From positions 1 through 63,740 of the forward strand of contig VGVZ01000017.1 in the NCBI GenBank assembly GCA_016873805.1: a DNA stretch of 63,740 bases, read 5' to 3'. The notes beneath the pieces are model-generated. The model had not been told where the DNA came from and made no database searches. It saw nothing but the letters and a program-made list of their open reading frames with translations. Below, one piece after another: positions 1 to 63,740 of this stretch; the first letter of the stretch is position 1, and each line of letters begins with the position of its first letter. A program made the translations under genes and the position numbers. The stretch comes from Ignavibacteria bacterium. GTDB lineage: Bacteria > Bacteroidota > Ignavibacteria > UBA10030.

Positions 1-44
1 TGATTACCTTCAGCGATTGTCAGAGAACGAACAAACGAGCTCAT
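1..44 (-). CDS. IS630-type transposase, N-terminal 14 codons only (window edge)
   Basis: The ATG at 44 opens MSSFVRSLTIAEGN and the frame runs off the window. It leads in phase into the segment that, in the 28.4-kb copy, precedes the conserved N-terminal helix-turn-helix region (QRILRHGKSRTPWRR). This copy therefore shows the undamaged start of the transposase, which is frameshifted in the 28.4-kb copy. Most of the gene lies outside the window, so its integrity is unknown. Confidence 0.6.
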   Translation of the reverse strand, partial: MSSFVRSLTIAEGN

Positions 45-124
45 CGAGGAGTCCTTTCAGTGGTGACTCCTCGAATATCCTAAACCTTTGCAAAAAGTAC
101 AAGATTATTTATTTGGTACGGCAC
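1..124 (-). mobile_element. Truncated IS630-family element (left end only)
   Basis: This is the left end of an IS630-type insertion sequence cut by the window edge. Read on the minus strand from 124 downward it starts GTGCCGTACCAA, next to a TA dinucleotide (125-126). It matches the left end of the complete element at 28435 with a handful of substitutions over about 90 bases, followed by a small indel region. Both copies keep a 9-bp hairpin (here 45-53 and 65-73) just before the transposase ATG. The copy is in the opposite orientation to the one at 28.4 kb, so the two could act as inverted repeats. Confidence 0.88.
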
Positions 125-171
125 TAGTACGAGCCCCCCATTTCATTCAGGAACGGCGGCTCGATCGTTCT

Positions 172-2697
172 CTATCGCTCAATCCATGAATATCGGCGGG
201 CAGCAAAATTCGGCCGTATCACCTCCGGTACCCCTGTCGCCTCCACCGCCTGTATCTTTTCCCCCGCCCGCACGGGCGTTGAAACCCACCACGTTGAGTC
301 ACTCACGAATGTTTGGGCTTTTCCATCACGGGTAACAAGCTCGGCATACACGTTCACCGCCGCGGATCTTCCTTGATTGTAATTTGTAACGTCGATCGCG
401 ATTGCGTTCTCACCCGCCTGGAGATGGTTCGTAATATCGAACACCTTGATCCGTTCATGCTCAACCGTGAGCGAAAGCGATCGGCGTGCGCACACCTCGC
501 CCATTTCCACTCCGTTGATGCGCAGCCGGGCGTGAGTCTCCCCCATCAGCTGGACCGTCGCACTTCGGGCTCCTTCCGGCACGTTCCAGACCGCTTGAAA
601 CAACCCTGCGCCGATGGTGTCTCCCGGTGCGCCATTGGGTTGCGGACGAGCTGCCGGATGAGTGATCCACTTGCTCTCGATCAGGGGATTCTCCCATGGC
701 GATCCGTCCACGATTCCCTGCCGGATTTCCTGCCAGTACGCACTCTGACGATCGTATCGTTTCATCAGAAGATCGAGGTTCGGCTCACGGTTCGCGAGCA
801 TCCACAGCCACCGGAATTCCGCTTTCAACGCCTGGAGCTCCAACAGCACCTTGTCGATTGAGCCTACCATCGATGCGGCAAGGGTGCGCCGCCGGCCCTC
901 CCGGTCGGCTATGGCCGCAATACGGCGCAATGAATCGGCCACTTGCTGTTTCATGGCGTACCACCGGTTGAGCCGGCTGATGAACCTGAGGTACTGAAGA
1001 TGATCCGCGTTTCGGGTGGCCGACTGCTGCAGATTCTCGAGAAGCCTTTCCGCAAGCGGCATATTGAGGTCGATGCTTTCTCTCCGCCAGAGGATATTCA
1101 GAGGTGATGATTTGGGAGGAAGGAGCGGGTGTCTCCAGAGATCGTGCCAAGTGTACTGGTGCGTCGGCGAAGAGAGGAGCATGTAGACGATCTCTGCTGT
1201 TCGTCCCGCTTTTGCGTTCCCGAAGAACTGCTCAAAGAAGGTTCCATTGAATCCGGACGACTCGGATTCACCGCCGTTCCATATGCACTGCGCAGACCAT
1301 GCGTATCCGAGATAATTCAGTTCCCGAAGTGCCTCGCCGCCGTAGTCGTTCCATGTCGCCGTGAGGGTGCCCAGCGCGTTGACACGACCGGCATCGCGTG
1401 AGAACGTACGGATGTTGACAAACGAATTGAGGTAATTCGGGAATGGTCCCGTGAAGTTCCAGATTGCGGGAGAGGTGATCAGTGGAAATCCGGCTTTCGT
1501 GATGACGGCAGGTCCTGGATATTCCGGGGCGACATGATATTGCCAATCCATGACCACCACATCCTTTGGAATCTTGTCGAGGATTTCCGGATGATCGAGC
1601 AATATGTCGCCATAGATGATCGGCTTCTTCTTGTACTTCTTCGCGATCGCAAACACACGCCGATAATGCTCGGCGTGAACCGTGGCAAGGTTGCTCGCGG
1701 CAACCCGTGCCTTGCTCGCACCGAGGCCGACGTCCCACGATTCGTCCGCTCCAATGTGAAGGTACGGAGAAGAAAAGGCTTGACTCACCTCCGCCACCAT
1801 TTGATCGAGGAGTTTGTAGATCGACTCATCGGTCACATTCAAGACGTGAGCTCCGGGAAATTCTGCGTACCGGCGATACTCCGGAAGGATCAGAATGTTT
1901 TCCCAGTGACCCAGTGTTTGGAAGATCGGCACAAGTTCGACATGCCGCTGCTTCGCATACGAGTCCAATTCCCGCACATCAGCGGCCGAAAGGGCACCCC
2001 TCCCCACCCCAATGACCGGATGGCTCTTCAGCAGGAACATATCCTCCATGTAGAGCGCATAGGTGTTGAGCTTGTGCCGTGAGAGAAAGCGAATGATCTT
2101 CTTGAAGTTTTCCAGGGTGGACACCTGACCACGACTGATATCGTCGCTGATTCCCCTCATCCTGAGGGCGGGCCAGTCGTGAATTGTCCCGCATGGGACC
2201 ACCAGACTGTTTCGCTGGCGGGAGATGATCTGAAGGAGGGTCATCACCCCGTAGTAGCGTCCGCGCGGAGATTCTGCAATAATCGCGATTCCCTCATCGC
2301 TTGCCCCCAGAAAATAGCCTTCGTCCTTCATCAGGGTTGTCAATTTCCCCCCGTGGTCATTCAGGAGTTGTTTACCCAACGGACTCGTCGGTCGTCCGAT
2401 GAAAACATGGTTCGGTGAGAGCTTCCTCAGCGCATTTTCATGCGAGACTTTCAGGCTGATTCCCTTGAGCTCCTCCAGAAATGAATTCAACTCTTCGGCA
2501 GCAAAGAGGTCATCTTTCGATGTCTCGCTTCCGAGGATGAGTTTGGTTTGAGAGCCGATCTTGAAGTGGCCCGACGCAGCCTGAACTGTTCGGGGAGTTG
2601 GAATGATGTTGAACGCTGGGGAGGGAGTTTCGGACTGGCTTGATGCGATGGAGACAAGCCCTCCGAGAAGCGCGAGAAGTGTCACGATGGATTTCAT
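172..2697 (-). CDS. Exported GH20-family beta-N-acetylhexosaminidase-like enzyme
   Basis: Predicted exported glycoside hydrolase that removes terminal N-acetylhexosamine by substrate-assisted catalysis. The ATG at 2697 follows GAGGAG and opens a signal peptide of about 22 residues. Numbered from a GTG four codons upstream, residues 35-180 resemble the GH20 N-terminal domain. A TIM barrel follows, with HIGADES at 318-324 giving the Asp-Glu pair (D322, E323) of the family, where HxGGDE is more usual. About 300 C-terminal residues include a beta-rich, probably carbohydrate-binding jelly-roll domain. At 841 residues it is long for the family. It could act on host glycan, chitin fragments or peptidoglycan sugars; anmK lies 24 kb away. 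Confidence 0.85.
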   Translation of the reverse strand: MKSIVTLLALLGGLVSIASSQSETPSPAFNIIPTPRTVQAASGHFKIGSQTKLILGSETSKDDLFAAEELNSFLEELKGISLKVSHENALRKLSPNHVFIGRPTSPLGKQLLNDHGGKLTTLMKDEGYFLGASDEGIAIIAESPRGRYYGVMTLLQIISRQRNSLVVPCGTIHDWPALRMRGISDDISRGQVSTLENFKKIIRFLSRHKLNTYALYMEDMFLLKSHPVIGVGRGALSAADVRELDSYAKQRHVELVPIFQTLGHWENILILPEYRRYAEFPGAHVLNVTDESIYKLLDQMVAEVSQAFSSPYLHIGADESWDVGLGASKARVAASNLATVHAEHYRRVFAIAKKYKKKPIIYGDILLDHPEILDKIPKDVVVMDWQYHVAPEYPGPAVITKAGFPLITSPAIWNFTGPFPNYLNSFVNIRTFSRDAGRVNALGTLTATWNDYGGEALRELNYLGYAWSAQCIWNGGESESSGFNGTFFEQFFGNAKAGRTAEIVYMLLSSPTHQYTWHDLWRHPLLPPKSSPLNILWRRESIDLNMPLAERLLENLQQSATRNADHLQYLRFISRLNRWYAMKQQVADSLRRIAAIADREGRRRTLAASMVGSIDKVLLELQALKAEFRWLWMLANREPNLDLLMKRYDRQSAYWQEIRQGIVDGSPWENPLIESKWITHPAARPQPNGAPGDTIGAGLFQAVWNVPEGARSATVQLMGETHARLRINGVEMGEVCARRSLSLTVEHERIKVFDITNHLQAGENAIAIDVTNYNQGRSAAVNVYAELVTRDGKAQTFVSDSTWWVSTPVRAGEKIQAVEATGVPEVIRPNFAARRYSWIER

Positions 2698-2846
2698 CGA
2701 TCTCCTCACTCATTGGTGGTGTGCTTGGGAAAATGCATCGTTACAACTCGTTAAACGACAATGCATGACCTTCCCTGCGAGCGGGGAGAAAATTCCTCGG
2801 AGGGCGCTGATTGAAGACTCTGTTATCTGCGGCCGTGGTTCATTCC

Positions 2847-3059
2847 TTACATTGCCGGCGGCGGTGTCTCGTCCTTCGGAGCGCTCATTCCCTTCTTGAT
2901 TTCCTGAACCTCATTGCGGATTTCCTGGGCTTTCCGTTTCAACTCGGCCATGTGCTTGCGCACGCGCGTGCCAGCCGACTTGTTCTGTTTTTCGTAGAAC
3001 TTTTCGAAATCCTTGTGGAAGGTCTGAATGAGATCCAACAGCTCCTGGTAACGGTTCAT
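2847..3059 (-). CDS. Histone H1-like Hc1-type nucleoid protein, short form
   Basis: A 70-residue, Lys/Glu-rich, mostly helical protein. It matches the N-terminal domain of the histone H1-like Hc1 family seen in Chlamydia and Bacteroidota: an FxKFYEKxNKxAGTRVRKHM core near residues 14-34, then an amphipathic helix (LKRKAQEIRNEVQEIKKG). The Lys/Pro/Ala-rich DNA-binding tail of longer members is absent. The start at 3059 has AAGGAG upstream; the frame is open further upstream but that part overlaps the next gene. It lies 10 bases after the DHS-like gene. The family is thought to bind DNA; that role is inferred here. Confidence 0.8.
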   Translation of the reverse strand: MNRYQELLDLIQTFHKDFEKFYEKQNKSAGTRVRKHMAELKRKAQEIRNEVQEIKKGMSAPKDETPPPAM

Positions 3060-3069
3060 GAGTTGCTCC

Positions 3070-4203
3070 TTAGTGTATGTGAGGGGGTACGTCGGTCCTC
3101 CGTGAGGATCGTTTCCTTGCCCGAGCCGCCGCGCGTGCAAGATGGCGCAAGAGCTCTTCTCTCTTGAAGTACAACCTCTTGTGTCTCCGGGGCTTTCGTT
3201 TCCAAAGTGCATAGGATGCAAAGATGGGCATCGCGATTGTCGAATCGACATAGCTCACAACAGTGTCAGAGAGTTTCGATGGATCGATCTTTCCCCAACT
3301 GACCGCCTCGGAGGGCGTTGCACCAGAAAGCCCCCCCGTATCCGGCCTTGCATCCGTAAACTGTATGAAGTAATCGTGCCCCTTTTCGTCGATTTTGAGC
3401 ACCTCCTGAATCTGGGGCTCTGTCTGAAGAAGAAAGTTCTTCGGCGATCCGCCACCCAATATCAGCACTCCACTTTTTCCGCCTTTTCTCTTCGCTTCAA
3501 GCACAATCGCAGAGGTTTCATTGACGTCCGCGATCACATCAAATCCGCATTTGCCACCATAGAGCGCAGCTTCGGCTGCATTCATGCCGATGGCACTGTC
3601 TCCCGGAGAGGAGGTATAGATCGGGATCTTGTATTTGAAGCCGGTCGCGAGGATGCTGCTGTGTGACAGATTCAACACGCTCTCACGTTCAAGGAGGTAC
3701 TTCCCGATCTTGTAATGAAACTCAGACGTGCTCATCACCTTCTGAAACTCGGGCCCCGCAAACAATCTACGATAGAACTCATCGGTTGAAACAAGAACGT
3801 TGTAGTCAAAGACGACGTCGTAGATCCTGATCACCGACTCTCGCTTCAGGAGCTTGTCGTCGACAAACGGGGAACCTTGGTGAAGCGACAGACCAATTGC
3901 AAAATGCGAATCGTGATAGAGGTTTGCCCCCGTACTCACGATCCAATCGATGAAACCAGCTTCCATCATGGGGACCACGCACGAACCCCCCAATCCGGCA
4001 GGAGTGAGGGCTCCTGCAATACTCATCCCCACCGTAACATCGTTCTTGAGCATCGATGTGACGAAGAGCCGACAGGCCTCAGAAAGCCGACCGGCGTTGT
4101 AGGCCTGGAAATAGGTTTCGACCAGATCGCCAACGCCAACGTTCTTTCCGATAGGATTTGGGATAATCCTTCTGCCTCGTAGGAACGTGCTTTTTTGGGG
4201 CAT
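3070..4203 (-). CDS. Deoxyhypusine synthase-like protein
   Basis: A 377-residue member of the deoxyhypusine synthase (DHS) family. Eukaryotic and archaeal DHS moves the aminobutyl group of spermidine to a lysine of eIF5A using NAD. Bacterial homologues often make homospermidine or have unknown substrates. The catalytic-lysine motif SEAVSWGKI is present with Lys near residue 305, and the NAD-site regions ([32 protein letters not shown]) are kept. The C-terminus is very basic ([13 protein letters not shown]), which is unusual. No eIF5A-like substrate or polyamine gene is next to it, so the substrate is unknown. Confidence 0.85.
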
Positions 4204-4320
4204 TCTACGATGTAGATTAGCAAACTGTCAAATTTTGCAGAAAATAAACGCTTTTTTGGGGATGAAGTCAAGCAAAAAGCGAAGGAATTCGAACCATTTG
4301 GAGTGACCGCGTCTATTCAC

Positions 4321-5073
4321 CTACGCCATTACAGAGCCCCCATTGACACTCACGATGGCACCGACCATATGGATTGCAAGTTCCGAGCAAAGAAATAGCA
4401 CTGGCCCGGCGATTTCTTCCGGTTTTGCGATTCTTCCACGTGGGATTGATTTGATGATTTCGCGCCTGGCGGCTTGCCTTTTGAGCGCGCCTGCGACCAT
4501 GTCGGTGGTCACCCATCCTGGAGCCACGCAGTTGACGTTGATTCCATAGGGGGCCAGTTCGGCTGCAATCGATTTGGTAAACGCGATGACTCCCCCTTTC
4601 GAGGCAGCATAATGCGAGTACCCGGCTTCACCACGCTGGCCCGCCGTGGAGGCGATGTTCACGATTTTCCCCCCTCGCAGCTTCATGAATGGGACCACGG
4701 CATTGCAGAAATTGAATGTCCCGACAAGATTCACTTCGATCGTTTCCCGCCATCTTTTCGTGGATGTAGCGCCAATAGGTGCTGGGACCCAAATACCTGC
4801 GCTGTTGACCAGAATGTCGATTCCGCCGTGTCTTTTTTCGACGTCCCCGACGAACTGAGAGACTCTTTGCTCATTCGTGACATCCACTTTGACGGCCTCG
4901 CACGCAAGACGCCAACGCTTCATTTCCTGGATGAAGAGATCAGCTTCTTTCTTTCTTGATCGGTATGTGACCACGACGTGAGCTCCGGCCCTAGCCAGAA
5001 GCTCTGCCGTTGCAGCTCCTATCCCACGTGATCCCCCCGTAACAATTGCCACCTTGTCCTGCAAACTGATCAT
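4321..5073 (-). CDS. Short-chain dehydrogenase/reductase, FabG-like
   Basis: A 250-residue classical SDR: TGGSRGIGAA cofactor loop near the N-terminus, NSAG motif, catalytic Ser with YxxxK (YAASK), and a C-terminal GG motif. An Arg in the TYRSR stretch after the second strand suggests NADP(H). FabG-type 3-oxoacyl reductases have this form, but many SDRs of other function look alike, and no acyl carrier or fatty-acid gene is nearby. The ATG at 5073 is preceded by AAAGGAAG. Its promoter region is shared with the divergent feo unit. Confidence 0.8.
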   Translation of the reverse strand: MISLQDKVAIVTGGSRGIGAATAELLARAGAHVVVTYRSRKKEADLFIQEMKRWRLACEAVKVDVTNEQRVSQFVGDVEKRHGGIDILVNSAGIWVPAPIGATSTKRWRETIEVNLVGTFNFCNAVVPFMKLRGGKIVNIASTAGQRGEAGYSHYAASKGGVIAFTKSIAAELAPYGINVNCVAPGWVTTDMVAGALKRQAARREIIKSIPRGRIAKPEEIAGPVLFLCSELAIHMVGAIVSVNGGSVMA

Positions 5074-5212
5074 GGTTCTTCCTTTCAATATCTGGTATGG
5101 ATTTTGCCAACGATAGACGAGAATTGTTGGACCAATCGATGCAAGTGAGTCGATAGAATATAGGATTGATTCCTAAAAAGTGCTTTTTCTTGCAGATTTT
5201 TGAACGTATATC

Positions 5213-5262
5213 TTGACAATCAGCAATAATACGACTAAACTTGTCCGATATTAAATCGGACA
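5213..5262 (+). promoter_or_regulatory. Candidate feo promoter with palindromic operator
   Basis: TTGACA at 5213-5218 is followed, after 17 bases, by TAAACT at 5236-5241, a plausible -35/-10 pair reading toward feoA. Directly downstream is a perfect palindrome: TGTCCGAT (5242-5249), five-base spacer, ATCGGACA (5255-5262). It would cover the transcription start, fitting a repressor site. It does not look like a classical Fur or DtxR box; the regulator is unknown. Confidence 0.55.
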
Positions 5263-5298
5263 TAATCAGTCGCATTATCCGGAAATGGCTTCCCAAGC

Positions 5299-5544
5299 AT
5301 GGTAAAACATGAGACGATTCCTCTCCACAAGGTTGCCCGTGGGAGTTTGGTTCGCATTGTTGAGGTTCCAGATGGGACCAGCAAGGCGCAGCTCATACGG
5401 CTCGGCATCCACGTGGGTGTTCTCGTGAAATGCCTGGAGAGGCTTCCGGGCGGCACTCTGGTCATCAAGAAGAACAGGCAAGAAATTGCCCTCGGGATCA
5501 ACTTGGCCAGCACGATTCTTGTATCGCACGTCCGCCACGACTAG
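5299..5544 (+). CDS. feoA: Ferrous iron transport protein A
   Basis: An 81-residue SH3-like FeoA protein. The family core is visible in the phrases GSLVRIVEVPDGTSKAQLIRLGI, VLVKCLERLPGGTLVI and IALGINLASTILV. FeoA is a small cytoplasmic partner of FeoB that affects Fe(II) uptake. It is the first gene of the unit, 15 bases before feoB, and lies about 37 bases downstream of the palindromic operator. A short His-containing C-terminus (SHVRHD) may be incidental. Confidence 0.92.
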   Translation: MVKHETIPLHKVARGSLVRIVEVPDGTSKAQLIRLGIHVGVLVKCLERLPGGTLVIKKNRQEIALGINLASTILVSHVRHD

Positions 5545-5559
5545 GCAGCTCTTCAGCGT

Positions 5560-7461
5560 ATGCATAATCATTCCAGCGAATTCTCCCCCGACCAGCATCG
5601 ACTCCACCATGTTGAGCAGCACAAGCACGTCGGTATTAGCGCGCTTGCGCATGACATCCGCCGGTCAAAAGTGGTCCTCGTCGGCAATCCGAATGTAGGA
5701 AAATCCCTCTTCTTTAACCATTTGTCGGGTCTCTATGTTGATGTCTCGAACTATCCCGGTACAACGATCGAAATTTCCGAAGGACGCTTCGGCACGTATG
5801 ACATCTACGACACTCCGGGCGTCTACGGGATCTCGTCGTTTTCGGATGAAGAGAATGTCACTCGCGAAATCGTTCTTCAATCCGATATCGTACTGAATGT
5901 CGTCGATGCGGTCCATCTCGAGCGCGATCTTTTTCTGACTCTTCAACTGATCGACATGGGGAAGAATGTGGCTCTCCTCCTCAATTTCATGGATGAGGTG
6001 GAAAAGCAGGGAATCGAAATCGATGTGAAGCTCCTCTCGACATACCTCGGGGTGCCTGTCTTCCCGACCGCGGCAGTCCTGAAAACCGGGTTTGATTCGC
6101 TCCCGCTCGCGATCGAACAGGCCCGGAGAGGCGAACAGGACAAGATGCTCCATCCAAAACTTCACACGATGCTCAGCGTGTCTGGTTCGGAGGCCGAGGC
6201 GCTCCTCATTCTTGAGGGAGACACGGTGATCGCCGAACGCCACGGCGTTCCTCCAGGAACCGAACGGGAGGATATCTACATTGAACGCCGCAATCGGGTC
6301 AATCTTATCATCAACGCAATTCTCTCGGAGCGAGACGTACGGACGCGGCTGTCGACGATGATTGGCAGATGGTCCGTCAATGCATGGACCGGCGTACCCA
6401 TTCTCTTCGGCATGTTGTACGTCATCTATCTGTTTATCGGAACGTTTGTCGCGCAAGACCTCGTCGAGTTCCTCGAAACTCGACTCGGGAACGAAATGTG
6501 GGAGCCATGGATCCGGGGAGTCATCGGGGAGTATGTTGCACCTCAATCGTGGCTTGGGACAATCCTTGTCGGTGAATTTGGTCTCGCAACGATGACGATT
6601 ACATATCTCCTGTTTCTCTTGTTTCCTCTCGTCGTCGCGTTCTATCTCACACTCGCCGTTATGGAAGACAGTGGCTATCTGCCGCGTCTGGCCACGCTCG
6701 TCGACCGGAGTCTCAATGCAATCGGCTTAAATGGAAGCGCGGTGATTCCACTGATCCTCGGTTTCGGATGCGTGACGATGGCGACGATCACCACGCGTAT
6801 TCTTGGAACCGAGCGAGAGAAGCGCATCGCTGCCACCATTCTGCAGTTTGCCGTCCCATGTTCGGCGCAGCTCGCCGTGATTGCAGCCATGCTCGCCGGA
6901 GCCGGATTTCAGGCCATGTTGATCTTTGGAGGGACCATCTTCGTCGTATTCGTCGCGATCGGAACGATCCTGCACCGCCTGCTTCCGGGCAAAACGAGTC
7001 CCCTCCTGATCGATCTTCCTCCCATGCGGATCCCGAGACTCGACAACGTGATGAAAAAAACCCTGTATCGGGCCTATTTCTTCATGAAAGAGGCAACCCC
7101 CTGGTTTTTTGCCGGAGCTCTTGGCGTCGGACTCATGCAGGTGACAGGACTCCTTACCGTCTGGCAGAACCTGCTGACCCCATTTACGACCAACTGGCTC
7201 CAGCTCCCGCGGGAAGCATCGGTCTCCTTCGTCATGGGGATGGTGCGTCGAGATTTCGGAGCCGCCGGGCTGTACGATCTTCCCCTTACGACAGAACAGA
7301 TTGTTGTGGCATTAGTGACTATTACGTTGTTTGTCCCCTGTATCGCATCTCTCATGGTGCTGGTGAAGGAACGCGGAACCAAGGAGGCATCACTGATCTG
7401 GATTGGGACCTGGGTAACTGCGTTTCTTGTGGGCGGACTTCTCTCGCAGGCGCTGATGTAG
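5560..7461 (+). CDS. feoB: Ferrous iron transport protein B (GTPase-permease)
   Basis: Inner-membrane Fe(II) transporter of 633 residues. The G domain has GNPNVGKS (42-49), the switch region NYPGTT, DTPG, and NFMDE in place of the usual N(K/M)xD. The membrane half carries gate motifs including a Cys (VPCSAQLAV, FVPCIASL). The first 25 residues hold seven histidines (positions 2, 4, 13, 16, 17, 21, 23) ahead of the G domain; this is not a standard part of FeoB and may bind metal. It is slightly shorter than Proteobacterial FeoB. Confidence 0.95.
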   Translation: MHNHSSEFSPDQHRLHHVEQHKHVGISALAHDIRRSKVVLVGNPNVGKSLFFNHLSGLYVDVSNYPGTTIEISEGRFGTYDIYDTPGVYGISSFSDEENVTREIVLQSDIVLNVVDAVHLERDLFLTLQLIDMGKNVALLLNFMDEVEKQGIEIDVKLLSTYLGVPVFPTAAVLKTGFDSLPLAIEQARRGEQDKMLHPKLHTMLSVSGSEAEALLILEGDTVIAERHGVPPGTEREDIYIERRNRVNLIINAILSERDVRTRLSTMIGRWSVNAWTGVPILFGMLYVIYLFIGTFVAQDLVEFLETRLGNEMWEPWIRGVIGEYVAPQSWLGTILVGEFGLATMTITYLLFLLFPLVVAFYLTLAVMEDSGYLPRLATLVDRSLNAIGLNGSAVIPLILGFGCVTMATITTRILGTEREKRIAATILQFAVPCSAQLAVIAAMLAGAGFQAMLIFGGTIFVVFVAIGTILHRLLPGKTSPLLIDLPPMRIPRLDNVMKKTLYRAYFFMKEATPWFFAGALGVGLMQVTGLLTVWQNLLTPFTTNWLQLPREASVSFVMGMVRRDFGAAGLYDLPLTTEQIVVALVTITLFVPCIASLMVLVKERGTKEASLIWIGTWVTAFLVGGLLSQALM

Positions 7462-7477
7462 AAGACACTGTGCTTGC

Positions 7478-7717
7478 ATGGCACAATTCAGGATAGTGCG
7501 GATTCGGCAGACTGTGGAACCTCAAACGCTTGAACAGAAGCTTCAGACAGAGCTTCGGATTTGTTCACTCTGTAAATTCGAAATCACAAATCCGTTTCTC
7601 CAGCGCTGCCCCCGTTGTTTGACGCAAGTCCCCGTTTCCGATCCGGGATGCGGAACCTGCATCCATCAACGATCGTGTCCTGTTGCACACATCGTCCCTG
7701 ACACGCAACAACACTAG
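7478..7717 (+). CDS. Small Cys-rich protein after FeoB
   Basis: A 79-residue protein with seven cysteines: C29/C32 and C44/C47 form a zinc-ribbon-like pair of CxxC knuckles, followed by C58, C61 and C67 (GCGTCIHQRSC). It could bind zinc, or an iron-sulfur cluster as some FeoC proteins do. It starts 16 bases after feoB and is probably co-transcribed. It is not a recognisable FeoC winged helix. Its role as an accessory to iron uptake is inferred from position only. Confidence 0.7.
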   Translation: MAQFRIVRIRQTVEPQTLEQKLQTELRICSLCKFEITNPFLQRCPRCLTQVPVSDPGCGTCIHQRSCPVAHIVPDTQQH

Positions 7718-7845
7718 ATCCTTCCCGCAGAGCAGATAAGCCAAGCTGTTCGGTTGCCGCGGATTCATGAAGGAGAGGAGAAATGAACCGCGTACGCTCG
7801 CGCTCATCTCAATCCAGCTATCTATTCATCCCATAGGCAGCGATC

Positions 7846-9141
7846 ATGAACACAGCATTCCGAATCCTCATTATCATCATCCTTGTTGGATCAATCACCA
7901 CTCTCTCGTTCGCACAGGTTGCCGATTCGCTCAGGGAGCTCCAGCGTCAGATTCATATCCTGGCGGGGGAGATTGAGCGTCTAAAGTTAGGGGAGGTTGC
8001 CGACGATCGATACGAACCGCAACGTGGCCTGGGGCCCGCGGCGGCCAGGGTGTACCAGCTGAAGAAGAGCGGCGTTTCGCTTGCCGGATACGGTGAGGTT
8101 GTCTACGAAAACTACTCCGCAACGCGACAGGACGGAAGGGAATCGAAGAAACTCGATCAGATCGATTTTCTGAGAAACATCATCTATGTCGGATTTCGAT
8201 ACAATGACTGGATCTTGTTCAACTCCGAAATCGAATTCGAGCACGCATCGACGGGGAAAACGGATGCAAAGGGAAAATCTATCGGCGAGGTGTCCGTCGA
8301 GTTCGCATACGTCGAGTTGATGTTTACTCGACAACTCAATCTTCGCGCAGGAATGATTCTTCCTCCCGTCGGCATCATCAACGAGAAGCATGAGCCTTCG
8401 ACCTTTTTCGGCGCGCTCCGTCCGCAGGTGGAGCGCTCGGTGATCCCGACGACATGGCGCGCAAACGGCATCGGCGTATACGGCGAGCTCAGCCCCTCGC
8501 TTGATTATCGTCTCTACCTCGTGGAGGGATTGAATGCATCACAGTTTGCCGACAGCGACGGCATCCGCGGGGGACGACAGAGCGGGGCGAAGGCGCTCGC
8601 TGAAGATCTCGGTCTCACCGGCAAACTGGAATACACAGGAGTATCCGGTCTTCTCCTGGGAGGGAGTTTCTTCCTCGGTGACGCCGGACAGGGAATGACA
8701 GATTCGCTTGGCAGCATCGATGCTCAGACACGCGTCCTCAGTTTTCACACTGAGTTTGTTTGGGGGGGACTTGAACTGCGCGGCCTCTACGCTCGGACCG
8801 ATATTGGAGATGCAGGGAGAATCAGCAGGTTGAACGGAAAGAGTGTTGGATCGCGACTCACAGGATGGTACGTCGTGGGCGGCTACGACATCATGCCATG
8901 GATCATGCCGGGTTCGTTGCAGACGCTCGCGCCGTACGTTCAGTATGAGCGCCTGAATACTCATGACGCCGTTCCCTCCGGTTTCGTGGCAAACAACGCA
9001 CACGACATCACGATTCTGACCACGGGAGTTGGCTACAAACCTCACCCGAACGTCGCGTTCAAAATCGATTACCGAGACGTGCAAAACGCGGCACAGACCG
9101 GCGTCTCCCAGTGGAATGTTGCGCTGAACTACTTGTTCTAG
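7846..9141 (+). CDS. Outer-membrane porin-like beta-barrel protein
   Basis: A 431-residue protein with a clear signal peptide ending at SFAQ. A short helical coiled-coil segment follows (SLRELQRQIHILAGEIERL), then alternating aromatic beta-strand sequence ending in an aromatic residue (NVALNYLF), typical of an outer-membrane barrel. The arrangement resembles phosphate-selective-porin (OprO/P)-type proteins. It lies in the feo unit, 5 bases before the next barrel gene, so it may admit iron complexes or another ion. Substrate not determinable. Confidence 0.7.
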   Translation: MNTAFRILIIIILVGSITTLSFAQVADSLRELQRQIHILAGEIERLKLGEVADDRYEPQRGLGPAAARVYQLKKSGVSLAGYGEVVYENYSATRQDGRESKKLDQIDFLRNIIYVGFRYNDWILFNSEIEFEHASTGKTDAKGKSIGEVSVEFAYVELMFTRQLNLRAGMILPPVGIINEKHEPSTFFGALRPQVERSVIPTTWRANGIGVYGELSPSLDYRLYLVEGLNASQFADSDGIRGGRQSGAKALAEDLGLTGKLEYTGVSGLLLGGSFFLGDAGQGMTDSLGSIDAQTRVLSFHTEFVWGGLELRGLYARTDIGDAGRISRLNGKSVGSRLTGWYVVGGYDIMPWIMPGSLQTLAPYVQYERLNTHDAVPSGFVANNAHDITILTTGVGYKPHPNVAFKIDYRDVQNAAQTGVSQWNVALNYLF

Positions 9142-9145
9142 AAAG

Positions 9146-9997
9146 ATGAGACGAAAGGAATCGTTTCGACCGATGCTCTCTTCTATCACTTTCCGTGTTC
9201 TTTTTTTTCTGACGATCGTTGCCGGGCTCTCATCGCCGGCGGCCGGTCAGTTTCCCAAGGCCATCGAGGATAACTCGTTCTTTCTTGAAGAGGCCTATGA
9301 TCAGGAGCGTGGAATCGTTCAGCATATTTCAACCGGAGTGTTGTTCCGGAAGCCGCAGCGTGATTTCAAATTCTCCCTGACACAGGAGTGGCCGCTCTTC
9401 GGACCAACGCACCAGATCAGTTACACGCTCCCGTATTCGTTTCTCAATTCCAATATGCACAGGGGGATCGGTGATATCGGCGTTCATTATCGGTATCAGC
9501 TTCTTTCCGGCGAAGAGTGGGCCGCCATCGCTCCGCGACTTTCTTTCTCTATTCCGGTTGGAGACGAAGAGCACGGGCTCGGCAGCGGCGTTGCCGGATG
9601 GGAATTCAATCTCCCTGTGAGCCGGCGTCTTTCCGAGCAGTTCGTGGGACATGCAAATGCAGGCGCAACTCTCCTTCCCGGAATCATGAAAAAGATCGGT
9701 CAGGGGAACGAGGTCACTCGGACCCTCCTATTATACTTTGCAGGTGCCAGCATCATCTGGTTGGCAAAACCGGAGCTCAACGTCATGCTCGAGTACCTCG
9801 TCAGCAACACTGCAGATATGGACGCCGCGGGAGACATTGTGCGTTCAACGGAACATTTTATCATTCCGGGATTCCGCTATGCACTCGACGTCGGTGATTT
9901 GCAGATTGTTCCGGGACTTGCTTTTCCGGTTGCGGTGAGCAAAGAGCTGACACGAAGCGGGGTTTTCTTCTATCTCTCGTTTGAACATCCGTTCTGA
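9146..9997 (+). CDS. Predicted outer-membrane beta-barrel protein
   Basis: A 283-residue exported protein. The signal peptide ends near AAGQ, and beta-strand-rich sequence with a terminal Phe (LSFEHPF) suggests an outer-membrane barrel, like the MetA-pathway/transporter barrel families. The first ATG (9146) has little ribosome-binding sequence. An ATG at 9173 with AAAGGA upstream gives a more normal signal peptide (MLSSITFRVLFFLTIV) and is a credible alternative start. It lies between the porin and FMN-binding genes. Confidence 0.65.
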   Translation: MRRKESFRPMLSSITFRVLFFLTIVAGLSSPAAGQFPKAIEDNSFFLEEAYDQERGIVQHISTGVLFRKPQRDFKFSLTQEWPLFGPTHQISYTLPYSFLNSNMHRGIGDIGVHYRYQLLSGEEWAAIAPRLSFSIPVGDEEHGLGSGVAGWEFNLPVSRRLSEQFVGHANAGATLLPGIMKKIGQGNEVTRTLLLYFAGASIIWLAKPELNVMLEYLVSNTADMDAAGDIVRSTEHFIIPGFRYALDVGDLQIVPGLAFPVAVSKELTRSGVFFYLSFEHPF

Positions 9998-10003
9998 GCA
10001 TCA

Positions 10004-10561
10004 ATGACGGAACGCGTCGTCATATCCTGGATAACCGCAGTAGTCTTGGGAGTCGCGGGCCTTTCACCCCGAGCATCCGCACAGATCTATCTTACGAGGG
10101 ATGAAGCCCTCCGGCAGTACTTCCCTCCACCGATCGAGGTCGAACGGAAGAATCTCTTTCTTACCGATCATCAGGTCGATGCTGTTCAGACGAAATCGCG
10201 TTCGAAAATCCCCTCCAAGATCATCACGTATTACGTCGGACACCGGTCCGGAACCGTCACGGGCTATGCGTTCTTCGAGACCCAGACGGTCCGAACGATG
10301 CCGGCGGTTTTCATACTGGTGATTGATCCCGACTCCTCGATTCGCGCGCTCGAGATTCTTGCATTCTACGAGCCGGAAGATTATCTGCCTCCGAAACGAT
10401 GGCTCGATCTCTTTCACCGCAAACAGCCCAGCAGCGATCTCTGGCTGAAGCGGGGGATTCAGAATATCGTCGGAGCAACTTTGTCAGCGCAGGCGCTCAC
10501 CGATGCGGTTCGGCGATACCTCGCCTTGTTCGAAATCGCAATCCCGAAGGAGGCGCAATGA
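10004..10561 (+). CDS. Exported FMN-binding domain protein
   Basis: A 185-residue protein with a signal peptide ending at ASAQ and a C-terminal FMN-binding (FMN_bind) domain. The stretch NIVGATLSAQALTDAVRR (154-171) matches the family flavinylation motif, in which the Thr (T159) receives FMN covalently from ApbE. The consensus usually has SGAT; here it is VGAT. An apbE gene two positions downstream supports this. It probably works outside the cytoplasm as an electron carrier. Its stop overlaps the next start (ATGA at 10558). Confidence 0.8.
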   Translation: MTERVVISWITAVVLGVAGLSPRASAQIYLTRDEALRQYFPPPIEVERKNLFLTDHQVDAVQTKSRSKIPSKIITYYVGHRSGTVTGYAFFETQTVRTMPAVFILVIDPDSSIRALEILAFYEPEDYLPPKRWLDLFHRKQPSSDLWLKRGIQNIVGATLSAQALTDAVRRYLALFEIAIPKEAQ

Positions 10562-11115
10562 AATACATGCACGATGGAGGATTTCAACAGCACCCGCTCA
10601 TGCGATTGACTTTGGGGTTGACCGTGGTGCTCCTCGTTGGATTCCTTGTCACAAACTTCGCCCTGTACTTCGCCAAGATGGATCTCTCACCGGCGTCTGT
10701 AGTCTCCTATTACAACGGTTCGGAAGACGATTTTCGGCCGGCTCGATCGTACCAATCGATGCTGGAAGTGACTCATGGTCATCTTGCGATCATGGCGATT
10801 GTGATGCTGATGTTGACTCATCTCGTCATCTTTGCCCCATTCTCTCGTCGCTGGAAGATTTCTCTCATTGCGGCAGCTTTTCTTTCGGCCTTGTCGAGTG
10901 AAGGCTCCGGTTGGCTTGTGCGATTCGTTTCTCCCAGCTTCGCAATTCTGAAGGTCCTTTCGTTCGTCACTCTTCAATCCACCCTGACGGTGCTTCTCAC
11001 GATCCTGGGGATCTATCTCGTTCAAGCACGGCGACGGCAAAAGGAACTGCGCCGGATTCTCCTTGTCGGGGAGTCGGAAGAAGCCTTGGAGGAAGAAGAG
11101 GCCCGGTTACCCTGA
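10558..11115 (+). CDS. Four-helix membrane protein paired with the FMN-binding protein
   Basis: A 185-residue inner-membrane protein with about four transmembrane helices, near residues 15-40, 75-97, 103-125 and 130-158. Helix 2 has a THGHLAIM motif and a further His (LTHLVIF), placed as possible heme or quinone ligands. The C-terminus is charged and cytoplasmic-like (EALEEEEARLP). The ATG overlaps the upstream TGA and has AAGGAGG five bases ahead, so translation is coupled. Family not recognised. Position suggests it passes electrons to the flavoprotein. Confidence 0.7.
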   Translation: MKYMHDGGFQQHPLMRLTLGLTVVLLVGFLVTNFALYFAKMDLSPASVVSYYNGSEDDFRPARSYQSMLEVTHGHLAIMAIVMLMLTHLVIFAPFSRRWKISLIAAAFLSALSSEGSGWLVRFVSPSFAILKVLSFVTLQSTLTVLLTILGIYLVQARRRQKELRRILLVGESEEALEEEEARLP

Positions 11116-11117
11116 AG

Positions 11118-12212
11118 ATGTCCCCGCGTCCCCAACATATCATGAAGAAGACGGGGCCCGGGATTACCCGGCGTCACTTCCTGAAAACCTTGACTCGTGC
11201 ATCAACGGGGCTCTTGGTTGTCTCAACGCTTCCTGGCTCAGCACGCTCGACCGCTTTTCCGAAGGCGGTCTCTGTTGAGCGTTCGTTCTATACGATGGGA
11301 AGCATCATGACCATCAGTGCGTTTGGTGAAGAACGTTCCCACGTCAACTACGCGTTGACGAACGTGTACGGAGAATTCCAGCGCCTCGACCGCATGATGA
11401 GTCTCTTCCGTCCTGACAGTGAACTCTCTGCGGTCAATCGATCTGCTGGTGAATCGGCCGTTACGGTCAGTCGTGAGCTCATGGAGGTCGTTCTCCAGGC
11501 GCGGTACTATCACAGACTCTCCGACGGGGACTTCGATATTACGATAGAGCCCCTCATGCAATTATGGGGATTCCGAAGTGATGCTCTTGCGGAGATTCCG
11601 ACCCCGACCAATCATGAGATCCGCCGCATTTCGGACGCCGTGGGATTCCATCATGTCGAGCTTGACGAGCGGCAAGGGAGCATTGGGTTGCGGAATCCAG
11701 ATTCCCGGCTTGATCTGGGAGGGATTGGCGTGGGATATGCAATTGATCGCGCTGTCTCGATTCTTCGACGCGAGGGAATCCGGTCGGCGTTCATCAATCA
11801 CAGCGGCGATGCCTATGCTCTCGGCGCTCCACCCGGCGAATCGGGATGGGAGGTTGCGATCCCTGATCCGGGCAATCCATCCGCCTTCCTTAGGGAGTTG
11901 AACATCTCCGATCGGGCGATCTCTACATCCGGCAGTTACGAGAAGAATGTGATCGTAGGGGGGCGGAAGTGTGGACACATCATGGAACCATTGCGAGGTA
12001 CGCCCGCTGATCGTCTTCTCAGCAGCACCGTCCTGGCCCCGACTGCGTTGGCCGCGGACGTTCTTGCCACTTCAGCGTTTTGCCTGGGAACGACAGCGAC
12101 ATCTCAACTGTTGGCACGGCAGGCAGAGACGGAGTTCCTGCTCGTTGAGCAAGCGGGGAATTCCGTGCAGGAAATTCATTTCAAGGGAGCACGCAATGAG
12201 CGCGGTTACTGA
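11118..12212 (+). CDS. apbE: FAD:protein FMN transferase, Tat-exported
   Basis: ApbE transfers FMN from FAD to Thr/Ser of target proteins, here most likely the FMN-binding protein encoded at 10004. The N-terminus has a twin-arginine signal (TRRHFLK, then a hydrophobic stretch). Family features include FYTMGSIMTI, FDITIEPLMQLWGF, LDLGGIGVGYAIDRA and AISTSGSYEKNV, and the C-terminal ATSAFCLG region. The true start may be 11118 or the ATG at 11142, which gives a more usual Tat signal. Its end overlaps the next gene by 17 bases. Confidence 0.88.
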   Translation: MSPRPQHIMKKTGPGITRRHFLKTLTRASTGLLVVSTLPGSARSTAFPKAVSVERSFYTMGSIMTISAFGEERSHVNYALTNVYGEFQRLDRMMSLFRPDSELSAVNRSAGESAVTVSRELMEVVLQARYYHRLSDGDFDITIEPLMQLWGFRSDALAEIPTPTNHEIRRISDAVGFHHVELDERQGSIGLRNPDSRLDLGGIGVGYAIDRAVSILRREGIRSAFINHSGDAYALGAPPGESGWEVAIPDPGNPSAFLRELNISDRAISTSGSYEKNVIVGGRKCGHIMEPLRGTPADRLLSSTVLAPTALAADVLATSAFCLGTTATSQLLARQAETEFLLVEQAGNSVQEIHFKGARNERGY

Positions 12213-12504
12213 AGAACATGTCTATGAGGCGTTGAAGGAGTGTTACGACCCGGAGATTCCGGTGGACATTGTGAATCTCGGTTTGGTGTATGGAGTAACC
12301 ATTGTCGACGACTGGGTGGGAGTGAAGATGACTCTCACCGCTCCCGGATGCCCGATGAGCAACATGATTTCTCAAATGGTCAAAGAGAGAGTCAAGCGAG
12401 TTCCTAGTGTAGGGGATGCCGACGTCCGGATCGTGTGGGAACCCGCGTGGAATCCCTCGATGATGACAGAAGATGCAAAGAAGAAACTTGGGTGGAACAA
12501 GTAG
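12196..12504 (+). CDS. SufT/MIP18-family (DUF59) iron-sulfur assembly protein
   Basis: A 102-residue DUF59 protein: DPEIPVDIVNLGLVYGV and LTAPGCPMSNMI are the family signatures, including the conserved Cys of the APGCP motif. Members (SufT, PaaD, MIP18) help insert or mature Fe-S clusters in the cytosol. It starts inside the 3' end of apbE, so it is probably the last gene of the 5.3-12.5 kb unit. A link from iron uptake to Fe-S maturation is natural but inferred. Confidence 0.85.
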   Translation: MSAVTEEHVYEALKECYDPEIPVDIVNLGLVYGVTIVDDWVGVKMTLTAPGCPMSNMISQMVKERVKRVPSVGDADVRIVWEPAWNPSMMTEDAKKKLGWNK

Positions 12505-12577
12505 TCGATTCCTCGCGGTCATCGACGGAACAGTTGAACCCACCGCTCAATCCGCTCCGCCGTACCAGCGCCCTCAG

Positions 12578-12748
12578 TTCCCCCTCGTTTGTGACCTGGG
12601 CATCGTATTCGATACCAGTAGGATTTGTTCCAAACAAGAATCCATTCTCGCGATCATCGTAAGTGTCACAAATCATACGAAAGCTATCGGAGTCGTCGAG
12701 CGAAGCATCGCGGCGGCTCTCAGCGACGATGATCTGTGGTACCTTCAC
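12578..12748 (-). pseudogene. Relic of a DUF5916/CBM9-like domain gene
   Basis: A stretch of about 55 codons on the minus strand reads like the N-terminal CBM9-like part of DUF5916 surface proteins: IIVAESRRDASLDDSDSF, then ICDTYDDRENGFLFGTNP and GIEYDAQVTNEG. An in-frame TAG lies just upstream, and the frame loses similarity after NEGE, so only an internal fragment survives. No intact copy is in the window. It points to past deletion at this site. The family assignment is from memory of the motif pattern. Confidence 0.6.
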
Positions 12749-13035
12749 GGCGGCCTATCTGACTGAGCAAGCGGAGTTGTGTTGTCCGGCGCTCAACATA
12801 CGGGACGGTCGCCTCAATTCAAAGCAACCCGCTCAGTTTCAACGCTCAGGAATCGGAGGTGGGGCCCCAAGGGGGCTTGATGCTCACCAACGGGTATAGG
12901 GGAATATGAATACCGGACGGTGCAGTCCCGCACCGGACGGCGCACGTCCCTCAAATATCCTTGCAGCAAACCCCCAGAAATACTATTTTGGATACGTCCC
13001 TCACGAGTGAGAATTACCCATCGGGAGATTGTCAG
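12749..13035. other. Intergenic stretch with no gene seen
   Basis: No convincing coding frame is seen. It holds a short GC-rich stretch with a repeated ACCGGACGG (near 12912 and 12931) and a CCCC/GGGG pairing near 12866, but no recognisable RNA family or terminator. The ACT-domain gene starts right after it with CGGGAG as a likely ribosome-binding site. Confidence 0.4.
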
Positions 13036-13440
13036 ATGCCAACAAGTTACAAGCTTCGTCTCCTCCCTGAAAAATTCTCCATCAACAAGCTGCCTCAGTT
13101 CGAGGAGCTTCCGCACATCTTTGCCAAGGGGGACAACTGCTTCATCGTCCGGACAGACAAGGAGCTTTCAATCATCTGCCCGGAGTACATGGCACCGAAC
13201 AGTGTCCAGCAGGTTGGGGGGTGGCGCTGTATCCGCATCTCTGGGGACCACGATCTTTCCGAGGTCGGTGTCCTTGCCTCGATACTCAATCCTCTGGCGG
13301 AGGCCGGCATTTCGATTCTCGCCTTCAGCTCTTTCGAGACCGATCACATTTTCATCATGGAAGAGAACCTTGTTGAAGCTGTTCAGGCGCTCCAGAAGGC
13401 CGGACACCAATTCCTCCACAGTGAGATTCCGGCGTCCTGA
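13036..13440 (+). CDS. ACT domain protein
   Basis: A 134-residue protein of the small two-ACT (CASTOR/ACT_7-like) type: an N-terminal half with FIVRTDKELSIICPE and a C-terminal ACT-like half (WRCIRISGDHDLSEVGVLASILNPLAEAGISI). Such proteins sense amino acids or act on their metabolism. It stands alone on the plus strand, convergent with the yerC-like gene. The start with CGGGAG upstream is preferred to an ATG at 12961, whose extra residues look non-coding. Ligand unknown. Confidence 0.75.
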   Translation: MPTSYKLRLLPEKFSINKLPQFEELPHIFAKGDNCFIVRTDKELSIICPEYMAPNSVQQVGGWRCIRISGDHDLSEVGVLASILNPLAEAGISILAFSSFETDHIFIMEENLVEAVQALQKAGHQFLHSEIPAS

Positions 13441-13534
13441 GATTCCTTCCCGACTCATTCCGCGTTACCGTCGTTTCGTTTGTCACCGGCCGTTCGTTTG
13501 AACGGCAATCTTCAGACGTCTGTTGTCGGCAATC

Positions 13535-13556
13535 ATACTTTACTTAAATAAAGTAT
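13535..13556. repeat. AT-rich palindrome between convergent genes
   Basis: ATACTTTA (13535-13542) and TAAAGTAT (13549-13556) form an 8-bp inverted repeat with a 6-base spacer. It lies between the convergent ACT and YerC genes. No T-run follows on either strand at the right distance, so it could be a weak hairpin or a protein site. Confidence 0.35.
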
Positions 13557-13574
13557 CCTGTCAAAAAAAATACG

Positions 13575-13865
13575 CTATGGAATATCGTGGAGGCGGCGGA
13601 GCATCATGAGATATCCACCCGTTCCCTTTTTCAGCCATTTGTGAACACGGGCAATGGTCCGCGAACTCAATCCTGTCTCCTTCTCAATCTGAGAGTACGG
13701 GATGCCCTGCGCAAGCATGCGGGCCGTACGCCATCGCTCTGCGAGCTCGTTGATCTCCGTTTCCGTGAGCAGATCACGGAAGAATTTTCGGGACTCTTCG
13801 ACCGATTGCAGATGCACAATCGCACCGTAGAGATCGTCGATATCTTTCTTTCGGACGGGCTTCAT
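13575..13865 (-). CDS. YerC/YecD-family TrpR-like DNA-binding protein
   Basis: A 96-residue Trp-repressor-like protein. The helix-turn-helix region reads RWRTARMLAQGIPYSQIEKETGLSSRTIARVHKWLKKGTGGY, split here over residues 45-86 and matching the YerC/YecD family closely. Such proteins are presumed transcription regulators; targets are poorly known. It is a single gene transcribed away from the threonine dehydratase, whose upstream region it shares. Confidence 0.85.
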   Translation of the reverse strand: MKPVRKKDIDDLYGAIVHLQSVEESRKFFRDLLTETEINELAERWRTARMLAQGIPYSQIEKETGLSSRTIARVHKWLKKGTGGYLMMLRRLHDIP

Positions 13866-14079
13866 GCTTTACCCGGATACAGCATACACAACTCTTCGCT
13901 CCCTGTCAAGTCCATTCTGAAGAACGACCTCTGCAGGCCGAGTTCCGCCGGTTTCACCGCTCAGGAAGCGGAAACAGGCCTTCTGCTCCCCCCCATGTTG
14001 TATGAAGGAGAATATGTCGCTACTTTCATATGTGTTCTGAACTCCGCCCCATTGTTCTTCACATCATTCTCTGCCCCCT

Positions 14080-15081
14080 ATGATCACGTTCACCGATATC
14101 GAACGGGCGTACCAACGTCTCCGCCCCATCGTCCACAAAACACCTCTTCTCACCTCCGCAACGCTCGATAAGAAAGCCGGAAACGCGGTGTTTCTGAAAT
14201 GCGAAAACTTCCAGCGGATCGGCGCATTCAAAATCCGCGGGGCATACAACAAAATCGCCAGCCTTCCGGAAGATCAGCGCACGCGCGGCGTCGTGGCTCA
14301 CTCCTCCGGAAACCACGCCCAGGGAGTCGCCCTCGCCGCTTCCCTGCTTGGCGTACACGCAACAGTCGTCATGCCGAAGGGATCGCTCCCAAACAAAGTG
14401 GCCGCGGCAAAAGGATATGGAGCAACCGTCGTCTTCAGCGAGGATACCTCCGATGATCGCGAACGTGTGGCAGCACATCTTGCGAATCAGCACGGATACA
14501 TTCCCGTTCCTCCCTTTGACGACGATCAAATCATTGCCGGCCAGGGGACCGTGACGCTCGAGGTTGCAGAAGAGCTCGACTCTCTGGATTATCTCTTCGT
14601 CCCTATCGGAGGGGGTGGATTGATCGCCGGCAACGCTGTGGCGGCGAAGCACCTGTTTCCGGCCATTCGTGTGATCGGCGTGGAGACGGAACCGGCAAAC
14701 GACTGCTGCCAATCATTCCGGAAAAAGGAAATCGTTCGCATCGCGCCGCCCCGCACGATCGCCGATGGGATGCGGACGCAGGCCGTCGGAAAACGAAATT
14801 TCGAAATCATGATGACGTTCGTCGACGACGTGATCACCGTATCGGACGCCGATGTGATGGAGACGATGCGATTCCTCCTCGAACGCATGAAGATTGTTGC
14901 AGAACCAACCGGCGCTGTTGCCCCCGCCGCAGTATTCAAAAATGTTCTTGCGATTTCCGGCAAACGATGCTGCGCGATCATAAGCGGAGGAAACATCGAT
15001 CCGGCGTTCTTCAGGAAGCTCTACGCGTCACACAATTCTCAGGATGACAACGATTCTCAGATCCGAGATGAGCGGATCTGA
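14080..15081 (+). CDS. Threonine/serine dehydratase (PLP-dependent)
   Basis: A 333-residue fold-type II PLP enzyme that would deaminate threonine to 2-oxobutyrate. ENFQRIGAFKIRGAYN holds the PLP lysine, SSGNHAQGVA the substrate loop, PIGGGGLIAG the phosphate-binding Gly loop, and IISGGNID the C-terminal site. There is no C-terminal ACT regulatory domain, so it is the short catabolic type rather than the full-length biosynthetic enzyme. The last codons overlap a 10-bp hairpin. It could also be a serine racemase-like member. Confidence 0.88.
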   Translation: MITFTDIERAYQRLRPIVHKTPLLTSATLDKKAGNAVFLKCENFQRIGAFKIRGAYNKIASLPEDQRTRGVVAHSSGNHAQGVALAASLLGVHATVVMPKGSLPNKVAAAKGYGATVVFSEDTSDDRERVAAHLANQHGYIPVPPFDDDQIIAGQGTVTLEVAEELDSLDYLFVPIGGGGLIAGNAVAAKHLFPAIRVIGVETEPANDCCQSFRKKEIVRIAPPRTIADGMRTQAVGKRNFEIMMTFVDDVITVSDADVMETMRFLLERMKIVAEPTGAVAPAAVFKNVLAISGKRCCAIISGGNIDPAFFRKLYASHNSQDDNDSQIRDERI

Positions 15082-15082
15082 G
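15056..15082 (+). terminator. Hairpin over the stop of the dehydratase gene
   Basis: CTCAGATCCG (15056-15065) pairs with CGGATCTGAG (15073-15082) around a 7-base loop, covering the stop codon. There is no U-tract after it, so it may act as an RNA-stabilising or weak terminator structure. Confidence 0.4.
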
Positions 15083-15170
15083 ATCCACCTTTGCTTGATG
15101 CTCACTGAAAAGTTTTATACCTTGATTTCACACGCTTGAGAGATTTTTCACCACATGTTCAGGACTTGCC

Positions 15171-15917
15171 ATGAAACTTGTTGTGTGTATCAATCATGTC
15201 CCGGATACAGAGACGAAAGTCAAGATCGGCCCGGATGGCAAATCGATCGATCGGACCGGCGTAAATTTCATTCTCAATCCATACGACGAATTCGCTATCG
15301 AGGAGTGCCTTCGTCTTCGAGAGAAGAACGGCGGTGAAGTCGTCGCCGTTTCCCTCGGCGGCGATAGTCACAAGGAGACGTTACGGAAAGCCCTCGCGAT
15401 GGGGGTTGACAAGGCGGTGTTGCTGAAAGACGAGGCACCCCGGGATTCCTTTTCCGTTGCGCAGGCCCTTGCGGACTTCATCAGAGGGGTGTCTCCCGAT
15501 CTGATATTCCTGGGCAAGCAGTCGGTCGACAGCGACGACGCGGCTGTCGGGATGATGGTCGCCGAAATGCTGGGACTTCCTTCTGTCTCCGTTGCCGTCA
15601 AGATGGAAGTCGACGGCAAGACGATTACGGCAGAGCGGGAAATTGAAGGGGGTCATGAAAAAGTGGAGTGCTCGATTCCTGCCGTCATTACGGCGCAAAA
15701 GGGGCTGAACGAACCCCGCTATCCCTCGCTCAAAGGAATCATGGCAGCCAAGAGCAAACCGATCGAAGAGGTCCAGCCGACACCCGCGCAACCGAAGGTC
15801 GACGTCGTGGCAATGAAGAAACCGCCGGCGAAGAGCGCGGGGAAGATTGTTGGAGCCGACGTCAGCGCGGTCCCGGAACTCGTTCGGCTCTTGCGCGAAG
15901 AGGCAAAGGTCATCTAA
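15171..15917 (+). CDS. etfB: Electron transfer flavoprotein, beta subunit
   Basis: A 248-residue EtfB: MKLVVCINHVPDTE start, NPYDEFAIEECLRL, DLIFLGKQSVDSDDAAVG and IPAVITAQKGLNEPRYPSLKGI. With EtfA it forms the FAD/AMP heterodimer that accepts electrons from acyl-CoA and related dehydrogenases. It shows no obvious sign of the bifurcating type. EtfA follows 58 bases downstream. No dehydrogenase or ETF-quinone oxidoreductase is adjacent. Confidence 0.95.
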   Translation: MKLVVCINHVPDTETKVKIGPDGKSIDRTGVNFILNPYDEFAIEECLRLREKNGGEVVAVSLGGDSHKETLRKALAMGVDKAVLLKDEAPRDSFSVAQALADFIRGVSPDLIFLGKQSVDSDDAAVGMMVAEMLGLPSVSVAVKMEVDGKTITAEREIEGGHEKVECSIPAVITAQKGLNEPRYPSLKGIMAAKSKPIEEVQPTPAQPKVDVVAMKKPPAKSAGKIVGADVSAVPELVRLLREEAKVI

Positions 15918-15975
15918 TGAACGAATTCGGCAAACGATTGTTCTTTCTCCTATCGACCACGATGGAACCACAGCT

Positions 15976-16947
15976 ATGAAGATCCTTGCATTTGCAGAAC
16001 AGCGAGAGAATGAATTCAAAAAATCGGCCTTTGAAGTTGTCCGGGCCGCAAAGACCATTGCCGAACAGGGCGGGGGAGAGGTCCTCGCTCTCGTGATCGG
16101 GAACTGTGTCGCGGCCATTGCCCCCATCCTTGGCGGTTTCGGCGCCGCAAGAGTCATTGTTGCCGAAGACCCAAAGCTGGCAACGTATTCGACAACGGCC
16201 TACGCGAAGATCGTGTCGGAGGTGGCGAAGAAGGAGGGAGTCACCCATGTGTTTCTCCCCGCGTCATCTCTCGGCAAGGATCTCGCTCCGCGCGTGGCGG
16301 TCCGACTCGAAGCCGGACTTGCGTCGGATTGCACGGCACTCACAGTCGATGGCGGAGAGGTCATTGCATCCCGACCCGTCTATGCAGGGAAGGCGATCAC
16401 TGACGTCAAAGTAACGTCTGCGGTGAAGGTATTCTCGTTGCGGCCGAATGTTTTTTCAGCAGGTTCAAGCAACGGCACAAAAGCTCCGGTTGAAACGTCT
16501 ACAGTTCCATTATCCGACGCGGACTTCGCGTCGCGGGTTGTCAACGTAAGCAAATCGGAAGGAAGGCTCGATGTCACCGAGGCCGACATTGTCGTCTCGG
16601 GAGGACGCGGGTTGAAAGGCCCAGAGAACTTCAAGATGATTGAGGAGTTGGCGTCGGCGCTTGGTGCTGCCGTGGGCGCCTCTCGTGCCGTCGTTGATGC
16701 AGGTTGGCGGCCGCACGACGAACAGGTTGGCCAAACCGGCAAGACTGTTTCGCCCACGCTGTATATTGCCGTCGCAATTTCCGGCGCCATTCAGCACCTT
16801 GCGGGAATATCTTCATCGAAGTATATTGTCGCGGTGAACAAGGATAAGGACGCGCCGATATTTCAGGTGGCAGATTACGGAATTGTGGGCGATGCGTTCG
16901 AGATCGTTCCGGCTCTGACCCAGGAAGTGAAGAGGGTGACGGGGTAG
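15976..16947 (+). CDS. etfA: Electron transfer flavoprotein, alpha subunit
   Basis: A 323-residue EtfA. The C-terminal FAD domain is clear: GGRGLKGPENFKMIEELA, GASRAVVDAGWRPHDEQVGQ, YIAVAISGAIQHLAGI, and IVAVNKDKDAPIFQVADYGIVGD. It is the partner of EtfB, in the cytoplasm. The ATG at 15976 begins MKILAFAEQ, the normal EtfA start; an open frame upstream to 15847 overlaps etfB and is not used. Confidence 0.95.
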   Translation: MKILAFAEQRENEFKKSAFEVVRAAKTIAEQGGGEVLALVIGNCVAAIAPILGGFGAARVIVAEDPKLATYSTTAYAKIVSEVAKKEGVTHVFLPASSLGKDLAPRVAVRLEAGLASDCTALTVDGGEVIASRPVYAGKAITDVKVTSAVKVFSLRPNVFSAGSSNGTKAPVETSTVPLSDADFASRVVNVSKSEGRLDVTEADIVVSGGRGLKGPENFKMIEELASALGAAVGASRAVVDAGWRPHDEQVGQTGKTVSPTLYIAVAISGAIQHLAGISSSKYIVAVNKDKDAPIFQVADYGIVGDAFEIVPALTQEVKRVTG

Positions 16948-16983
16948 CAGGAGGTTTGTTGAAGTACATCTGAGGAGGGCACC

Positions 16984-17568
16984 GTGGAGAGGAGACAAGT
17001 TGATATTCTCGGTCTGTCGACAACACCGTCGGCGGGGGGAGCCTATGCGCTGATCCTGAAAGAGACGGATGGCCAGCGGCGACTTCCGATCATCATCGGA
17101 CAGTTCGAGGCGCACTCGATCGCACTGGAGATGGAGGGCATCAAGCCCCCGCGGCCGCTTACCCACGATCTTCTCAAGAGCATCATCGATTCCCTCGGCG
17201 GCGATGTTCGTGATGTGTGCATCAACGATCTGCGCGAAGGAACGTTCTATGCGCGGATCAACATCGACAGTCAGGAAATCGATTCCCGGCCCAGTGATGC
17301 CATTGCCCTCGCCGTTCGCTTCGGCGTCCCGATCTTCGTTGCCGAGGAAGTTCTCGAGGAAGCCGGTTTCCTCCCGGAGGGGAATGAAACCGAGGCCGAT
17401 GCAACGACGCCGAAGACTCCCTCGGATACGAAAACGACGCTGAAGACTCCTCTTTCGAAACTTGACGAACTTCAGAAACAGCTGAAGGAGGCCGTTGAGA
17501 AAGAAGAATACGAAAAGGCCGCCGGCCTCCGGGACGCCATCAAGAAGTACCTTTCCCACGACTCGTGA
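16984..17568 (+). CDS. Bifunctional nuclease (BFN) domain protein with UVR motif
   Basis: A 194-residue protein starting at GTG with GAGGAGG upstream. Residues 5-130 form a BFN domain ([48 protein letters not shown]), known for DNase/RNase activity in a plant homologue. A linker with [11 protein letters not shown] repeats leads to a C-terminal UvrB/UvrC-type motif ([21 protein letters not shown]). This domain order is common in Bacteroidota relatives. It follows etfA by 36 bases and may share its transcript. Confidence 0.85.
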
Positions 17569-17677
17569 CCTTCGTCCTCACAACACCATACGCCATCGTC
17601 CCATCGGGTGACAGCAGTCCCTCGTTCCGCGTAGCGAGGATATTCTTCCCCCACTCACTATTCGAAGGAACCATCGC

Positions 17678-18487
17678 GTGAACACACGCCTCCAACCGTT
17701 CCTCCCCCTCTTCGCTTTTCTTGTCCTTTGGATCAACACCGGCTTGGCCCAGAATGCTTCGGGTCCTCAGAACGATACGGAACGAATCAAGGCAATGATC
17801 GCCGAAGGGGATGAATTTTCGACACGAAAGTTCGACAACCAGGCCGCCCTCAGCCGATACGAACAGGCGTTCGCTCTCGACAAGAAGAACACCGAGGTTC
17901 TCTGGAAGCTCAGCCGTACGTACGTCGACATCGGCGAGCATTTGCCCACAAACACCGACGAACAGAAGAAGAAGCAACTTGAGACTTACGAGAAGGCCCT
18001 CAAGTACGCGAACGACGCTATTGCATCAGACCCTCGGCATTCGATGGGATACACCCAGCGCGCCATTGCCAACGGGAGAATTGCCCTGTTCAAGGGAGTG
18101 TGGGAATCCATCGACCTCGTCAAACAAATCAAAGTCGATCTCGAGAAGGCGATCGAGTTGAATCCAAACAACGACGGGGCTTACTATGTGCTGGGCCGGA
18201 CACATCATAAAGTCTGCGAAAAACCCAGAATCTTCCGCTGGCCCCTCGGACTCGGCTGGGCCAACATGGAAGAAGCCATCAAGAACTACGAGAAAGCGAT
18301 TTCGCTCCACCCCGGGTTTATCATGTACCGCCTCGACTGTGCCCGTTCCTATGTTGATGAAGATGACTACGCCAACGCGAAAAAACACCTCGCTGTGATC
18401 CCTACCCTCGAGACGCTTGATGAGGATGATGATCAGTTTCGCAAGGAGGCAAAGGAACTGTCTGATTCGATACGAGACAAGAAGTGA
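17678..18487 (+). CDS. Exported TPR-repeat protein
   Basis: A 269-residue protein with a GTG start (GAAGGAA upstream), a signal peptide ending at GLAQ, then TPR-like helical pairs through the rest (AALSRYEQAFALDKKNTEV, KALKYANDAIASDPRHS, DLEKAIELNPNNDGAYYVLG, AIKNYEKAISLHPGFIMY). The layout resembles the regulator-of-microtubule-dynamics-like TPR group common in this phylum. It is probably periplasmic and a protein-binding scaffold; partner unknown. It also resembles TatT in size, and the TRAP operon lies just downstream on the other strand. Confidence 0.75.
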   Translation: MNTRLQPFLPLFAFLVLWINTGLAQNASGPQNDTERIKAMIAEGDEFSTRKFDNQAALSRYEQAFALDKKNTEVLWKLSRTYVDIGEHLPTNTDEQKKKQLETYEKALKYANDAIASDPRHSMGYTQRAIANGRIALFKGVWESIDLVKQIKVDLEKAIELNPNNDGAYYVLGRTHHKVCEKPRIFRWPLGLGWANMEEAIKNYEKAISLHPGFIMYRLDCARSYVDEDDYANAKKHLAVIPTLETLDEDDDQFRKEAKELSDSIRDKK

Positions 18488-18579
18488 ACCCAACCACTCT
18501 TGCGAAGCGGCTTGATTCGCATGCGCTGCGTGCGGTCAGGCCGCTTTTGATTTGCGGCCTGCGGATTGGACGGCGGGAG

Positions 18580-19869
18580 CTATCGGAACATCTCGACAAG
18601 CCAGAGGCTGATCGACGGAATGTACGATATCAGCAGAAGAGCAAAGATGAGGATCAGCGTAAAGGGGAGGGTGGAAACGACAACCGTGCCAATCTTTTTT
18701 CCGAAAATGCTCGATGCAACATAGAGATTCAGACCCAGCGGCGGCGTGAGGTATCCGATTTCCATATTCACAATGAAGATGATGGCGAAATGAATCGGAT
18801 CGATGCCAAACTCGATGGCCATCGGACCAAGAAGCGGACCTACGATGAGGATTGCTGACATGATGTCCATGAAACAGCCAAGAATCAACAGGAAGATATT
18901 CACCACAATCAGAAACATGACAGGGGAAGAAACGAGCGTATTCATCCACTCTGCCGCTCGGTAAGGAATTCTCTCGAGGGCAAGGAACTGATTGAAGCTG
19001 ATCGCAATGACGATGATCAGGAAAAGCGATCCCATCACCGTACTGCTCTCGATAATGATCTTCGGCACCTCCTTGATCTTCAAATCCCGATGAACCAACC
19101 ACTCCACGACAAACGCGTAGACCACCGCGGCGGCGGCAGCTTCGGTCGGTGTGAAGAATCCGCTGTAAATCCCGCCGAGAATGAGGATCGGAAGAAACAG
19201 GGCGAGAATGCCTTCCTGGAAGGCCTTCTTGAACTTCTTGAATGAGAAACTGATTCGCGTTTCGTGGGGATTGGCCCGTTGCACCACCACCGAGTAGACC
19301 ATCAGCAAAAACGCGATCAGCAATCCCGGCATGATCCCTGCGATGAAGAGATCCGCGACCGATATCGTGTGGTTGGGCGTCGATACGACGATTGCATAGA
19401 TGATCATCGGGATGCTGGGAGGAATCAGAATACCGAGCGAGCCCGCCGAGGTAATCAGCCCGAGGGAAAATCTTTCTTTGTACTTGTCCTTAATCAATGC
19501 CGGAAACATCATTGTTCCGATCGCGATCACGGTGACCGGCGACGATCCGGATATGGCCGCAAAGAAGACGCACGCAAAAATCGCCGACACCGCAAGTCCT
19601 CCCGGCATCCATCCCACGGTTGCTTTCGCGAAGTCGATGAGACGCCTCGCAATACTCCCATGCGTCATCAATTGACCGGCGATGAGAAAGAACGGGATTG
19701 CCAGCAACACATCCTTGTTCACCGCATTGAACATGTCGGCAATCATCTCGGTGAGCATGCCGTCGCCGAGAAAGTACAGCGATCCCAGGGTGACGAGCGC
19801 AAGGACGATGAAGAGCGGCGTCCCGATGACGATGCACAGGAGGGCGACGGCGACGATCACGAATTCCAT
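18580..19869 (-). CDS. dctM: TRAP transporter large membrane subunit
   Basis: A 429-residue DctM-family permease with about 12 hydrophobic segments. Family phrases include LITSAGSLGILIPPSIPMIIYA, AAISGSSPVTVIAIGTMMFPAL, FFTPTEAAAAAVVYAF and VNMEIGYLTPPLGLNLYVASSIFGK. It forms the channel of a sodium-driven solute uptake system with DctQ and DctP. Its start overlaps the dctQ stop by one base. The substrate is probably an organic acid but cannot be read from the sequence. Confidence 0.93.
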   Translation of the reverse strand: MEFVIVAVALLCIVIGTPLFIVLALVTLGSLYFLGDGMLTEMIADMFNAVNKDVLLAIPFFLIAGQLMTHGSIARRLIDFAKATVGWMPGGLAVSAIFACVFFAAISGSSPVTVIAIGTMMFPALIKDKYKERFSLGLITSAGSLGILIPPSIPMIIYAIVVSTPNHTISVADLFIAGIMPGLLIAFLLMVYSVVVQRANPHETRISFSFKKFKKAFQEGILALFLPILILGGIYSGFFTPTEAAAAAVVYAFVVEWLVHRDLKIKEVPKIIIESSTVMGSLFLIIVIAISFNQFLALERIPYRAAEWMNTLVSSPVMFLIVVNIFLLILGCFMDIMSAILIVGPLLGPMAIEFGIDPIHFAIIFIVNMEIGYLTPPLGLNLYVASSIFGKKIGTVVVSTLPFTLILIFALLLISYIPSISLWLVEMFR

Positions 19870-20408
19870 CAGTGATCCTCCTCCGTCTGCGGTGCTCTCA
19901 CCTTCGTGCCGGCTCCAATCGAAGTCACTTTCCCCTGCAAAATCTGTACGGTCACACCGACAAACCGGAACGCAATGACGATGAGGGACGCAGGAATGAT
20001 AACCTGGACGATCCAGAGAGGGATCTTGAGGACAAGCGACGTGTCCGCAAACGCTTTTGTTTCCGAAACGTATTCGTACCCGAGGTAGGCAATGAGAAGC
20101 GTAACGCCGAACACCACGATATTGACAAACAACGAAACATAGGGAAGGATTTTTTTCGGGAAGAGCTTTTCCGGAATTCCGACGACCAGATGTTTATTCT
20201 CTTTGGTTGCAAGCGACGCGCCGATGAATCCCACCCAGATCATGAGAAACGCCGCCAGCTCTTTCGCCCAGATGAATCCGCTCGCAACGGTCTCTCGGAG
20301 TATGAAATCAAAGAAAACGACAAGCGTCATCACCATCACGGCGACAACCAGAAAGAACTTTTCCAGTGTCGCCAGAAGGTTGTCGACTCGCTCAAAGAGA
20401 TTACTCAT
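19869..20408 (-). CDS. dctQ: TRAP transporter small membrane subunit
   Basis: A 179-residue DctQ protein with four transmembrane helices and the family motif AAFLMIWVGFIGASLATKENKHLVV. It pairs with DctM in the inner membrane. The gene overlaps dctP by four bases (20405-20408) and dctM by one, so the three are translationally coupled. The C-terminus is charged (RAPQTEEDH). Confidence 0.9.
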   Translation of the reverse strand: MSNLFERVDNLLATLEKFFLVVAVMVMTLVVFFDFILRETVASGFIWAKELAAFLMIWVGFIGASLATKENKHLVVGIPEKLFPKKILPYVSLFVNIVVFGVTLLIAYLGYEYVSETKAFADTSLVLKIPLWIVQVIIPASLIVIAFRFVGVTVQILQGKVTSIGAGTKVRAPQTEEDH

Positions 20409-21439
20409 TTGCCTTCGTTCTTTTTCCTGAACTCCGCAAGCGCCTGCTGAACTCTGTCATAGAGTCCCGCTCCAACGATGCTGCGAAACTTCGGATGAAC
20501 AGGGTGGGCAAGCTTCGCGAACTCCTCCCTCTGCGCTTTCGACATCTTATGGACCTTCACCCCCTCCTTCTCCAGAATCTTCACGATCTCGGGTTCGATT
20601 TCGCGGACTCCTGTCCGACCAAGCTTAGACTCATACCGGGGATCGCCCAGAAGAATCTTCTGAATGTCTGCCGGCAGGGAATCCCAGAACTTCTTATTGT
20701 AGACAATGATCCCGGGCTGATACATGTGCCCCGAAAGCACGAAGTGATCGACTCCCTGATACCAACCCGTTGCAGAGGCAAAGAGGGTGGAGTTGTCAAA
20801 GCCTTCGACGAGCCCGGTTTGAAGAGCACTCATGACTTCCGGGATCGAAATCGGGACCGGCGAAGCTCCGAACGCCTTCCACATCTCGATGTGAATCTCA
20901 CTCTCCTGCGACCGGACCTTGAGTCCCTTCAAATCGGCGGGTTGCAGAACCGGCTTCTTCTTCGACGCAAAATGCCTCCATCCGTTCTCATTCCAACTGT
21001 GCAGGATGAATCCTTTGCTGGCGAGAATGTCCGAGTACGGTTTGTAGACAACCTCATCGAGAACATAGTCGGCTTCCGCGTCGTTCAGAAACAAATAGGG
21101 GAGCTCGAGAAGTTGAAGTTCGGGAACAATGGCGGTGACGGCTCCAACGCTGCCGCCCCATGCCTGAATCCTTCCCCGTTGAAGCGAACGGAGCGTTTCG
21201 ATTTCACCCCCGAGCTGACCTCCGGTATAGGTCACGAATTTGATTCGTCCGTTGCTCTCCTTCTCCACCCGCTTCTTCATCTCAAGAAGCTGCTCGGACC
21301 ATGGAGTTCCATCCGGTGCAATCGTAGCAAGGCGAACTTCATACACCTGTTGCGACACCGGAATGCTTCCGGAGAACACAGCCGCAAGAAGCACCAGTGC
21401 ACAAACGAGCACAGTATTTCTACTTAAAGAATTCATCAA
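20405..21439 (-). CDS. dctP: TRAP transporter substrate-binding protein
   Basis: A 344-residue periplasmic DctP-type protein with a signal peptide of about 27 residues. Family features are the start VRLATIAPDGTPWSEQLLEM, GGEIETLRSLQRGRIQAWG, the Arg-containing KGLKVRSQESEIH segment that binds carboxylate ligands, and LVEGFDNS. It overlaps tatT by 20 bases. TatT next to it suggests the ligand may be hydrophobic, as proposed for the Treponema homologue; this is inference. Confidence 0.92.
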   Translation of the reverse strand: MMNSLSRNTVLVCALVLLAAVFSGSIPVSQQVYEVRLATIAPDGTPWSEQLLEMKKRVEKESNGRIKFVTYTGGQLGGEIETLRSLQRGRIQAWGGSVGAVTAIVPELQLLELPYLFLNDAEADYVLDEVVYKPYSDILASKGFILHSWNENGWRHFASKKKPVLQPADLKGLKVRSQESEIHIEMWKAFGASPVPISIPEVMSALQTGLVEGFDNSTLFASATGWYQGVDHFVLSGHMYQPGIIVYNKKFWDSLPADIQKILLGDPRYESKLGRTGVREIEPEIVKILEKEGVKVHKMSKAQREEFAKLAHPVHPKFRSIVGAGLYDRVQQALAEFRKKNEGK

Positions 21440-22310
21440 CTCTCTCCATTAGTTTCTTGGCGTGCTCCTGTTCGTACTTGTTTTCCGGAGCTATGTCGGG
21501 AACAATGTCGTACGGCGTGTCAATCACGTATTGGAGCTGTTTGACGAATGTATCCCGGTCCTGCGCTTTTGTCGCGTAGTATTCCGCCATCAATGTTCTG
21601 GTTCCGAAATAGTTCGGCGCAATCTCAATCGACTTTTCAAAATGGTGCTTCGAAAGGTTCAGATCACCTCCAGGGATCCGCGTCGGAAGCGCACCAAAAA
21701 ATCTGTCGGCTGCACCATAGAAATAGAGCCGGTCAAGATCCATCACACGCTGATTGTAGGCCTCAACTTTGGACTTGTTCCCGAGCCTGACGAGCAAGCT
21801 CTTTTCCGCGGCCCACTTTCCCAGATTTGCACCGGTCCAGTAAATCGCGTCGATCCCTTCGAGTCCTACCGCCTGAATCGCTTTCTTCTCATCTTTCGTT
21901 TCCTGGTAGATTCTTCGGAACTCCGGATAGAGCCCTAACGCCCGCTCACCGGTTTCGAGCCCTTTCGTAAACAACTCATCTTTCTTGGCCGGATCTGTTT
22001 CTACATAGTTGGCAACGAGATAGTATGCGCGGGAGAGGCGGCCGAGAAGACCGACATTGGTGGGATCGGCTTCAGACGCAATGATATATGCGGCCAGCAT
22101 CTCGCGTGCTTTTGCCGGTGTGCCGCGCTGTTCCCAGAGGGCATCCGCCGCCGCTCGCAATGCCACTTTCTTCTCGACGGCCACATCGAGCGATTTGGTG
22201 CTCTCTCGCTGCTCCAGAAAGACACCTGTTCTCCCGGCGCAAGAGATCAAGGTAAGCGAGAACACAATGAGCAGCAGGAGCAATGCGATTTGGTGACTCG
22301 TTCTCTTCAT
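21420..22310 (-). CDS. TatT-type TRAP-associated TPR lipoprotein
   Basis: A 296-residue lipoprotein (lipobox LISC) that continues as TPR-like helices (WEQRGTPAKAREMLAAYIIASEADPT, LLGRLSRAYYLVANY, FEKSIEIAPNYFGTRTLMAEYY). This matches the T component (TatT, Treponema Tp0956) that forms a trimer and docks with the DctP-type protein. The ATG at 22310 has GGAGGG upstream. It is the first gene of the four-gene operon, with the palindrome at 22377 in its promoter region. Confidence 0.85.
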   Translation of the reverse strand: MKRTSHQIALLLLLIVFSLTLISCAGRTGVFLEQRESTKSLDVAVEKKVALRAAADALWEQRGTPAKAREMLAAYIIASEADPTNVGLLGRLSRAYYLVANYVETDPAKKDELFTKGLETGERALGLYPEFRRIYQETKDEKKAIQAVGLEGIDAIYWTGANLGKWAAEKSLLVRLGNKSKVEAYNQRVMDLDRLYFYGAADRFFGALPTRIPGGDLNLSKHHFEKSIEIAPNYFGTRTLMAEYYATKAQDRDTFVKQLQYVIDTPYDIVPDIAPENKYEQEHAKKLMERVDEFFK

Positions 22311-22376
22311 GACATCCCTCCTATGGATACCGACGATGAGTGGGAAGATGGTGTGTTCGTGTGAGTCAGCGCTCAA

Positions 22377-22402
22377 TATCAATATTGATAATGTCAATAT
22401 CA
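22377..22402 (-). promoter_or_regulatory. Palindromic operator upstream of the TRAP operon
   Basis: TATCAATATTGATA (22377-22390) is a perfect 14-bp palindrome, followed by a related half (TCAATATCA, 22394-22402). It lies 67 bases upstream of the tatT start, within an AT-rich stretch that also contains a TTGACA on the minus strand (22392-22397). It is a good candidate repressor site; the regulator is unknown. Confidence 0.5.
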
Positions 22403-22525
22403 AGAAAAACCCAGCGGAAACACGGAGAGGAATGATCCTTACGTTCGCAGGGATTTTTGTGTCGGTTCGCTCCTAATTGAGAGCCTGAATGACGATGGGC
22501 TTTGACACCACGAGCGAGCGAGTGA

Positions 22526-23689
22526 CTATCGCACCGTCCCAGCCGAAGAGCGATGGGTCTTATTGATGATGGCAAGAGCCACAAAACATACGCCGACAAA
22601 GAAAGGAGTGTGAGGATCAATCTCGAAGAGCGCCCCACCTATGAGTGGCCCCGCAATCATCGCGGCCGACATCAATGCAGAGAGAATGCCGAGCGTCTCT
22701 CCTTTGATCGAAGGATCCGCCGCCCCCGCAACCTGACTCGTGATGACAACCCGGAGCACGGCTTGACCCAGTGCATAGAAGGGAAGACTGAGATAGAAGA
22801 ACCACACGACGCCGCTTCCCATGAGGAGAAGCCCGACCCCGAAGACGATCAGCATGCCCCATTCGAGAGACGATTCGGAATACCGCTTGAGCCAAAAATG
22901 CTTCAGCAGGATTCCCTGATTGAGCGCAACGACGAGACCGATCACCGTGAAAAGTATTCCGGTCTTGAATGAATCAAATCCGAAGGCCGCATCACTGTAG
23001 AGTGCGAAGACCGATTGTGCCGTCACAAATGCCAGCGCGAAGAGAAGCCACGCAAGGAAGAGGGGACGAAGCGTGACATCCTGCGTCGCCCGATAGAGAG
23101 GTCTGAGAGGATTGAATGTGAGACGTTGATGTTGTCCCCGATCGTGATGCGTTTCGGGGAGAAAGAAATACGCGGTAATAGCATTCGCCAGCGCGAGCAC
23201 ACCGGCAACCCAGAAGGGAAATTCGTGCGAGATGTTGCTGAGAATTCCCCCCAGCAGCGGACCGACAATCAATCCAATCCCAAACGCCGCCCCGATGATC
23301 CCGAGATTGGTCGCACGTTCTTTGTCATCCCGCGCAATATCGACGAGATAGCTCTGCGCAATCGTGAAGTTCCCTGCCGCCGCCCCATCGATGATGCGCC
23401 CGACAAAAAGCATCGGCACCGAGGTCGCACTCGCAAAGACAAACCAACCCACCGACGTGCTGAAGATGCTGACAAGCAGTACCGGCCGGCGCCCGATGCG
23501 ATCCGATAACGATCCGAGAAACGGTGCGCTCAGGAACGCGAAAAAAGAAAACGAGGCGAACAGGAGAGTAACAACAAAGGGAGTGACTCCGAAGGAGGTC
23601 ACATAGAAGGGGAGAATCGGAATCACGATTCCGAATCCAATCACCTCCACAAGAACCGTGAAGACAATAATCAGTTTTTCTTTTTGCAT
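22526..23689 (-). CDS. MFS efflux transporter, TetA-like
   Basis: A 387-residue major facilitator with 12 hydrophobic segments. VEVIGFGIVIPILPFY near the N-terminus, the motif-A loop GSLSDRIGRRPVLL and the GAAFGIGLIVGPLLGG helix-5 motif are those of drug/proton antiporters of the TetA group. It probably exports a small hydrophobic compound. It is a single gene with weak ribosome-binding sequence (GTGG). Substrate not inferable. Confidence 0.85.
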   Translation of the reverse strand: MQKEKLIIVFTVLVEVIGFGIVIPILPFYVTSFGVTPFVVTLLFASFSFFAFLSAPFLGSLSDRIGRRPVLLVSIFSTSVGWFVFASATSVPMLFVGRIIDGAAAGNFTIAQSYLVDIARDDKERATNLGIIGAAFGIGLIVGPLLGGILSNISHEFPFWVAGVLALANAITAYFFLPETHHDRGQHQRLTFNPLRPLYRATQDVTLRPLFLAWLLFALAFVTAQSVFALYSDAAFGFDSFKTGILFTVIGLVVALNQGILLKHFWLKRYSESSLEWGMLIVFGVGLLLMGSGVVWFFYLSLPFYALGQAVLRVVITSQVAGAADPSIKGETLGILSALMSAAMIAGPLIGGALFEIDPHTPFFVGVCFVALAIINKTHRSSAGTVR

Positions 23690-23791
23690 TCCACGAGTGT
23701 CGCGATTGACAGACTCCCTGAACGAAATCGCATCGAACTGGTGAAAGACTCACAGAGGCCCGATCAGGAACAGGGTGTATAGATCCCAAGT

Positions 23792-23833
23792 CTCTGCGTG
23801 TTCTCTGCGTCCTCGGCGTCTCCGCGATTTGCT
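23792..23833. repeat. Dispersed CTCTGCG-rich repeat, copy 1
   Basis: This intergenic stretch has tandem-like CTCTGCG units (23792 onward: CTCTGCGTGTTCTCTGCGTC) ending in CGCGATTTGCT. The same pattern appears again near 26160 ending in GCGATTTGCT. It is a non-coding, GC-rich dispersed repeat of a type often seen between genes in environmental FCB genomes. Confidence 0.5.
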
Positions 23834-23884
23834 GTCCCAAAGGTACTCTCTCCAATAGGACACCTGGGGTTCACGCCTTCGTCC

Positions 23885-26017
23885 TCAGCGCAAGAGGAGG
23901 ACTTTCTTATGTTCTGTTCCTTTTGGACTTACATACTCAACAAGGTACACTCCGCTCCCGACCGACGCGCCCCCTTCCGTTGTCCCGTTCCACACCGCGC
24001 TGTATTCTCCGCGTTCTAATTCCTGATCAACAAGAACTCTGACGCGCTGACCAAGGATGTTATACACACGCACACTCACGTGCGCCCTCTCTCCTACCCC
24101 AATCCAGAGTGTTGTCGATGCGTTGAATGGATTTGGATAGTTCTGAGTAAGATAGAATGTGCTCGGAATAGGACCGACCCGATACTCAACAGGTGGATGG
24201 AAGTAGGTCAACCCATTATCCCGCAGTTCTTCGAGCCGGTAGTAGTACGATTCGCCTCGCCCAACAGATCCATCTCTGAACTTTGCTGTCGTGAGGGGAG
24301 ATTGACCGGCTCTCTGAAATGGCGCTACGGAACCAACGTTCTTTCGTAGCACATAATAGTGTGTCGCCCGCGCTTGCGGGTTCCACCGGAGCGTCAGGTC
24401 GTTTTCCCTGTAGTTGAATACGATGGGATTGAGCTTTGATTTGTCCCAGATCCGTCCCATCTGCACATCCCCCAATCGGATCGTCCCCTTTGACTGAAGG
24501 TAGCTCGCGAGCGCCTCCACCGGCCCGATCGTCAGCTCTTTTCGGTCGAGAATCTGCAGAAACGGATAGCGCTTGGCGAGATCGGCGACAAATTCATTGA
24601 CGACGAGCGTGTAGACCCGATTCTCATCAAGTGGCTCATTGTTGATCCAGACATTCTCGAAATCCGCAAGCACTCCCGAGCTCACGAATGTGTAATGAAG
24701 TCCCGACGGACTGATCGCCAATGTACTTGGTACAGCACCGGCAAATGCATCGAACGACAAGGCACCAGCTGCTGCAAGGACCAATCTCAATGTCGAGCCG
24801 GTCAGCGTGAGAACCGAGAGGCGCTTGCCAAGTCCCTGGCGTGCATCATATGCCCACGAAAGGATGTCGCGCAAATCGGATGTTGAGACAGGTCCTTTGT
24901 ACATATTCTGCCGCATGAGCGAAGCCACTTCCAGAGCCACATCCGCCTTCGCAGCGTGGCGATAGGCGTCTGTCACGAGGTTCACAAGCGGCACTTCGAT
25001 ATCCCCGGCAAGAGGATTGACAGGCGGAAAATCCGATTGCAGCTCACCAAGTTTATCGGCGAAAACATCTCCATACATGGCGATGATAGAATCCCGATAC
25101 GCCTGAACCATCGATTGAGCCGAAGGATCCTCCGCCATCGGCGCGGCAATCCGGTCGATTTGGTACGAGTATGCTACGCGGTTGTCTGCAATACTGAGGG
25201 TGAGCATCCCGAGATGCTCCCATTTCGATCCGGCCTGCACGATGATTGTGGAGTCACTGGATGGATTTCGTTCGAGGAGCGGCGTTTCAAGAATGGTGTG
25301 TGAATGCCCCCCAACGATGACATGGATTCCGCTCACACTTCGGGCGATGGTCCGGTCTTCACCGAGGCCAAGATGAGTGAGTGCAACGATGAGATCGACA
25401 TTTCTCGCTTTAAGGGAGTCAACCATCCGCCGCGCCGTCGCGATCGTCGAATCGAATGTGATTGGCGTGCTTTCGCCATAGAAGACGGTCGATGTTGTGG
25501 TCAATCCGAAGATGCCCACTCTGACATTTCCGACACTCTTCACAACGAACGGCTTGACAAGTTGTGATAGTCCGGTTGTGTCGTTGTTGTATCGGATGTT
25601 GGCGGAGAGAAAATCGAACTTGGCCCTCGACTGGACGATGGCGTTCTTCAATCGGAATGAACGGATGTCGAAATCGTGATTCCCAAGCGCCATGGCATCG
25701 AGATTCATCGCGTCGAAGAGCTCGAACTCAGCCCGACCGAGGAATCGATTGAACACCATTCCACCCGTGAAGCTGTCTCCGCCGTGAAGAAGCATCGGAT
25801 TGACGGCCGTTGTGCGCAAGTCTTTGTATCGCTTGATCAGCCGAGCTGCGGCGCCGTTCTGACGCTCACCATTGAGCTTCGGCCCCCATGGGAAGACATA
25901 GCTGTGGGTGTCGTTGATGTGGAAGATCGTGAGGGTCTTCTGAGCATACAAGAATTCCGTCGATCCGAGGATCAAGACAAGCGCCAGCATGCACACTATT
26001 CGAATGATCAATCGCAT
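23885..26017 (-). CDS. Surface 5'-nucleotidase/2',3'-cyclic phosphodiesterase with type IX sorting domain
   Basis: A 710-residue exported enzyme with a signal peptide ending at FLYAQ. The metallophosphatase domain has FHINDTHSY, GGDSFTGG, LGNHDFD and VGGHSHT metal/active-site motifs. A 5'-nucleotidase C-terminal domain (about 340-510), a fibronectin-like segment (about 530-620) and a C-terminal sorting domain follow. The last shows YLTQNYPNPFNASTTL, then VSVRVYNILGQRVRVL and the end GVYLVEYVSPKGTEHKKVLLLR in family form. It is predicted to be secreted by the type IX system and to release phosphate or nucleosides outside the cell. The ATG at 26017 gives a clean signal peptide. Confidence 0.9.
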   Translation of the reverse strand: MRLIIRIVCMLALVLILGSTEFLYAQKTLTIFHINDTHSYVFPWGPKLNGERQNGAAARLIKRYKDLRTTAVNPMLLHGGDSFTGGMVFNRFLGRAEFELFDAMNLDAMALGNHDFDIRSFRLKNAIVQSRAKFDFLSANIRYNNDTTGLSQLVKPFVVKSVGNVRVGIFGLTTTSTVFYGESTPITFDSTIATARRMVDSLKARNVDLIVALTHLGLGEDRTIARSVSGIHVIVGGHSHTILETPLLERNPSSDSTIIVQAGSKWEHLGMLTLSIADNRVAYSYQIDRIAAPMAEDPSAQSMVQAYRDSIIAMYGDVFADKLGELQSDFPPVNPLAGDIEVPLVNLVTDAYRHAAKADVALEVASLMRQNMYKGPVSTSDLRDILSWAYDARQGLGKRLSVLTLTGSTLRLVLAAAGALSFDAFAGAVPSTLAISPSGLHYTFVSSGVLADFENVWINNEPLDENRVYTLVVNEFVADLAKRYPFLQILDRKELTIGPVEALASYLQSKGTIRLGDVQMGRIWDKSKLNPIVFNYRENDLTLRWNPQARATHYYVLRKNVGSVAPFQRAGQSPLTTAKFRDGSVGRGESYYYRLEELRDNGLTYFHPPVEYRVGPIPSTFYLTQNYPNPFNASTTLWIGVGERAHVSVRVYNILGQRVRVLVDQELERGEYSAVWNGTTEGGASVGSGVYLVEYVSPKGTEHKKVLLLR

Positions 26018-26092
26018 ACTACTCGTCGCTCCTGGATAAGACCCAAAACACAACAATATCGCAGCGGCACACGGAGCACTAGGAAAGCTCAA

Positions 26093-26184
26093 CGCGGAGT
26101 CGCAGAGAGCGCAGAGGTGCGCAAAGTGAAATAATCCAGCAACTCTGTTCTCCGCGATTCCTCTGCGTCCTCTGCGGCTCTGCG
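26093..26184. repeat. Dispersed CTCTGCG repeat, copy 2, as an inverted pair
   Basis: CGCGGAGTCGCAGAGAGCGC at 26093 onward (to 26117) is the near reverse complement of 26160-26184, which reads CCTCTGCGTCCTCTGCGGCT and onward. The two arms of about 25 bases enclose about 42 bases, so the unit can fold into a long imperfect hairpin. It lies between the nucleotidase and anmK and resembles the repeat at 23792. Confidence 0.55.
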
Positions 26185-26218
26185 ATTTGCTTCTTTAACG
26201 TTCATTCAAAACCTGTAA

Positions 26219-27397
26219 CTATAGACAGATCTTTCCGAGCACTACAGCTCTTGACGCCCCCGTCACGCGAGTCACATTTGCCGGGTGCTCGGCAATCGTC
26301 TCGTTAGCCAGAACCGCAAAGCAGATCGCCTCTTTCGCGTCGGGATCGATTCCAAGCTCAGAAAGAGGGCGTACCTTCGCCGGCGCAAAGTAGTACTCAA
26401 GCCGGTGCATGATTGCCAAATTATGCATCCCGCCGCCGCTCACGAGTATTTCGTCGACTCTCATTCGCTTTGCGATGAAGCGATGATATTGATCATGGAT
26501 ACTGGCCGCCGTATACGCGGCCGCGGTCGCAACCAGATCTTCTCGTCGCTCCTTCTTCCACTTGCCGAGAATCCTTCTCAGGAATGACTCGCCGAACAAT
26601 TCCCGTCCGGTCGATTTGGGCGGCTTCTCTCTGAGGTATGGATGCTTCATCATCCAACGAAGGAGAGCGGGAACCACCTCTCCCCCCATTCCGATTCTTC
26701 CCGCTTCGTCATGCCTCTTGCCGTACAACTTCGCCATCATTGCATCGATGACCATGTTGGCGGGGCCAGTATCGAATGCAACAACATCGCCGATGCCGGA
26801 GTTTCGGGGGAGGGCAGTGAAGTTTGCAATCCCCCCGAGATTGAGCAAGATCCGGTTCTTTGTCTTCGATCGGAAGAGGAGATAGTCGACATACGGGACA
26901 AGCGGCGCCCCCTGACCACCGACGGCCATATCGGCCGTTCTGAAATCGCCTACCGTCGGGATCCCTGTGAGCTTCGCAAGGGTCGACGGATCTCCGATTT
27001 GGAGCGTTGCCCGGATCTTCTTGCCGAACATCCGGTGCGGAGCTGGGAGGTGATGGACAGTCTGGCCGTGCGATCCGATCAGATCGATCGATGAAAGGGC
27101 AACGTCTGCCTTTCGCGCAATCTTTCGGACCGCATCGGCATAAAAGTGAGCATAGAGGATGTTGAGACGGCAAATGAGATCCACGCTCCCCGTGCCGGCA
27201 AGCGAGTTGGCAAGCACAAGCTCCCGGAATCCTCGGGGAAATGGGTATGTGGCAAATGCTCGGACGCGGACCTTCGATCCGGTTCCATTTCCTCGAACAT
27301 CGATCAACGCCGCATCAATCCCATCAACCGACGTCCCTGACATCAGTCCGATAATTCGTTTCGTTCTTTTCTTCTGAAGGCGCTGAAGCGCGGTCAT
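26219..27397 (-). CDS. anmK: Anhydro-N-acetylmuramic acid kinase
   Basis: A 392-residue AnmK of the cytoplasm. It phosphorylates 1,6-anhydroMurNAc from recycled peptidoglycan to MurNAc-6-phosphate with ring opening. Signatures are IGLMSGTSVDGIDAAL at the N-terminus (ATP/phosphate loop), SHGQTVHH, TVGDFRTADMAVGGQGAPLVP, LNLGGIANFT, FDTGPANMVID and LVSGGGMHN. Length is normal. No murQ or nagZ is beside it. The GH20 enzyme in this window could work in the same sugar economy, but that is inference. Confidence 0.93.
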   Translation of the reverse strand: MTALQRLQKKRTKRIIGLMSGTSVDGIDAALIDVRGNGTGSKVRVRAFATYPFPRGFRELVLANSLAGTGSVDLICRLNILYAHFYADAVRKIARKADVALSSIDLIGSHGQTVHHLPAPHRMFGKKIRATLQIGDPSTLAKLTGIPTVGDFRTADMAVGGQGAPLVPYVDYLLFRSKTKNRILLNLGGIANFTALPRNSGIGDVVAFDTGPANMVIDAMMAKLYGKRHDEAGRIGMGGEVVPALLRWMMKHPYLREKPPKSTGRELFGESFLRRILGKWKKERREDLVATAAAYTAASIHDQYHRFIAKRMRVDEILVSGGGMHNLAIMHRLEYYFAPAKVRPLSELGIDPDAKEAICFAVLANETIAEHPANVTRVTGASRAVVLGKICL

Positions 27398-27609
27398 AGG
27401 ATATTGATCTTCTGTCTACACGGATACGACAATGGCTGAACATACGAAGAGCTTCATTGGAAATCTACTCTATACCAACGGAGAAGGAATTCTCATATCG
27501 ACCGTTGCATATTCAGCTAGGGGTATCGATATTTCCGTCGGCGACATCGTTCCCTGTCCTGCGCACAGACGTTGAATATCATGTCAGAAATCATCACACG
27601 GGCGGAGTT

Positions 27610-28086
27610 ATGCGACTATTCCGAAACACAACCATCTTCATCGTTGTCTTCTTCCTCCAATCGCTTTCCGGATGCGGCGTGAACGAGAAGAGCGAAGCCG
27701 ACGGGACTGTCTACTTCATGGTTTCCCGACCCGGCGCGTCAGGGGGTGATTCCTACATCCTCCCTCTCACAAGACCGCAGGATATCGCAGGGGCACGTGC
27801 GATCGTAAAGAATCCTCTGACAGCACTTGCCACCATTGTACTGGCAAGAATCGACCGGGGCAGCGGCGACGGGAACTATTTGAACAAGGACTTGATCGGC
27901 AAGAGGACCTGGTCGTGGCGCGTCGTGGAGTTCCAGGGGTTTACTGAGATTACTGCGGAGATCTTGGATGGAAGTCCAACTGATGTCGAACAGCGGTTGA
28001 ACGAATGGCTAACGGTAAACAACGGAATGATTGGATTCTGGTCGTACGCTGTGACCCGAGAGGTACCGTTGGCGGAACTGCGATAG
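27610..28086 (+). CDS. Lipoprotein with a BP74-like domain
   Basis: A 158-residue lipoprotein: lipobox LSGC after a hydrophobic signal, start at ATG 27610 with GGCGGAG upstream (an upstream in-frame extension is not signal-like). The mature part reads as one beta-rich domain, with LTRPQDIAGARAIVKN, YLNKDLIGKRTWSWRVVEF and TAEILDGSPTDVEQRLNEW. The order of elements resembles the BP74 N-terminal domain (ARxI, a WSW core, then a VExxL helix). Function unknown. It is convergent with the broken Yip1 gene. Confidence 0.55.
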   Translation: MRLFRNTTIFIVVFFLQSLSGCGVNEKSEADGTVYFMVSRPGASGGDSYILPLTRPQDIAGARAIVKNPLTALATIVLARIDRGSGDGNYLNKDLIGKRTWSWRVVEFQGFTEITAEILDGSPTDVEQRLNEWLTVNNGMIGFWSYAVTREVPLAELR

Positions 28087-28485
28087 GAAAAGTTACTCCT
28101 TCATCACATTTATTGCTAAGCTTGGTCTCTTGATGGCTCTGGCGAATTCGATCGAATCCATTCCCTCGGTGCAACAACGTTTCTCAGTCACTACTAAGCG
28201 CAATAGGCCACTTGCTCCCTCATTTGAGCAATAGTCCCATCTGGCCACGCACGAATGTTCCCATCGCAACGACTGCAATCCATGTAGAAACAACGATGCA
28301 TGAAGAGGCGCTTTTGCTCAGTCGAGTCAGGGTTCAAGTTCCGTAGGATAGAAATATCACTTGCCACTTGGCAAACGGATCGATCTTCTGTGCAACCAGA
28401 GTGAGAGAATAATGCAGATCCACCCATTGGGCTAGTGCCGTTCCAAAAAAATAATCTTGTACTTTTTACAAACGTTTAGGATATT

Positions 28486-28514
28486 CGAGGAGTCACCAAT
28501 GAAAGGACTCCTCG
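28486..28514 (+). promoter_or_regulatory. Hairpin just before the transposase ATG
   Basis: CGAGGAGTC (28486-28494) pairs with GACTCCTCG (28506-28514) around an 11-base loop and ends one base before the ATG at 28515. Both IS copies keep it. It could hide the ribosome-binding site (GAGGAG) when transcription enters from outside, as known for other insertion sequences; that role is inferred. Confidence 0.5.
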
Positions 28515-29558
28515 ATGAGCTCGTTTGTTCGTTTTTTGATCCCGCCGTGGCGGGACTGAAGGTAATCACGTTCAGCGGATTCTGCGTCACGGGAAGAGCC
28601 GCACGCCATGGCGTCGGGCTCAGGTCATCATGCACTCGGCTCACGGCTATACGGTACAAAAGATCGCGAAGGTGACCTGCCTGCACGAGGAATACGTCCG
28701 TGAGTTGATTCGACGCTTTAATCGTGAAGGTGTTGCGTTGTTTAGGGAGCGAGCTCGCAGCGGTCGGCCCGTGGAGTTTATCCCAGAAGTCAGGGCCGAT
28801 ATTGTCAAGATCGCCTTGTCTCCACCGAAACTGTTGGGCTGCCCGTTCACACGCTGGTCGGTGCCCAAGTTGTTGGAACACATCCTCAAGGTCGGCGTGG
28901 TGCGACGTATGAGCGACGAGACGCTCCGGCAGATCCTGAAAGAAGAAGGGGTGCATCTGCAACGCACCAAGACGTGGAAAGACTCAAAGGATCCACGCTT
29001 CCGTACTAAAAAAAACGGATAGATCGGCTGCAGAAGCGTCCTCCTGCCAGGTCTCACCTTGTCGCCTTCGATCAGTTAGGGCCCATTGAGCTTCGTCCAA
29101 TTCATGGCAGAACATGGGCACCGAAAACCAAGCCCGATCGTTTACCTGCGACCTATCGACGCCCTCACGGCACGCGCCAGTGGTTGGCCTTTCTCGACAT
29201 CAACAAGGACAAACTCTGGGGATACTTCAGCCCCCGCAAGCGATGGCAAGAGGTGCTCCGAGCCTTCAAATGGATGCGCTCGCGCTATCCCGTCAAAGAA
29301 CGCATCTATCTCATCTTGGACAACTTCTCGCCCCACCTCCGACCGGAAATCCGTCGGTGGGCACGTAAGAACAAGGTCTCTCTGGTCTGGACGCCGACCA
29401 ATGCATCGTGGATGAATCCTATCGAGTGCGAGTTCACCGAACCAAAACAATATGTCCTGGCTAACTCCTTCTACAACACGCATCAAGAAATGCAAAAAGC
29501 TTGGAACGACTTCCTGAAATACCGTAACAACAGAAACTCACAACACAAGAAAACTTAA
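28515..29558 (+). pseudogene. IS630-type DDE transposase, N-terminal frameshift and A8 shift site
   Basis: The conserved body is complete: helix-turn-helix (QRILRHGKSRTPWRR, VQKIAKVTCLHEEYVRELI), then DDE residues in FDQLGP, LILDNFSPHL and WMNPIECEF. Two frame changes are needed. The ATG at 28515 opens MSSFVRFLIPPWRD and stops at 28559. Compared with the copy at 1-44 it has a 10-base insertion containing CCCGCCGTGGCGGG. Further on, the first frame ends in TAG at 29020-29022 after A-AAA-AAC. A -1 shift there gives RIDRLQKRPPARSHLVAFDQ and the rest, ending at 29558. The second could be programmed; the first looks like damage. The first ATG in the body frame is at 28630. Confidence 0.75.
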
Positions 29559-30039
29559 TTGGAACGGCACTAGCATACCGAGGTTGATGAGTCGTGTTTG
29601 TTCAAATGAAGGGGTTGCGCCAGATGTCCACCGGATCAGTGCGACAACAATCATCAAGATCTGACCGACGAGTAGAATTATATTCGAATAGACAATCAGT
29701 GACAGCAGTCTCTTGTATGATACGTTACGGCCATCCTGGATGACTAAGAAAACGATGAGATATAGAAGCAACCCATAGAATCCCCAAGCCACCATATTCC
29801 GTATCAGGATTGGAATCAACTCGGCTCCCATGAATGCCAATCGTGAAGCACTAATGCTTTGAAACGGTTCGGCAGCGAAGAGACCAGGAAGATGGCTCAA
29901 CAAGAGATGCAAAAGGGATATACCAGGAAGGGGTTTTGCCCAACAGGGATGGCGCTCTATTGACTCGAGTGCTTTTGATGGATCAAGAATAACGTCCGTT
30001 GATATCATGTGTATTGATAAGATCCTCTTTGGCATCCTA

Positions 30040-30276
30040 TCATTCGAGAATTACCTTGCACAGCCCCCACAACGCGAAACAAGAAAGTTTCTCCCGGAAA
30101 CCAGGGGCGATTGCCAGACACATCGTCAAGCCGTCATCACAATCGAGTTCTCCGCCTACAGCACAAGACATCTCCGTCTGCGTCATGAACGCCGAAGAAC
30201 TAGGAAGATCCGTGGTCGCCGGAACAAGCTGAACGATCATGATTGCCAGCAAGAACACAGCAGTAATCTTGCGCAT
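30040..30276 (-). CDS. Small exported Cys-rich peptide (peptide B)
   Basis: A 78-residue protein with a signal peptide (MRKITAVFLLAIMIVQLVPA) and a short mature part containing five cysteines (C38, C46, C53, C66, C73) and a Gly-Gly at 41-42 (CAVGGELDC). GGGGAG precedes the ATG. It lies between a C39 peptidase and the broken Yip1 gene, four bases from the latter. I do not recognise the family. The pattern of small exported Cys peptide, C39 peptidase and redoxin suggests a matured, disulfide-bonded peptide such as a bacteriocin or signal; this is inference. Confidence 0.6.
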   Translation of the reverse strand: MRKITAVFLLAIMIVQLVPATTDLPSSSAFMTQTEMSCAVGGELDCDDGLTMCLAIAPGFREKLSCFALWGLCKVILE

Positions 30277-30368
30277 GATATGATTCTCCCCATGGAAGTG
30301 TTCAATTCAAGAATCAAAATGAAGAACCAAGAAATGTCTCCTTCCTACGTTCCTCTTCTGTTTGCTGT

Positions 30369-30971
30369 CTACTGTTTTCCCCGCCAAAGATCGGCGGGAC
30401 GCACAAAACGCGCTGACTTCTGTTTTTCAAATACCAGCGTCTCTCCGTTCCAGATTGTTGGCAGGCGCTTCGCGTCAACCTTCACTCTGCCAACCGCCGG
30501 GTCACGCATGAAGATTTCCCCGCCTTCTGTTATACTATCTACCACCACAAAATGATCACTGTGCACAAACACAATGGCCGGCAACTGAGTTTTCAAAAAA
30601 TCTTCAAGCGTATACCGCCATCCCTCCGCCTTTAGCCCGTGCAACTCTGCCATCTCTTTGAGCGCAAGCATACTGGAGCCTTTTGCCGTGAGCTCAACGT
30701 TCTTTTCAATCTCCGCGAGCGTCATGCTTATTCCATAATGATCAAACACCATCTTCAGCGCCGCCGGGCCGCAGTTGTTTCGCTTGTCCTGCAACACAAC
30801 ACCTTCGCTCCCCAGGTATTCTCCTCCCACTCGCCAGGCGGAGAACTTCTTGTAGACATCCGGACGAGAGAAGATCGATCCCGCAACAAGAACAACACCA
30901 AGCGAAAGCAAGACGCCCGCCAATCGAACGACCGCCACTAACTTTCTTTGACCGATACCCATTGGCTTCAT
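30369..30971 (-). CDS. Membrane-anchored C39-like cysteine peptidase
   Basis: A 200-residue protein. One N-terminal transmembrane segment (about 10-34) is followed by a peptidase C39 domain with the oxyanion Gln and catalytic Cys in LQDKRNNCGPAALKMVFDHYG (Q61, C67), His in VHSDHFVVVD (H140), and Asp in FMRDPAVG (D157). C39 domains cleave leader peptides, classically after Gly-Gly. Here no ABC transporter domain is fused, and the topology places it outside the cytoplasm. The start overlaps the redoxin stop (ATGA). A likely substrate is the peptide encoded downstream. Confidence 0.83.
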   Translation of the reverse strand: MKPMGIGQRKLVAVVRLAGVLLSLGVVLVAGSIFSRPDVYKKFSAWRVGGEYLGSEGVVLQDKRNNCGPAALKMVFDHYGISMTLAEIEKNVELTAKGSSMLALKEMAELHGLKAEGWRYTLEDFLKTQLPAIVFVHSDHFVVVDSITEGGEIFMRDPAVGRVKVDAKRLPTIWNGETLVFEKQKSARFVRPADLWRGKQ

Positions 30972-31327
30972 CTTGTCGGCTCACCGAGAAATGATCGAAT
31001 CAGCTCCTCATCCTCCTGCAATGATGCTTTGCCAAACCGTCGTCGATGCAGGAACCCGTTCTCATCGATGATGAAGAGCGCAGGAACGCTCATAATGCCA
31101 AACGCTTCTCTTGCCTTCCTGTCTTTATCCATGGCGACAGGAAAGGCAAAACCTCTCTGCTGCACAAGGTCGCTTGTTTTCGCTGCATCGCTCAACGAAA
31201 CCGCACTGAACGTTGCTTGCCTGCCAGTAATCATCACTTCGAGATCAGATGCCACTAATGCGTCATTTGTCCGGATAAGGAGGATGGAGCCTATGGTCGA
31301 GCGCCACGTGACCAGGGTTTGGTCCGG
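30968..31327 (-). pseudogene. C-terminal half of a TlpA-like redoxin split by a 3.6-kb insertion
   Basis: This frame holds the back half of a thioredoxin fold: FSAVSLSDAAKTSDLVQQ, FAFPVAMDKDRKAREAFG, then the cis-proline strand GIMSVPALFIIDENG. The CxxC half is missing. The frame stays open to an ATG at 31411, but that part overlaps the Yip1 coding end and looks fortuitous. At GGTCCGG (31321-31327) it can be joined in phase to the front half at 34948-35194, giving 600 bases (199 residues plus stop). Its stop overlaps the C39 start. Whether a shorter product is still made is unknown. Confidence 0.7.
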
Positions 31328-31335
31328 GATATCCG

Positions 31336-32016
31336 TCAGAGGGCAAAACGGATTATCGAAATCTTGAGAAATTCCTGTACTGCAATCTGAGCCGTTAAGA
31401 GGAACAACCAAACGATGAATGCTGAAAGAAAAGCCTTACGTCGGTTGAACGAGAAAAGCGTCGCAATCCCAATAGTTAAGGCGAACAAATTCCAAATGGA
31501 AAAAACGTTGACGCGTGTAAGCATAAGGAAAGGTACGCTCCCGATGGGTATGAATGGCAATATTGTGCTTGCACTGGGAAACGAAGCGAATCCAAAAGTG
31601 GTCGAAATACCTAAGAGCCAGAAGGCTATTCCAAGGAAAGCAGAAACGACTACACCGAGAGATTGAACAATTGAAGAATGGATAACAACGGACAGCCCTT
31701 TCTTGTACATCGATAAGCCCTCATTACTCTGTTTCACTAAGATAACAAAGAGGCTAAGAATCGCAGCAGCGGAAATCCACTTGAAAACCATCCAAAGGTT
31801 GACCATAAGCACAGCCATGGACATAACTGTTAAAGGTGGCGTAATATCTTCACGCGAAAGGGCGGGTAGTATTACCAGAAGAGAATGGAGAGATAGAATA
31901 AACGCTGCGGCCTTCACCCAGGTGGGATTAAGTCTTAAGTATCTGAACGCGATGGTGGGCCTGATAATTGTCTTCAACAAGACCATGATACCGATGCTTG
32001 TGATACGAAGGGGCAT
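31336..32016 (-). CDS. Yip1-domain membrane protein
   Basis: A 226-residue integral membrane protein with five to six hydrophobic segments. The Yip1 pattern is visible: an N-terminal LKTIIRPTIAFRYLRLNPTW helix, the central YKKGLSVVIHSSIVQSLG segment, and VNVFSIWNLFALTIGIATLF followed by NRRKAFLSAFIVWLFLL. Bacterial Yip1 proteins have no settled function. It is the same length as the broken Yip1 protein downstream and is probably a paralogue carried by the inserted segment. It ends 8 bases before the insertion boundary. Confidence 0.75.
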   Translation of the reverse strand: MPLRITSIGIMVLLKTIIRPTIAFRYLRLNPTWVKAAAFILSLHSLLVILPALSREDITPPLTVMSMAVLMVNLWMVFKWISAAAILSLFVILVKQSNEGLSMYKKGLSVVIHSSIVQSLGVVVSAFLGIAFWLLGISTTFGFASFPSASTILPFIPIGSVPFLMLTRVNVFSIWNLFALTIGIATLFSFNRRKAFLSAFIVWLFLLTAQIAVQEFLKISIIRFAL

Positions 32017-32031
32017 TAGGAATTGTCGGAA

Positions 32032-32751
32032 TCAGAGTAAACTCCGAAGAGTGAATCCGACTGTGGAAATAGAAAGTTTTTCGTCCGAACGCCTTGCCGG
32101 CATGATTTTCTGAGCACCAAAAAGTATTGTGAGATATTGATGCGCTTCAATTCCCACGTTTGCGAACAAGGTTATGCAAGAATGTTTTGAAACACTACCG
32201 TTTCCTGATTTCAATCTTGCCCACGGCACAAGTCCTCCTCCTGCATCCAGGGTTAAGAATTTCGCGACGTTCCACTGACGGCGTTCGATCACGATTTCGA
32301 TGCCGTCAAATCTTGCATTCTGACCTGCCTTATCCTTTGTATTCACAGTAACATAATTCACAAAAAGACTTGAGACAAAATGGTAATAGGGATGTGCATC
32401 TCCCTCGGCCCAGGGCGTGGTAAATCGGAAGCCACCCCCAGCTCGTATGAACAGAGGTCCATCGGTTGGCATGGGAATGATTTCTGCTTGGATGACTCCG
32501 AGTTTAAGAAATCCCAACTCGCCACGCAGTCGGTATCTCCAGGAGTCCGAGTTCCCTTGCGCTGTTGTCATCGTAGGCTGTAGGGGCCAATCCCAACTAA
32601 ACAGCACGACAGAATTTTCAATTACCAACTGCGCGTCTTTACCAAGGTGATGAATATATGAGTGCGACCGTGAGGCAGTTTCGTTCTCCTGTGCGAACAA
32701 TTGCAATGAGGTAAGAAATGTCAGCAATGCAAGGGTAGTTCTTTTTCTCAT
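32032..32751 (-). CDS. Exported beta-rich, possibly outer-membrane, protein
   Basis: A 239-residue protein with a signal peptide ending at LFAQ and GGAGG before its ATG. The mature part has alternating strands with aromatic residues (YRLRGELGFLKLGVIQAEII, LFIRAGGGFRFTTPW, YYHFVSSLFVNYVTV) and a Leu-Leu end. A small outer-membrane barrel is plausible. It lies 15 bases upstream of the Yip1 gene in the same unit. No family recognised. Confidence 0.6.
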   Translation of the reverse strand: MRKRTTLALLTFLTSLQLFAQENETASRSHSYIHHLGKDAQLVIENSVVLFSWDWPLQPTMTTAQGNSDSWRYRLRGELGFLKLGVIQAEIIPMPTDGPLFIRAGGGFRFTTPWAEGDAHPYYHFVSSLFVNYVTVNTKDKAGQNARFDGIEIVIERRQWNVAKFLTLDAGGGLVPWARLKSGNGSVSKHSCITLFANVGIEAHQYLTILFGAQKIMPARRSDEKLSISTVGFTLRSLL

Positions 32752-32769
32752 TGTTTATCCTCCTTTCAA

Positions 32770-33291
32770 TTATTTTGGACTTGCATATGTTACTGTCAGC
32801 ATGGATGTGCCTGCTGTTAAATGCAGCAGTTGCACCTCTGCAGATGGAAAGAGCCATTCCCTCTTTTTTCCTACCAGGGGGATACTGCTGTTTCTTGTTG
32901 GTTGCCCCCAGCGGGTTGATAACGAATCCCAGAGCATCTTGATTGCCTGTTCGGCATCGATGACCTGCTTCCTCGTTTGAGGGTCGATCCCAAGGAACAT
33001 GACCATAATTGATTGCAGTGTGCTGTCCATCTTTGTAAATGCCAGCGATACTCCAATGCGTTTGCCAAATATTGTGTCAGAATACGAAACCAAGAACGTT
33101 GCAGCATCTTTCTTGAGAAAAGGATTAGCTGACTGTTCCTGAAGCGCTCGATTCGCTTTAAGAAGTTGTTGTCTCACCGCCGCAAAACTGCTTCCCAACA
33201 TCAACCGCTCGTGTACAAAAGGAGAGTTCGGAATCATCTGGCTCAGAGAATGCTCACAAAGAAGAACGAAAACAAAAACAAACCTGCTCAT
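32770..33291 (-). CDS. Exported protein of unknown function
   Basis: A 173-residue protein starting at ATG 33291 with GGAGGA upstream; an open extension upstream lacks signal character. A short signal (SRFVFVFVLLCEHSLSQ) is followed by an alpha/beta domain (FVHERLMLGSSFAAVRQQLL, FGKRIGVSLAFTKMDSTLQSIMVMF, REWLFPSAEVQLLHL). The layout resembles small periplasmic proteins of the SmpA/OmlA-like shape, but similarity is too weak to assign. It is 18 bases from the next gene in the unit. Confidence 0.6.
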   Translation of the reverse strand: MSRFVFVFVLLCEHSLSQMIPNSPFVHERLMLGSSFAAVRQQLLKANRALQEQSANPFLKKDAATFLVSYSDTIFGKRIGVSLAFTKMDSTLQSIMVMFLGIDPQTRKQVIDAEQAIKMLWDSLSTRWGQPTRNSSIPLVGKKREWLFPSAEVQLLHLTAGTSMLTVTYASPK

Positions 33292-33683
33292 TAGAGTCCT
33301 CCTAATAACTTCGACATCATGCATGATACGGGGGGATCAATTAATCAACTGGTCCCCCCGCCATATCATCCACATTCTCTCATGCGTTAGTCGAGATAAT
33401 TCGCTGCGAGGCAGGGAGTCGCTGAGCCTGCGGCATCGGCTGCTGCGGCTTTTCGCATATCGGGTTCCCACACCAACGTTGTTTTGGCCAAACCTGGTTT
33501 CTTCATGATTACTGCAATCTCAATCCAGTTCTTTTGTTCGCTTGCCCAGTACTTGTACGAACTCAAGAAGATCGAACATCCCAATACAACTCTTTCCGAC
33601 TCCCTCCGAAGTGAGTGGGTAGAAGATCAAACATTATTGTCATCAAAGACCCCGTAGCATGCTTGTGATTTCGATCATTAATA
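33292..33683. other. Intergenic stretch with a GC-rich hairpin
   Basis: No convincing gene. GGGGGGATCA at 33330-33339 pairs with TGGTCCCCCC at 33350-33359 (one G-T pair), a strong hairpin 39 bases upstream of the exported-protein start. It may end or attenuate the upstream transcript. A weak small minus-strand frame (33387-33506, 39 residues, no clear ribosome-binding site) is noted but not called. Confidence 0.45.
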
Positions 33684-34478
33684 TCAGGATTCTCTTTTTC
33701 CCAGCTTATCCAACTTTGACAAAGAGTTCTGCATCCTGTGGAGCTTGCGTTGCTTGGCGTCCAATAGTCTTCCCACTTTATCCGCCGGTCCCATTCCCGA
33801 TTTCTCTATGCATGGCTTGCAGGGATTCTGTCTGAGATAGTCGCGCGTGTGCGTGGCTGTTTGTGTTGCAGCGCGAGCTAATTGGCTGGGCGACCATGTA
33901 CCTTCCAAAGCCTCCAGAGCATTCGATATTACTTCCGCATCAGGATATTCATTTCGTAACAATAGCTCTGTATAGTAAGCAATGGCCTTTTTTTTCTCTG
34001 AGACCTCTTCTCCACGCAAAAGATGCTCACTCAGCATTCTATGTGCCGAGGTTTGTTCCAGTACAAACGCATATGGATCTTGGGCGATTGAAGCAAGTTC
34101 TTCTCTCACTTTCCGATCCGTTTCTTGCCAGCTCTTAGATTTCAAGATTGCTCGCATAATGCGAACCTTTGTTGGATTGAGTCTGCGATCTGCCTCTTGG
34201 AATTGCTCCAGAAAGCCTCTTATCTCCTTTTGTTCTTGATCAGTCAGATCTTCTAGGCGTTTGGATCTAAACCGTTCGATAAGAGGATGTTTGCCCGAGG
34301 GAACGGTTAACGGCTGAAATTCAACGTCGCTTGATTGTTTGGAAAGGCTCAGCGCTAACTCAGCAGCGGGTTCATTGACCAAGTTACGGTTTCGCTCTTC
34401 GCCCCCGCATCCAACGACGAGCGTCACCAAAATGGTGATAATCCCTTGACTTAATCGCAACTTGAATGGTTGTTGCAT
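33684..34478 (-). CDS. Lipoprotein with a CKPC motif
   Basis: A 264-residue lipoprotein (VVGC lipobox, C24; GGAGG before the ATG at 34478). The mature protein is helical and highly charged (LEDLTDQEQKEIRGFLEQFQ, KKKAIAYYTELLLRNEYPDAE), TPR-like in its second half. It has a thioredoxin-type CKPC at 220-223 near the C-terminus, without a thioredoxin fold around it. It lies 55 bases downstream of the exported peptide gene and may bind or oxidise it; function otherwise unknown. Confidence 0.65.
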   Translation of the reverse strand: MQQPFKLRLSQGIITILVTLVVGCGGEERNRNLVNEPAAELALSLSKQSSDVEFQPLTVPSGKHPLIERFRSKRLEDLTDQEQKEIRGFLEQFQEADRRLNPTKVRIMRAILKSKSWQETDRKVREELASIAQDPYAFVLEQTSAHRMLSEHLLRGEEVSEKKKAIAYYTELLLRNEYPDAEVISNALEALEGTWSPSQLARAATQTATHTRDYLRQNPCKPCIEKSGMGPADKVGRLLDAKQRKLHRMQNSLSKLDKLGKRES

Positions 34479-34533
34479 GGTAACCTCCAAAGAATTTGTT
34501 GAACAGAAATTCATCGAGTGTTGTAGTGCGTCC

Positions 34534-34809
34534 TTAATGAGGGGTGATCCAGAGTCCTTTACAGTCTCCACCCCAAGCTCCTGAACCATACCAGGCTCCG
34601 GAATAGAGGGGAGCGACACAGAAAATATACATGGACCACGACAAATCCAGATCTTGAGATGAAAATTGCCAAACGCTGACCAAGCAGCCACCATGGATCC
34701 AGTTACACATGGAAATATCCCCCCATTGTGCCAACACTGGCGTCGTATGTGCCATCATAAGGAGGACGACGATCAGACTAATGATTGTGATTCTGAATAG
34801 GTTACGCAT
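34534..34809 (-). CDS. Small exported Cys- and Trp-rich peptide (peptide A)
   Basis: A 91-residue protein with a clear signal peptide ending at VLAQ (about 28) and GGAGGTGG before the ATG. The mature part has four cysteines (C35, C42, C64, C83), a Gly-Gly at 40-41 (IHGGC) and a Gly/Trp/Tyr-rich end (YSGAWYGSGAWGGDC). It has the same plan as peptide B: Sec signal, Cys pairs, GG near residue 41. No family recognised. It may be a product processed by the C39 peptidase. Confidence 0.6.
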   Translation of the reverse strand: MRNLFRITIISLIVVLLMMAHTTPVLAQWGDISMCNWIHGGCLVSVWQFSSQDLDLSWSMYIFCVAPLYSGAWYGSGAWGGDCKGLWITPH

Positions 34810-34885
34810 TATCCACCTCCCAAATTGTTGTGGAATTTTGATTCAGACAAGTCCTTGTTTGACAGGAATCATGACTGACAAAGAT

Positions 34886-35194
34886 TTACACATGAAATTC
34901 GTGCGCACTCCGTACCAAAAGAAGACAACTGGTGTTTGTTCTCCAGCGGTCCGGACAATTAGGACATTCAACGGTAAAGAAAATCAGTGCAGTCTTTCGT
35001 CCGCTCATCGAGTCGGATCGAACCAGATCTCCTTCTTGCGTGAAAAACTCCATTGGTGGGAAAACCTCACCGATTGGCAGTTGGGCTACAATGAAATGGC
35101 CGCGCAGGTAAACGAGAAGGAACAGAGGAATGAGTAGCATGGCGAGCAGTCCGACTGCCGCTTTTGTCCGGCGAAATTTCTGGCGACCCCCCAT
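34886..35194 (-). pseudogene. N-terminal half of the split TlpA-like redoxin
   Basis: The ATG at 35194 follows GAGGA. A basic start and one transmembrane helix (AAVGLLAMLLIPLFLLVYL) lead to the front of a TlpA-like domain: PIGEVFPPMEFFTQEG, KTALIFFTVECPNC. After CPNCPD the sequence loses family character and stops at 34886. The break coincides with GGTCCGG (34948-34954). Joined to the back half at 31320 it reads ECPNCPDQTLVTWRS in frame, giving a membrane-anchored 199-residue thiol-disulfide protein. It is the first gene of the island unit. Confidence 0.72.
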
Positions 35195-35284
35195 TTGCGA
35201 TTCCTCGATTGGCATAAGCTCGGCAGGACTCCCTCTGGACAAGGAACGACAACAACGCAATTATTTGCTGTTATTGTCTGTTTA

Positions 35285-35313
35285 AACTTATCGCACATTT
35301 TCTATTAAGTCAA
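35285..35313 (-). promoter_or_regulatory. Candidate promoter of the peptide island
   Basis: On the minus strand TTGACT (35308-35313) is followed after 17 bases by TAAGTT (35285-35290), which also fits the Bacteroidota-type TAnnTTT box. It lies about 90 bases before the redoxin start and reads into the island. Confidence 0.45.
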
Positions 35314-35472
35314 GTCAAGAACTGCATACTCATCCGATTTTGGTCCTCTGGGGCAAGTGGGGCATTGCGGGGCGTTCTTGGCCCCCGGGAGCCCGCAAGA
35401 ACCTGTTTCTTGGGCAAAATCTGCTTAGTATTGAGCGAACTTTGCAAACCTGACAAGACCTGGAGACTTCGC

Positions 35473-36348
35473 TTGCCACGCCGCTCCACGGATCGCCCCC
35501 TCCTCGGCGCCCACATGTCGATCGCCGGCGGCGTTCAGACCGCCATCGAGCGCGGGATGAAAATCGGCTGCACCACCATCCAGATGTTCGTCAAGAATAA
35601 CACGCAGTGGCGAGGAAAGCCGATCTCCGAGAGCGAAGCATCTGAATTCAAACGACTCCGCTCCGAATCCGGGATCTCTCCGATCGTCGTCCACGATACT
35701 TACCTCATCAATCTCTGCGCGAAGGACAAATCGATCCTCAGGAAATCGCGGGAAGCCCTGAAGGATGAACTCGACCGGTGTGAATTGCTTGGAGTCGAAT
35801 ATCTCAACTTCCACCCCGGTTCGCACATGGGACAGGGAGAATCGGAAGGAATCAAACTGATCGCGGAATCGTTGAACCTCATACACGCCCAGACCCCTGG
35901 TTACAAGGTCAAGAGCGTCCTCGAGGCTACTGCCGGTCAGGGAACAGCGCTCGGCTACCGCTTTGAACAACTGCGAGCCATTATCGATCTGATTGAAGAG
36001 AAAGACCGGATGGCGGTGTGCATCGACACTTGCCACATTCTTGCGGCCGGGTACGATATCTCAACGGAGGCAGGCTATCAGGCAACGTTTGAGGAGTTTG
36101 ATGCGGTGCTCGGGCTTAACCGACTCGTGGCTTTTCACATGAACGACTCGAAGCGGGAACTCGGCTCACGCGTCGACCGGCATGAGCATATCGGGAAGGG
36201 AAAGATTGGGAAGAAGGGATTCGGGTTTATCATGAACGATGAGAGATTCCGAAACATCCCGAAGATCCTCGAAACGCCGAAGGGAGAGGATATGAAAGAA
36301 GATATTGTCAACATGAGGGTACTCAAGAGACTGATGGCAAAACAGTAG
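35473..36348 (+). CDS. nfo: Endonuclease IV (AP endonuclease)
   Basis: A 291-residue TIM-barrel zinc endonuclease for abasic sites. Visible motifs are LLGAHMSIAGGV, YLNFHPGSHMG, VLEATAGQGTALGY (metal Glu), CIDTCHILAAGYDI, FHMNDSKRELGSRVDRHEHIGKG and ILETPKG. The start is taken as TTG at 35473, with GGAG eight bases upstream, because the family begins just before LLGAHMS; the open frame from 35365 adds non-family sequence. It lies just outside the peptide island, divergent from it. Confidence 0.93.
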   Translation: MPRRSTDRPLLGAHMSIAGGVQTAIERGMKIGCTTIQMFVKNNTQWRGKPISESEASEFKRLRSESGISPIVVHDTYLINLCAKDKSILRKSREALKDELDRCELLGVEYLNFHPGSHMGQGESEGIKLIAESLNLIHAQTPGYKVKSVLEATAGQGTALGYRFEQLRAIIDLIEEKDRMAVCIDTCHILAAGYDISTEAGYQATFEEFDAVLGLNRLVAFHMNDSKRELGSRVDRHEHIGKGKIGKKGFGFIMNDERFRNIPKILETPKGEDMKEDIVNMRVLKRLMAKQ

Positions 36349-36413
36349 ATGAATCGTCTCGCTCCTTGCGTGCAGTTCTTCAACGCCGTATATTCTTGTC
36401 AGAGGTGTATCAT

Positions 36414-37469
36414 ATGTCCGATGTTTTGACCCTGAAAGATCTCCTCACACAGAACACCCGGGAAGGGGAGCTCTACTCGACGATGCCCGACAACTGGGTC
36501 CGTTGCGTTGCGTGTGGACACCGGTGCAAGATTCCCCCCGGTCGAGACGGTATCTGTCGAGTACGTTTCAACCATGATGGGAAGCTTATGGTCCCTTCCG
36601 GGTATGCCGCGGGCATCGCTCTCGATCCGGTCGAAAAGAAGCCCTTCTTCCATGCCTATCCCGGGGCAAAGGCCCTTAGCTTTGGGATGCTTGGATGCGA
36701 TTATCACTGCAGCTACTGCCAGAACTGGGTCAGCTCACAGGCCCTCCGTGATCCGATTGCCGGCTCGGCACCCGAATATGTCACCCCCGAGCAGTTTGTC
36801 TCCCTCGCAACGAAGCACAACGCCCGCATCGTCACAAGCACCTACAACGAACCCCTGATCACCAGCGAATGGGCCGTCGAAATCTTCAAGCTCGCGAAGC
36901 AGGCGGATCTGATCACGTCATACGTCTCGAATGGGAATGGAACACCCGAGGTTCTCGAATATCTCAAGCCGCATCTCGACCTGTTCAAAATCGATCTCAA
37001 GGGATTTCGTCAAAAACAGTACGCCCAGCTCGGCGGTGTTCTCCAAAACGTTCTCGATACAATCATGCAGGCATATCAGATGGGATTTTGGGTGGAGATT
37101 GTGACGCTCGTCGTCCCCGGATTCAACGATTCCGAGGAAGAGATGCGTGATATTGCGAGGTTCATTCGCTCCGTCTCTCCAGACATCCCGTGGCACGTCA
37201 CCGGCTTTCATCGCGACTATCACATGATGGAGCCCGAGAACACTCCATCCGAGACACTGATCCGTGCCGTAGAGATCGGATACGATGTCGGTCTACATTA
37301 TGTCTACGGCGGAAACAGGCCAGGCGAAATCGGTTCGTACGAGAATACTTACTGCCCCTCTTGTGAAACGACCTTAGTGGAGCGGTGGGGATTTCGCGTT
37401 CTGAGCAACCAAATCAGGGACGGTGCGTGCTCCCACTGCGGCACAACCATCGCTGGACGCTGGCAATAG
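36414..37469 (+). CDS. AmmeMemoRadiSam-system radical SAM enzyme (AmrS-like)
   Basis: A 351-residue radical SAM protein of the PflA-like AmrS group. The cluster motif is CDYHCSYC (Cx3Cx2C) after an N-terminal Cys region (CVACGHRC, GICRVR). Other family parts are FSLATKHN-type TSTYNEPLIT, SYVSNGNG, FKIDLKGF, VVPGFNDSEEEM and the YVYGGNRPG end with two CxxC pairs (CPSC, CSHC). The substrate of the family is not settled. The AmmeMemo partners are not in the window. The ATG at 36414 has AGAGG upstream. Confidence 0.88.
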   Translation: MSDVLTLKDLLTQNTREGELYSTMPDNWVRCVACGHRCKIPPGRDGICRVRFNHDGKLMVPSGYAAGIALDPVEKKPFFHAYPGAKALSFGMLGCDYHCSYCQNWVSSQALRDPIAGSAPEYVTPEQFVSLATKHNARIVTSTYNEPLITSEWAVEIFKLAKQADLITSYVSNGNGTPEVLEYLKPHLDLFKIDLKGFRQKQYAQLGGVLQNVLDTIMQAYQMGFWVEIVTLVVPGFNDSEEEMRDIARFIRSVSPDIPWHVTGFHRDYHMMEPENTPSETLIRAVEIGYDVGLHYVYGGNRPGEIGSYENTYCPSCETTLVERWGFRVLSNQIRDGACSHCGTTIAGRWQ

Positions 37470-37576
37470 GTCAATGGTGATATCGCGACTTTTCCACCCG
37501 CCATGCTGTTTGGCGGGCGTCCCGACACCCCAGAGCTCAAGTTTTCAGGAAACCAATCTCCCATCTTCGGAAAACC

Positions 37577-38383
37577 ATGAAACGAACGACCCTTCTCTGG
37601 ATCCTTGCCGTCATCATTACGATTCCCGTCTCATACTTCCAACGAGTCACCGGCCCAACATATCGACTCGCCGGAAGCGTCACGTTTGATGAGGTTGAAA
37701 TTCCATACCGTCTGGAGCGAAGCCATGGGGGCGAGCAAGACGCCCCCGTGCGAATTCGCACGAGCGATCCGGATATCACGGGAACACTCGAATGGAAGCG
37801 ACACAAGACGCAGGATCCGTGGCGCAAGATCGAGATGCAATTCTCCGAGGGAGAGCTCGTTGCGTATCTCCCTCACCAGCCTCCGGCGGGCAAACTTGAA
37901 TACCGGATTCGGCTCTCACGAGGAGAGAACACTGCGCTCATTCCTCACGATGCGCCGGTGGTGATCCGCTTCAAAGGCGAGATTCCGCCGCAGTATCTCT
38001 ATCCGCATATCCTCGTGATGATCATTGCATTTCTGTTTTCGACGCGCGCCGGTCTCGAATACTTCAGCGGCGAATCGTTGAGGAAAGAATATGTTCTCTG
38101 GACCGTCGGAATGCTTTTCGTCGGCGGACTTGTCCTCGGTCCGGTGGTGCAGTTTTATGCCTTTGACTCTCTCTGGACCGGATGGCCACTCGGCACCGAT
38201 CTTACCGACAACAAAACCGCCGTCGCATTCATCGGATGGCTTGTCGCTGCGCTGGCGATTCGCAAATCCCGAAATCCCAGGAGATGGGTTTTGGGGGCCG
38301 CCCTTCTTGCCATCGCTGTCTACTTGATTCCACACAGTCTCTTCGGCTCGGAACTCGACTACTCGACACTCGATTCACCCTAG
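37577..38383 (+). CDS. Membrane protein with an exported beta domain
   Basis: A 268-residue protein: one N-terminal hydrophobic helix, about 120 residues of beta-rich sequence (VTFDEVEIPYRLERSHGGEQ, KLEYRIRLSRGENTALI), then four hydrophobic segments in the C-terminal half. Glu/Arg-rich strands suggest a periplasmic Ig-like part. It sits between the radical SAM and amidase genes, 32 bases before the latter. Unknown function. Confidence 0.7.
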   Translation: MKRTTLLWILAVIITIPVSYFQRVTGPTYRLAGSVTFDEVEIPYRLERSHGGEQDAPVRIRTSDPDITGTLEWKRHKTQDPWRKIEMQFSEGELVAYLPHQPPAGKLEYRIRLSRGENTALIPHDAPVVIRFKGEIPPQYLYPHILVMIIAFLFSTRAGLEYFSGESLRKEYVLWTVGMLFVGGLVLGPVVQFYAFDSLWTGWPLGTDLTDNKTAVAFIGWLVAALAIRKSRNPRRWVLGAALLAIAVYLIPHSLFGSELDYSTLDSP

Positions 38384-38415
38384 CCGCCCATCAACCATCT
38401 CCTCTGGAGCGACGA

Positions 38416-40089
38416 ATGTACCGCCACCGTTACCTTCTTCCTGCACTGATCTGGCTCTTTGGCACCTTGTTCCTCGTCGGATTCATCTTTCAGGACGCAA
38501 AAAAGGAAAATCAGATTCGCTCTGAGCACGTGCGCAGCGCTGAACGACTTATCGGCCTCGAGTTTTCGGACGCGAAGATTGATTCTGCCCTCGACGGACT
38601 CAACGATCAGCTGAAGAGCTTCGAGAGCGTGCGCACGGTTGCTCTCCCCAATAGCGTTCCTCCGGCCTTCATGTTCAACCCCGTTCCTATCGGCATGACG
38701 TTCGAAAAGACAAAAAAGCCTTTCAAGCGCTCCTCCGTCGGCAATGTCGCCGTGCCACAGAATATCGAGGACGTCGCGTTCCATTCCGTTGCCCAGCTTG
38801 CGGAACTTATTCGAACCAAAAAGATCTCCTCAGAACAGCTCACCCGCATGTACCTCGGCCGGCTGAAGAAATACGGCCCGAAGCTTGAGTGCGTGGTGAC
38901 ACTCACTGAAAATCTCGCTCTCGAGCAGGCGCGTCGGGCCGACAAAGAAATTGCAGCCGGGAAATACCGCGGTCCGCTTCACGGCATTCCGTATGGCGCG
39001 AAAGATCTGCTGGCCGTAAAGGGCTACAAGACCACATGGGGAGCAACGCCGTACAAGGATCAAATGATCGATCAGGATGCGACGGTCATCCGAAAATTGG
39101 AGGAGGCGGGAGCGGTACTCGTCGCGAAGCTCACACTCGGCGCTCTGGCTTGGGGAGATGTGTGGTTCGGAGGCATGACGCGCAATCCATGGAACTACGA
39201 ACAGGGATCAAGCGGCTCTTCCGCGGGGTCGGCCTCGGCAACGGCGGCAGGACTGGTGGCATTCGCGATTGGGAGCGAAACTCATGGATCAATCGTCTCT
39301 CCCTCCGCACGATGCGGCACCACAGGTCTTCGCCCAACGTACGGACGCGTGAGTCGAACCGGTGCCATGGCATTGAGCTGGACAATGGACAAGATCGGAC
39401 CGATTTGCCGGACAGTCGAAGATTGCGCGATCGTCTTCAACGCGATCTACGGTCCGGACGGAATCGACCAGACGCTCTACGATGTTCCATTCAATTATGA
39501 TCCGACGGTGAAGCTGAAAGATCTCCGCATTGGATATTTGAAAACCGAGTTCGACAGTGCGCGTGCCAACAAGCCCTTTAACGACTCGGTTCTCACCGTT
39601 CTCCGACAATTGGGAGCGAATCTGATTCCGATTCAGCTTCCAAAATATCCGACACAAAATCTCTCATTTATACTGAGCGCGGAAGCGGCCGCGGCGTTCG
39701 ACGACCTGACGCGAAGCAACAAAGATGATCTGCTCGTGAGACAAATCAAGAATGCCTGGCCCAATCGATTCCGTATCTCCCGGTTCATTCCGGCCGTGGA
39801 GTACATCCAGGCCAACCGGATTCGCTATCTGATCATTCAGGAGATGCAGAAGTTGATGGAGAAGATTGATCTCTACGTCACACCTTCATTTGGCGGAGAC
39901 AATCTCCTCCTGACAAACCTCACAGGACATCCGTGTGTCGTTCTCCCGCACGGTTTCACCAAAGAGGGGACACCGGTGAGTATCTCTTTCGTGGGGCAGC
40001 TATTCGGTGAAGCAACGCTCCTCGCGGTTGCGAGAACTTTCCAGGTAGCGACCGACTTCCACTTGAAGCATCCGACGTTGCGTGAATGA
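38416..40089 (+). CDS. Amidase-signature family hydrolase, membrane-anchored
   Basis: A 557-residue amidase-signature enzyme with an N-terminal hydrophobic segment (LLPALIWLFGTLFLVGFIF) that would anchor or export it. The Ser-cisSer-Lys triad is present: GAKDLLAVKG (Lys), GSSGSSAGSASATAAG and GSETHGSIVSPSARCGTTGLRPTYG (cis-Ser and Ser). This family hydrolyses amide bonds of many substrates, so the substrate cannot be named. GGAG precedes the ATG at 38416. A gatA role is unlikely because of the long N-terminal region and lack of gatB/C. Confidence 0.88.
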   Translation: MYRHRYLLPALIWLFGTLFLVGFIFQDAKKENQIRSEHVRSAERLIGLEFSDAKIDSALDGLNDQLKSFESVRTVALPNSVPPAFMFNPVPIGMTFEKTKKPFKRSSVGNVAVPQNIEDVAFHSVAQLAELIRTKKISSEQLTRMYLGRLKKYGPKLECVVTLTENLALEQARRADKEIAAGKYRGPLHGIPYGAKDLLAVKGYKTTWGATPYKDQMIDQDATVIRKLEEAGAVLVAKLTLGALAWGDVWFGGMTRNPWNYEQGSSGSSAGSASATAAGLVAFAIGSETHGSIVSPSARCGTTGLRPTYGRVSRTGAMALSWTMDKIGPICRTVEDCAIVFNAIYGPDGIDQTLYDVPFNYDPTVKLKDLRIGYLKTEFDSARANKPFNDSVLTVLRQLGANLIPIQLPKYPTQNLSFILSAEAAAAFDDLTRSNKDDLLVRQIKNAWPNRFRISRFIPAVEYIQANRIRYLIIQEMQKLMEKIDLYVTPSFGGDNLLLTNLTGHPCVVLPHGFTKEGTPVSISFVGQLFGEATLLAVARTFQVATDFHLKHPTLRE

Positions 40090-40317
40090 TCAATCAACAG
40101 CGATACATGAAGCTGATAGCTTGGCTTGCTTGAACGACTGGCCGTGATAGTGAAGAATTCGCACGTATCCTGGTTGTGTGTGTCTCACCGTGGTACAGTG
40201 TGTCCCAAATCGATGCGCCAAATTGATCCATATTGGCTATTTGGTCCGAAAAACAGCGGTTTCTCCTGGCATTCCGGTTGCAGGACTATCATTGGATTTG
40301 ATTTCAAAGGGTAATTT

Positions 40318-40812
40318 ATGAAACGGTTAATGACGATAGGTTTGATTGTGGCGGCGGCGGGACTGCTCATCGTGGAAGAGCTGTCGGCGCAGGCAAGCAC
40401 CAATCAAACCGTCACCGTTTCTGTCGGTGAGGTGTACAAGATCGCAGTCTCCGGAAACCCGGGCGCTCTTTCGATTACCGAAGGGGTCGCCGGCTTGAAC
40501 CAACTGACCTCCGTTTCTGATAACTCGACGACATACGGTATTACACAGAATGTTGCCAATACGGTGAAAATTTCGGCCCAATTGAGTGCAGCGTTGCCGG
40601 CCGGCTTCACGCTCCGGCTTCAGCTTGCAAGCACCAAGGGAACCAGTGCAGGTCTGGTCGACATCTCAAGCGGGAGCTCAGTCGACGTGGTGACCGCCAT
40701 TGCCCGCGGGGCAGATGCCAATCAGACAGTCTCTTATACCTTTAGTGCCACAGCGGACGCTGGCACCCTGGCCCCGACGGTCCGGACAGTCACTCTGACA
40801 CTCACGAATTAA
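40318..40812 (+). CDS. Small exported Ig-like protein 1 (candidate fibre subunit)
   Basis: A 164-residue exported protein (signal ending at LSAQ, AAAGGG before the ATG). The mature part is Ser/Thr/Val-rich beta sequence (VTVSVGEVYKIAVSG, TTYGITQNVANTVKISAQL) ending in SYTFSATADAG and VRTVTLTLTN. The C-terminal strand pattern is shared with the proteins at 41012, 41512 and 46797. It resembles spore-coat-U/DUF4402-type pilin subunits of chaperone-usher systems. A terminator-like hairpin follows. Confidence 0.6.
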   Translation: MKRLMTIGLIVAAAGLLIVEELSAQASTNQTVTVSVGEVYKIAVSGNPGALSITEGVAGLNQLTSVSDNSTTYGITQNVANTVKISAQLSAALPAGFTLRLQLASTKGTSAGLVDISSGSSVDVVTAIARGADANQTVSYTFSATADAGTLAPTVRTVTLTLTN

Positions 40813-40837
40813 TTCCTCCTCGATCGAGGAAATCCGT

Positions 40838-40878
40838 CCGCAGCGAGTATTCGGGAGGGTATTCGCTGCGGATTTTCC
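40838..40878 (+). terminator. Intrinsic terminator after subunit 1
   Basis: CCGCAGCGA (40838-40846) pairs with TCGCTGCGG (40863-40871) and is followed by ATTTTCC. The hairpin starts 25 bases after the stop at 40812. It would let the first subunit be made at a higher level than the downstream genes. Confidence 0.65.
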
Positions 40879-41011
40879 TTCTGGGGCGGAACTTTGAGGT
40901 CTCTTTACGATTCAGGGCTTCCCCCTGGAGGCAAAATCTCCCGGAGGTGTCTGCTTGAATGTGGCACGAAGCAGACGTATATTTAGCTGATAGCGAGGAT
41001 CAACATTTCCC

Positions 41012-41515
41012 ATGATGAAATATCTGTTGCTGGCTCCAAAGATTCTCGGTGCTCAACTCCTGATCTCTGTTTCCGCACCTCAATTCCTCCTCGCACAGAC
41101 TTACGGCACCGACAGCCATTCGGCTTCCGTTACGGTGTCTGAGATCGCCCTTCTTTCAGTTAACACAGGGGTGACACTGAATGTTACGGGTACAGGAACT
41201 CCCGCCGGCCAAGATCTGATGACGGCAACAGATCAATCAAGTACTCTCTGGTGGGGATTGAACGGGACAAGCAAGAAGATCACCGTCAGGACAAACCTCA
41301 CAACTCCTCTCTATAGCTTGAAGGTGGAAGCCGTGTCGCCGACACAGGGTATTCCCGCAAGCACCGTAACAATTAGCACAGCTGCGAAAGACCTCATTAC
41401 CGGATTGGGTCTCAATACGGGAAGTTGTACGTTACTCTATACGGCAGAGGTTTTGGCGTCGGCAGGAACAGGAACAAACACACATACGATTACTTTCACA
41501 GTGCAGAACCAATGA
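41012..41515 (+). CDS. Small exported Ig-like protein 2 (candidate fibre subunit)
   Basis: A 167-residue protein with signal peptide ending at LLAQ. The mature part is beta-rich (SASVTVSEIALLSVNTGVTL, KKITVRTNLTTPLYSLKV) and ends LLYTAEVLASAG then THTITFTVQNQ, matching the end of subunit 1. Its stop overlaps the next start (ATGA, 41512-41515), so translation is coupled. A fimbrial subunit role is inferred from the chaperone- and usher-like neighbours. Confidence 0.6.
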   Translation: MMKYLLLAPKILGAQLLISVSAPQFLLAQTYGTDSHSASVTVSEIALLSVNTGVTLNVTGTGTPAGQDLMTATDQSSTLWWGLNGTSKKITVRTNLTTPLYSLKVEAVSPTQGIPASTVTISTAAKDLITGLGLNTGSCTLLYTAEVLASAGTGTNTHTITFTVQNQ

Positions 41516-41994
41516 ACTCTCTTCGGTTGATACGCATCACTGAGATGATTTGCACGCGGATCCCCGTTGGTGCACTCGTTGTCATATTCTTCACGGTGAG
41601 CAGCGGGACATCCTATGCACAATTAAACCTCACTGGAAATGGGAACACGACAATCAATTCGGCACTCCCGGGTGGCCAACCCAATGACGCACAAAACGAG
41701 ACCTCACGGTTAAGAATACGACGACAAGCCGGTGTCATCACCAAGGTCACAGTCGCGACATATTGCCCGGGACAGAAGTTCTCGCTGAGAGCGCTTGCTA
41801 CTGGCAACGAGGATGGCGTACCTGCTCCAGAGGTCATCCTGGTGCACAACGCGCCTGCTGTTAATTTCTTGGTGAATATCCCGGCGGGCTCGGCGCAGTT
41901 TCGCACTAGAATTCGGTACACTGCTTCGGCTACCTATAATCAGGGGACAGGCATTGATCCTCACACAGTGACGTACACCTTGGTCGCACAATAA
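41512..41994 (+). CDS. Small exported Ig-like protein 3 (candidate fibre subunit)
   Basis: A 160-residue protein. The ATG at 41512 lies inside the preceding stop; an N-terminal hydrophobic stretch (IPVGALVVIFFTVSSGTSYAQ) is a signal peptide with a rather long basic front. The mature part is beta-rich and ends RIRYTASATYNQGTG then HTVTYTLVAQ, the same C-terminal pattern as its neighbours. It is the most divergent of the four small proteins and could be a tip or adaptor subunit; that is a guess. Confidence 0.55.
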   Translation: MNSLRLIRITEMICTRIPVGALVVIFFTVSSGTSYAQLNLTGNGNTTINSALPGGQPNDAQNETSRLRIRRQAGVITKVTVATYCPGQKFSLRALATGNEDGVPAPEVILVHNAPAVNFLVNIPAGSAQFRTRIRYTASATYNQGTGIDPHTVTYTLVAQ

Positions 41995-42004
41995 GGACTC
42001 CGAC

Positions 42005-42823
42005 ATGATGAAACCTCCCGTGATTGTCCCCCTCCTTTTCGTGTTTCCACTATCCCTTGCAGTTGCCCAGATCGCCGTCATCGGTGAGTTGAGTCAGGAA
42101 CGGGATGTCTCTCCCGGGATGACATACGACGGAACGATCGTGGTCAGAAACGACCTCGACGAGCCGCAGGAGGCGAAGATTTATCAAACCGATTATCTCT
42201 TCCGGTTTGACGGCACCAATGAATACGGCGAACCGGGAACTGCACCCCGTTCAAACGCCCCCTGGATTACCTTTAACCCGTCGTATCTCGTCGTCCCTCC
42301 CCGCTCAACAGCAACAGTGAACTACAATGTGGTCGTCCCTCAAACATGGAAGGGATCAGCGCTCCGAGGGACATACTGGAGTATGCTGATGGTCGAAGGA
42401 ATCCCGAAGGGATCTCCTGAATCGGCAGTTCGTCGTCCGGGGACGCGTGCACAGATGGGCATTCAGCAGACGATCCGCTACGGAATCCAGATTGTGTCCC
42501 ACATCGAAAACACGGGCAGCGCGGATATCGCGTTCATTGGCTCCCAGCTCATTGCGCGGGATGATGGAAGCCGGGTCCTTCAGGTCGATATCGAAAACAA
42601 GGGAGACCGAGCCATTCGGCCCGATGTGTTTGTCGAGCTTTTCGACGAGGGGGGAGCGGCTCACGGCAAGTTCTCCGGCGTTCGCTCGCGGATCTACCCA
42701 GGCACTTCGATTCGCCAATCCATTCTCTTGACAAACGTCCCGAAAGGCACGTACAGAGCACTCGTCGTCGTCGATTCCGGCGGTGATGACGTCGTGGCGG
42801 CTCAATACACACTCAAGTTCTAA
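42005..42823 (+). CDS. Pilus-assembly-chaperone-like periplasmic protein
   Basis: A 272-residue exported protein (signal ending at AVAQ) with two Ig-like halves. The first has IVVRNDLDEPQEAKIYQTDY, APWITFNPSYLVVPPRSTAT and VNYNVVVPQTWKGSALRGTY, the order of strands in PapD-like chaperones and related DUF916-like folds. The second half has VLQVDIENKGDRAIRPDVFV. It lies 10 bases after subunit 3 and 27 before the usher-like gene, as in chaperone-usher operons. The classical PapD Arg/Lys pair is not confidently identified. Confidence 0.6.
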   Translation: MMKPPVIVPLLFVFPLSLAVAQIAVIGELSQERDVSPGMTYDGTIVVRNDLDEPQEAKIYQTDYLFRFDGTNEYGEPGTAPRSNAPWITFNPSYLVVPPRSTATVNYNVVVPQTWKGSALRGTYWSMLMVEGIPKGSPESAVRRPGTRAQMGIQQTIRYGIQIVSHIENTGSADIAFIGSQLIARDDGSRVLQVDIENKGDRAIRPDVFVELFDEGGAAHGKFSGVRSRIYPGTSIRQSILLTNVPKGTYRALVVVDSGGDDVVAAQYTLKF

Positions 42824-42850
42824 CTCGCACAAATTCGATCACCCCGCCAG

Positions 42851-45800
42851 TTGAACCCTGTGCACCGACGCCCGATCATACTAGGCTGGCTGCTACTGGC
42901 GATCACACCGTGGTCGACGTTTGCCTATCAGACTCCGCAATTCGATATTTCTGTCGTTACGCCCGTTCCTGTATTCATTCTCCCCGGACAGATTGTCACG
43001 CTTTCCTTCAGCACAAGCAATCGGACCGGCCAGGACCGGGATGTGGTACCGATGATTCTCCTTCCGGAAGGATGGCGCTCGTTCACTCGTCATCAGCCGA
43101 TCAGCGCGAAACCCTTCGAATCGAACTCCTGGATTTCCACGCTTCGCGTTCCAGCCAATGCACAGGCCGGCATCTATCGGATCACTATCCGGCTCACCGA
43201 TCCAGCACAGACAACGACTCTCGCCGAAACGATTGTCCCGGTGACCATAGAACGCGTTCTGAGCATGGGTCTTCAGCATCTCACCTCACCCCGATTTGTA
43301 AGTGCGGGGAGCCGGTACATCTCTGAGTTTCTCCTCTCCAACAACGGGAACACGGAAATCGACGTCCGTATGCGTCCCAGCGGAATGAGCGGATTCCCCA
43401 CGACCGTGACCCCGGCTGTGCTCCGACTGAAGCCGCAGGAATCCCAGACCGTGCGGCTGGAGGTTACCACCCCGGATACCCTGCGCTCCTCGATACGCTA
43501 TATCGTCGAGCTCCTGGCCATAAACAGTGCCGATACCACGAACAAGGCGAGCAACGCAAGCATGGTTGATGTCATCCCCGCGGTCGGCGCCAATGTGATT
43601 CTGTATCACCGGCTCCCGATGAATCTCACCGTCAGGGGTGTTGCCCAGAAGGATCGTTATGGCGGTCAGCTTGAATTCCTCGGTGAAGGCTCCCTCTCCG
43701 ATCGGCTGACCGATCAGCTTGCGTTCCGTTTCCGAGGCCCAAATACCCAGCGGACGTCAGTCCTCGGTCAGTATGACGAGTATCGTCTCGCCTATTCAAG
43801 GTCGGGCCTTAACGTCCGCCTCGGTGATCATCCGTTTCTTCTGACACCCCTGACCGAATATGGAAGGTATGCCTTCGGGGCCGGCGCAGATGTCGACTTT
43901 TCGAGATTCACCTTCGGAGGATTCTCCAACAGGACCCGCTGGACAGATCCCGCGCAAGACGAACGTGCGGGATTCCTTCGATACAACTTCTCCACGGAAT
44001 CCTCGATTGGTCTGCACTATCTCGGCAAGCGCGAAGACAAGAACGCCGAACTCGGCTCGGTCCGAGGGCTGTTTCAGCCGCTGCCGAGGACCATTCTGGA
44101 TGTCGAATACGGACAAAGCGAGCGTGAGTCCCACAGAGATGAGGGGTACTCGGTTCGGCTCAGAACTCAGCAACCCTGGATGAACTTTGATCTGTGGTAC
44201 TTCCGGGTAGGTCCACACTATGGAGGATACTATCGCGATATTGATCACAAATCAGCATCCGTGAATATCTATCCCCTCTCCTTAATCCGACTCGAAGCAT
44301 CGTACCGGGAAGAGTATCGAAATCTTCTCAAGGACACCGTGCAGTTCAGCGCGCCGCGTGATCGATTCATGCAGTTCGGCATCGCATATGGAAGCTACGG
44401 GGCGCTCTTCTACCGGCAATCTGCACAGAAAGACCTTCTCCCCCTGACCAGGGCAGACAGTCGAGAGGATCTCATTCAACTCCGCCTTGGGCACTATTTC
44501 GACGGTGTCAGCGCGACGGCTTTTGCCGAAACGGGTCAGTTGCATGACCAGCTCCTTCGCCGTCGTTATCCGTTCCATCGGCTGTTTAGTTCCCTCAACC
44601 TCCGACCATTCAACGGCCATAGCTACACACTCGCCGGCGACTATTTCAAAGGACGTAATCTCTATACTGACGAACTCCAGGAACGCCTTTCATTCAATTT
44701 CTCCGCCTGGATTCTTCTCGGCCGCTCGACATTCATCGGTTCGACTGTGAACGTCAACAGAATCACCGGGGAATTTCGGCACAGAAGCATTCATGCCGAC
44801 CTGTCGCTCGAGCAATACATTTTCTCCGGTCACCGTCTCGCCGCGAGGGGAAGGATAAGCAGGTTTTCTCCGCGTGTCATCGAAGGGGAATCGGCGGTGA
44901 TGCTTGAATATAGCATTCCAATCGGATTTCCCATCGCACGCGTTGGAACAACGGGACAGATTCGCGGCCGTATCACGCGCGCCGAATCCAATACCGGTCT
45001 CCGCAACGCTCTCGTCTTTGTTGGACCGGCAAGCAGTCTGACGGATGCAGACGGTCAGTACAATTTTCCATCTCTTCTTCCCGGAGAATACTACCTCACA
45101 CTCGACCGATCCAGCATCGGCCTCGATCATGTGACTACTGTTCCTGTCCCGGTAAAGATTGATGTCGCGGGTGGATCTGAAAAGCGGCTCGATCTCAGCG
45201 TTGTCAAGTCCGCCACGATCGAGGGAACAATCCTTCGGTACGCCGGCCCCGAAACGTATGATACAACACGGACGGAACAGCGGTTGGTGGGTGGTCATGT
45301 CGGCGCAGTGCTCGAACTCCGAAGCGACGCCGAGGAATTTCGTCGCGTCAGTGACAACCGCGGAAGATTTCTCTTCACCGATTTGCGCCCGGGAAGCTAC
45401 GAGCTGATCGTGGCGGAGGGCAATCTTCCGGAGTTCACCGTGTTCGAAAAGGACAGATTCGATCTTACCCTTTCCCCGAATGAAAATCTCAAGCTCCAGC
45501 TCAAAGTCATTCCGAGACGCAGAACCCTCCGTATTGTAGAATCCGGTGAACTCGTTCAGCGACCGGGAAGAGTAGTTGCGAGAGCGACTCAGCCCGAGAG
45601 ACGACCCACACAACCGGTTATTGTCGAAACCTCTCCAACTATCCAGCCGGCACCGGTCCAGGCACCACCGCCGGATCGACCAGCCGGGCCTCCATCGCCG
45701 GCTGTTGCCGATCCCACCGTCTGCCGGATATTCCCGAATTCCGATCATACGGGATTCACGTTGCAGCTCTCTTCATGGCGATCTCAGACACAGGCACAAA

Positions 45801-46507
45801 AACTCGCGCGTGAGGCAGAACGAATCTCGGGATACCGTTCCTACGTGGAACGGGCAGTGATCCCCGGACGCGGAACATGGTATCGGGTTCAGCTCATTAA
45901 TTTTACCTCCGAAGAAACCGCGGCTGAGGTATGTATCAGGCTCACCGGTGCATCAGCTCCGGAACCCACGGCGACACCCGTACCGACACCGGTTACCGCG
46001 CCGGTATCGGCGGCCGTCGATTCTTCACAGTGCCAGATATCCCCGAGCGCTGATGGGGTCGGTTATACCGTGCGGTTGTCGATGTGGAGATCGCGAGAAA
46101 GAGCCGAGGAGGCAGCAGCCGAAGCACAGCGGCTTTCTTTGTATCCTGCGCGTGTTGAGGAATCGACTGATCCAGTGCGAGGAAGACGGTATATGGTGCA
46201 GCTCATCCACGTCCGCACCCGCTCCATCGCTGAACAAATCTGTGCAAAGCTTCGCGGCACACCCCCGTCTCGAGCTCCACTACCGTCGGCAACACCGAGC
46301 AAAGAAATCCAGGTCTCTTCGTGGAAGACGCGAGAAAAAGCGGATCAGGTCGCTTCGCGGATCCACGAGGCTTTCGGGTACACCGTCAAGATTGAAGAGG
46401 TCTATATTCCCGGCTTGGGGAAGAGGTACCGGGTGTTTTTGGCTGGTTTCGCATCAGAATCAGAAGCCCAATCAGCTTCCCGGCGCGTTCAGGAGCTTTT
46501 CCGCTAG
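42851..46507 (+). CDS. Usher-like outer-membrane protein with three SPOR-like repeats
   Basis: A 1218-residue exported protein. The signal ends near TFAYQ. Two Ig/NEW3-like domains follow (about 28-240), then a long strand-rich part (about 245-700; YDEYRLAYSRSGLNVRLGDH, TILDVEYGQSERESH, YTLAGDYFKG) typical of an outer-membrane barrel. Next come two carboxypeptidase-regulatory-like domains (about 705-890; IRGRITRAESNTGLRNALVF, LTDADGQYNFPSLLPGEYYL), a Pro-rich linker, and three SPOR-like repeats in the last 260 residues (GFTLQLSSWRSQTQAQKLA, GYTVRLSMWRSRERAEEAA, EIQVSSWKTREKADQVA). SPOR domains bind denuded peptidoglycan. The start is TTG at 42851 or GTG at 42860. Usher function is inferred from gene order. 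Confidence 0.6.
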   Translation: MNPVHRRPIILGWLLLAITPWSTFAYQTPQFDISVVTPVPVFILPGQIVTLSFSTSNRTGQDRDVVPMILLPEGWRSFTRHQPISAKPFESNSWISTLRVPANAQAGIYRITIRLTDPAQTTTLAETIVPVTIERVLSMGLQHLTSPRFVSAGSRYISEFLLSNNGNTEIDVRMRPSGMSGFPTTVTPAVLRLKPQESQTVRLEVTTPDTLRSSIRYIVELLAINSADTTNKASNASMVDVIPAVGANVILYHRLPMNLTVRGVAQKDRYGGQLEFLGEGSLSDRLTDQLAFRFRGPNTQRTSVLGQYDEYRLAYSRSGLNVRLGDHPFLLTPLTEYGRYAFGAGADVDFSRFTFGGFSNRTRWTDPAQDERAGFLRYNFSTESSIGLHYLGKREDKNAELGSVRGLFQPLPRTILDVEYGQSERESHRDEGYSVRLRTQQPWMNFDLWYFRVGPHYGGYYRDIDHKSASVNIYPLSLIRLEASYREEYRNLLKDTVQFSAPRDRFMQFGIAYGSYGALFYRQSAQKDLLPLTRADSREDLIQLRLGHYFDGVSATAFAETGQLHDQLLRRRYPFHRLFSSLNLRPFNGHSYTLAGDYFKGRNLYTDELQERLSFNFSAWILLGRSTFIGSTVNVNRITGEFRHRSIHADLSLEQYIFSGHRLAARGRISRFSPRVIEGESAVMLEYSIPIGFPIARVGTTGQIRGRITRAESNTGLRNALVFVGPASSLTDADGQYNFPSLLPGEYYLTLDRSSIGLDHVTTVPVPVKIDVAGGSEKRLDLSVVKSATIEGTILRYAGPETYDTTRTEQRLVGGHVGAVLELRSDAEEFRRVSDNRGRFLFTDLRPGSYELIVAEGNLPEFTVFEKDRFDLTLSPNENLKLQLKVIPRRRTLRIVESGELVQRPGRVVARATQPERRPTQPVIVETSPTIQPAPVQAPPPDRPAGPPSPAVADPTVCRIFPNSDHTGFTLQLSSWRSQTQAQKLAREAERISGYRSYVERAVIPGRGTWYRVQLINFTSEETAAEVCIRLTGASAPEPTATPVPTPVTAPVSAAVDSSQCQISPSADGVGYTVRLSMWRSRERAEEAAAEAQRLSLYPARVEESTDPVRGRRYMVQLIHVRTRSIAEQICAKLRGTPPSRAPLPSATPSKEIQVSSWKTREKADQVASRIHEAFGYTVKIEEVYIPGLGKRYRVFLAGFASESEAQSASRRVQELFR

Positions 46508-46719
46508 ATTCCCCCAATTTCATCGATTTTCGCGAAACCCTTCATGCACTCGCCGCCGATTGTAGAATGTGCTCTGTTTCGTTATGCGAGCGGCCTGTGA
46601 TGACCCGAGCATCTCAGCTAAGTTGTTTGGTAACAAGTAATTATTAGGAATGAGGATTTTATAGATCGATAACGGTCGTGGTACCTTGTTTGAGGGAAGG
46701 GACTTCGAGGGAGAAAAAA
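46508..46719. other. Spacer before subunit 4
   Basis: AT-richer sequence without a gene. It probably holds the promoter of the uORF/subunit 4 unit; a clear box pair was not identified upstream of 46720. Confidence 0.3.
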
Positions 46720-46800
46720 ATGAGATCGGGAAACCTTGACACTATCGGTGCAATTGCCGAACTTTGTGAGAATCCCTACAAGTCAGGAGGGATACGGTGA
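46720..46800 (+). CDS. Possible 26-codon leader ORF coupled to subunit 4
   Basis: ATG at 46720, preceded by GAGGGAG at eight bases, opens MRSGNLDTIGAIAELCENPY and ends in TGA at 46798-46800. The stop overlaps the GTG start of the next gene (GTGA). It could couple or attenuate translation. It may instead be chance, since a TTGACA-like promoter box (46736-46741) lies inside it. Confidence 0.3.
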   Translation: MRSGNLDTIGAIAELCENPYKSGGIR

Positions 46801-47288
46801 AGTTGGTTCCGCGTTGCATCGTGGTGACGTTAGTGATGGTTACGTGGGTGGTGTTGCATGTCCATGCACAGCACTCGGCCTACCAGACTATCACGTTCGA
46901 AGTAAAGCCCATCACAAAGATCCACGTCTCCGCGAATCCCCAACCGCTCGTGATCGATCGAAATGTGTCTGGCGATGGCGACGTCACGATTCTTGACAAC
47001 GCGACCCGCTACAGCATCCTCACAAACCAGAATGACATGAAGATTGTTGCTTCGATCGATCATCCGATGCCCGATGGAACGCGTCTCCTTCTTGCTGCCG
47101 CGTCCTCGGCTGGAATCAGTCGAGGCACCGTTGACCTTTCCGGAGCGACAGCGCCGGTTGAAATGGTTTCTTCAATCCAACGCGGCATCGACCGGGACCA
47201 ATCCCTCTCCTACATGCTCGTAGCCGACGCGAGCATCCAGAAGCTTGATCGCCAATCCCGACTCGTCACTCTGACGATCACGAACTGA
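46797..47288 (+). CDS. Small exported Ig-like protein 4 (candidate fibre subunit)
   Basis: A 163-residue protein with GTG start (AGGAGGG upstream) and signal ending at VHAQ. It is the closest relative of subunit 1: ITFEVKPITKIHVSANPQPL, TRYSILTNQNDMKIVASID, GISRGTVDLSGATAPVEMV, then SLSYMLVADASIQ and LVTLTITN, aligning through the length with GTSAGLVDISSGSSVDVV and TVTLTLTN. It lies downstream of the usher-like gene, separated by 289 bases, so it may be expressed on its own. Confidence 0.62.
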   Translation: MKLVPRCIVVTLVMVTWVVLHVHAQHSAYQTITFEVKPITKIHVSANPQPLVIDRNVSGDGDVTILDNATRYSILTNQNDMKIVASIDHPMPDGTRLLLAAASSAGISRGTVDLSGATAPVEMVSSIQRGIDRDQSLSYMLVADASIQKLDRQSRLVTLTITN

Positions 47289-47301
47289 TTTCCTTTCCCA
47301 C

Positions 47302-49005
47302 TTATCGTGTAAACTCCATCGCAGCGGGATCAACATATCGTTTTGTGATCCGGACGTTGATGTAGAACTGTTCCTCCGCAACGCGGAATTCGTCTGGATG
47401 CATATCCTCCAGAACAACGTTCTTCCATTCCGTTGTCGGGACAAGCGTTTCCAGTTTTCCTCGCGCCATCGTCACCCGAACCGGCATTCGAAAATCGGCC
47501 CTACCGGCCTGCCACCGGTACCTCATCGTCACGCGTTCACCTCGTTTCACCAGAGAAATCTCGAGAAGTGGAATGGCGCTCGTCTTGAAGTACTGATCGA
47601 AGAAATATTTCAGGTCCATACTGGATTTGCGACTAATGTACCCAAAGACGTCCTCCGCCGTCACCGTGTGATACTTGAACTCTTCTGCCAATCCCCGAAC
47701 GATCCGGAACCAGAGCGCATCGTTGCCGATCACGTGCCGGAGAGTGTTCAGGACAAGCTGACCCTTGTCGTACATGTCCCTCGATCCCTCCTTGTTCACG
47801 CCGTACACACCGATAATCGGCTGCTGGTTCCCAATATTCCCTTTCTTTCCGTTCACGTACTTGATCGCCTCCTCATATCCGTACAGACACTCGACGTAGA
47901 GCGCTTCTGCGTATGCACCGAAGCTCTCATGAATCCACATATCGCCAATATCCTTCGACGTCACACTATTTCCCCACCACTCGTGGGCCGCTTCGTGGAT
48001 GAGGATGAAGTCGAACTTCACTCCGACTTCCGACGATGACGTTCCGCGATATCCCTGAAGATAGTTGTTGCCATAGGCGAGTGCGCTCTGGTGTTCCATG
48101 CCGAGATGTGGAGATTCGATTTGTTTAAACCCGTCTCTGATAAATGGATACGGGCCGAAGTAACGCTCGAAGCAGGCAAGCATCGGCTTGATCTGCTGAA
48201 ACTGTCTCTTTGCCTTTTCGAGATTCTCGGGAAGAACATAATAGTCGAGCGTCAGCATATCGGAACCGCTCATGTAGAGATCGGAAAAGTGGGCATACCT
48301 GCCGATGTTGACCGTGACGTTGTAGTTGTTGATCGGATAGCTGATGAACCAATCGCTTCGAGTCCATCCATCGGCCAGTGTCTGGGTCTTCCGCAAGCGC
48401 CCGTTTGAGATATTCATCAGACCGGGGGGAACCGTGACGCTGAGGAGCATGCTGTCCGGTTCGTCCGACTGATGCTCTTTGGTGGGCCACCAGAGACTCG
48501 CACCGGTTCCCTGGCACGTCACCGCAACCCATGGATTTCCCTCTTTGTCTTTCGACCAGACAAATCCTCCTTCCCAAGGAGGCCGCCGCGCAACAATCGG
48601 ACTGCCTGAATAGTACACAGTGATTTCCCGCACTTGATGTTTCGTCAATTTCCGCGGGAAGTCAACGAACACGGCATCAAACTCTCGTTTGAACGCAAGC
48701 GCCGTCTTATCATCGAGCGCGATGCGCTCAATCTTCATGTTCTCAAACAGGTCGATCTGAATGCGCAAGAGGTCTTCAACCACGCGGAATCTGATCTTGT
48801 TCGATCCACTGAGATATCGTTCAGCCGGATCGATACGCACATCGAGGTGATAGTACACGATGTCGTATGCCGTGCGGAGCGGCGTAAGACCGCCCCGGAG
48901 ACTGTCTTTGCGCGTGAACTGCAGATCCTTGGCATCGTGGAGCAGCTGAGCTCCAGCGTACACTGGCACAAGCAGACCGACGATGAGCCAGATGATGTTC
49001 CTCAT
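47302..49005 (-). CDS. M1-family metallopeptidase
   Basis: A 567-residue exported gluzincin (signal ending at AGAQ). Zinc site HEAAHEWWGN (H337, E338, H341) with the third ligand E360 in WIHESFG; the exopeptidase GxMEN-type motif is LGMEHQS. The N-terminal beta domain is typical, and the C-terminal HEAT-like domain of larger aminopeptidases is absent, as in many Bacteroidota M1 proteins. It is probably a periplasmic aminopeptidase. AAAGGAA precedes the ATG at 49005. It is convergent with subunit 4. Confidence 0.9.
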   Translation of the reverse strand: MRNIIWLIVGLLVPVYAGAQLLHDAKDLQFTRKDSLRGGLTPLRTAYDIVYYHLDVRIDPAERYLSGSNKIRFRVVEDLLRIQIDLFENMKIERIALDDKTALAFKREFDAVFVDFPRKLTKHQVREITVYYSGSPIVARRPPWEGGFVWSKDKEGNPWVAVTCQGTGASLWWPTKEHQSDEPDSMLLSVTVPPGLMNISNGRLRKTQTLADGWTRSDWFISYPINNYNVTVNIGRYAHFSDLYMSGSDMLTLDYYVLPENLEKAKRQFQQIKPMLACFERYFGPYPFIRDGFKQIESPHLGMEHQSALAYGNNYLQGYRGTSSSEVGVKFDFILIHEAAHEWWGNSVTSKDIGDMWIHESFGAYAEALYVECLYGYEEAIKYVNGKKGNIGNQQPIIGVYGVNKEGSRDMYDKGQLVLNTLRHVIGNDALWFRIVRGLAEEFKYHTVTAEDVFGYISRKSSMDLKYFFDQYFKTSAIPLLEISLVKRGERVTMRYRWQAGRADFRMPVRVTMARGKLETLVPTTEWKNVVLEDMHPDEFRVAEEQFYINVRITKRYVDPAAMEFTR

Positions 49006-49050
49006 TGTGAGTATTCCTTTCCTGAATGTCATCCCACAGTTCATGTTCCC

Positions 49051-50100
49051 TTATTGAAGGAGAAATCCATTGCGCAACGGATCGTTCGGATCGACAAGAA
49101 ACTCATGACGACCCGTGATAAACGCATTTCCCTCGATACGCGGTACAACCGCATCAAACGATCCTACGTTTCCAATCTCCTCTACCCACCCTGTGAAGCG
49201 ACTGCCGGTGATACTCTCCACCACGATCGGTTCGTGTTGTTTCAACTCTCCCTTTTTGAAATGGATGGCCAACCGTCCGCTCACGCCTGTCCCGGTGGGC
49301 GAGCGATCCACTTGTCCGTCGGCGAAGATGCACACGTTTCTACTGTGAACCGCCGGATCATGTGACGCGGCAACGAAGATCGTCCCGTAGAGGAATCCGA
49401 GGTCGGCGTCGATCGGATGGGTGATGGTTCGTTGATCCATTATTGCGCGCTTGATCGCCATTCCATGCCTGATAAGGAGATCCGTTTCTTGCGAATCACA
49501 ACGTAATCCAACATCCGAAGCGGCGACGTATGCGTAGTATGCTCCCCCAAAAGCAAGATCAAATCTCACATCTCCCAAACCCGGGACTGCAACGATTTCA
49601 TCAAGCGTTACCACAAACGATGGAACGTTCGCAAACGAAACGCTTCCGATCATTCCATCCCTCACGTGCACAGAAGATCTCACCAATCCCGCCGGCGTAT
49701 CGATCCGTATCATCGTTTCGGGTTCCGTCGGCGAGACCAATCCGGTTTTCACCGCGACCATGGAAACCGCGATGATCCCATGCCCGCACATTGTGCTGTA
49801 CCCTTCTGCATGGGTGAAGAGTACTCCGAAGTCGGATCCCGGCGCAACTGGAGGAACGATGATGCAGCCGTACATGTCACGATGTCCCCGCGGCTCAAGC
49901 ATGATTGCTTTTCGGAGATGATCGTATCTCAGCTGGGCATCGCGGCGCTTCTCGAGAATTGTGCTCCCGTTCAGTTCCGGAAACCCATCAATCACAATTC
50001 TTAGCGGCTCCCCGCCGGTATGTGCGTCAAGGGTGGCGATTCTGAGCCAGTGTGATGGAGGATTCCACGACCTCATTCTCGTAATGTCGCGATCGTTCAT
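49051..50100 (-). CDS. Trans-3-hydroxy-L-proline dehydratase-like protein (proline racemase family)
   Basis: A 349-residue proline-racemase-family enzyme. The first active-site Cys is in STMCGHGII (C105), but the second is replaced by Thr in VDRSPTGTGVSGR (T269). In characterised members a Cys/Thr pair marks trans-3-hydroxy-L-proline dehydratase, which gives pyrroline-2-carboxylate, while Cys/Cys marks racemases and 4-hydroxyproline epimerases. The length is as expected. No pyrroline reductase or proline catabolic gene is adjacent; it lies next to the M1 peptidase, so peptide use is a possible link. Confidence 0.85.
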   Translation of the reverse strand: MNDRDITRMRSWNPPSHWLRIATLDAHTGGEPLRIVIDGFPELNGSTILEKRRDAQLRYDHLRKAIMLEPRGHRDMYGCIIVPPVAPGSDFGVLFTHAEGYSTMCGHGIIAVSMVAVKTGLVSPTEPETMIRIDTPAGLVRSSVHVRDGMIGSVSFANVPSFVVTLDEIVAVPGLGDVRFDLAFGGAYYAYVAASDVGLRCDSQETDLLIRHGMAIKRAIMDQRTITHPIDADLGFLYGTIFVAASHDPAVHSRNVCIFADGQVDRSPTGTGVSGRLAIHFKKGELKQHEPIVVESITGSRFTGWVEEIGNVGSFDAVVPRIEGNAFITGRHEFLVDPNDPLRNGFLLQ

Positions 50101-50181
50101 CTGGAAACCTGTCGTGGCGGGTACTGCACCGTGTTGATAAGCAAGGAATCGGTGGGGCGCTGGACCGATGCCGCATCACGC

Positions 50182-51021
50182 TCAGCGTTGCGATCCGGCA
50201 TTGACACTCTGTTCAAGCGTAATCCTCTCTCTGCTGGGAACAACTGTCATCACAAAGACCTCTTCGAGTCTGGTGAAATCGACGCTGGGCTCGATGATGA
50301 TCTGCTTGAAAAGAGAGCCGGCTTCGCTCGATACTTCTTTCACAAGGCCCACCCTGATGCCGGGAGGATAGGTGCTGCTGTATGTAGAGGTAATGACGAG
50401 ATCGCCCGTTTGGACATCATGCGTTTTCGGAACGTTCGTCAGGAGAAGGTTTGTTCCGTCCCACGCGAGAATTCCATCGACCCGTGAGCGCTGGATCTTC
50501 ACGCTGGCGCGGAATTCCACGTTCAGGAGAATGTTCACAACGGAAAAGTATGGCGTGGCGCCGACAACGATGCCGACGAGGCCCGCGTCGCTCACCACAG
50601 GCATGGAGGGAGCGATGCCGTCTTTGGTTCCGACATTCAGTGTGAGGGTATTGCGCATCAGGAGAAGGTGTTTGCCGATAATTTCCGCCGCGCGATAGCC
50701 GTACTCGGGCGGCCTCTTCATCTCGAGCAGGTTCCGAAGTCTTGCCGCTTCCAGCTTTGCTTCCCGGAGCCGACTCGCCTCATCCGCCAGCTCGATATTC
50801 ATGCGGCGGAGCAGTTCGTTCTCTTCGCGCAGGCGCAGATAGCGCGGGACAAATGCGATCTGGTTCTGGATCACTCCGAGCGCGACGCTCGATACGGACC
50901 GGAGAAACCGAACCTGTCGATTATCGTTTTGTGAAAGGAGAACGAGGGAAACCACAAGAAGAAGAGCGAGGATGACGTACTCTTTGAATTGCAGAAGAAG
51001 AGTGTAGAGGCGATCAAGCAT
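50182..51021 (-). CDS. mreC: Rod shape-determining protein MreC
   Basis: A 279-residue MreC: N-terminal helix (VILALLLVVSLVLLS), coiled coil (REENELLRRMNIELADEASRLREAK) and the two-barrel periplasmic domain (GTKDGIAPSMPVVSDAGLVGIVVGA, GDLVITSTYSSTYPPGIRVGLVKEV). It scaffolds the elongation machinery with MreB. It lies 66 bases after mreB. The expected mreD and PBP2 genes do not follow; the next gene is the hydroxyproline dehydratase. Confidence 0.93.
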   Translation of the reverse strand: MLDRLYTLLLQFKEYVILALLLVVSLVLLSQNDNRQVRFLRSVSSVALGVIQNQIAFVPRYLRLREENELLRRMNIELADEASRLREAKLEAARLRNLLEMKRPPEYGYRAAEIIGKHLLLMRNTLTLNVGTKDGIAPSMPVVSDAGLVGIVVGATPYFSVVNILLNVEFRASVKIQRSRVDGILAWDGTNLLLTNVPKTHDVQTGDLVITSTYSSTYPPGIRVGLVKEVSSEAGSLFKQIIIEPSVDFTRLEEVFVMTVVPSRERITLEQSVNAGSQR

Positions 51022-51087
51022 GGGAAATGAATGCTCTCAGACTTCCATCGTGGGAGCGTCCGTACCGGATTGCGGACGCGCCGCGTC

Positions 51088-52113
51088 TCAATACCGCTTG
51101 CTCTTGATCAACACTTTTGAGAACTTCGAAAGGTTTTCCAGCACATTGCCAGTTCCTCGAACGACCGTCGTGAGCGGGTCTTCCGCAATGTGAACGGGGA
51201 GATTCGTTTCGAGTCTCAGCCGTTCATCGAGCCCTTTTAACAGGGCCCCGCCGCCGCTGAGCATGATCCCTCGATCAAGAATGTCGGCGGAGAGCTCAGG
51301 GGGGGTGCGCTCAAGGGTAATCTTCACAGCTTCCACAATCTGCGCGATCGGCTCGTTCAGTCCTTCGCGGATTTCCGCCGAACTCACTTCCGTTGTTTTC
51401 GGCACACCGTTCACGAGATCGCGCCCTTTCACCTGGATACCGATCTCTTCCTTGAGTGGCATCGCGGAACCGACCTCGCATTTGATCGCGTCTGCCGTTC
51501 GTTCACCGATGAGGATATTGTGATTCCGCTTGAAGAATTGGATGATCGCGTTGTTCATCTCATCCCCTGCCACGCGAATCGATTCTTCGTTCACAATCCC
51601 CGAGAGGGCGATAACCGCTATTTCCGTCGTGCCTCCGCCGATATCGACGACCATGTTCCCCACCGGCGCATCGACATCGAGTCCCATGCCGATTGCCGCG
51701 GCCATCGGTTCTGCAATCAGATGGACTTCCTTTGCACCGGCATGTTCCGCGGAGTCGCGTACGGCTCGTTTTTCGACTTCCGTAATCCCGGATGGAACCG
51801 ACACGACCATCCGGCGACTGGGAACCCAGGCGACGTTGATCTTTTTGATGAATTCCCTCAACATCCCCTCCGCGATCTCGAAGTCGGCAATCACTCCGTC
51901 TCTCATTGGACGGATGGTGCGGATGTCGCGATGCGTGCGACCCAGCATCTCCCGGGCCTCGTTCCCCACGGCGATGATGCGCTTGGTATTCCGGTCGAAG
52001 GCAACGACGGAGGGCTCATTGAGCACAACTCCTTTTCCCTTCATCCACATGACGGTATTGGCAGTGCCGAGATCGATGGCGAGGTCGGCCGAAAAGAGCG
52101 AGAAGAGACCCAT
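51088..52113 (-). CDS. mreB: Rod shape-determining protein MreB
   Basis: A 341-residue actin-like ATPase: LAIDLGTANTVMWMKGKG (phosphate 1), VVDIGGGTTEIAVIALSGIV (phosphate 2), IMLSGGGALLKGLDE (adenosine). It polymerises under the inner membrane and positions cell-wall synthesis, implying a rod-shaped cell. It follows purH by 59 bases on the same strand and is followed by mreC. Confidence 0.97.
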   Translation of the reverse strand: MGLFSLFSADLAIDLGTANTVMWMKGKGVVLNEPSVVAFDRNTKRIIAVGNEAREMLGRTHRDIRTIRPMRDGVIADFEIAEGMLREFIKKINVAWVPSRRMVVSVPSGITEVEKRAVRDSAEHAGAKEVHLIAEPMAAAIGMGLDVDAPVGNMVVDIGGGTTEIAVIALSGIVNEESIRVAGDEMNNAIIQFFKRNHNILIGERTADAIKCEVGSAMPLKEEIGIQVKGRDLVNGVPKTTEVSSAEIREGLNEPIAQIVEAVKITLERTPPELSADILDRGIMLSGGGALLKGLDERLRLETNLPVHIAEDPLTTVVRGTGNVLENLSKFSKVLIKSKRY

Positions 52114-52172
52114 GGCGTAATGTCTGTTAAGTTGAAAGGTATTCGGTTTCGATTCCGTTGATTCGCTACACG

Positions 52173-53762
52173 TTAATGCCGGAAGTGTCGCACTCCTGTG
52201 AAGATCATTGCAATGTTGTTATGGTTGGCGGCCTGGATGACTTCCTCGTCCCGGATTGATCCTCCGGGTTGTATCACTGCAGTGGCTCCCGCCTGAACGG
52301 CTTCGAGGAGACCGTCGGCAAACGGAAAGAATGCGTCCGATGCAACGGCGCATCCCTTCAGATCGAGCCGCGCATCCGCCGCCTTCAGGGCTGCCACTCG
52401 TGAGGAATCGACACGCGACATCTGGCCCGCCCCGATGCCCAGGGTCCGATCTCCACGCGCGTACACGATCGCGTTCGACCTCACGTGCTTTGCAACTCGC
52501 CAGGCAAACAACATCGCCTCCAGCTCGGCCGATTCCGGCTTCCGCTCGGTCACAACTCTCATGAGATCCGGACTGATATCGGCGCTGTCCCGTTCCTGGA
52601 CAAGGTATCCACCAATGACGCTCCGGATATCCAATCCTTTCTGAGCGCGGACGTCGTTCGCGACTTCAACGATTCTCCGGTCCTTTTTCCGCGTCACGAT
52701 TTCCACTGCGTCAGGAGCATACCCGGGAGCGACAACGACCTCAAGAAAGAGTGGATCCATGGCGGTCGCTGTTTCCGCATCGACCTCCCGATTCAATGCC
52801 ACGATACCGCCGAACGCGGATTTAGAATCGGTCGCGAGTGCTTTGCGGTATGCCTCGGCAAGGTGTTCATCGGTCCCAACGCCGCACGGGTTGTTGTGCT
52901 TGACAATCACTGCCGCCGGCTTTTCAAACTCCAGGCTCAGAAGAAACGCCGACTGGAGATCGAGGATATTGTTGAACGAAAGCTCTTTGCCGTGAAGCTG
53001 ACGGAAGATTGATGTGAAGTCGCCGTAGAACGCGGCAGATTGGTGAGGATTCTCACCGTATCGAAGTTCGTGCGATTTCGCCGCATTGATGGAAATGCAC
53101 GTTGGGAGCTTCTCGTTTGCACCAAGGGAATTCACGTATGCGGAAATCGCTTCATCGTAGCGTGCGATGTTGTGAAACGCCTTTTTCGCCAGGGCAAAAC
53201 GCGTTTCCGCCGACAATTGACCGTCGTTGGACTCGATTTCGCCGGCGATCCGATCGTACTCAGCCGGTTCCATGACAACGGCTACCGAACCGAAATTTTT
53301 CGCGGCGGCGCGAACCATTGCGGGGCCGCCGATATCGATCTCTTCGATGGCTTCTGAGAGTGATACATTGTTTCCCGCGATGGTTTTCTCAAACGGATAG
53401 AGGTTGACAACAAGAAGTTCTATCGGATGGATGGATTGGTCGCGCAGTTCTTTGGCGTGCTCCGGATCGTCGGTGCGAGCGAGCAATCCCGCGTGGATTG
53501 CCGGATGAAGCGTCTTGACGCGGCCGTTCAGGATTTCAGGAGACTTTGTAACGTCGGATACCGGAGTAACATTCAGCCCCGCGTCCCGGAGCGTTTTGTA
53601 CGTTCCCCCGGTGGAGATGATTTCGACACCGAGGCGAGAAAGCCGGCGGGCGAGCTCGACGATTCCGGTTTTGTCACTTACACTGAACAGAGCCCGGCGC
53701 ACTTTCACCGGCCGGTGATTCAACGTTCCAAAAATCTGCTGAATGTTCATCTGCGTCGCCAT
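52173..53762 (-). CDS. purH: Bifunctional AICAR formyltransferase/IMP cyclohydrolase
   Basis: A 529-residue PurH for the last two steps of IMP synthesis. The N-terminal cyclohydrolase domain has [20 protein letters not shown] and [14 protein letters not shown]; the formyltransferase domain has [50 protein letters not shown] and [14 protein letters not shown]. The ATG at 53762 overlaps the purN stop by one base (TGATG), so the two are coupled. Confidence 0.96.
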
Positions 53763-54379
53763 CACGCGTCCACGGTCACTTTTCTTCCTTCAACCTTCAC
53801 CCGTCCCTCCACAAACGCCTTGATCGCCTGCGGATAGATTTCGTGTTCAACCGTCAACACCCGTTCTGCCAGCGATTCCGGTGTGTCATCCGGATAAACA
53901 TGGACCTGTTTCTGTATGACGATCGGACCCCGGTCGTATTCTTCATCCACGATATGAACGCTCGCGCCCGACACCGTCGCGCCTGAGGCAATCACTGTTT
54001 GGTGAACCCGGATACCGTACATCCCTTTTCCGCCAAACGCCGGGAGCAGTGCCGGATGAATATTCAGGATACGGTTGCGATACCGCTCAATGATGAGGGA
54101 TGGAACCTTCTTCATGTAACCGGCGAGAGCAATCAGCGCGACGCCGTGTTCTTCGAACAACCGCAACAGTGCATCGGCAAATGCTTCTTCGGACGGATAG
54201 TGGAGCTGACTGCAGTGGTATGCGGGAATGTTGTGCGAGCGTGCAATCTCAAGTGCGCCAGCCGTTGAGTTGTTGCTGACGACGAGAGTGATCTTCCCGG
54301 GAATCGTTCCCCGGTGAATTGCGTTGAGAATTGCTCGTAAGTTTGATCCGCCTCCCGACGCAAGAACGGCAATGTTCAT
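53762..54379 (-). CDS. purN: Phosphoribosylglycinamide formyltransferase
   Basis: A 205-residue GART: AVLASGGGSNLRAIL at the N-terminus, VVSNNSTAGALEIA, and the catalytic Asn/His/Asp region (NIHPALLPAFGGKGMYG, SVHIVDEEYDRGPIVIQ). It adds the first formyl group in purine synthesis. It is coupled to purH downstream. Confidence 0.95.
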   Translation of the reverse strand: MNIAVLASGGGSNLRAILNAIHRGTIPGKITLVVSNNSTAGALEIARSHNIPAYHCSQLHYPSEEAFADALLRLFEEHGVALIALAGYMKKVPSLIIERYRNRILNIHPALLPAFGGKGMYGIRVHQTVIASGATVSGASVHIVDEEYDRGPIVIQKQVHVYPDDTPESLAERVLTVEHEIYPQAIKAFVEGRVKVEGRKVTVDA

Positions 54380-54518
54380 CTGGGGAATCCGACCGACGAC
54401 ATTTTTGGCCCCGTCAATGTAACGATAAGTCGCAGGATTGTCAACGAATTGGGGGAATGGAGGGGGAAGCTTTGACCAATCACGCGCGGATTTGTTGTTC
54501 TCGGATCGACGTGTTTCT

Positions 54519-54935
54519 TCACCTTCCGAGGAGAGGACGCCTGAGGAGATGAACTGAGACTGTCGTGAGCGCGGTCACAAGAAGGGCAAAACTCAAGAGC
54601 AGTGTCGGGAGTGAGGCGGGTAAGGCGCTCAGAACGACTGCCGCAATTCCCCCTGCAAGGTACATCCCGTGGGCCCAGCTAATCAGTTTGCGGCCCGGTG
54701 CAGGAGAAGCCACCCGGTCGCGTCCTCCAATCTCCCGGAGACGGTTCAAAAGCACCGGGGACGGTGAGACCCGCGGGATCTCGATGAGCAATTCTTCAAC
54801 TGTCCGAAGAGATTCACAGTAGGACCTGCACTGGTCGCACGATCGCAGATGGAGACCCACGTCTGGAGGGAGACTGGTTCTCCTTTTGGGTACATATGCC
54901 TCGTCTATCCTTTTGCGGATTTCATCACACTTCAT
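54519..54935 (-). CDS. Membrane anti-sigma factor with putative zinc finger
   Basis: A 138-residue protein. MKCDEIRKRIDEAY and HLRSCDQCRSYCESL give the zf-HC2-type HxxxCxxC anti-sigma zinc motif. Two hydrophobic helices follow (about 83-125), with a short basic tail. It would hold the ECF sigma factor encoded just upstream at the membrane. It overlaps the sigma gene by 11 bases and has GAGGAAA before its ATG. Confidence 0.82.
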   Translation of the reverse strand: MKCDEIRKRIDEAYVPKRRTSLPPDVGLHLRSCDQCRSYCESLRTVEELLIEIPRVSPSPVLLNRLREIGGRDRVASPAPGRKLISWAHGMYLAGGIAAVVLSALPASLPTLLLSFALLVTALTTVSVHLLRRPLLGR

Positions 54936-55542
54936 GGCTTTCCTCGTCGGGTTGTCCGATAAGAAGTTTGCGCAGGCGTTCCCGTCCCCGATGAAGCACG
55001 GTAGCAACAGAACCGGGTGGAATATTCAGGATCTCAGAAATTTCTGCGTAGGTCATTTCCTGCAAATAGAACATCGTGATCACTGTGGCTTCCCGCTGGG
55101 GAAGACGGCTGATCGTGCGTCCCACGGCTTCTGCCTGTTCGCGCCGGACGACCTGCTCATGCGCATTCTCACTTTTATCTCCCGGGAGATGCATTTCCAA
55201 TATATCCCCCGGATCTCTCCTCCTACGCATCGTTTCGAGCCGCTCCCTTCGGGTCAAACAGACATTGAGGGTAATTTTCCAGATCCATGTTGAGAGGACA
55301 GCATCTCCGCGAAAGGAGTGAAGCGAGCGATGTATTCGAAGGAAGACATCCTGTGTCGCCTCCTCGGCTTCCTCCACGTTGCCCAGAACGCGGTACGCAT
55401 GCTCGTACACCTGTTTGCTGAAGTCACGAACGATATCCGGAAAATCAGGTTTCGATCGCACGTTTTGCCGGAAGTACTTGGATTCGATGATGCGATTTCT
55501 GTAGTACCAGATTAGACTCACCGAGCCACGGATTTCTTTCAC
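54925..55542 (-). CDS. ECF-type RNA polymerase sigma factor
   Basis: A 205-residue sigma-70 family ECF factor. Region 2 is visible in VYEHAYRVLGNVEEAEEATQDVFLRIHRSL and STWIWKITLNVCL; region 4 in ISRLPQREATVITMFYLQEMTYAEISEILNIPPGSVATVLHRGRERLRKLL, both read across the motif. GTG at 55542 has AGGAGGAA upstream and is taken as the start; the frame is open to 55608 without a good site. It is divergent from two small membrane proteins that may be its targets. Confidence 0.9.
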   Translation of the reverse strand: MKEIRGSVSLIWYYRNRIIESKYFRQNVRSKPDFPDIVRDFSKQVYEHAYRVLGNVEEAEEATQDVFLRIHRSLHSFRGDAVLSTWIWKITLNVCLTRRERLETMRRRRDPGDILEMHLPGDKSENAHEQVVRREQAEAVGRTISRLPQREATVITMFYLQEMTYAEISEILNIPPGSVATVLHRGRERLRKLLIGQPDEESHEV

Positions 55543-55634
55543 TTCTTCCTCCTGTTGCGGAGTTTTGCTTCCGGTGAAAGAAAATCCGCACAACCATAGT
55601 CTAATCAAACAGAAACCGGTACGGAGAATCGATC

Positions 55635-55994
55635 ATGCACTATACTGATTGTATTGTTCCTGCGGTCATTGTCGTTTGGGCTGCGTTTGAATACCATCGC
55701 CGGGAGCAGGAGTTCAAAGAAAAGATGGCGTATTTTGCGAGAGGGCTTCCCCCGCCGCAACCTGCCCCCTTCCACCCATCATGGAGACTCTGGACCACAG
55801 GTTTGACTGCGCTCTCTCTCTTTGCATTCGTGGCGGGAATGGTATTTCTCGGCATCACAACACTTCCACGATATCGCACTTCATTCTTTCTGATCGCACT
55901 CCCATTTGCTTTTCTTTTGCCCGTACTGTTGTTGATTCTGAGGCGAGATTATCGAATTGCGCGAAGAGTTTCCGACCGAAAGGGGGACTCATGA
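55635..55994 (+). CDS. Small membrane protein, possible ECF regulon member
   Basis: A 119-residue protein with an N-terminal hydrophobic segment and two transmembrane helices (about 54-73 and 82-103) separated by a short loop; Pro-rich GLPPPQPAPFHPSW lies before the first. It resembles small membrane proteins found next to ECF sigma/anti-sigma genes in Bacteroidota. Its stop overlaps the next ATG (ATGA, 55991-55994). Unknown function. Confidence 0.6.
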   Translation: MHYTDCIVPAVIVVWAAFEYHRREQEFKEKMAYFARGLPPPQPAPFHPSWRLWTTGLTALSLFAFVAGMVFLGITTLPRYRTSFFLIALPFAFLLPVLLLILRRDYRIARRVSDRKGDS

Positions 55995-56368
55995 TTTCTC
56001 TCATTCTCGTGTATGTCACAGCAGTCCTCGTATCGATCGTTCTCGAGCGGCAGGAGCGTCGTCACTGTTTCAACATCGAGTTGGAATATCGCCTTCTGCA
56101 GAAGCCCGTTCCCCCCAAGCGGCCGAAACTCCCGCGACTCGAATCGTGGCTGAACATCGCCGTCGGAGTCCTCTTGTTGATGCTGGGCGCACTGTTCCTT
56201 TGGACCCTCTTCTCTGTCATTTCAAATCATCAACTCACGCCGTTGAAACCGATGGAACGTGATGCTCTGATGGGAGGAGCTGTTTTTGTCGCGGCCGGCC
56301 TCGCGCTGATTATTCTCGGTGCGAAATCCCTGAAACTGAACTCAGACTATGAGCGAGCCAATCGGTAA
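55991..56368 (+). CDS. Small membrane protein, partner of the preceding one
   Basis: A 125-residue protein with three hydrophobic segments (about 2-18, 55-80, 92-112). The loop holds KPVPPKRPKLPRLESW, similar in character to the loop of the preceding protein. GGGGGAC precedes the ATG, which lies inside the preceding stop. Divergent placement from the ECF sigma gene suggests joint regulation. Unknown function. Confidence 0.6.
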   Translation: MISLILVYVTAVLVSIVLERQERRHCFNIELEYRLLQKPVPPKRPKLPRLESWLNIAVGVLLLMLGALFLWTLFSVISNHQLTPLKPMERDALMGGAVFVAAGLALIILGAKSLKLNSDYERANR

Positions 56369-56399
56369 GAGCGGTTCATCTGTCCAACCCATCGATAGC

Positions 56400-57347
56400 T
56401 CAGACCACAGCTCCTTCAAGAACTTCGACCGCTTCTCTGGCTGAGGAAATCTTCGCTGTGAGACCAATCGGAATCGTAAGCTTTGGTGAAGTGTGGCCAA
56501 ACTGGAGGCCGGTGAGAACAGGAATCTTCAATGATTCAACAAACTCATCCAGAACCTGTTGCGTTGTGAGGTGCGGCGTGGAGGGATCTTGAGGAACGCA
56601 GTCAACAAACGTCCCAAGGATAACGCCGTTGACGAGATCCAACATTCCGGCGTTACGAAACTGCACAAGCATCCGGTCAATCCGATGGGGCGCTTCATCG
56701 ATATCTTCCAGGAAGAGAAGGGCATCTTTGTATGATGGAGAATAGGGCGTTGAGAGGTTGGAGGTCACAAGGGCAAGGTTTCCACCGATCAGTCGTCCCG
56801 TTGCATTTCCCTTCCCATGAGCATGCACCGTCATGCCGGGGGGATTGGAAAGAACTCCGATCTTCTTCGGAGAGGTCAGCTGGCGCCAGAATTGTTCTTC
56901 GGTAAACGCATCCATGGTGTTCCACATCTCCACCGCCACCATCGGTCCGGAAATACTTGCCAATCCGGTTCGCGCATACAGGGCAAGCTGGAGAGCGGTG
57001 ATATCGCTGTAGCCCACGATGATCTTCGGATCTTTCCGGACTGCCGCGTAGTCGATAGAGGGCAACAGCCGCGGCGTACCATATCCGCCTCGGAGAGCAA
57101 AAATTGCTCGCGCTTCGCGATCACGGATCGCGTCGTTCAAATCTTCCAGTCGTTCTTCATCCGTTCCTGCCAGATACCCGTGCTGTTTTGTGACGTGCTT
57201 TCCAACCTTCACGCGGTATCCGAGTCGCTCGAGGTACTGCACCCCCTGCTCAATCCGATTGCTTGACGCTGGTGTACTCGCCGGTGCAATCAGTCTGATA
57301 AGATCTCCTTGCCTGAGACGTTTCGGTTTCAAAACGGTTGTGCGCAT
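56400..57347 (-). CDS. LD-carboxypeptidase (S66 family)
   Basis: A 315-residue cytoplasmic S66 peptidase of the LdcA type, which removes the terminal D-Ala from recycled murein tetrapeptide. The catalytic triad is seen in IIVGYSDITAL (Ser), LFLEDIDEAPHRIDRML (Glu) and LQFGHTSPKLTIPIG (His). ARAIFALRGGYGTPRLLP is the family loop. The ATG at 57347 is preferred to a TTG five codons upstream. With anmK elsewhere in the window it suggests peptidoglycan recycling. Confidence 0.9.
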   Translation of the reverse strand: MRTTVLKPKRLRQGDLIRLIAPASTPASSNRIEQGVQYLERLGYRVKVGKHVTKQHGYLAGTDEERLEDLNDAIRDREARAIFALRGGYGTPRLLPSIDYAAVRKDPKIIVGYSDITALQLALYARTGLASISGPMVAVEMWNTMDAFTEEQFWRQLTSPKKIGVLSNPPGMTVHAHGKGNATGRLIGGNLALVTSNLSTPYSPSYKDALLFLEDIDEAPHRIDRMLVQFRNAGMLDLVNGVILGTFVDCVPQDPSTPHLTTQQVLDEFVESLKIPVLTGLQFGHTSPKLTIPIGLTAKISSAREAVEVLEGAVV

Positions 57348-57454
57348 GGTATCTTTCAACAATTTGTTATAACATTGGCATTAAGTTATCAACAATTGGC
57401 TCATTGTCAACGTGAGACACCCCAGGTGCGAGTGGAGAGAGGAAGGAGCGCAAC

Positions 57455-57952
57455 ATGCACAACCTGAAGCCGGAAGAAATTCTGCAATCTGTTCACCGAA
57501 TCATGAAGGCGGCAGAATACGGGTTCTTCATCACGATCGGTGAAGATGGATACCCCTCTGCCCGATTGATGCAGCCGTTCGAGCCGGAAGCAGATTTGAC
57601 GATCTGGTTCGGGGCGAATCCGGGTTCCCGAAAGATACGCGAGCTTCAGAGGAACAAGAAGGTGACGATCGGCTTCCACGATTCGGCCACGACGGCGTAC
57701 GCCGCGCTCAGAGGATCTGCGGAAGTTGTGAATGATCCGGCACAGAAGGGACGGTACTGGAGAGCGTTCTGGTCGGATATTTATCCCGGCGGGCCAGAGG
57801 GTGACGAATATGTTTTGGTCAAGTTTGTTCCCGATCGAATCGAAGTGATGGATTTTCAGGGGCATGTGCTTCCGCAGCCGTACGGCCTGAAACCGAATGT
57901 TCTGGAACGATCAGGTGCATCGTGGGCGTTGAGTAATCGCGAGGATCTGTAG
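57455..57952 (+). CDS. Pyridoxamine 5'-phosphate oxidase-fold flavoprotein
   Basis: A 165-residue PNPOx-like split-barrel protein of the general-stress-protein-26 type: GFFITIGEDGYPSARLMQPF, LTIWFGANPGSRKIRELQRNKKVTIGF, AYAALRGSAEVVNDPAQK and YVLVKFVPDRIEVMDF. It probably binds FMN or F420-like cofactor; the substrate is unknown. GAAGGAG precedes the ATG. Confidence 0.8.
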   Translation: MHNLKPEEILQSVHRIMKAAEYGFFITIGEDGYPSARLMQPFEPEADLTIWFGANPGSRKIRELQRNKKVTIGFHDSATTAYAALRGSAEVVNDPAQKGRYWRAFWSDIYPGGPEGDEYVLVKFVPDRIEVMDFQGHVLPQPYGLKPNVLERSGASWALSNREDL

Positions 57953-58077
57953 TCGACAGAACGTGAACTTCTAGCCGACATCTCCGTATCACGTTTCATA
58001 TCTGTGCCCATCCGCGCCGTTTCAGTAATATCGGCGCTAGTACTTTTGCAGAGAGCTGATTTATGAAAGGAACTCGC

Positions 58078-59427
58078 ATGAAAGTCTTTCGCTTGATTCT
58101 TCCCCTCCTCCTGTCAACAATGCTCTATGGACAGGAGATCAGGCTTTCCATCCCTTACGAGCGCTTCACACTTCCCAACGGCCTCACCGTCATTCTCCAC
58201 GAAGATCACACGACTCCGACGGTGAGCGTCAACGTCTGGTACCATGTCGGGTCGGGCAACGAGAAACCGGGACGCACGGGATTCGCGCATCTCTTCGAGC
58301 ACATTATGTTCGAAGGATCGGGCAATGTTCCGGAAGGAAAGTTCGACGAATGGCTCGAGGCGGCCGGAGGAAACAACAACGGATCGACGAATTCCGACCG
58401 CACGAACTATTGGGAGAACATCCCCAGTAATGCACTCGAGCTTGCCCTCTTTCTCGAATCCGACCGACTCGGCTATCTTCTCGACGCTATGACGCCCGGA
58501 AAGGTTGATGGCCAGCGCGACGTTGTGAAGAACGAACGGCGGCAGTCGTACGAGAACCGACCGTACGGCATGGCCTCAATCGTCATCTCCGAAAACCTCT
58601 ATCCGAAGGATCATCCGTATCACTGGCCGACGATCGGTTCGATGGAGGATCTTTCCGCGGCAAGCTATGAAGACGTGGTGGAATTTTTCAAAACGTACTA
58701 TGTGCCGCGTAATATGAGCATGGTCGTTGCCGGCGCGATCAACAAGGAAGAGACGAAGCAGCTTGTGGCAAAGTGGTTCAGCGAGATTCCTTCCGGCAAT
58801 CGCGCACAGCCGGTGTTGCCTCCTCATGCCGCGCTTTCACAGGAAAAGAAGGTGGTCCTTGAAGATCGAGTGCAACTGCCGCGTGTGTACATGGCGTGGC
58901 ATTCTCCGGCACACTTCGCCCCCGGAGACGCGGAGCTTGATATTGTCGCCAGTATTCTCGCCGGCGGCAAGAATTCACGTCTTTACAAAAGACTCGTGTA
59001 CGAGCTCCAGATTGCCCAGGATGTTTCGGCGTTTCAATTTTCCTCAAAGCTCTCGTCCACCTTTTGGATTGTTGCCACCGCGAGAGCAGGCAAATCGCTC
59101 CCCGAGCTTCAACGCGTGATCGATGAGGAGATCGGCAAGTTCCAAAAGGAAGGTCCCACAGCGCGGGAATTACAGCGAGCGGTCAATCAGTATGAATCGA
59201 GTTTCCTCGGTCAGCTTGAGCGCGTTGGTGGATTCGGAGGTAAAGCTGATCTGCTCAACAGCTACTACTTCGCGACCGGCAATCCCGACTACTTCAATGA
59301 GGATCTCATGCGGTACAAATCGGTCGATCCTCAGGACGTGCAGTCAGCCGGGCAAACATTCTTGACGAACGCACGCGTGGTGTTGAGTATTGTTCCACAA
59401 GGGAAGAAAGAGCTCGCAATTCCATAG
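58078..59427 (+). CDS. M16 zinc peptidase, catalytic partner
   Basis: A 449-residue exported M16 protein (signal ending at LYGQ). The inverted zinc motif is HLFEH (H71, E74, H75) with the third ligand E153 in KNERRQSYENRPYG. Both M16 halves are present. It is likely a periplasmic processing or degrading peptidase. ATG 58078 with AAAGGAA eight bases upstream is preferred over ATG 58063. The next gene encodes a probably inactive partner, 79 bases on. Confidence 0.9.
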   Translation: MKVFRLILPLLLSTMLYGQEIRLSIPYERFTLPNGLTVILHEDHTTPTVSVNVWYHVGSGNEKPGRTGFAHLFEHIMFEGSGNVPEGKFDEWLEAAGGNNNGSTNSDRTNYWENIPSNALELALFLESDRLGYLLDAMTPGKVDGQRDVVKNERRQSYENRPYGMASIVISENLYPKDHPYHWPTIGSMEDLSAASYEDVVEFFKTYYVPRNMSMVVAGAINKEETKQLVAKWFSEIPSGNRAQPVLPPHAALSQEKKVVLEDRVQLPRVYMAWHSPAHFAPGDAELDIVASILAGGKNSRLYKRLVYELQIAQDVSAFQFSSKLSSTFWIVATARAGKSLPELQRVIDEEIGKFQKEGPTARELQRAVNQYESSFLGQLERVGGFGGKADLLNSYYFATGNPDYFNEDLMRYKSVDPQDVQSAGQTFLTNARVVLSIVPQGKKELAIP

Positions 59428-59506
59428 AAGGCATGGGCAAGGCAGACATTCTGCTCTGCGGTCGAATGTTCTCAGCTCCCTCATTGACACACCGAAAGGT
59501 TTTCAC

Positions 59507-60970
59507 ATGAACAAAGTATCTGGATTCGCTCGACGAAGCGTTTTCATCGGCCTCTCGTTACTGCTCGTTGTCTTTTCCCTCAGTGCACAGAAACCCGACC
59601 GAACCAAACCCCCGGAGCTCGGACCTCCCCCCTCCATGAAGCTTCCTCCCATACCCCGGTTCACGCTCTCCAACGGTATGAACGTCGTGCTGATGGAGAA
59701 GCACGATGTTCCTCTGGTGCAAATCAACGTTCTCGTCAGGTCGGGAAGCGCGATGGATCCGGTCGGCAAGAAGGGCCTCGCTTCACTCACATCGGACATG
59801 ATGGACGAGGGTGCGGGAACGCGAGATGCGTTACAGCTTGCGGACGCCATCGATTTTCTCGGGGCGCGGATCAGTTCCTCGGCCGGGATGCACACGAGTG
59901 TCGTTGGACTGTTCACGCCGACATCCAAGCTCGGAGAGGCGCTTCCTTTGCTTGCGGACGTCGTGATGCGACCTACGTTTCCGCCATCCGAGCTTGACCG
60001 CCTCCGCAAGGAACGATTGACCACATTGCTCCAATGGCATGATGAACCGAGAGCGATTGCGTCGGTAAAATTCAACAGTGCGATTTTCGGAAGCAAGCAT
60101 CCGTATGGTCTTCCGAGCATGGGAGACGAGAAGAGCATACGCGGTTTCACGGTAGAAGATTTGAGAAGATTTCACGGTGATCGGTTTCACGCCGGCAATG
60201 CTTCGATGATCGTCGTTGGTGCGGTGCAAAGGGGGGAGATTCAAACGAAACTTGAAGCACTCTTCGGCACGTGGGAACGCCGCACCGCGCCGTCGGTGAG
60301 TTGGCCGTCGGTTTCGCAAGTAGCGGCACGAACGGTAACGATTGTCGACAAACCCGGAGCGGCACAATCGGAGATTCGGATCGGGCGAATCGGCGTTGAG
60401 CGACTCACGGATGACTACTTCAGCATTGTGGTGATGAACACCGTACTTGGAGGATCGTTCACGTCGCGGCTGAACCAGAATCTTCGTGAGACGCACGGCT
60501 ATACGTACGGAGCGGGATCATCATTTGACATGCGTCCGCTTCCCGGTCCGTTTCTCGCATCATCGGCAGTTCAAACCGACGTCACCGACAAAGCGCTCAC
60601 CGAATTTATGAAGGAGCTCAACGGTATTCTGGAGCCGATCACGGATGAAGAACTCGTTCGTGTGAGGAACTACGTCGCGCTGAGTTATCCATCCGGTTTT
60701 CAGTCTGTCGGGCAGATTGCGAGTCAGCTCAACGAGTTGGTAACATACGGGCTGCCGGAGAACTATTTCAACACATATATAGAAAAGGTACTCGCGGTGA
60801 CGAAGGAAGATGTTCAACGCGTCGCGCGAAAGTACCTTGATCCTTCGAAAGTTGCGGTTGTGATCGTAGGAGACTTGAAGAAGATTGAGAAGGGTGTGCG
60901 CGACTTAAAGTTGGGGAGTATGAAGACCGAGTCAATTCAGGATGTCTTGGGCAAGCCGCCCAGGTTGTAA
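59507..60970 (+). CDS. M16-like protein lacking the zinc motif
   Basis: A 487-residue exported M16-family protein (signal ending at LSAQ). The position of HxxEH is occupied by SLTSDMMDEG (near 93-102), so the zinc site is gone. The C-terminal Arg-Tyr-type region (RETHGYTYGAGSSFDMRP) is kept, which in M16B pairs binds substrate. It probably forms a heterodimer with the preceding catalytic protein. GAAAGG precedes the ATG at 59507. Confidence 0.88.
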   Translation: MNKVSGFARRSVFIGLSLLLVVFSLSAQKPDRTKPPELGPPPSMKLPPIPRFTLSNGMNVVLMEKHDVPLVQINVLVRSGSAMDPVGKKGLASLTSDMMDEGAGTRDALQLADAIDFLGARISSSAGMHTSVVGLFTPTSKLGEALPLLADVVMRPTFPPSELDRLRKERLTTLLQWHDEPRAIASVKFNSAIFGSKHPYGLPSMGDEKSIRGFTVEDLRRFHGDRFHAGNASMIVVGAVQRGEIQTKLEALFGTWERRTAPSVSWPSVSQVAARTVTIVDKPGAAQSEIRIGRIGVERLTDDYFSIVVMNTVLGGSFTSRLNQNLRETHGYTYGAGSSFDMRPLPGPFLASSAVQTDVTDKALTEFMKELNGILEPITDEELVRVRNYVALSYPSGFQSVGQIASQLNELVTYGLPENYFNTYIEKVLAVTKEDVQRVARKYLDPSKVAVVIVGDLKKIEKGVRDLKLGSMKTESIQDVLGKPPRL

Positions 60971-61448
60971 ATATCGTTTTGGGGTGAGTCGGTTCTCTTC
61001 GCGCCTGTCGTCACGATACTGCCCGTGCCGTCTGGATTCCATAATTCTCGTATAATCGAGGAGGATCCTGTCGGCCGGGCATGCTTATTTCTGTCATATT
61101 CGAGCTTTCCTTGTTGCGATCTCATTTTTCTTGACAACGTGCTTCCTGGTCGCTAACTTTTGCTGATTCTTAAGGCGGTTTGCGGTTGAGGGGAGGGGGA
61201 TTTGGGTCCACCAAACGAGATCGCTGCCGTGCATTTCATACCTCTTAATTCCATTTCTCCAGCCCTTTCACGGACGTGCGGGGTTTTTCTCTTCTTTGAA
61301 GGGAACCCGGATGCGCGTCTTTTGAGTCTCCAGTTAAGCACGAAGCTCGAATATCGAAATTCGAAACAATGTCAAATTTCAGAATCCTAAATAGATATTA
61401 GGGGGATTGTGAAACAGTTTTTCGTTTGCAGTTTTTGGGGAGATCTCA
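60971..61448. other. Intergenic stretch at the edge of the mobile region
   Basis: No gene is seen. A TTGACAA box is at about 61131. From 61336 it turns AT-rich and holds the left flanking repeat of the four-helix-bundle unit. Confidence 0.4.
61336..61390 (+). repeat. Left inverted flanking repeat of the four-helix-bundle unit
   Basis: AAGCACGAAGCTCGAATATC continues as GAAATTCGAAACAATGTC and ends with CAGAATCCTAA. The complement of 61903-61947 reads AAGCACGAAATTCGAAATAC and ends in CAGAATGC. The two imperfect copies face each other around the gene at 61449. Such A/T-rich GAATTTCG sequence often flanks this gene family. Confidence 0.55.
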
Positions 61449-61862
61449 ATGGCCAAAGAGCATTTGGGAGAAGCACCACGATCCAATATCAAAATATCGG
61501 ACAATTCCAAAATCCCAGGCACCAAACGATTCGATCTCGAAGACCGTACGCTGCAGTTCGCACGAGACGTTAGGGACTTTGAGAAATCGCTCCCCAATAG
61601 TCTCTCAAACACCGAACACGGTAAACAATTGATACGATCTTCAGCCTCCGTAGGCGCAAACGATATTGAAGCAAATGAGGCATTGAGCAAGAAAGATTTC
61701 GTAATGCGGATCAAGATTTGTCGAAAGGAGGCGAAAGAGAGTCGTTGCTGGCTGAATCTCGTCAGGTGTTCTGACCAACTGGATCCCAAGAGATAGTCGC
61801 TGATTCAGGAGTCCACCGAGCTCATGAAGATATTCGGTGCGATCTTAGCCAAATCCCGGTAA
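61449..61862 (+). pseudogene. Four-helix-bundle (S23/IVP-type) protein gene with an internal TAG
   Basis: GGGGAG and ATG at 61449 open a four-helix-bundle protein: IRSSASVGANDIEANEALSK and KDFVMRIKICRKEAKESRCW are family signatures. The frame stops at TAG (61794-61796) after DPKR, but in the same frame it continues SLIQESTELMKIFGAILAKS and Arg to TAA at 61860-61862, exactly the expected last helix. The C-terminal helix is therefore cut off by one nonsense codon. Function of the family is unknown; it is related to proteins encoded in 23S rRNA intervening sequences. Confidence 0.8.
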
Positions 61863-61902
61863 TTCTGAGGATCCGGAGTTCATCAACGGGTTTTAGATTT
61901 TG

Positions 61903-61947
61903 GCATTCTGTTTTTTGTATTTGTTATGTATTTCGAATTTCGTGCTT
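61903..61947 (-). repeat. Right inverted flanking repeat of the four-helix-bundle unit
   Basis: GCATTCTGTTTTTTGTATTT leads into TATTTCGAATTTCGTGCTT, the imperfect reverse complement of 61336-61390. Together they frame about 0.5 kb containing the broken gene. Confidence 0.55.
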
Positions 61948-62083
61948 CGAATTAAAAAAGGGGGCAACAACGTGATCCAACGTGCACCAAGGTCCGCCGC
62001 ACAGAATGCCAATCAGCGGAAGTCGAGACGGTTATTAGATGTTATAAGGCACCGCCTCTCTGACATATCTTTGGAGACCAACC

Positions 62084-62509
62084 ATGACACTCCTAAACAA
62101 ATACGCAGTCGCACTCGGAGGATTCCTTGTGGGATTCCTACTTGGTATCTGGACAGAGAGACAGACCGCTTCGATCCTCGAAACACTTGGGTTCTTCCTG
62201 ATCATTCTTACACTCATGTTTCTGTGGGAGTGGTTTGAGTCTTTTGCTCACGCCCGCTATCTCTCACGATGGACAATAATTCGCTCAAGGGGCAAATGGT
62301 ACTTCATTAGAGCACATTATCTGATCGCTCGAGTTCCCATCGTCCTCGTTCTCACTCTTGCAGCGTTGTTCTTTCTGCCAGAACTGAGCGCTGCATATCT
62401 CTTACCGTTAATGGGGTACTTTGGGCTTGCTGTGTTGATCTTGACGATTCGAGGTACGCAGGAGTGGTCACAATGTGAGAAGCAGTTTAACGTCGAAGGA
62501 ACTACTTAG
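62084..62509 (+). CDS. Small membrane protein of unknown function
   Basis: A 141-residue protein with four hydrophobic segments (about 6-22, 31-49, 84-102, 106-124). GGAG lies 9 bases ahead of the ATG. It has no recognised family. Short GTTATAAGGC-like sequence (about 62040) before it and a TTAGCCAACGC stretch just after the stop resemble recombination-site sequence, and a recombinase is nearby, so it could be a captured gene. That is inference. Confidence 0.6.
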   Translation: MTLLNKYAVALGGFLVGFLLGIWTERQTASILETLGFFLIILTLMFLWEWFESFAHARYLSRWTIIRSRGKWYFIRAHYLIARVPIVLVLTLAALFFLPELSAAYLLPLMGYFGLAVLILTIRGTQEWSQCEKQFNVEGTT

Positions 62510-62540
62510 CCAACGCGTTGGTGCCCGTCGGCTTGAGCAG

Positions 62541-62678
62541 GCGGCGGCGGTAAATCATGTTTACAGCGCGTTACGATTTCTTTTTGTGGAGTTGTACAAG
62601 CGGCGGTATGTCGTTGATGGTCTTCCACGTCCACGAAGGGAACACAAGCTGCCGGATGTTTTGAATTCACGAGCGTGA
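62541..62678 (+). pseudogene. Relic of a tyrosine recombinase
   Basis: VNHVYSALRFLFVELYKRRY and VVDGLPRPRREHKLPDVLN align without gaps with residues about 68-111 of the intact recombinase at 62744 (VNQVYSALKALYSEVYKRPF, VIEDLARPKKARLLPDVVN). Only this 45-codon core-binding piece remains; an open frame upstream to 62475 overlaps the membrane-protein gene and is not similar. It shows an earlier recombinase copy was lost here. Confidence 0.75.
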
Positions 62679-62743
62679 ACGGTGACTGTTCTTTCTGCAC
62701 GAAGTGGGGCTGGTTAGTTCATTCATCATTCTAGGGGGGTCGT

Positions 62744-63670
62744 ATGCAACAGAAACGGGGGTTTTACGAAGTTGTTGGGGAGGAGTTCAGACTTCGGTAC
62801 AGGCCCAAGACGGTAAAAACCTACATGAGCCATATTCACTCATTTGTGAACCATCATTTTCCGCGCCATCCGAGGAAGCTTCAAGAAGAGGACATTCGGC
62901 GGTATCTCGTTTGGTTGCTTGACGGAAAGAAGCAATCGTCGGGGACAGTCAATCAGGTCTACAGTGCCCTGAAAGCGCTCTACAGTGAGGTTTATAAGAG
63001 GCCATTTGTAATTGAGGATCTTGCGCGGCCAAAGAAAGCGCGGTTATTGCCGGACGTTGTCAACGACAACGAATCGATGGAGATTTTTCGGGCAATCTCA
63101 AACCTAAAGCACCGGGTGATGGTGATGATGGTCTATGCGACCGGCGTTCGGGTTGCGGAGCTTGTACGAATTCGAGTGGAGGATCTCGACATACACAGGG
63201 GACTTCTTCACGTCCGCAGAGGAAAGAGGTCGAAGGACCGGTACACGTTACTTCCCAAGTCCCTGTTGCCTATTCTCGATGTGTATTGCAGAAAATACGA
63301 CATCGGGACTTCGGGGTGGTTATTTCCTGGAGAGATGCCCCTAACACATTTATCGGAAAGAAGTATTCAGGCAGTAATCAGGCGGGTTGTAAGATCTCTT
63401 GAAATCCCAAAGAAGATCAGCATGCACACCTTTCGGCATACCTTTGCCACAAGGCTTCTTGAGCAAGGGGTTGATATAAGGTACATTCAGGAGCTGCTTG
63501 GTCACGAAAGTGTACGAACGACCGAGATTTACACACATGTCAGTTCGCGGGAGCTACGCAAGATCAAGAGTCCGTTTGAAACCTTGCGAGAACGCATGGA
63601 AATTGGCCGAGAGGATGAGCCCAAGCAGCTTGAAGGAGGGGGCTCCCTATATACTATAGATAACGAATAA
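62744..63670 (+). CDS. Tyrosine recombinase (XerC/D-like integrase)
   Basis: A 308-residue integrase with an N-terminal SAM-like core-binding domain (RPKTVKTYMSHIHSFVNHHF) and a complete catalytic domain: Arg in ATGVRVAELVRI, Lys in RGKRSKDRYTLLP, HTFRHTFATRLLEQG (His, Arg), LLGHESVRTTEIYTHV (His, Tyr). The insertion typical of integron integrases is absent, but the KIKSPFETL end resembles theirs. It probably moves a nearby unit rather than resolving chromosome dimers. GGGGGG-rich sequence lies before the ATG. A hairpin starts at its stop. Confidence 0.9.
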   Translation: MQQKRGFYEVVGEEFRLRYRPKTVKTYMSHIHSFVNHHFPRHPRKLQEEDIRRYLVWLLDGKKQSSGTVNQVYSALKALYSEVYKRPFVIEDLARPKKARLLPDVVNDNESMEIFRAISNLKHRVMVMMVYATGVRVAELVRIRVEDLDIHRGLLHVRRGKRSKDRYTLLPKSLLPILDVYCRKYDIGTSGWLFPGEMPLTHLSERSIQAVIRRVVRSLEIPKKISMHTFRHTFATRLLEQGVDIRYIQELLGHESVRTTEIYTHVSSRELRKIKSPFETLRERMEIGREDEPKQLEGGGSLYTIDNE

Positions 63671-63692
63671 CAACGCGATGTGGTGCGTTGTT
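63669..63692 (+). repeat. Hairpin at the recombinase stop (candidate attachment site)
   Basis: AACAACGC (63669-63676) and GCGTTGTT (63685-63692) form an 8-bp stem with an 8-base loop, overlapping the stop codon. CCAGACGTTAGCC follows, with no U-tract. The AACAACG-palindrome plus GTTAG pattern recalls attC-like recombination sites, but the match to the consensus is incomplete. Confidence 0.4.
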
Positions 63693-63740
63693 CCAGACGT
63701 TAGCCGCAATGCCACTCACACGAGAACGAAATCGGCCAAA

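Follow-up and report, generated by a model that had tools for sequence, protein, structure and literature searches.

Does a six-gene cluster of an Ignavibacteria bacterium (contig VGVZ01000017.1, positions 40318 to 47288, + strand) encode a machinery for fibre assembly that functions in the manner of the chaperone-usher pathway? The window analyzed here is a stretch of 63,740 nucleotides of that contig. An earlier note on its sequence had described a locus with four small proteins, a chaperone, and a 1218-residue protein; all six open reading frames (ORFs) were confirmed, and the set is conserved in relatives. The cluster encodes four small exported proteins (termed subunits 1 to 4 herein), a 272-amino-acid (aa) chaperone-like protein, and a 1218-aa outer-membrane protein (termed the platform), with the following features.

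40266 to 40282 (+): possible sigma54-type promoter, 35 bases 5' of subunit 1; score 15 of 18
40318 to 40812 (+): subunit 1, 164 aa, exported, beta-rich, C terminus TVTLTLTN; ORF, no Pfam match
41012 to 41515 (+): subunit 2, 167 aa; ORF with relatives at the same operon position, no Pfam match
41512 to 41994 (+): subunit 3, 160 aa; ORF and start, with relatives at the same position; GEVED match below the threshold only
42005 to 42823 (+): chaperone-like protein, 272 aa, predicted PapD/WxLIP fold (AlphaFold2, Foldseek, VIA-align)
42455 to 42478 (+): chaperone residues 151 to 158, proposed as its donor-strand motif (column counts, 40 sequences)
42851 to 46507 (+): platform (usher-like) protein, 1218 aa, TTG start; ORF, AlphaFold2 model of residues 25 to 905
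42941 to 43249 (+): platform Ig-like domain 1 (NPCBM/NEW3), residues ∼31 to 133 (Pfam and strand list)
43265 to 43576 (+): platform Ig-like domain 2, residues ∼139 to 242 (strand list; Ig families below the threshold)
43604 to 44941 (+): platform beta barrel, ∼26 predicted strands, residues ∼252 to 697, without an inserted domain (strand list, barrel matches, insertion scan)
44954 to 45244 (+): platform C-terminal domain 1, CarboxypepD_reg-like (Pfam and strand list)
45281 to 45514 (+): platform C-terminal domain 2, CarboxypepD_reg/SpaA-like (Pfam and strand list)
45518 to 45742 (+): platform proline-rich linker (sequence)
45743 to 45949 (+): SPOR repeat 1, residues 965 to 1033 (Pfam SPOR; limits from a local profile)
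46055 to 46255 (+): SPOR repeat 2, residues 1069 to 1135 (Pfam SPOR; limits from a local profile)
46307 to 46495 (+): SPOR repeat 3, residues 1153 to 1215 (Pfam SPOR; limits from a local profile)
46797 to 47288 (+): subunit 4, 163 aa, GTG start; ORF kept 3' of the platform in relatives

The ATG assigned to subunit 3 overlaps the subunit 2 stop codon by 4 bases; the ORF list had started this gene at an earlier TTG (41425). Signal peptides of the window proteins were called by eye only. The promoter score was matched in 8 of 200 shuffles, so the sigma54-type promoter is weak when taken alone, and a scan of the window with Rfam gave no match.

The gene set is conserved in about ten phyla

A search of named genomes with the chaperone only returned 47 loci, whose titles cover about ten phyla. 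When the window protein alone was used in blastp, a platform ORF was found in 42 of the 47 loci; with profiles, the platform was found in 45 and subunits in 46, counts that are partly circular because the profiles were made from the same loci. Chaperone, subunits, and barrel protein occur together in 45 of the 47. Relatives of subunit 1 in other lineages are 29 to 41% identical (10 rows), and subunits 2 to 4 have relatives in matching operon positions.

The C-terminal ending that the earlier note had read as common to the subunits, (S/R)xxYxx(x)A...VTxTxxx, was found again in relatives from other phyla and is therefore not a product of chance. The subunit set (A5; 92 sequences) came from 131 flanking ORFs, which an end-motif filter reduced to 84, with removals and additions by eye and the four window subunits added; because this filter favors the motif, the set does not prove it. 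At most 2 of the 92 subunits are matched by any one Pfam family. Related clusters in other Bacteroidota have subunit endings like GSYTGTFSVTFAY or GTYTQTVTYTATAL, and the window-type subunits are related to the GTYTQTVTYTATAL type by hhalign (E value of 3.3e-8); for DUF4402-type subunits (A6), the hhalign alignment with the other subunit types was not meaningful. Comparison of the subunit profiles with solved structures gave no significant pilin (CsuA/B at an E value of 5.7), and narrower subunit sets gave either nothing or an unrelated protein (E value of 0.54). A search for SCPU pilins in five genomes found no match and was uninformative, its controls being equally negative.

The chaperone-like protein is predicted to adopt a PapD fold closest to WxLIP

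The PapD-like chaperone of the earlier note was borne out by its AlphaFold2 model (pLDDT of 93.3), which has the two-domain PapD fold and ends in beta strands, with no C-terminal helix in the strand list. Many chaperones of chaperone-usher systems match it (Foldseek E values of 4e-10 to 2e-7, Z of 10 to 13), and the VIA-align ranking was WxLIP (Z of 16.7), CfaA (12.9), FimC (12.5), CsuC (11.7), and PapD (10.5). The top structural match, WxLIP, aligns with an rmsd of 6.3 over 228 residues and has the WxLIP fold (DUF916-DUF3324).

In the Pfam scan, the window chaperone had no match to PapD_N (PF00345) at an E value of 1 or better and none to WxLIP_PGBD or WxLIP_HBD. In the family alignment (A4; the window and 34 of the 47 loci), 1 of the 35 chaperones, that of a relative, matched PapD_N (E value of 0.0051), and 15 of 35 matched WxLIP_PGBD weakly; that of the distant relative L094 exceeded the cut-off of this model (32.2 bits versus 27.3). 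Comparison by hhalign with six FimC-type chaperones of Escherichia coli and with EcpB gave nothing, although six sequences or one make a shallow test. Natural fusions of chaperone and subunit were considered and rejected, the long chaperone ORFs being merely early starts.

Column counts across the window and 39 of the 47 loci (L042, L043, L044, L065, L079, L080, and L081 are missing, as is the partial L085) showed Arg158 in 40 of 40 sequences and a hydrophobic residue at position 151 in 39 and at position 153 in all 40. The spacing from 153 to 158 is that from Ile134 to Lys139 of Caf1M, which PMC4654587 gives as the first donor position and the carboxylate anchor, respectively. According to the same paper, archaic and alternative chaperones are marked by an arginine in strand F; it has no counterpart in these 40 sequences.

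The platform model contains a large barrel without a plug

The AlphaFold2 model of platform residues 25 to 905 (pLDDT of 90.2) shows a pair of Ig-like domains, then a barrel of about 26 strands, and finally two domains on the C-terminal side. Pfam recognized an NPCBM/NEW3 domain and two CarboxypepD_reg stretches, in agreement with the NEW3-like front and two carboxypeptidase-regulatory-like domains described earlier. The proposed usher identity fared less evenly. A large barrel, the two C-terminal domains, and FimD as the top whole-chain Foldseek match (E value of 4.1e-14) speak for it; TM-scores against FimD are only ∼0.3, and Ig-rich ciliary chains score well too. The 24-strand barrel with a plug that had been expected was not what the prediction gave. 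The longest gap between barrel strands in the model is 13 residues, and none of the 40 aligned platforms has a plug-sized insertion (at least 25 residues) in the barrel, 5 of these rows being truncated (L043, L044, L050, L054, and L079, which were kept). The alignment (A2) consists of the window platform and those of 39 relatives; the pieces from L052, L056, and L073 (5 of 44 platform ORFs) were omitted.

For the barrel alone, the closest VIA-align match was chain B of an Mtr complex (Z of 21.1 over 412 residues), which we take to be MtrB; FimD and PapC reached Z of ∼17, with ushers at 16.9 and OccK porins at 16.2. The barrel match by itself is not specific to ushers. None of the VIA-align rows for the platform spans the front domains, and they say nothing on the fold of this region.

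The window proteins were rejected as members of the usher and PapD families at the sequence level, since they reach no Pfam model of either. Usher (PF00577) had no match at an E value of 1 or better in the window platform and none in 98 genomes of the order, with a positive E. coli control; the scan of the 40 platforms gives the best 25 of 63 families and leaves room for PF00577 in a single relative. Among the matches listed, 6 of 40 platforms had one to CooC_C (best E value of 1.3e-5), a family from the C-terminal part of alternative ushers, and EcpC matches CarboxypepD_reg below the cut-off. In hhalign comparisons with EcpC and FimD, which are shallow because each is a single sequence, only one EcpC C-terminal domain appeared (E value of 0.015). 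A TonB-dependent receptor was also considered and rejected; the CarboxypepD_reg domains lie C-terminal to the barrel, and there is no plug.

Wall-binding tails recur in different lineages

SPOR domains bind peptidoglycan that lacks stem peptides. The three SPOR-like repeats noticed earlier were recovered when the window tail alone was searched with Pfam (95.3 bits against a cut-off of 21; E value of 2.8e-27; three stretches); the repeat limits come from a local profile built in part from the window platform itself. Tails were scanned in the window and in 19 of the 22 relatives with tails of at least 60 residues; the three left out (L058, L067, and L071) have proline-rich tails. SPOR scored above the cut-off in the window and in 10 of the 19 relatives, LysM was found in 3 of the 19 (all MAGs), and 4 of the 19 matched neither, even weakly. 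Two unrelated wall-binding families occupy the same position in different lineages. With SPOR tails spread over several lineages and LysM tails present in three MAGs, the peptidoglycan tether was probably gained repeatedly. In 17 of the 39 relatives in the platform alignment, 5 of which are truncated, the tail does not reach 60 residues, which, together with the four tails matching neither family, places the tether outside the core of the system.

A proposed mechanism and its rivals

We consider it fairly probable that the locus encodes a sequence-divergent, plug-less, wall-tethered fibre-assembly system that would work like chaperone-usher. The proposed relation rests on predicted structure, because the family models were not reached and the chaperones and ushers of E. 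coli, compared directly, gave negative results. In the mechanism that we propose, the subunits would be exported to the periplasm, where the chaperone would lend each one its G1 strand through hydrophobic residues 151 and 153 while Arg158 would grip the subunit C terminus. The complex may then dock at the Ig-like front domains of the platform, and the subunit would cross the barrel of ∼26 strands, which has no inserted plug. The N-terminal strand of the next subunit would displace the chaperone strand so that the chain grows, with the two C-terminal domains of the platform holding its base. Through its proline-rich linker and the three SPOR repeats, the platform would be fastened to peptidoglycan, and the wall would bear the load of the fibre. 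An even strand number would put both barrel ends in the periplasm, so that linker and SPOR repeats could reach the wall.

The likeness to WxLIP allows another reading, in which the chaperone-like protein is a holder of the WxLIP type in a stable subunit complex and the platform exports or anchors an Ig-like coat without polymerization by strand exchange. WxLIP is the closest solved fold, its PGBD model is matched in relatives as described above, and an AlphaFold2 prediction in PMC10599100 shows WxLIP as a lasting partner of WxL, into which it inserts a strand. The same paper gives WxLIP a C-terminal membrane helix, which is absent from the strand list of the window protein. WxLIP also has no outer-membrane barrel partner, whereas here several subunits share one chaperone and one large barrel protein, with domains in usher-like order; among the window proteins, Pfam did not detect a WxL domain. 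We regard this reading as unlikely.

A reading in which the platform would be a porin of the outer membrane, MtrB-like or general, that carries Ig and wall-binding domains, and in which the small surface proteins have no relation to it, seems very unlikely. The Mtr chain tops the barrel matches, OccK porins are level with ushers, and MtrB has a 26-strand barrel, close to the ∼26 strands predicted here. Opposed to this are the co-occurrence of chaperone, subunits, and barrel protein, the C-terminal domains that follow the barrel as in ushers, and the want of haem-protein ORFs nearby: no ORF of at least 120 aa with at least two CxxCH motifs lies near the cluster in the six loci examined (window positions 36001 to 52000 and five others). 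Despite its best barrel match, an MtrB-like porin was rejected for the lack of such ORFs in these six loci. An ordinary, diverged chaperone-usher system, in which the missing plug and the SPOR tail mean nothing for function, would fit the folds, the gene set, CooC_C, and the sub-threshold EcpC likeness; we think it very unlikely given the 0 of 40 rows with a plug-sized insertion, the two Ig-like front domains, the ∼26 strands, and the unrelated SPOR and LysM domains at one place in different lineages.

Relation to known systems

Compared with classical chaperone-usher systems (FimC/FimD, PapD/PapC, and Caf1M), the window system is alike in its predicted two-domain PapD-fold chaperone, its barrel followed by two C-terminal domains, its flanking subunit genes, and the basic residue five positions past a hydrophobic, putative donor position; it differs in having no sequence-family match, no plug, ∼26 strands rather than 24, two Ig-like front domains, and a SPOR tail. 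Among alternative and archaic pili (CfaA, EcpB/EcpC, and CsuC), CfaA and CsuC stand high in the chaperone ranking and EcpC has C-terminal domains of the same CarboxypepD_reg/CooC_C type, whereas the window chaperone lacks their strand-F arginine, the barrel lacks the plug-like domain of TcfC, and similarity to EcpB and to the EcpC barrel is not significant. YeeJ, an inverse autotransporter, is a single polypeptide with no chaperone and no separate subunits. Like the platform as proposed here, YeeJ-type proteins are outer-membrane proteins of a surface structure that also bind peptidoglycan, in their case through LysM (PMC5595812).

A non-exhaustive literature search, with subscription papers and preprints outside it, found no described platform of this kind and nothing on topic for chaperone-usher systems with a SPOR domain. 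The known usher family was placed by a 2016 survey in Proteobacteria, Spirochaetes, Cyanobacteria, and Deinococcus-Thermus (PMC4827864). If the proposed mechanism is true, an usher relative missed by sequence models would exist in many further phyla, a role would be gained for large groups of small exported proteins that lack annotation, a fibre platform would be fastened to the cell wall, and an usher would be able to work without the plug that occludes PapC (PMC4356140). More tentatively, and with somewhat less than even confidence, the loci might form a deep, undescribed strand-donating branch in about ten diderm phyla, with a chaperone nearer to the Gram-positive WxLIP than to PapD, a plug-less usher gated otherwise, and a platform repeatedly fastened by SPOR or LysM, so that WxL complexes and chaperone-usher pili would belong to one superfamily. 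Because the chaperone resembles WxLIP, it becomes possible to test whether the strand-donating systems of Gram-positive and Gram-negative bacteria share an origin. Two of the loci, in Thiocapsa marina 5811 and Thiococcus pfennigii, bear strain names rather than MAG titles, so tests would be possible without waiting for uncultured hosts.

A chaperone-usher-like gene cluster

By its gene set and the predicted folds of its products, this locus appears to work like a chaperone-usher system. All six genes proposed in the earlier note were found where it had placed them, on the forward strand:

40318-40812 (+), subunit 1
41012-41515 (+), subunit 2
41512-41994 (+), subunit 3
42005-42823 (+), chaperone-like protein of 272 amino acids
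42851-46507 (+), platform, an usher-like outer membrane protein of 1,218 amino acids with a SPOR tail
46797-47288 (+), subunit 4

The subunit 2 and 3 genes overlap by 4 bases, the chaperone gene begins 10 bases past subunit 3, and the platform gene begins 27 bases past the chaperone gene, a tight spacing suggesting that these four genes probably form a single transcript. The gaps between subunits 1 and 2 and between the platform and subunit 4 are 199 and 289 bases, respectively. The NEW3-like domain, two carboxypeptidase-regulatory-like domains, and three SPOR repeats that had been noticed in the large protein were all recovered by Pfam, as NPCBM/NEW3, two CarboxypepD_reg, and three SPOR stretches (SPOR E value, 2.6e-25). 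Pfam gave no match above the cutoff for the other five proteins, nor did NCBIfam for any of the six.

Predicted fold of the chaperone

The AlphaFold2 model of the chaperone (35 sequences; pLDDT 93.3, pTM 0.84) had WxLIP of Enterococcus faecium as its closest solved fold (Foldseek 4.3e-13; Z 16.7, rmsd 6.3, 228 residues), followed by alternative, archaic, and classical pilus chaperones at Z scores of 10 to 13, which bears out the proposal of a PapD-like chaperone among the subunits. Residues invariant in 40 chaperones include Q61, R82, S83, N84, W87, P112, G122, W125, S126, E131, R158, Y159, Q162, N198, P232, and D257. In the proposed G1 strand, position 151 is hydrophobic in 39 of 40 sequences and position 153 in all 40; a basic residue occupies position 33 in 29 of 39. 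For Caf1M, PMC4654587 names Ile134 as the first donor position and Lys139 as the carboxylate anchor, a spacing equal to that between chaperone positions 153 and 158. The same paper gives a strand-F arginine as the mark of archaic and alternative chaperones; this residue has no counterpart here, and none of the 40 sequences carries a basic residue at positions 123 to 131. WxLIP is predicted, in PMC10599100, to insert a strand into a gap in WxL, so that strand donation would be compatible with both neighbors of the chaperone.

The platform: a large predicted barrel, apparently without an usher-type plug

The AlphaFold2 model of platform residues 25 to 905 (40 sequences; mean pLDDT 90.2, pTM 0.62) comprises two Ig-like domains, 26 consecutive strands, and two beta domains. 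This order is read from the strand list of the model, and barrel closure is taken from structural matches. With the whole chain, Foldseek ranked FimD first (E value, 4.1e-14), yet with TM-scores near 0.3; PapC followed at 4.7e-11, with Ig-rich ciliary chains between the two, and the first non-usher barrel appeared at 1.6e-6. With the barrel in VIA-align, chain B of the Mtr complex came first (Z 21.1, rmsd 4.5, 412 residues), and FimD (16.9) and PapC (16.7) tied with OccK3 (16.2). The barrel alone is therefore not usher specific, and it is the domain order and the gene partners that single out the likeness to ushers. No barrel insertion of at least 25 residues occurs in any of the 40 aligned platform rows, and in the model consecutive barrel strands are separated by at most 13 residues, so that, within the reach of this alignment, an usher-type plug is absent. 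Of the usher with a 24-strand barrel and a plug that had been envisaged, the large barrel is thus retained in the prediction, but with 26 strands and, across the 40 rows, no plug.

We do not place the locus in the usher or PapD family, since its proteins do not reach their sequence models and the plug is lacking; in the order, none of 98 genomes had a PF00577 usher. The most fitting description is a new branch, widely spread and with an optional peptidoglycan tether, for which we infer strand exchange and wall binding.

Relatives within the family and order

With the platform as the query, 47 of 61 genomes (the window genome among them) gave a match, many solely through SPOR or CarboxypepD_reg, which are common domains. 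Strong matches including the barrel (E value of 2.2e-64 or better) were obtained in 18 other genomes, namely, 17 from the same family (of 31 besides the window genome) and G049, from another family of the order. Where contigs permit, the order is conserved as subunit 1 (1 to 4 copies), subunit 2 (1 or 2), subunit 3, chaperone, platform, and subunit 4; 8 of the 18 loci have a short additional gene, and one (L027) has an opposite-strand gene between the platform and subunit 4.

Short extra genes (97 to 152 amino acids) lie behind subunit 4 at L039:14583-15041, L045:7218-7568, and L049:13322-13615; they retain a start resembling a strand and endings like TITE or TVTE, with little of the middle, and possibly encode a chain terminator or anchor. 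No such gene follows subunit 4 in the window.

Relatives in other lineages

When the chaperone alignment was used to search named genomes, 47 loci were obtained, assigned by title to Ignavibacteria, other Bacteroidota (including Rhodothermia and Prolixibacteraceae), several groups of Deltaproteobacteria, Spirochaetales, Zixibacteria, Riflebacteria, Planctomycetota, Elusimicrobia, Nitrospirae, Armatimonadetes, Gamma- and Betaproteobacteria, three unnamed bacteria, and one Clostridia metagenome-assembled genome (MAG). Blastp with the window platform as the single query found 44 platform ORFs at 42 of these loci; profiles, which are partly circular in that they were built from the same loci, found platforms at 45 and subunits at 46. 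At L071, the platform precedes the chaperone. The MAG titled Clostridia has a cluster closely resembling those of two unnamed bacteria (L069, L066, and L068), probably reflecting a binning error. Platform genes are broken over two frames at L052:1122-3916, L073:10842-13705, and L074:10739-13446, reflecting either sequencing errors or decayed genes.

Subunit 1 shows 29 to 41% identity across ten rows from other lineages. A second subunit type, found in front of the chaperone in lineages including Deltaproteobacteria and Spirochaetales, has end motifs such as YSTTVVFTVVD and aligns with the window type in hhalign (E value, 4.4e-6). Distant Bacteroidota subunits ending GTYTQTVTYTATAL aligned with the window type at 3.3e-8 in the C-terminal part and at 6.1e-6 in a second hhalign comparison; no alignment was obtained between DUF4402-type subunits and the window type. 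Among 92 subunits, no Pfam family matched more than 2.

Within the phylum, the chaperone profile matched in 37 of 296 genomes, and weaker matches led to more distant clusters. In G007, a genome of the window's family, L118:5288-14413 has DUF4402-type subunits in front, a related chaperone, a 1,272-amino-acid platform that terminates in a SPOR domain, and, behind it, a subunit 4 of the window type; this mixed cluster links the systems. A distant cluster at L099:7387-12658 consists of a DUF4402 subunit, a chaperone, and a 1,237-amino-acid platform. Other distant Bacteroidota clusters (L094:3914-12600, L095, and L105) have, in this order, repeated subunits, a chaperone, a platform of about 934 amino acids, and a protein of about 477 amino acids, which could be a tip adhesin.

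A recurrent tail

In the window platform, a proline-rich linker of ∼75 residues connects the C-terminal domains to the three SPOR repeats; the even number of strands would place this tail in the periplasm. Among 19 relatives' tails scanned, SPOR was above the cutoff in 10, namely, L041, L042, L045, L046 (two), L047, L049, L051, L060, L053 (Desulfobacteraceae; two, 1.6e-32), and, barely, L082 (Prolixibacteraceae). LysM was above the cutoff in 3: L072 and L076, both titled Rhodothermia, and L077, titled Bacteroidetes. SPOR matches in L057 and L084 fell under the cutoff, and the scan gave no SPOR or LysM match in L039, L040 (which stops at the contig end), L061, or L062. The distant L099 platform also carries SPOR, in three stretches. 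A tail of 60 residues is missing in 17 of 39 relatives, five of which are truncated. Judged from these sequences, a peptidoglycan tether looks like a recurrent addition outside the core.

Possible regulation and surroundings

Sigma54-type sites, e.g., TTGGCAC-N5-TTGA, were seen upstream of subunit genes at L039, L049, L050, L063, L053, L055, and L075, those of the first four beginning 69 to 79 bases before the end of the scanned stretch. For 8 of the 17 stretches, the score of the site was equaled by no more than 2 of 200 mononucleotide shuffles; the site in the window is weaker, its score being reached by 8 of 200 shuffles. ORFs of ∼460 amino acids that by eye resemble sigma54-type response regulators adjoin the cluster in several relatives, and similar ORFs, also named by eye, adjoin two additional subunit genes elsewhere in the window genome. 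These genes (L093:2860-3384 and 3701-4165, on contig C30) adjoin response-regulator-like and kinase-like ORFs that in relatives adjoin the main cluster; the system seems to be split over contigs in this genome.

Elsewhere in the window, 27397-33684 is without any ORF of at least 250 amino acids, and its G+C content falls towards the end. A 308-amino-acid ORF at 62744-63670 is tyrosine recombinase-like by eye. On the opposite strand, 3 kb downstream of the cluster, mreC- and mreB-like ORFs lie at 50182-52113, probably by chance.
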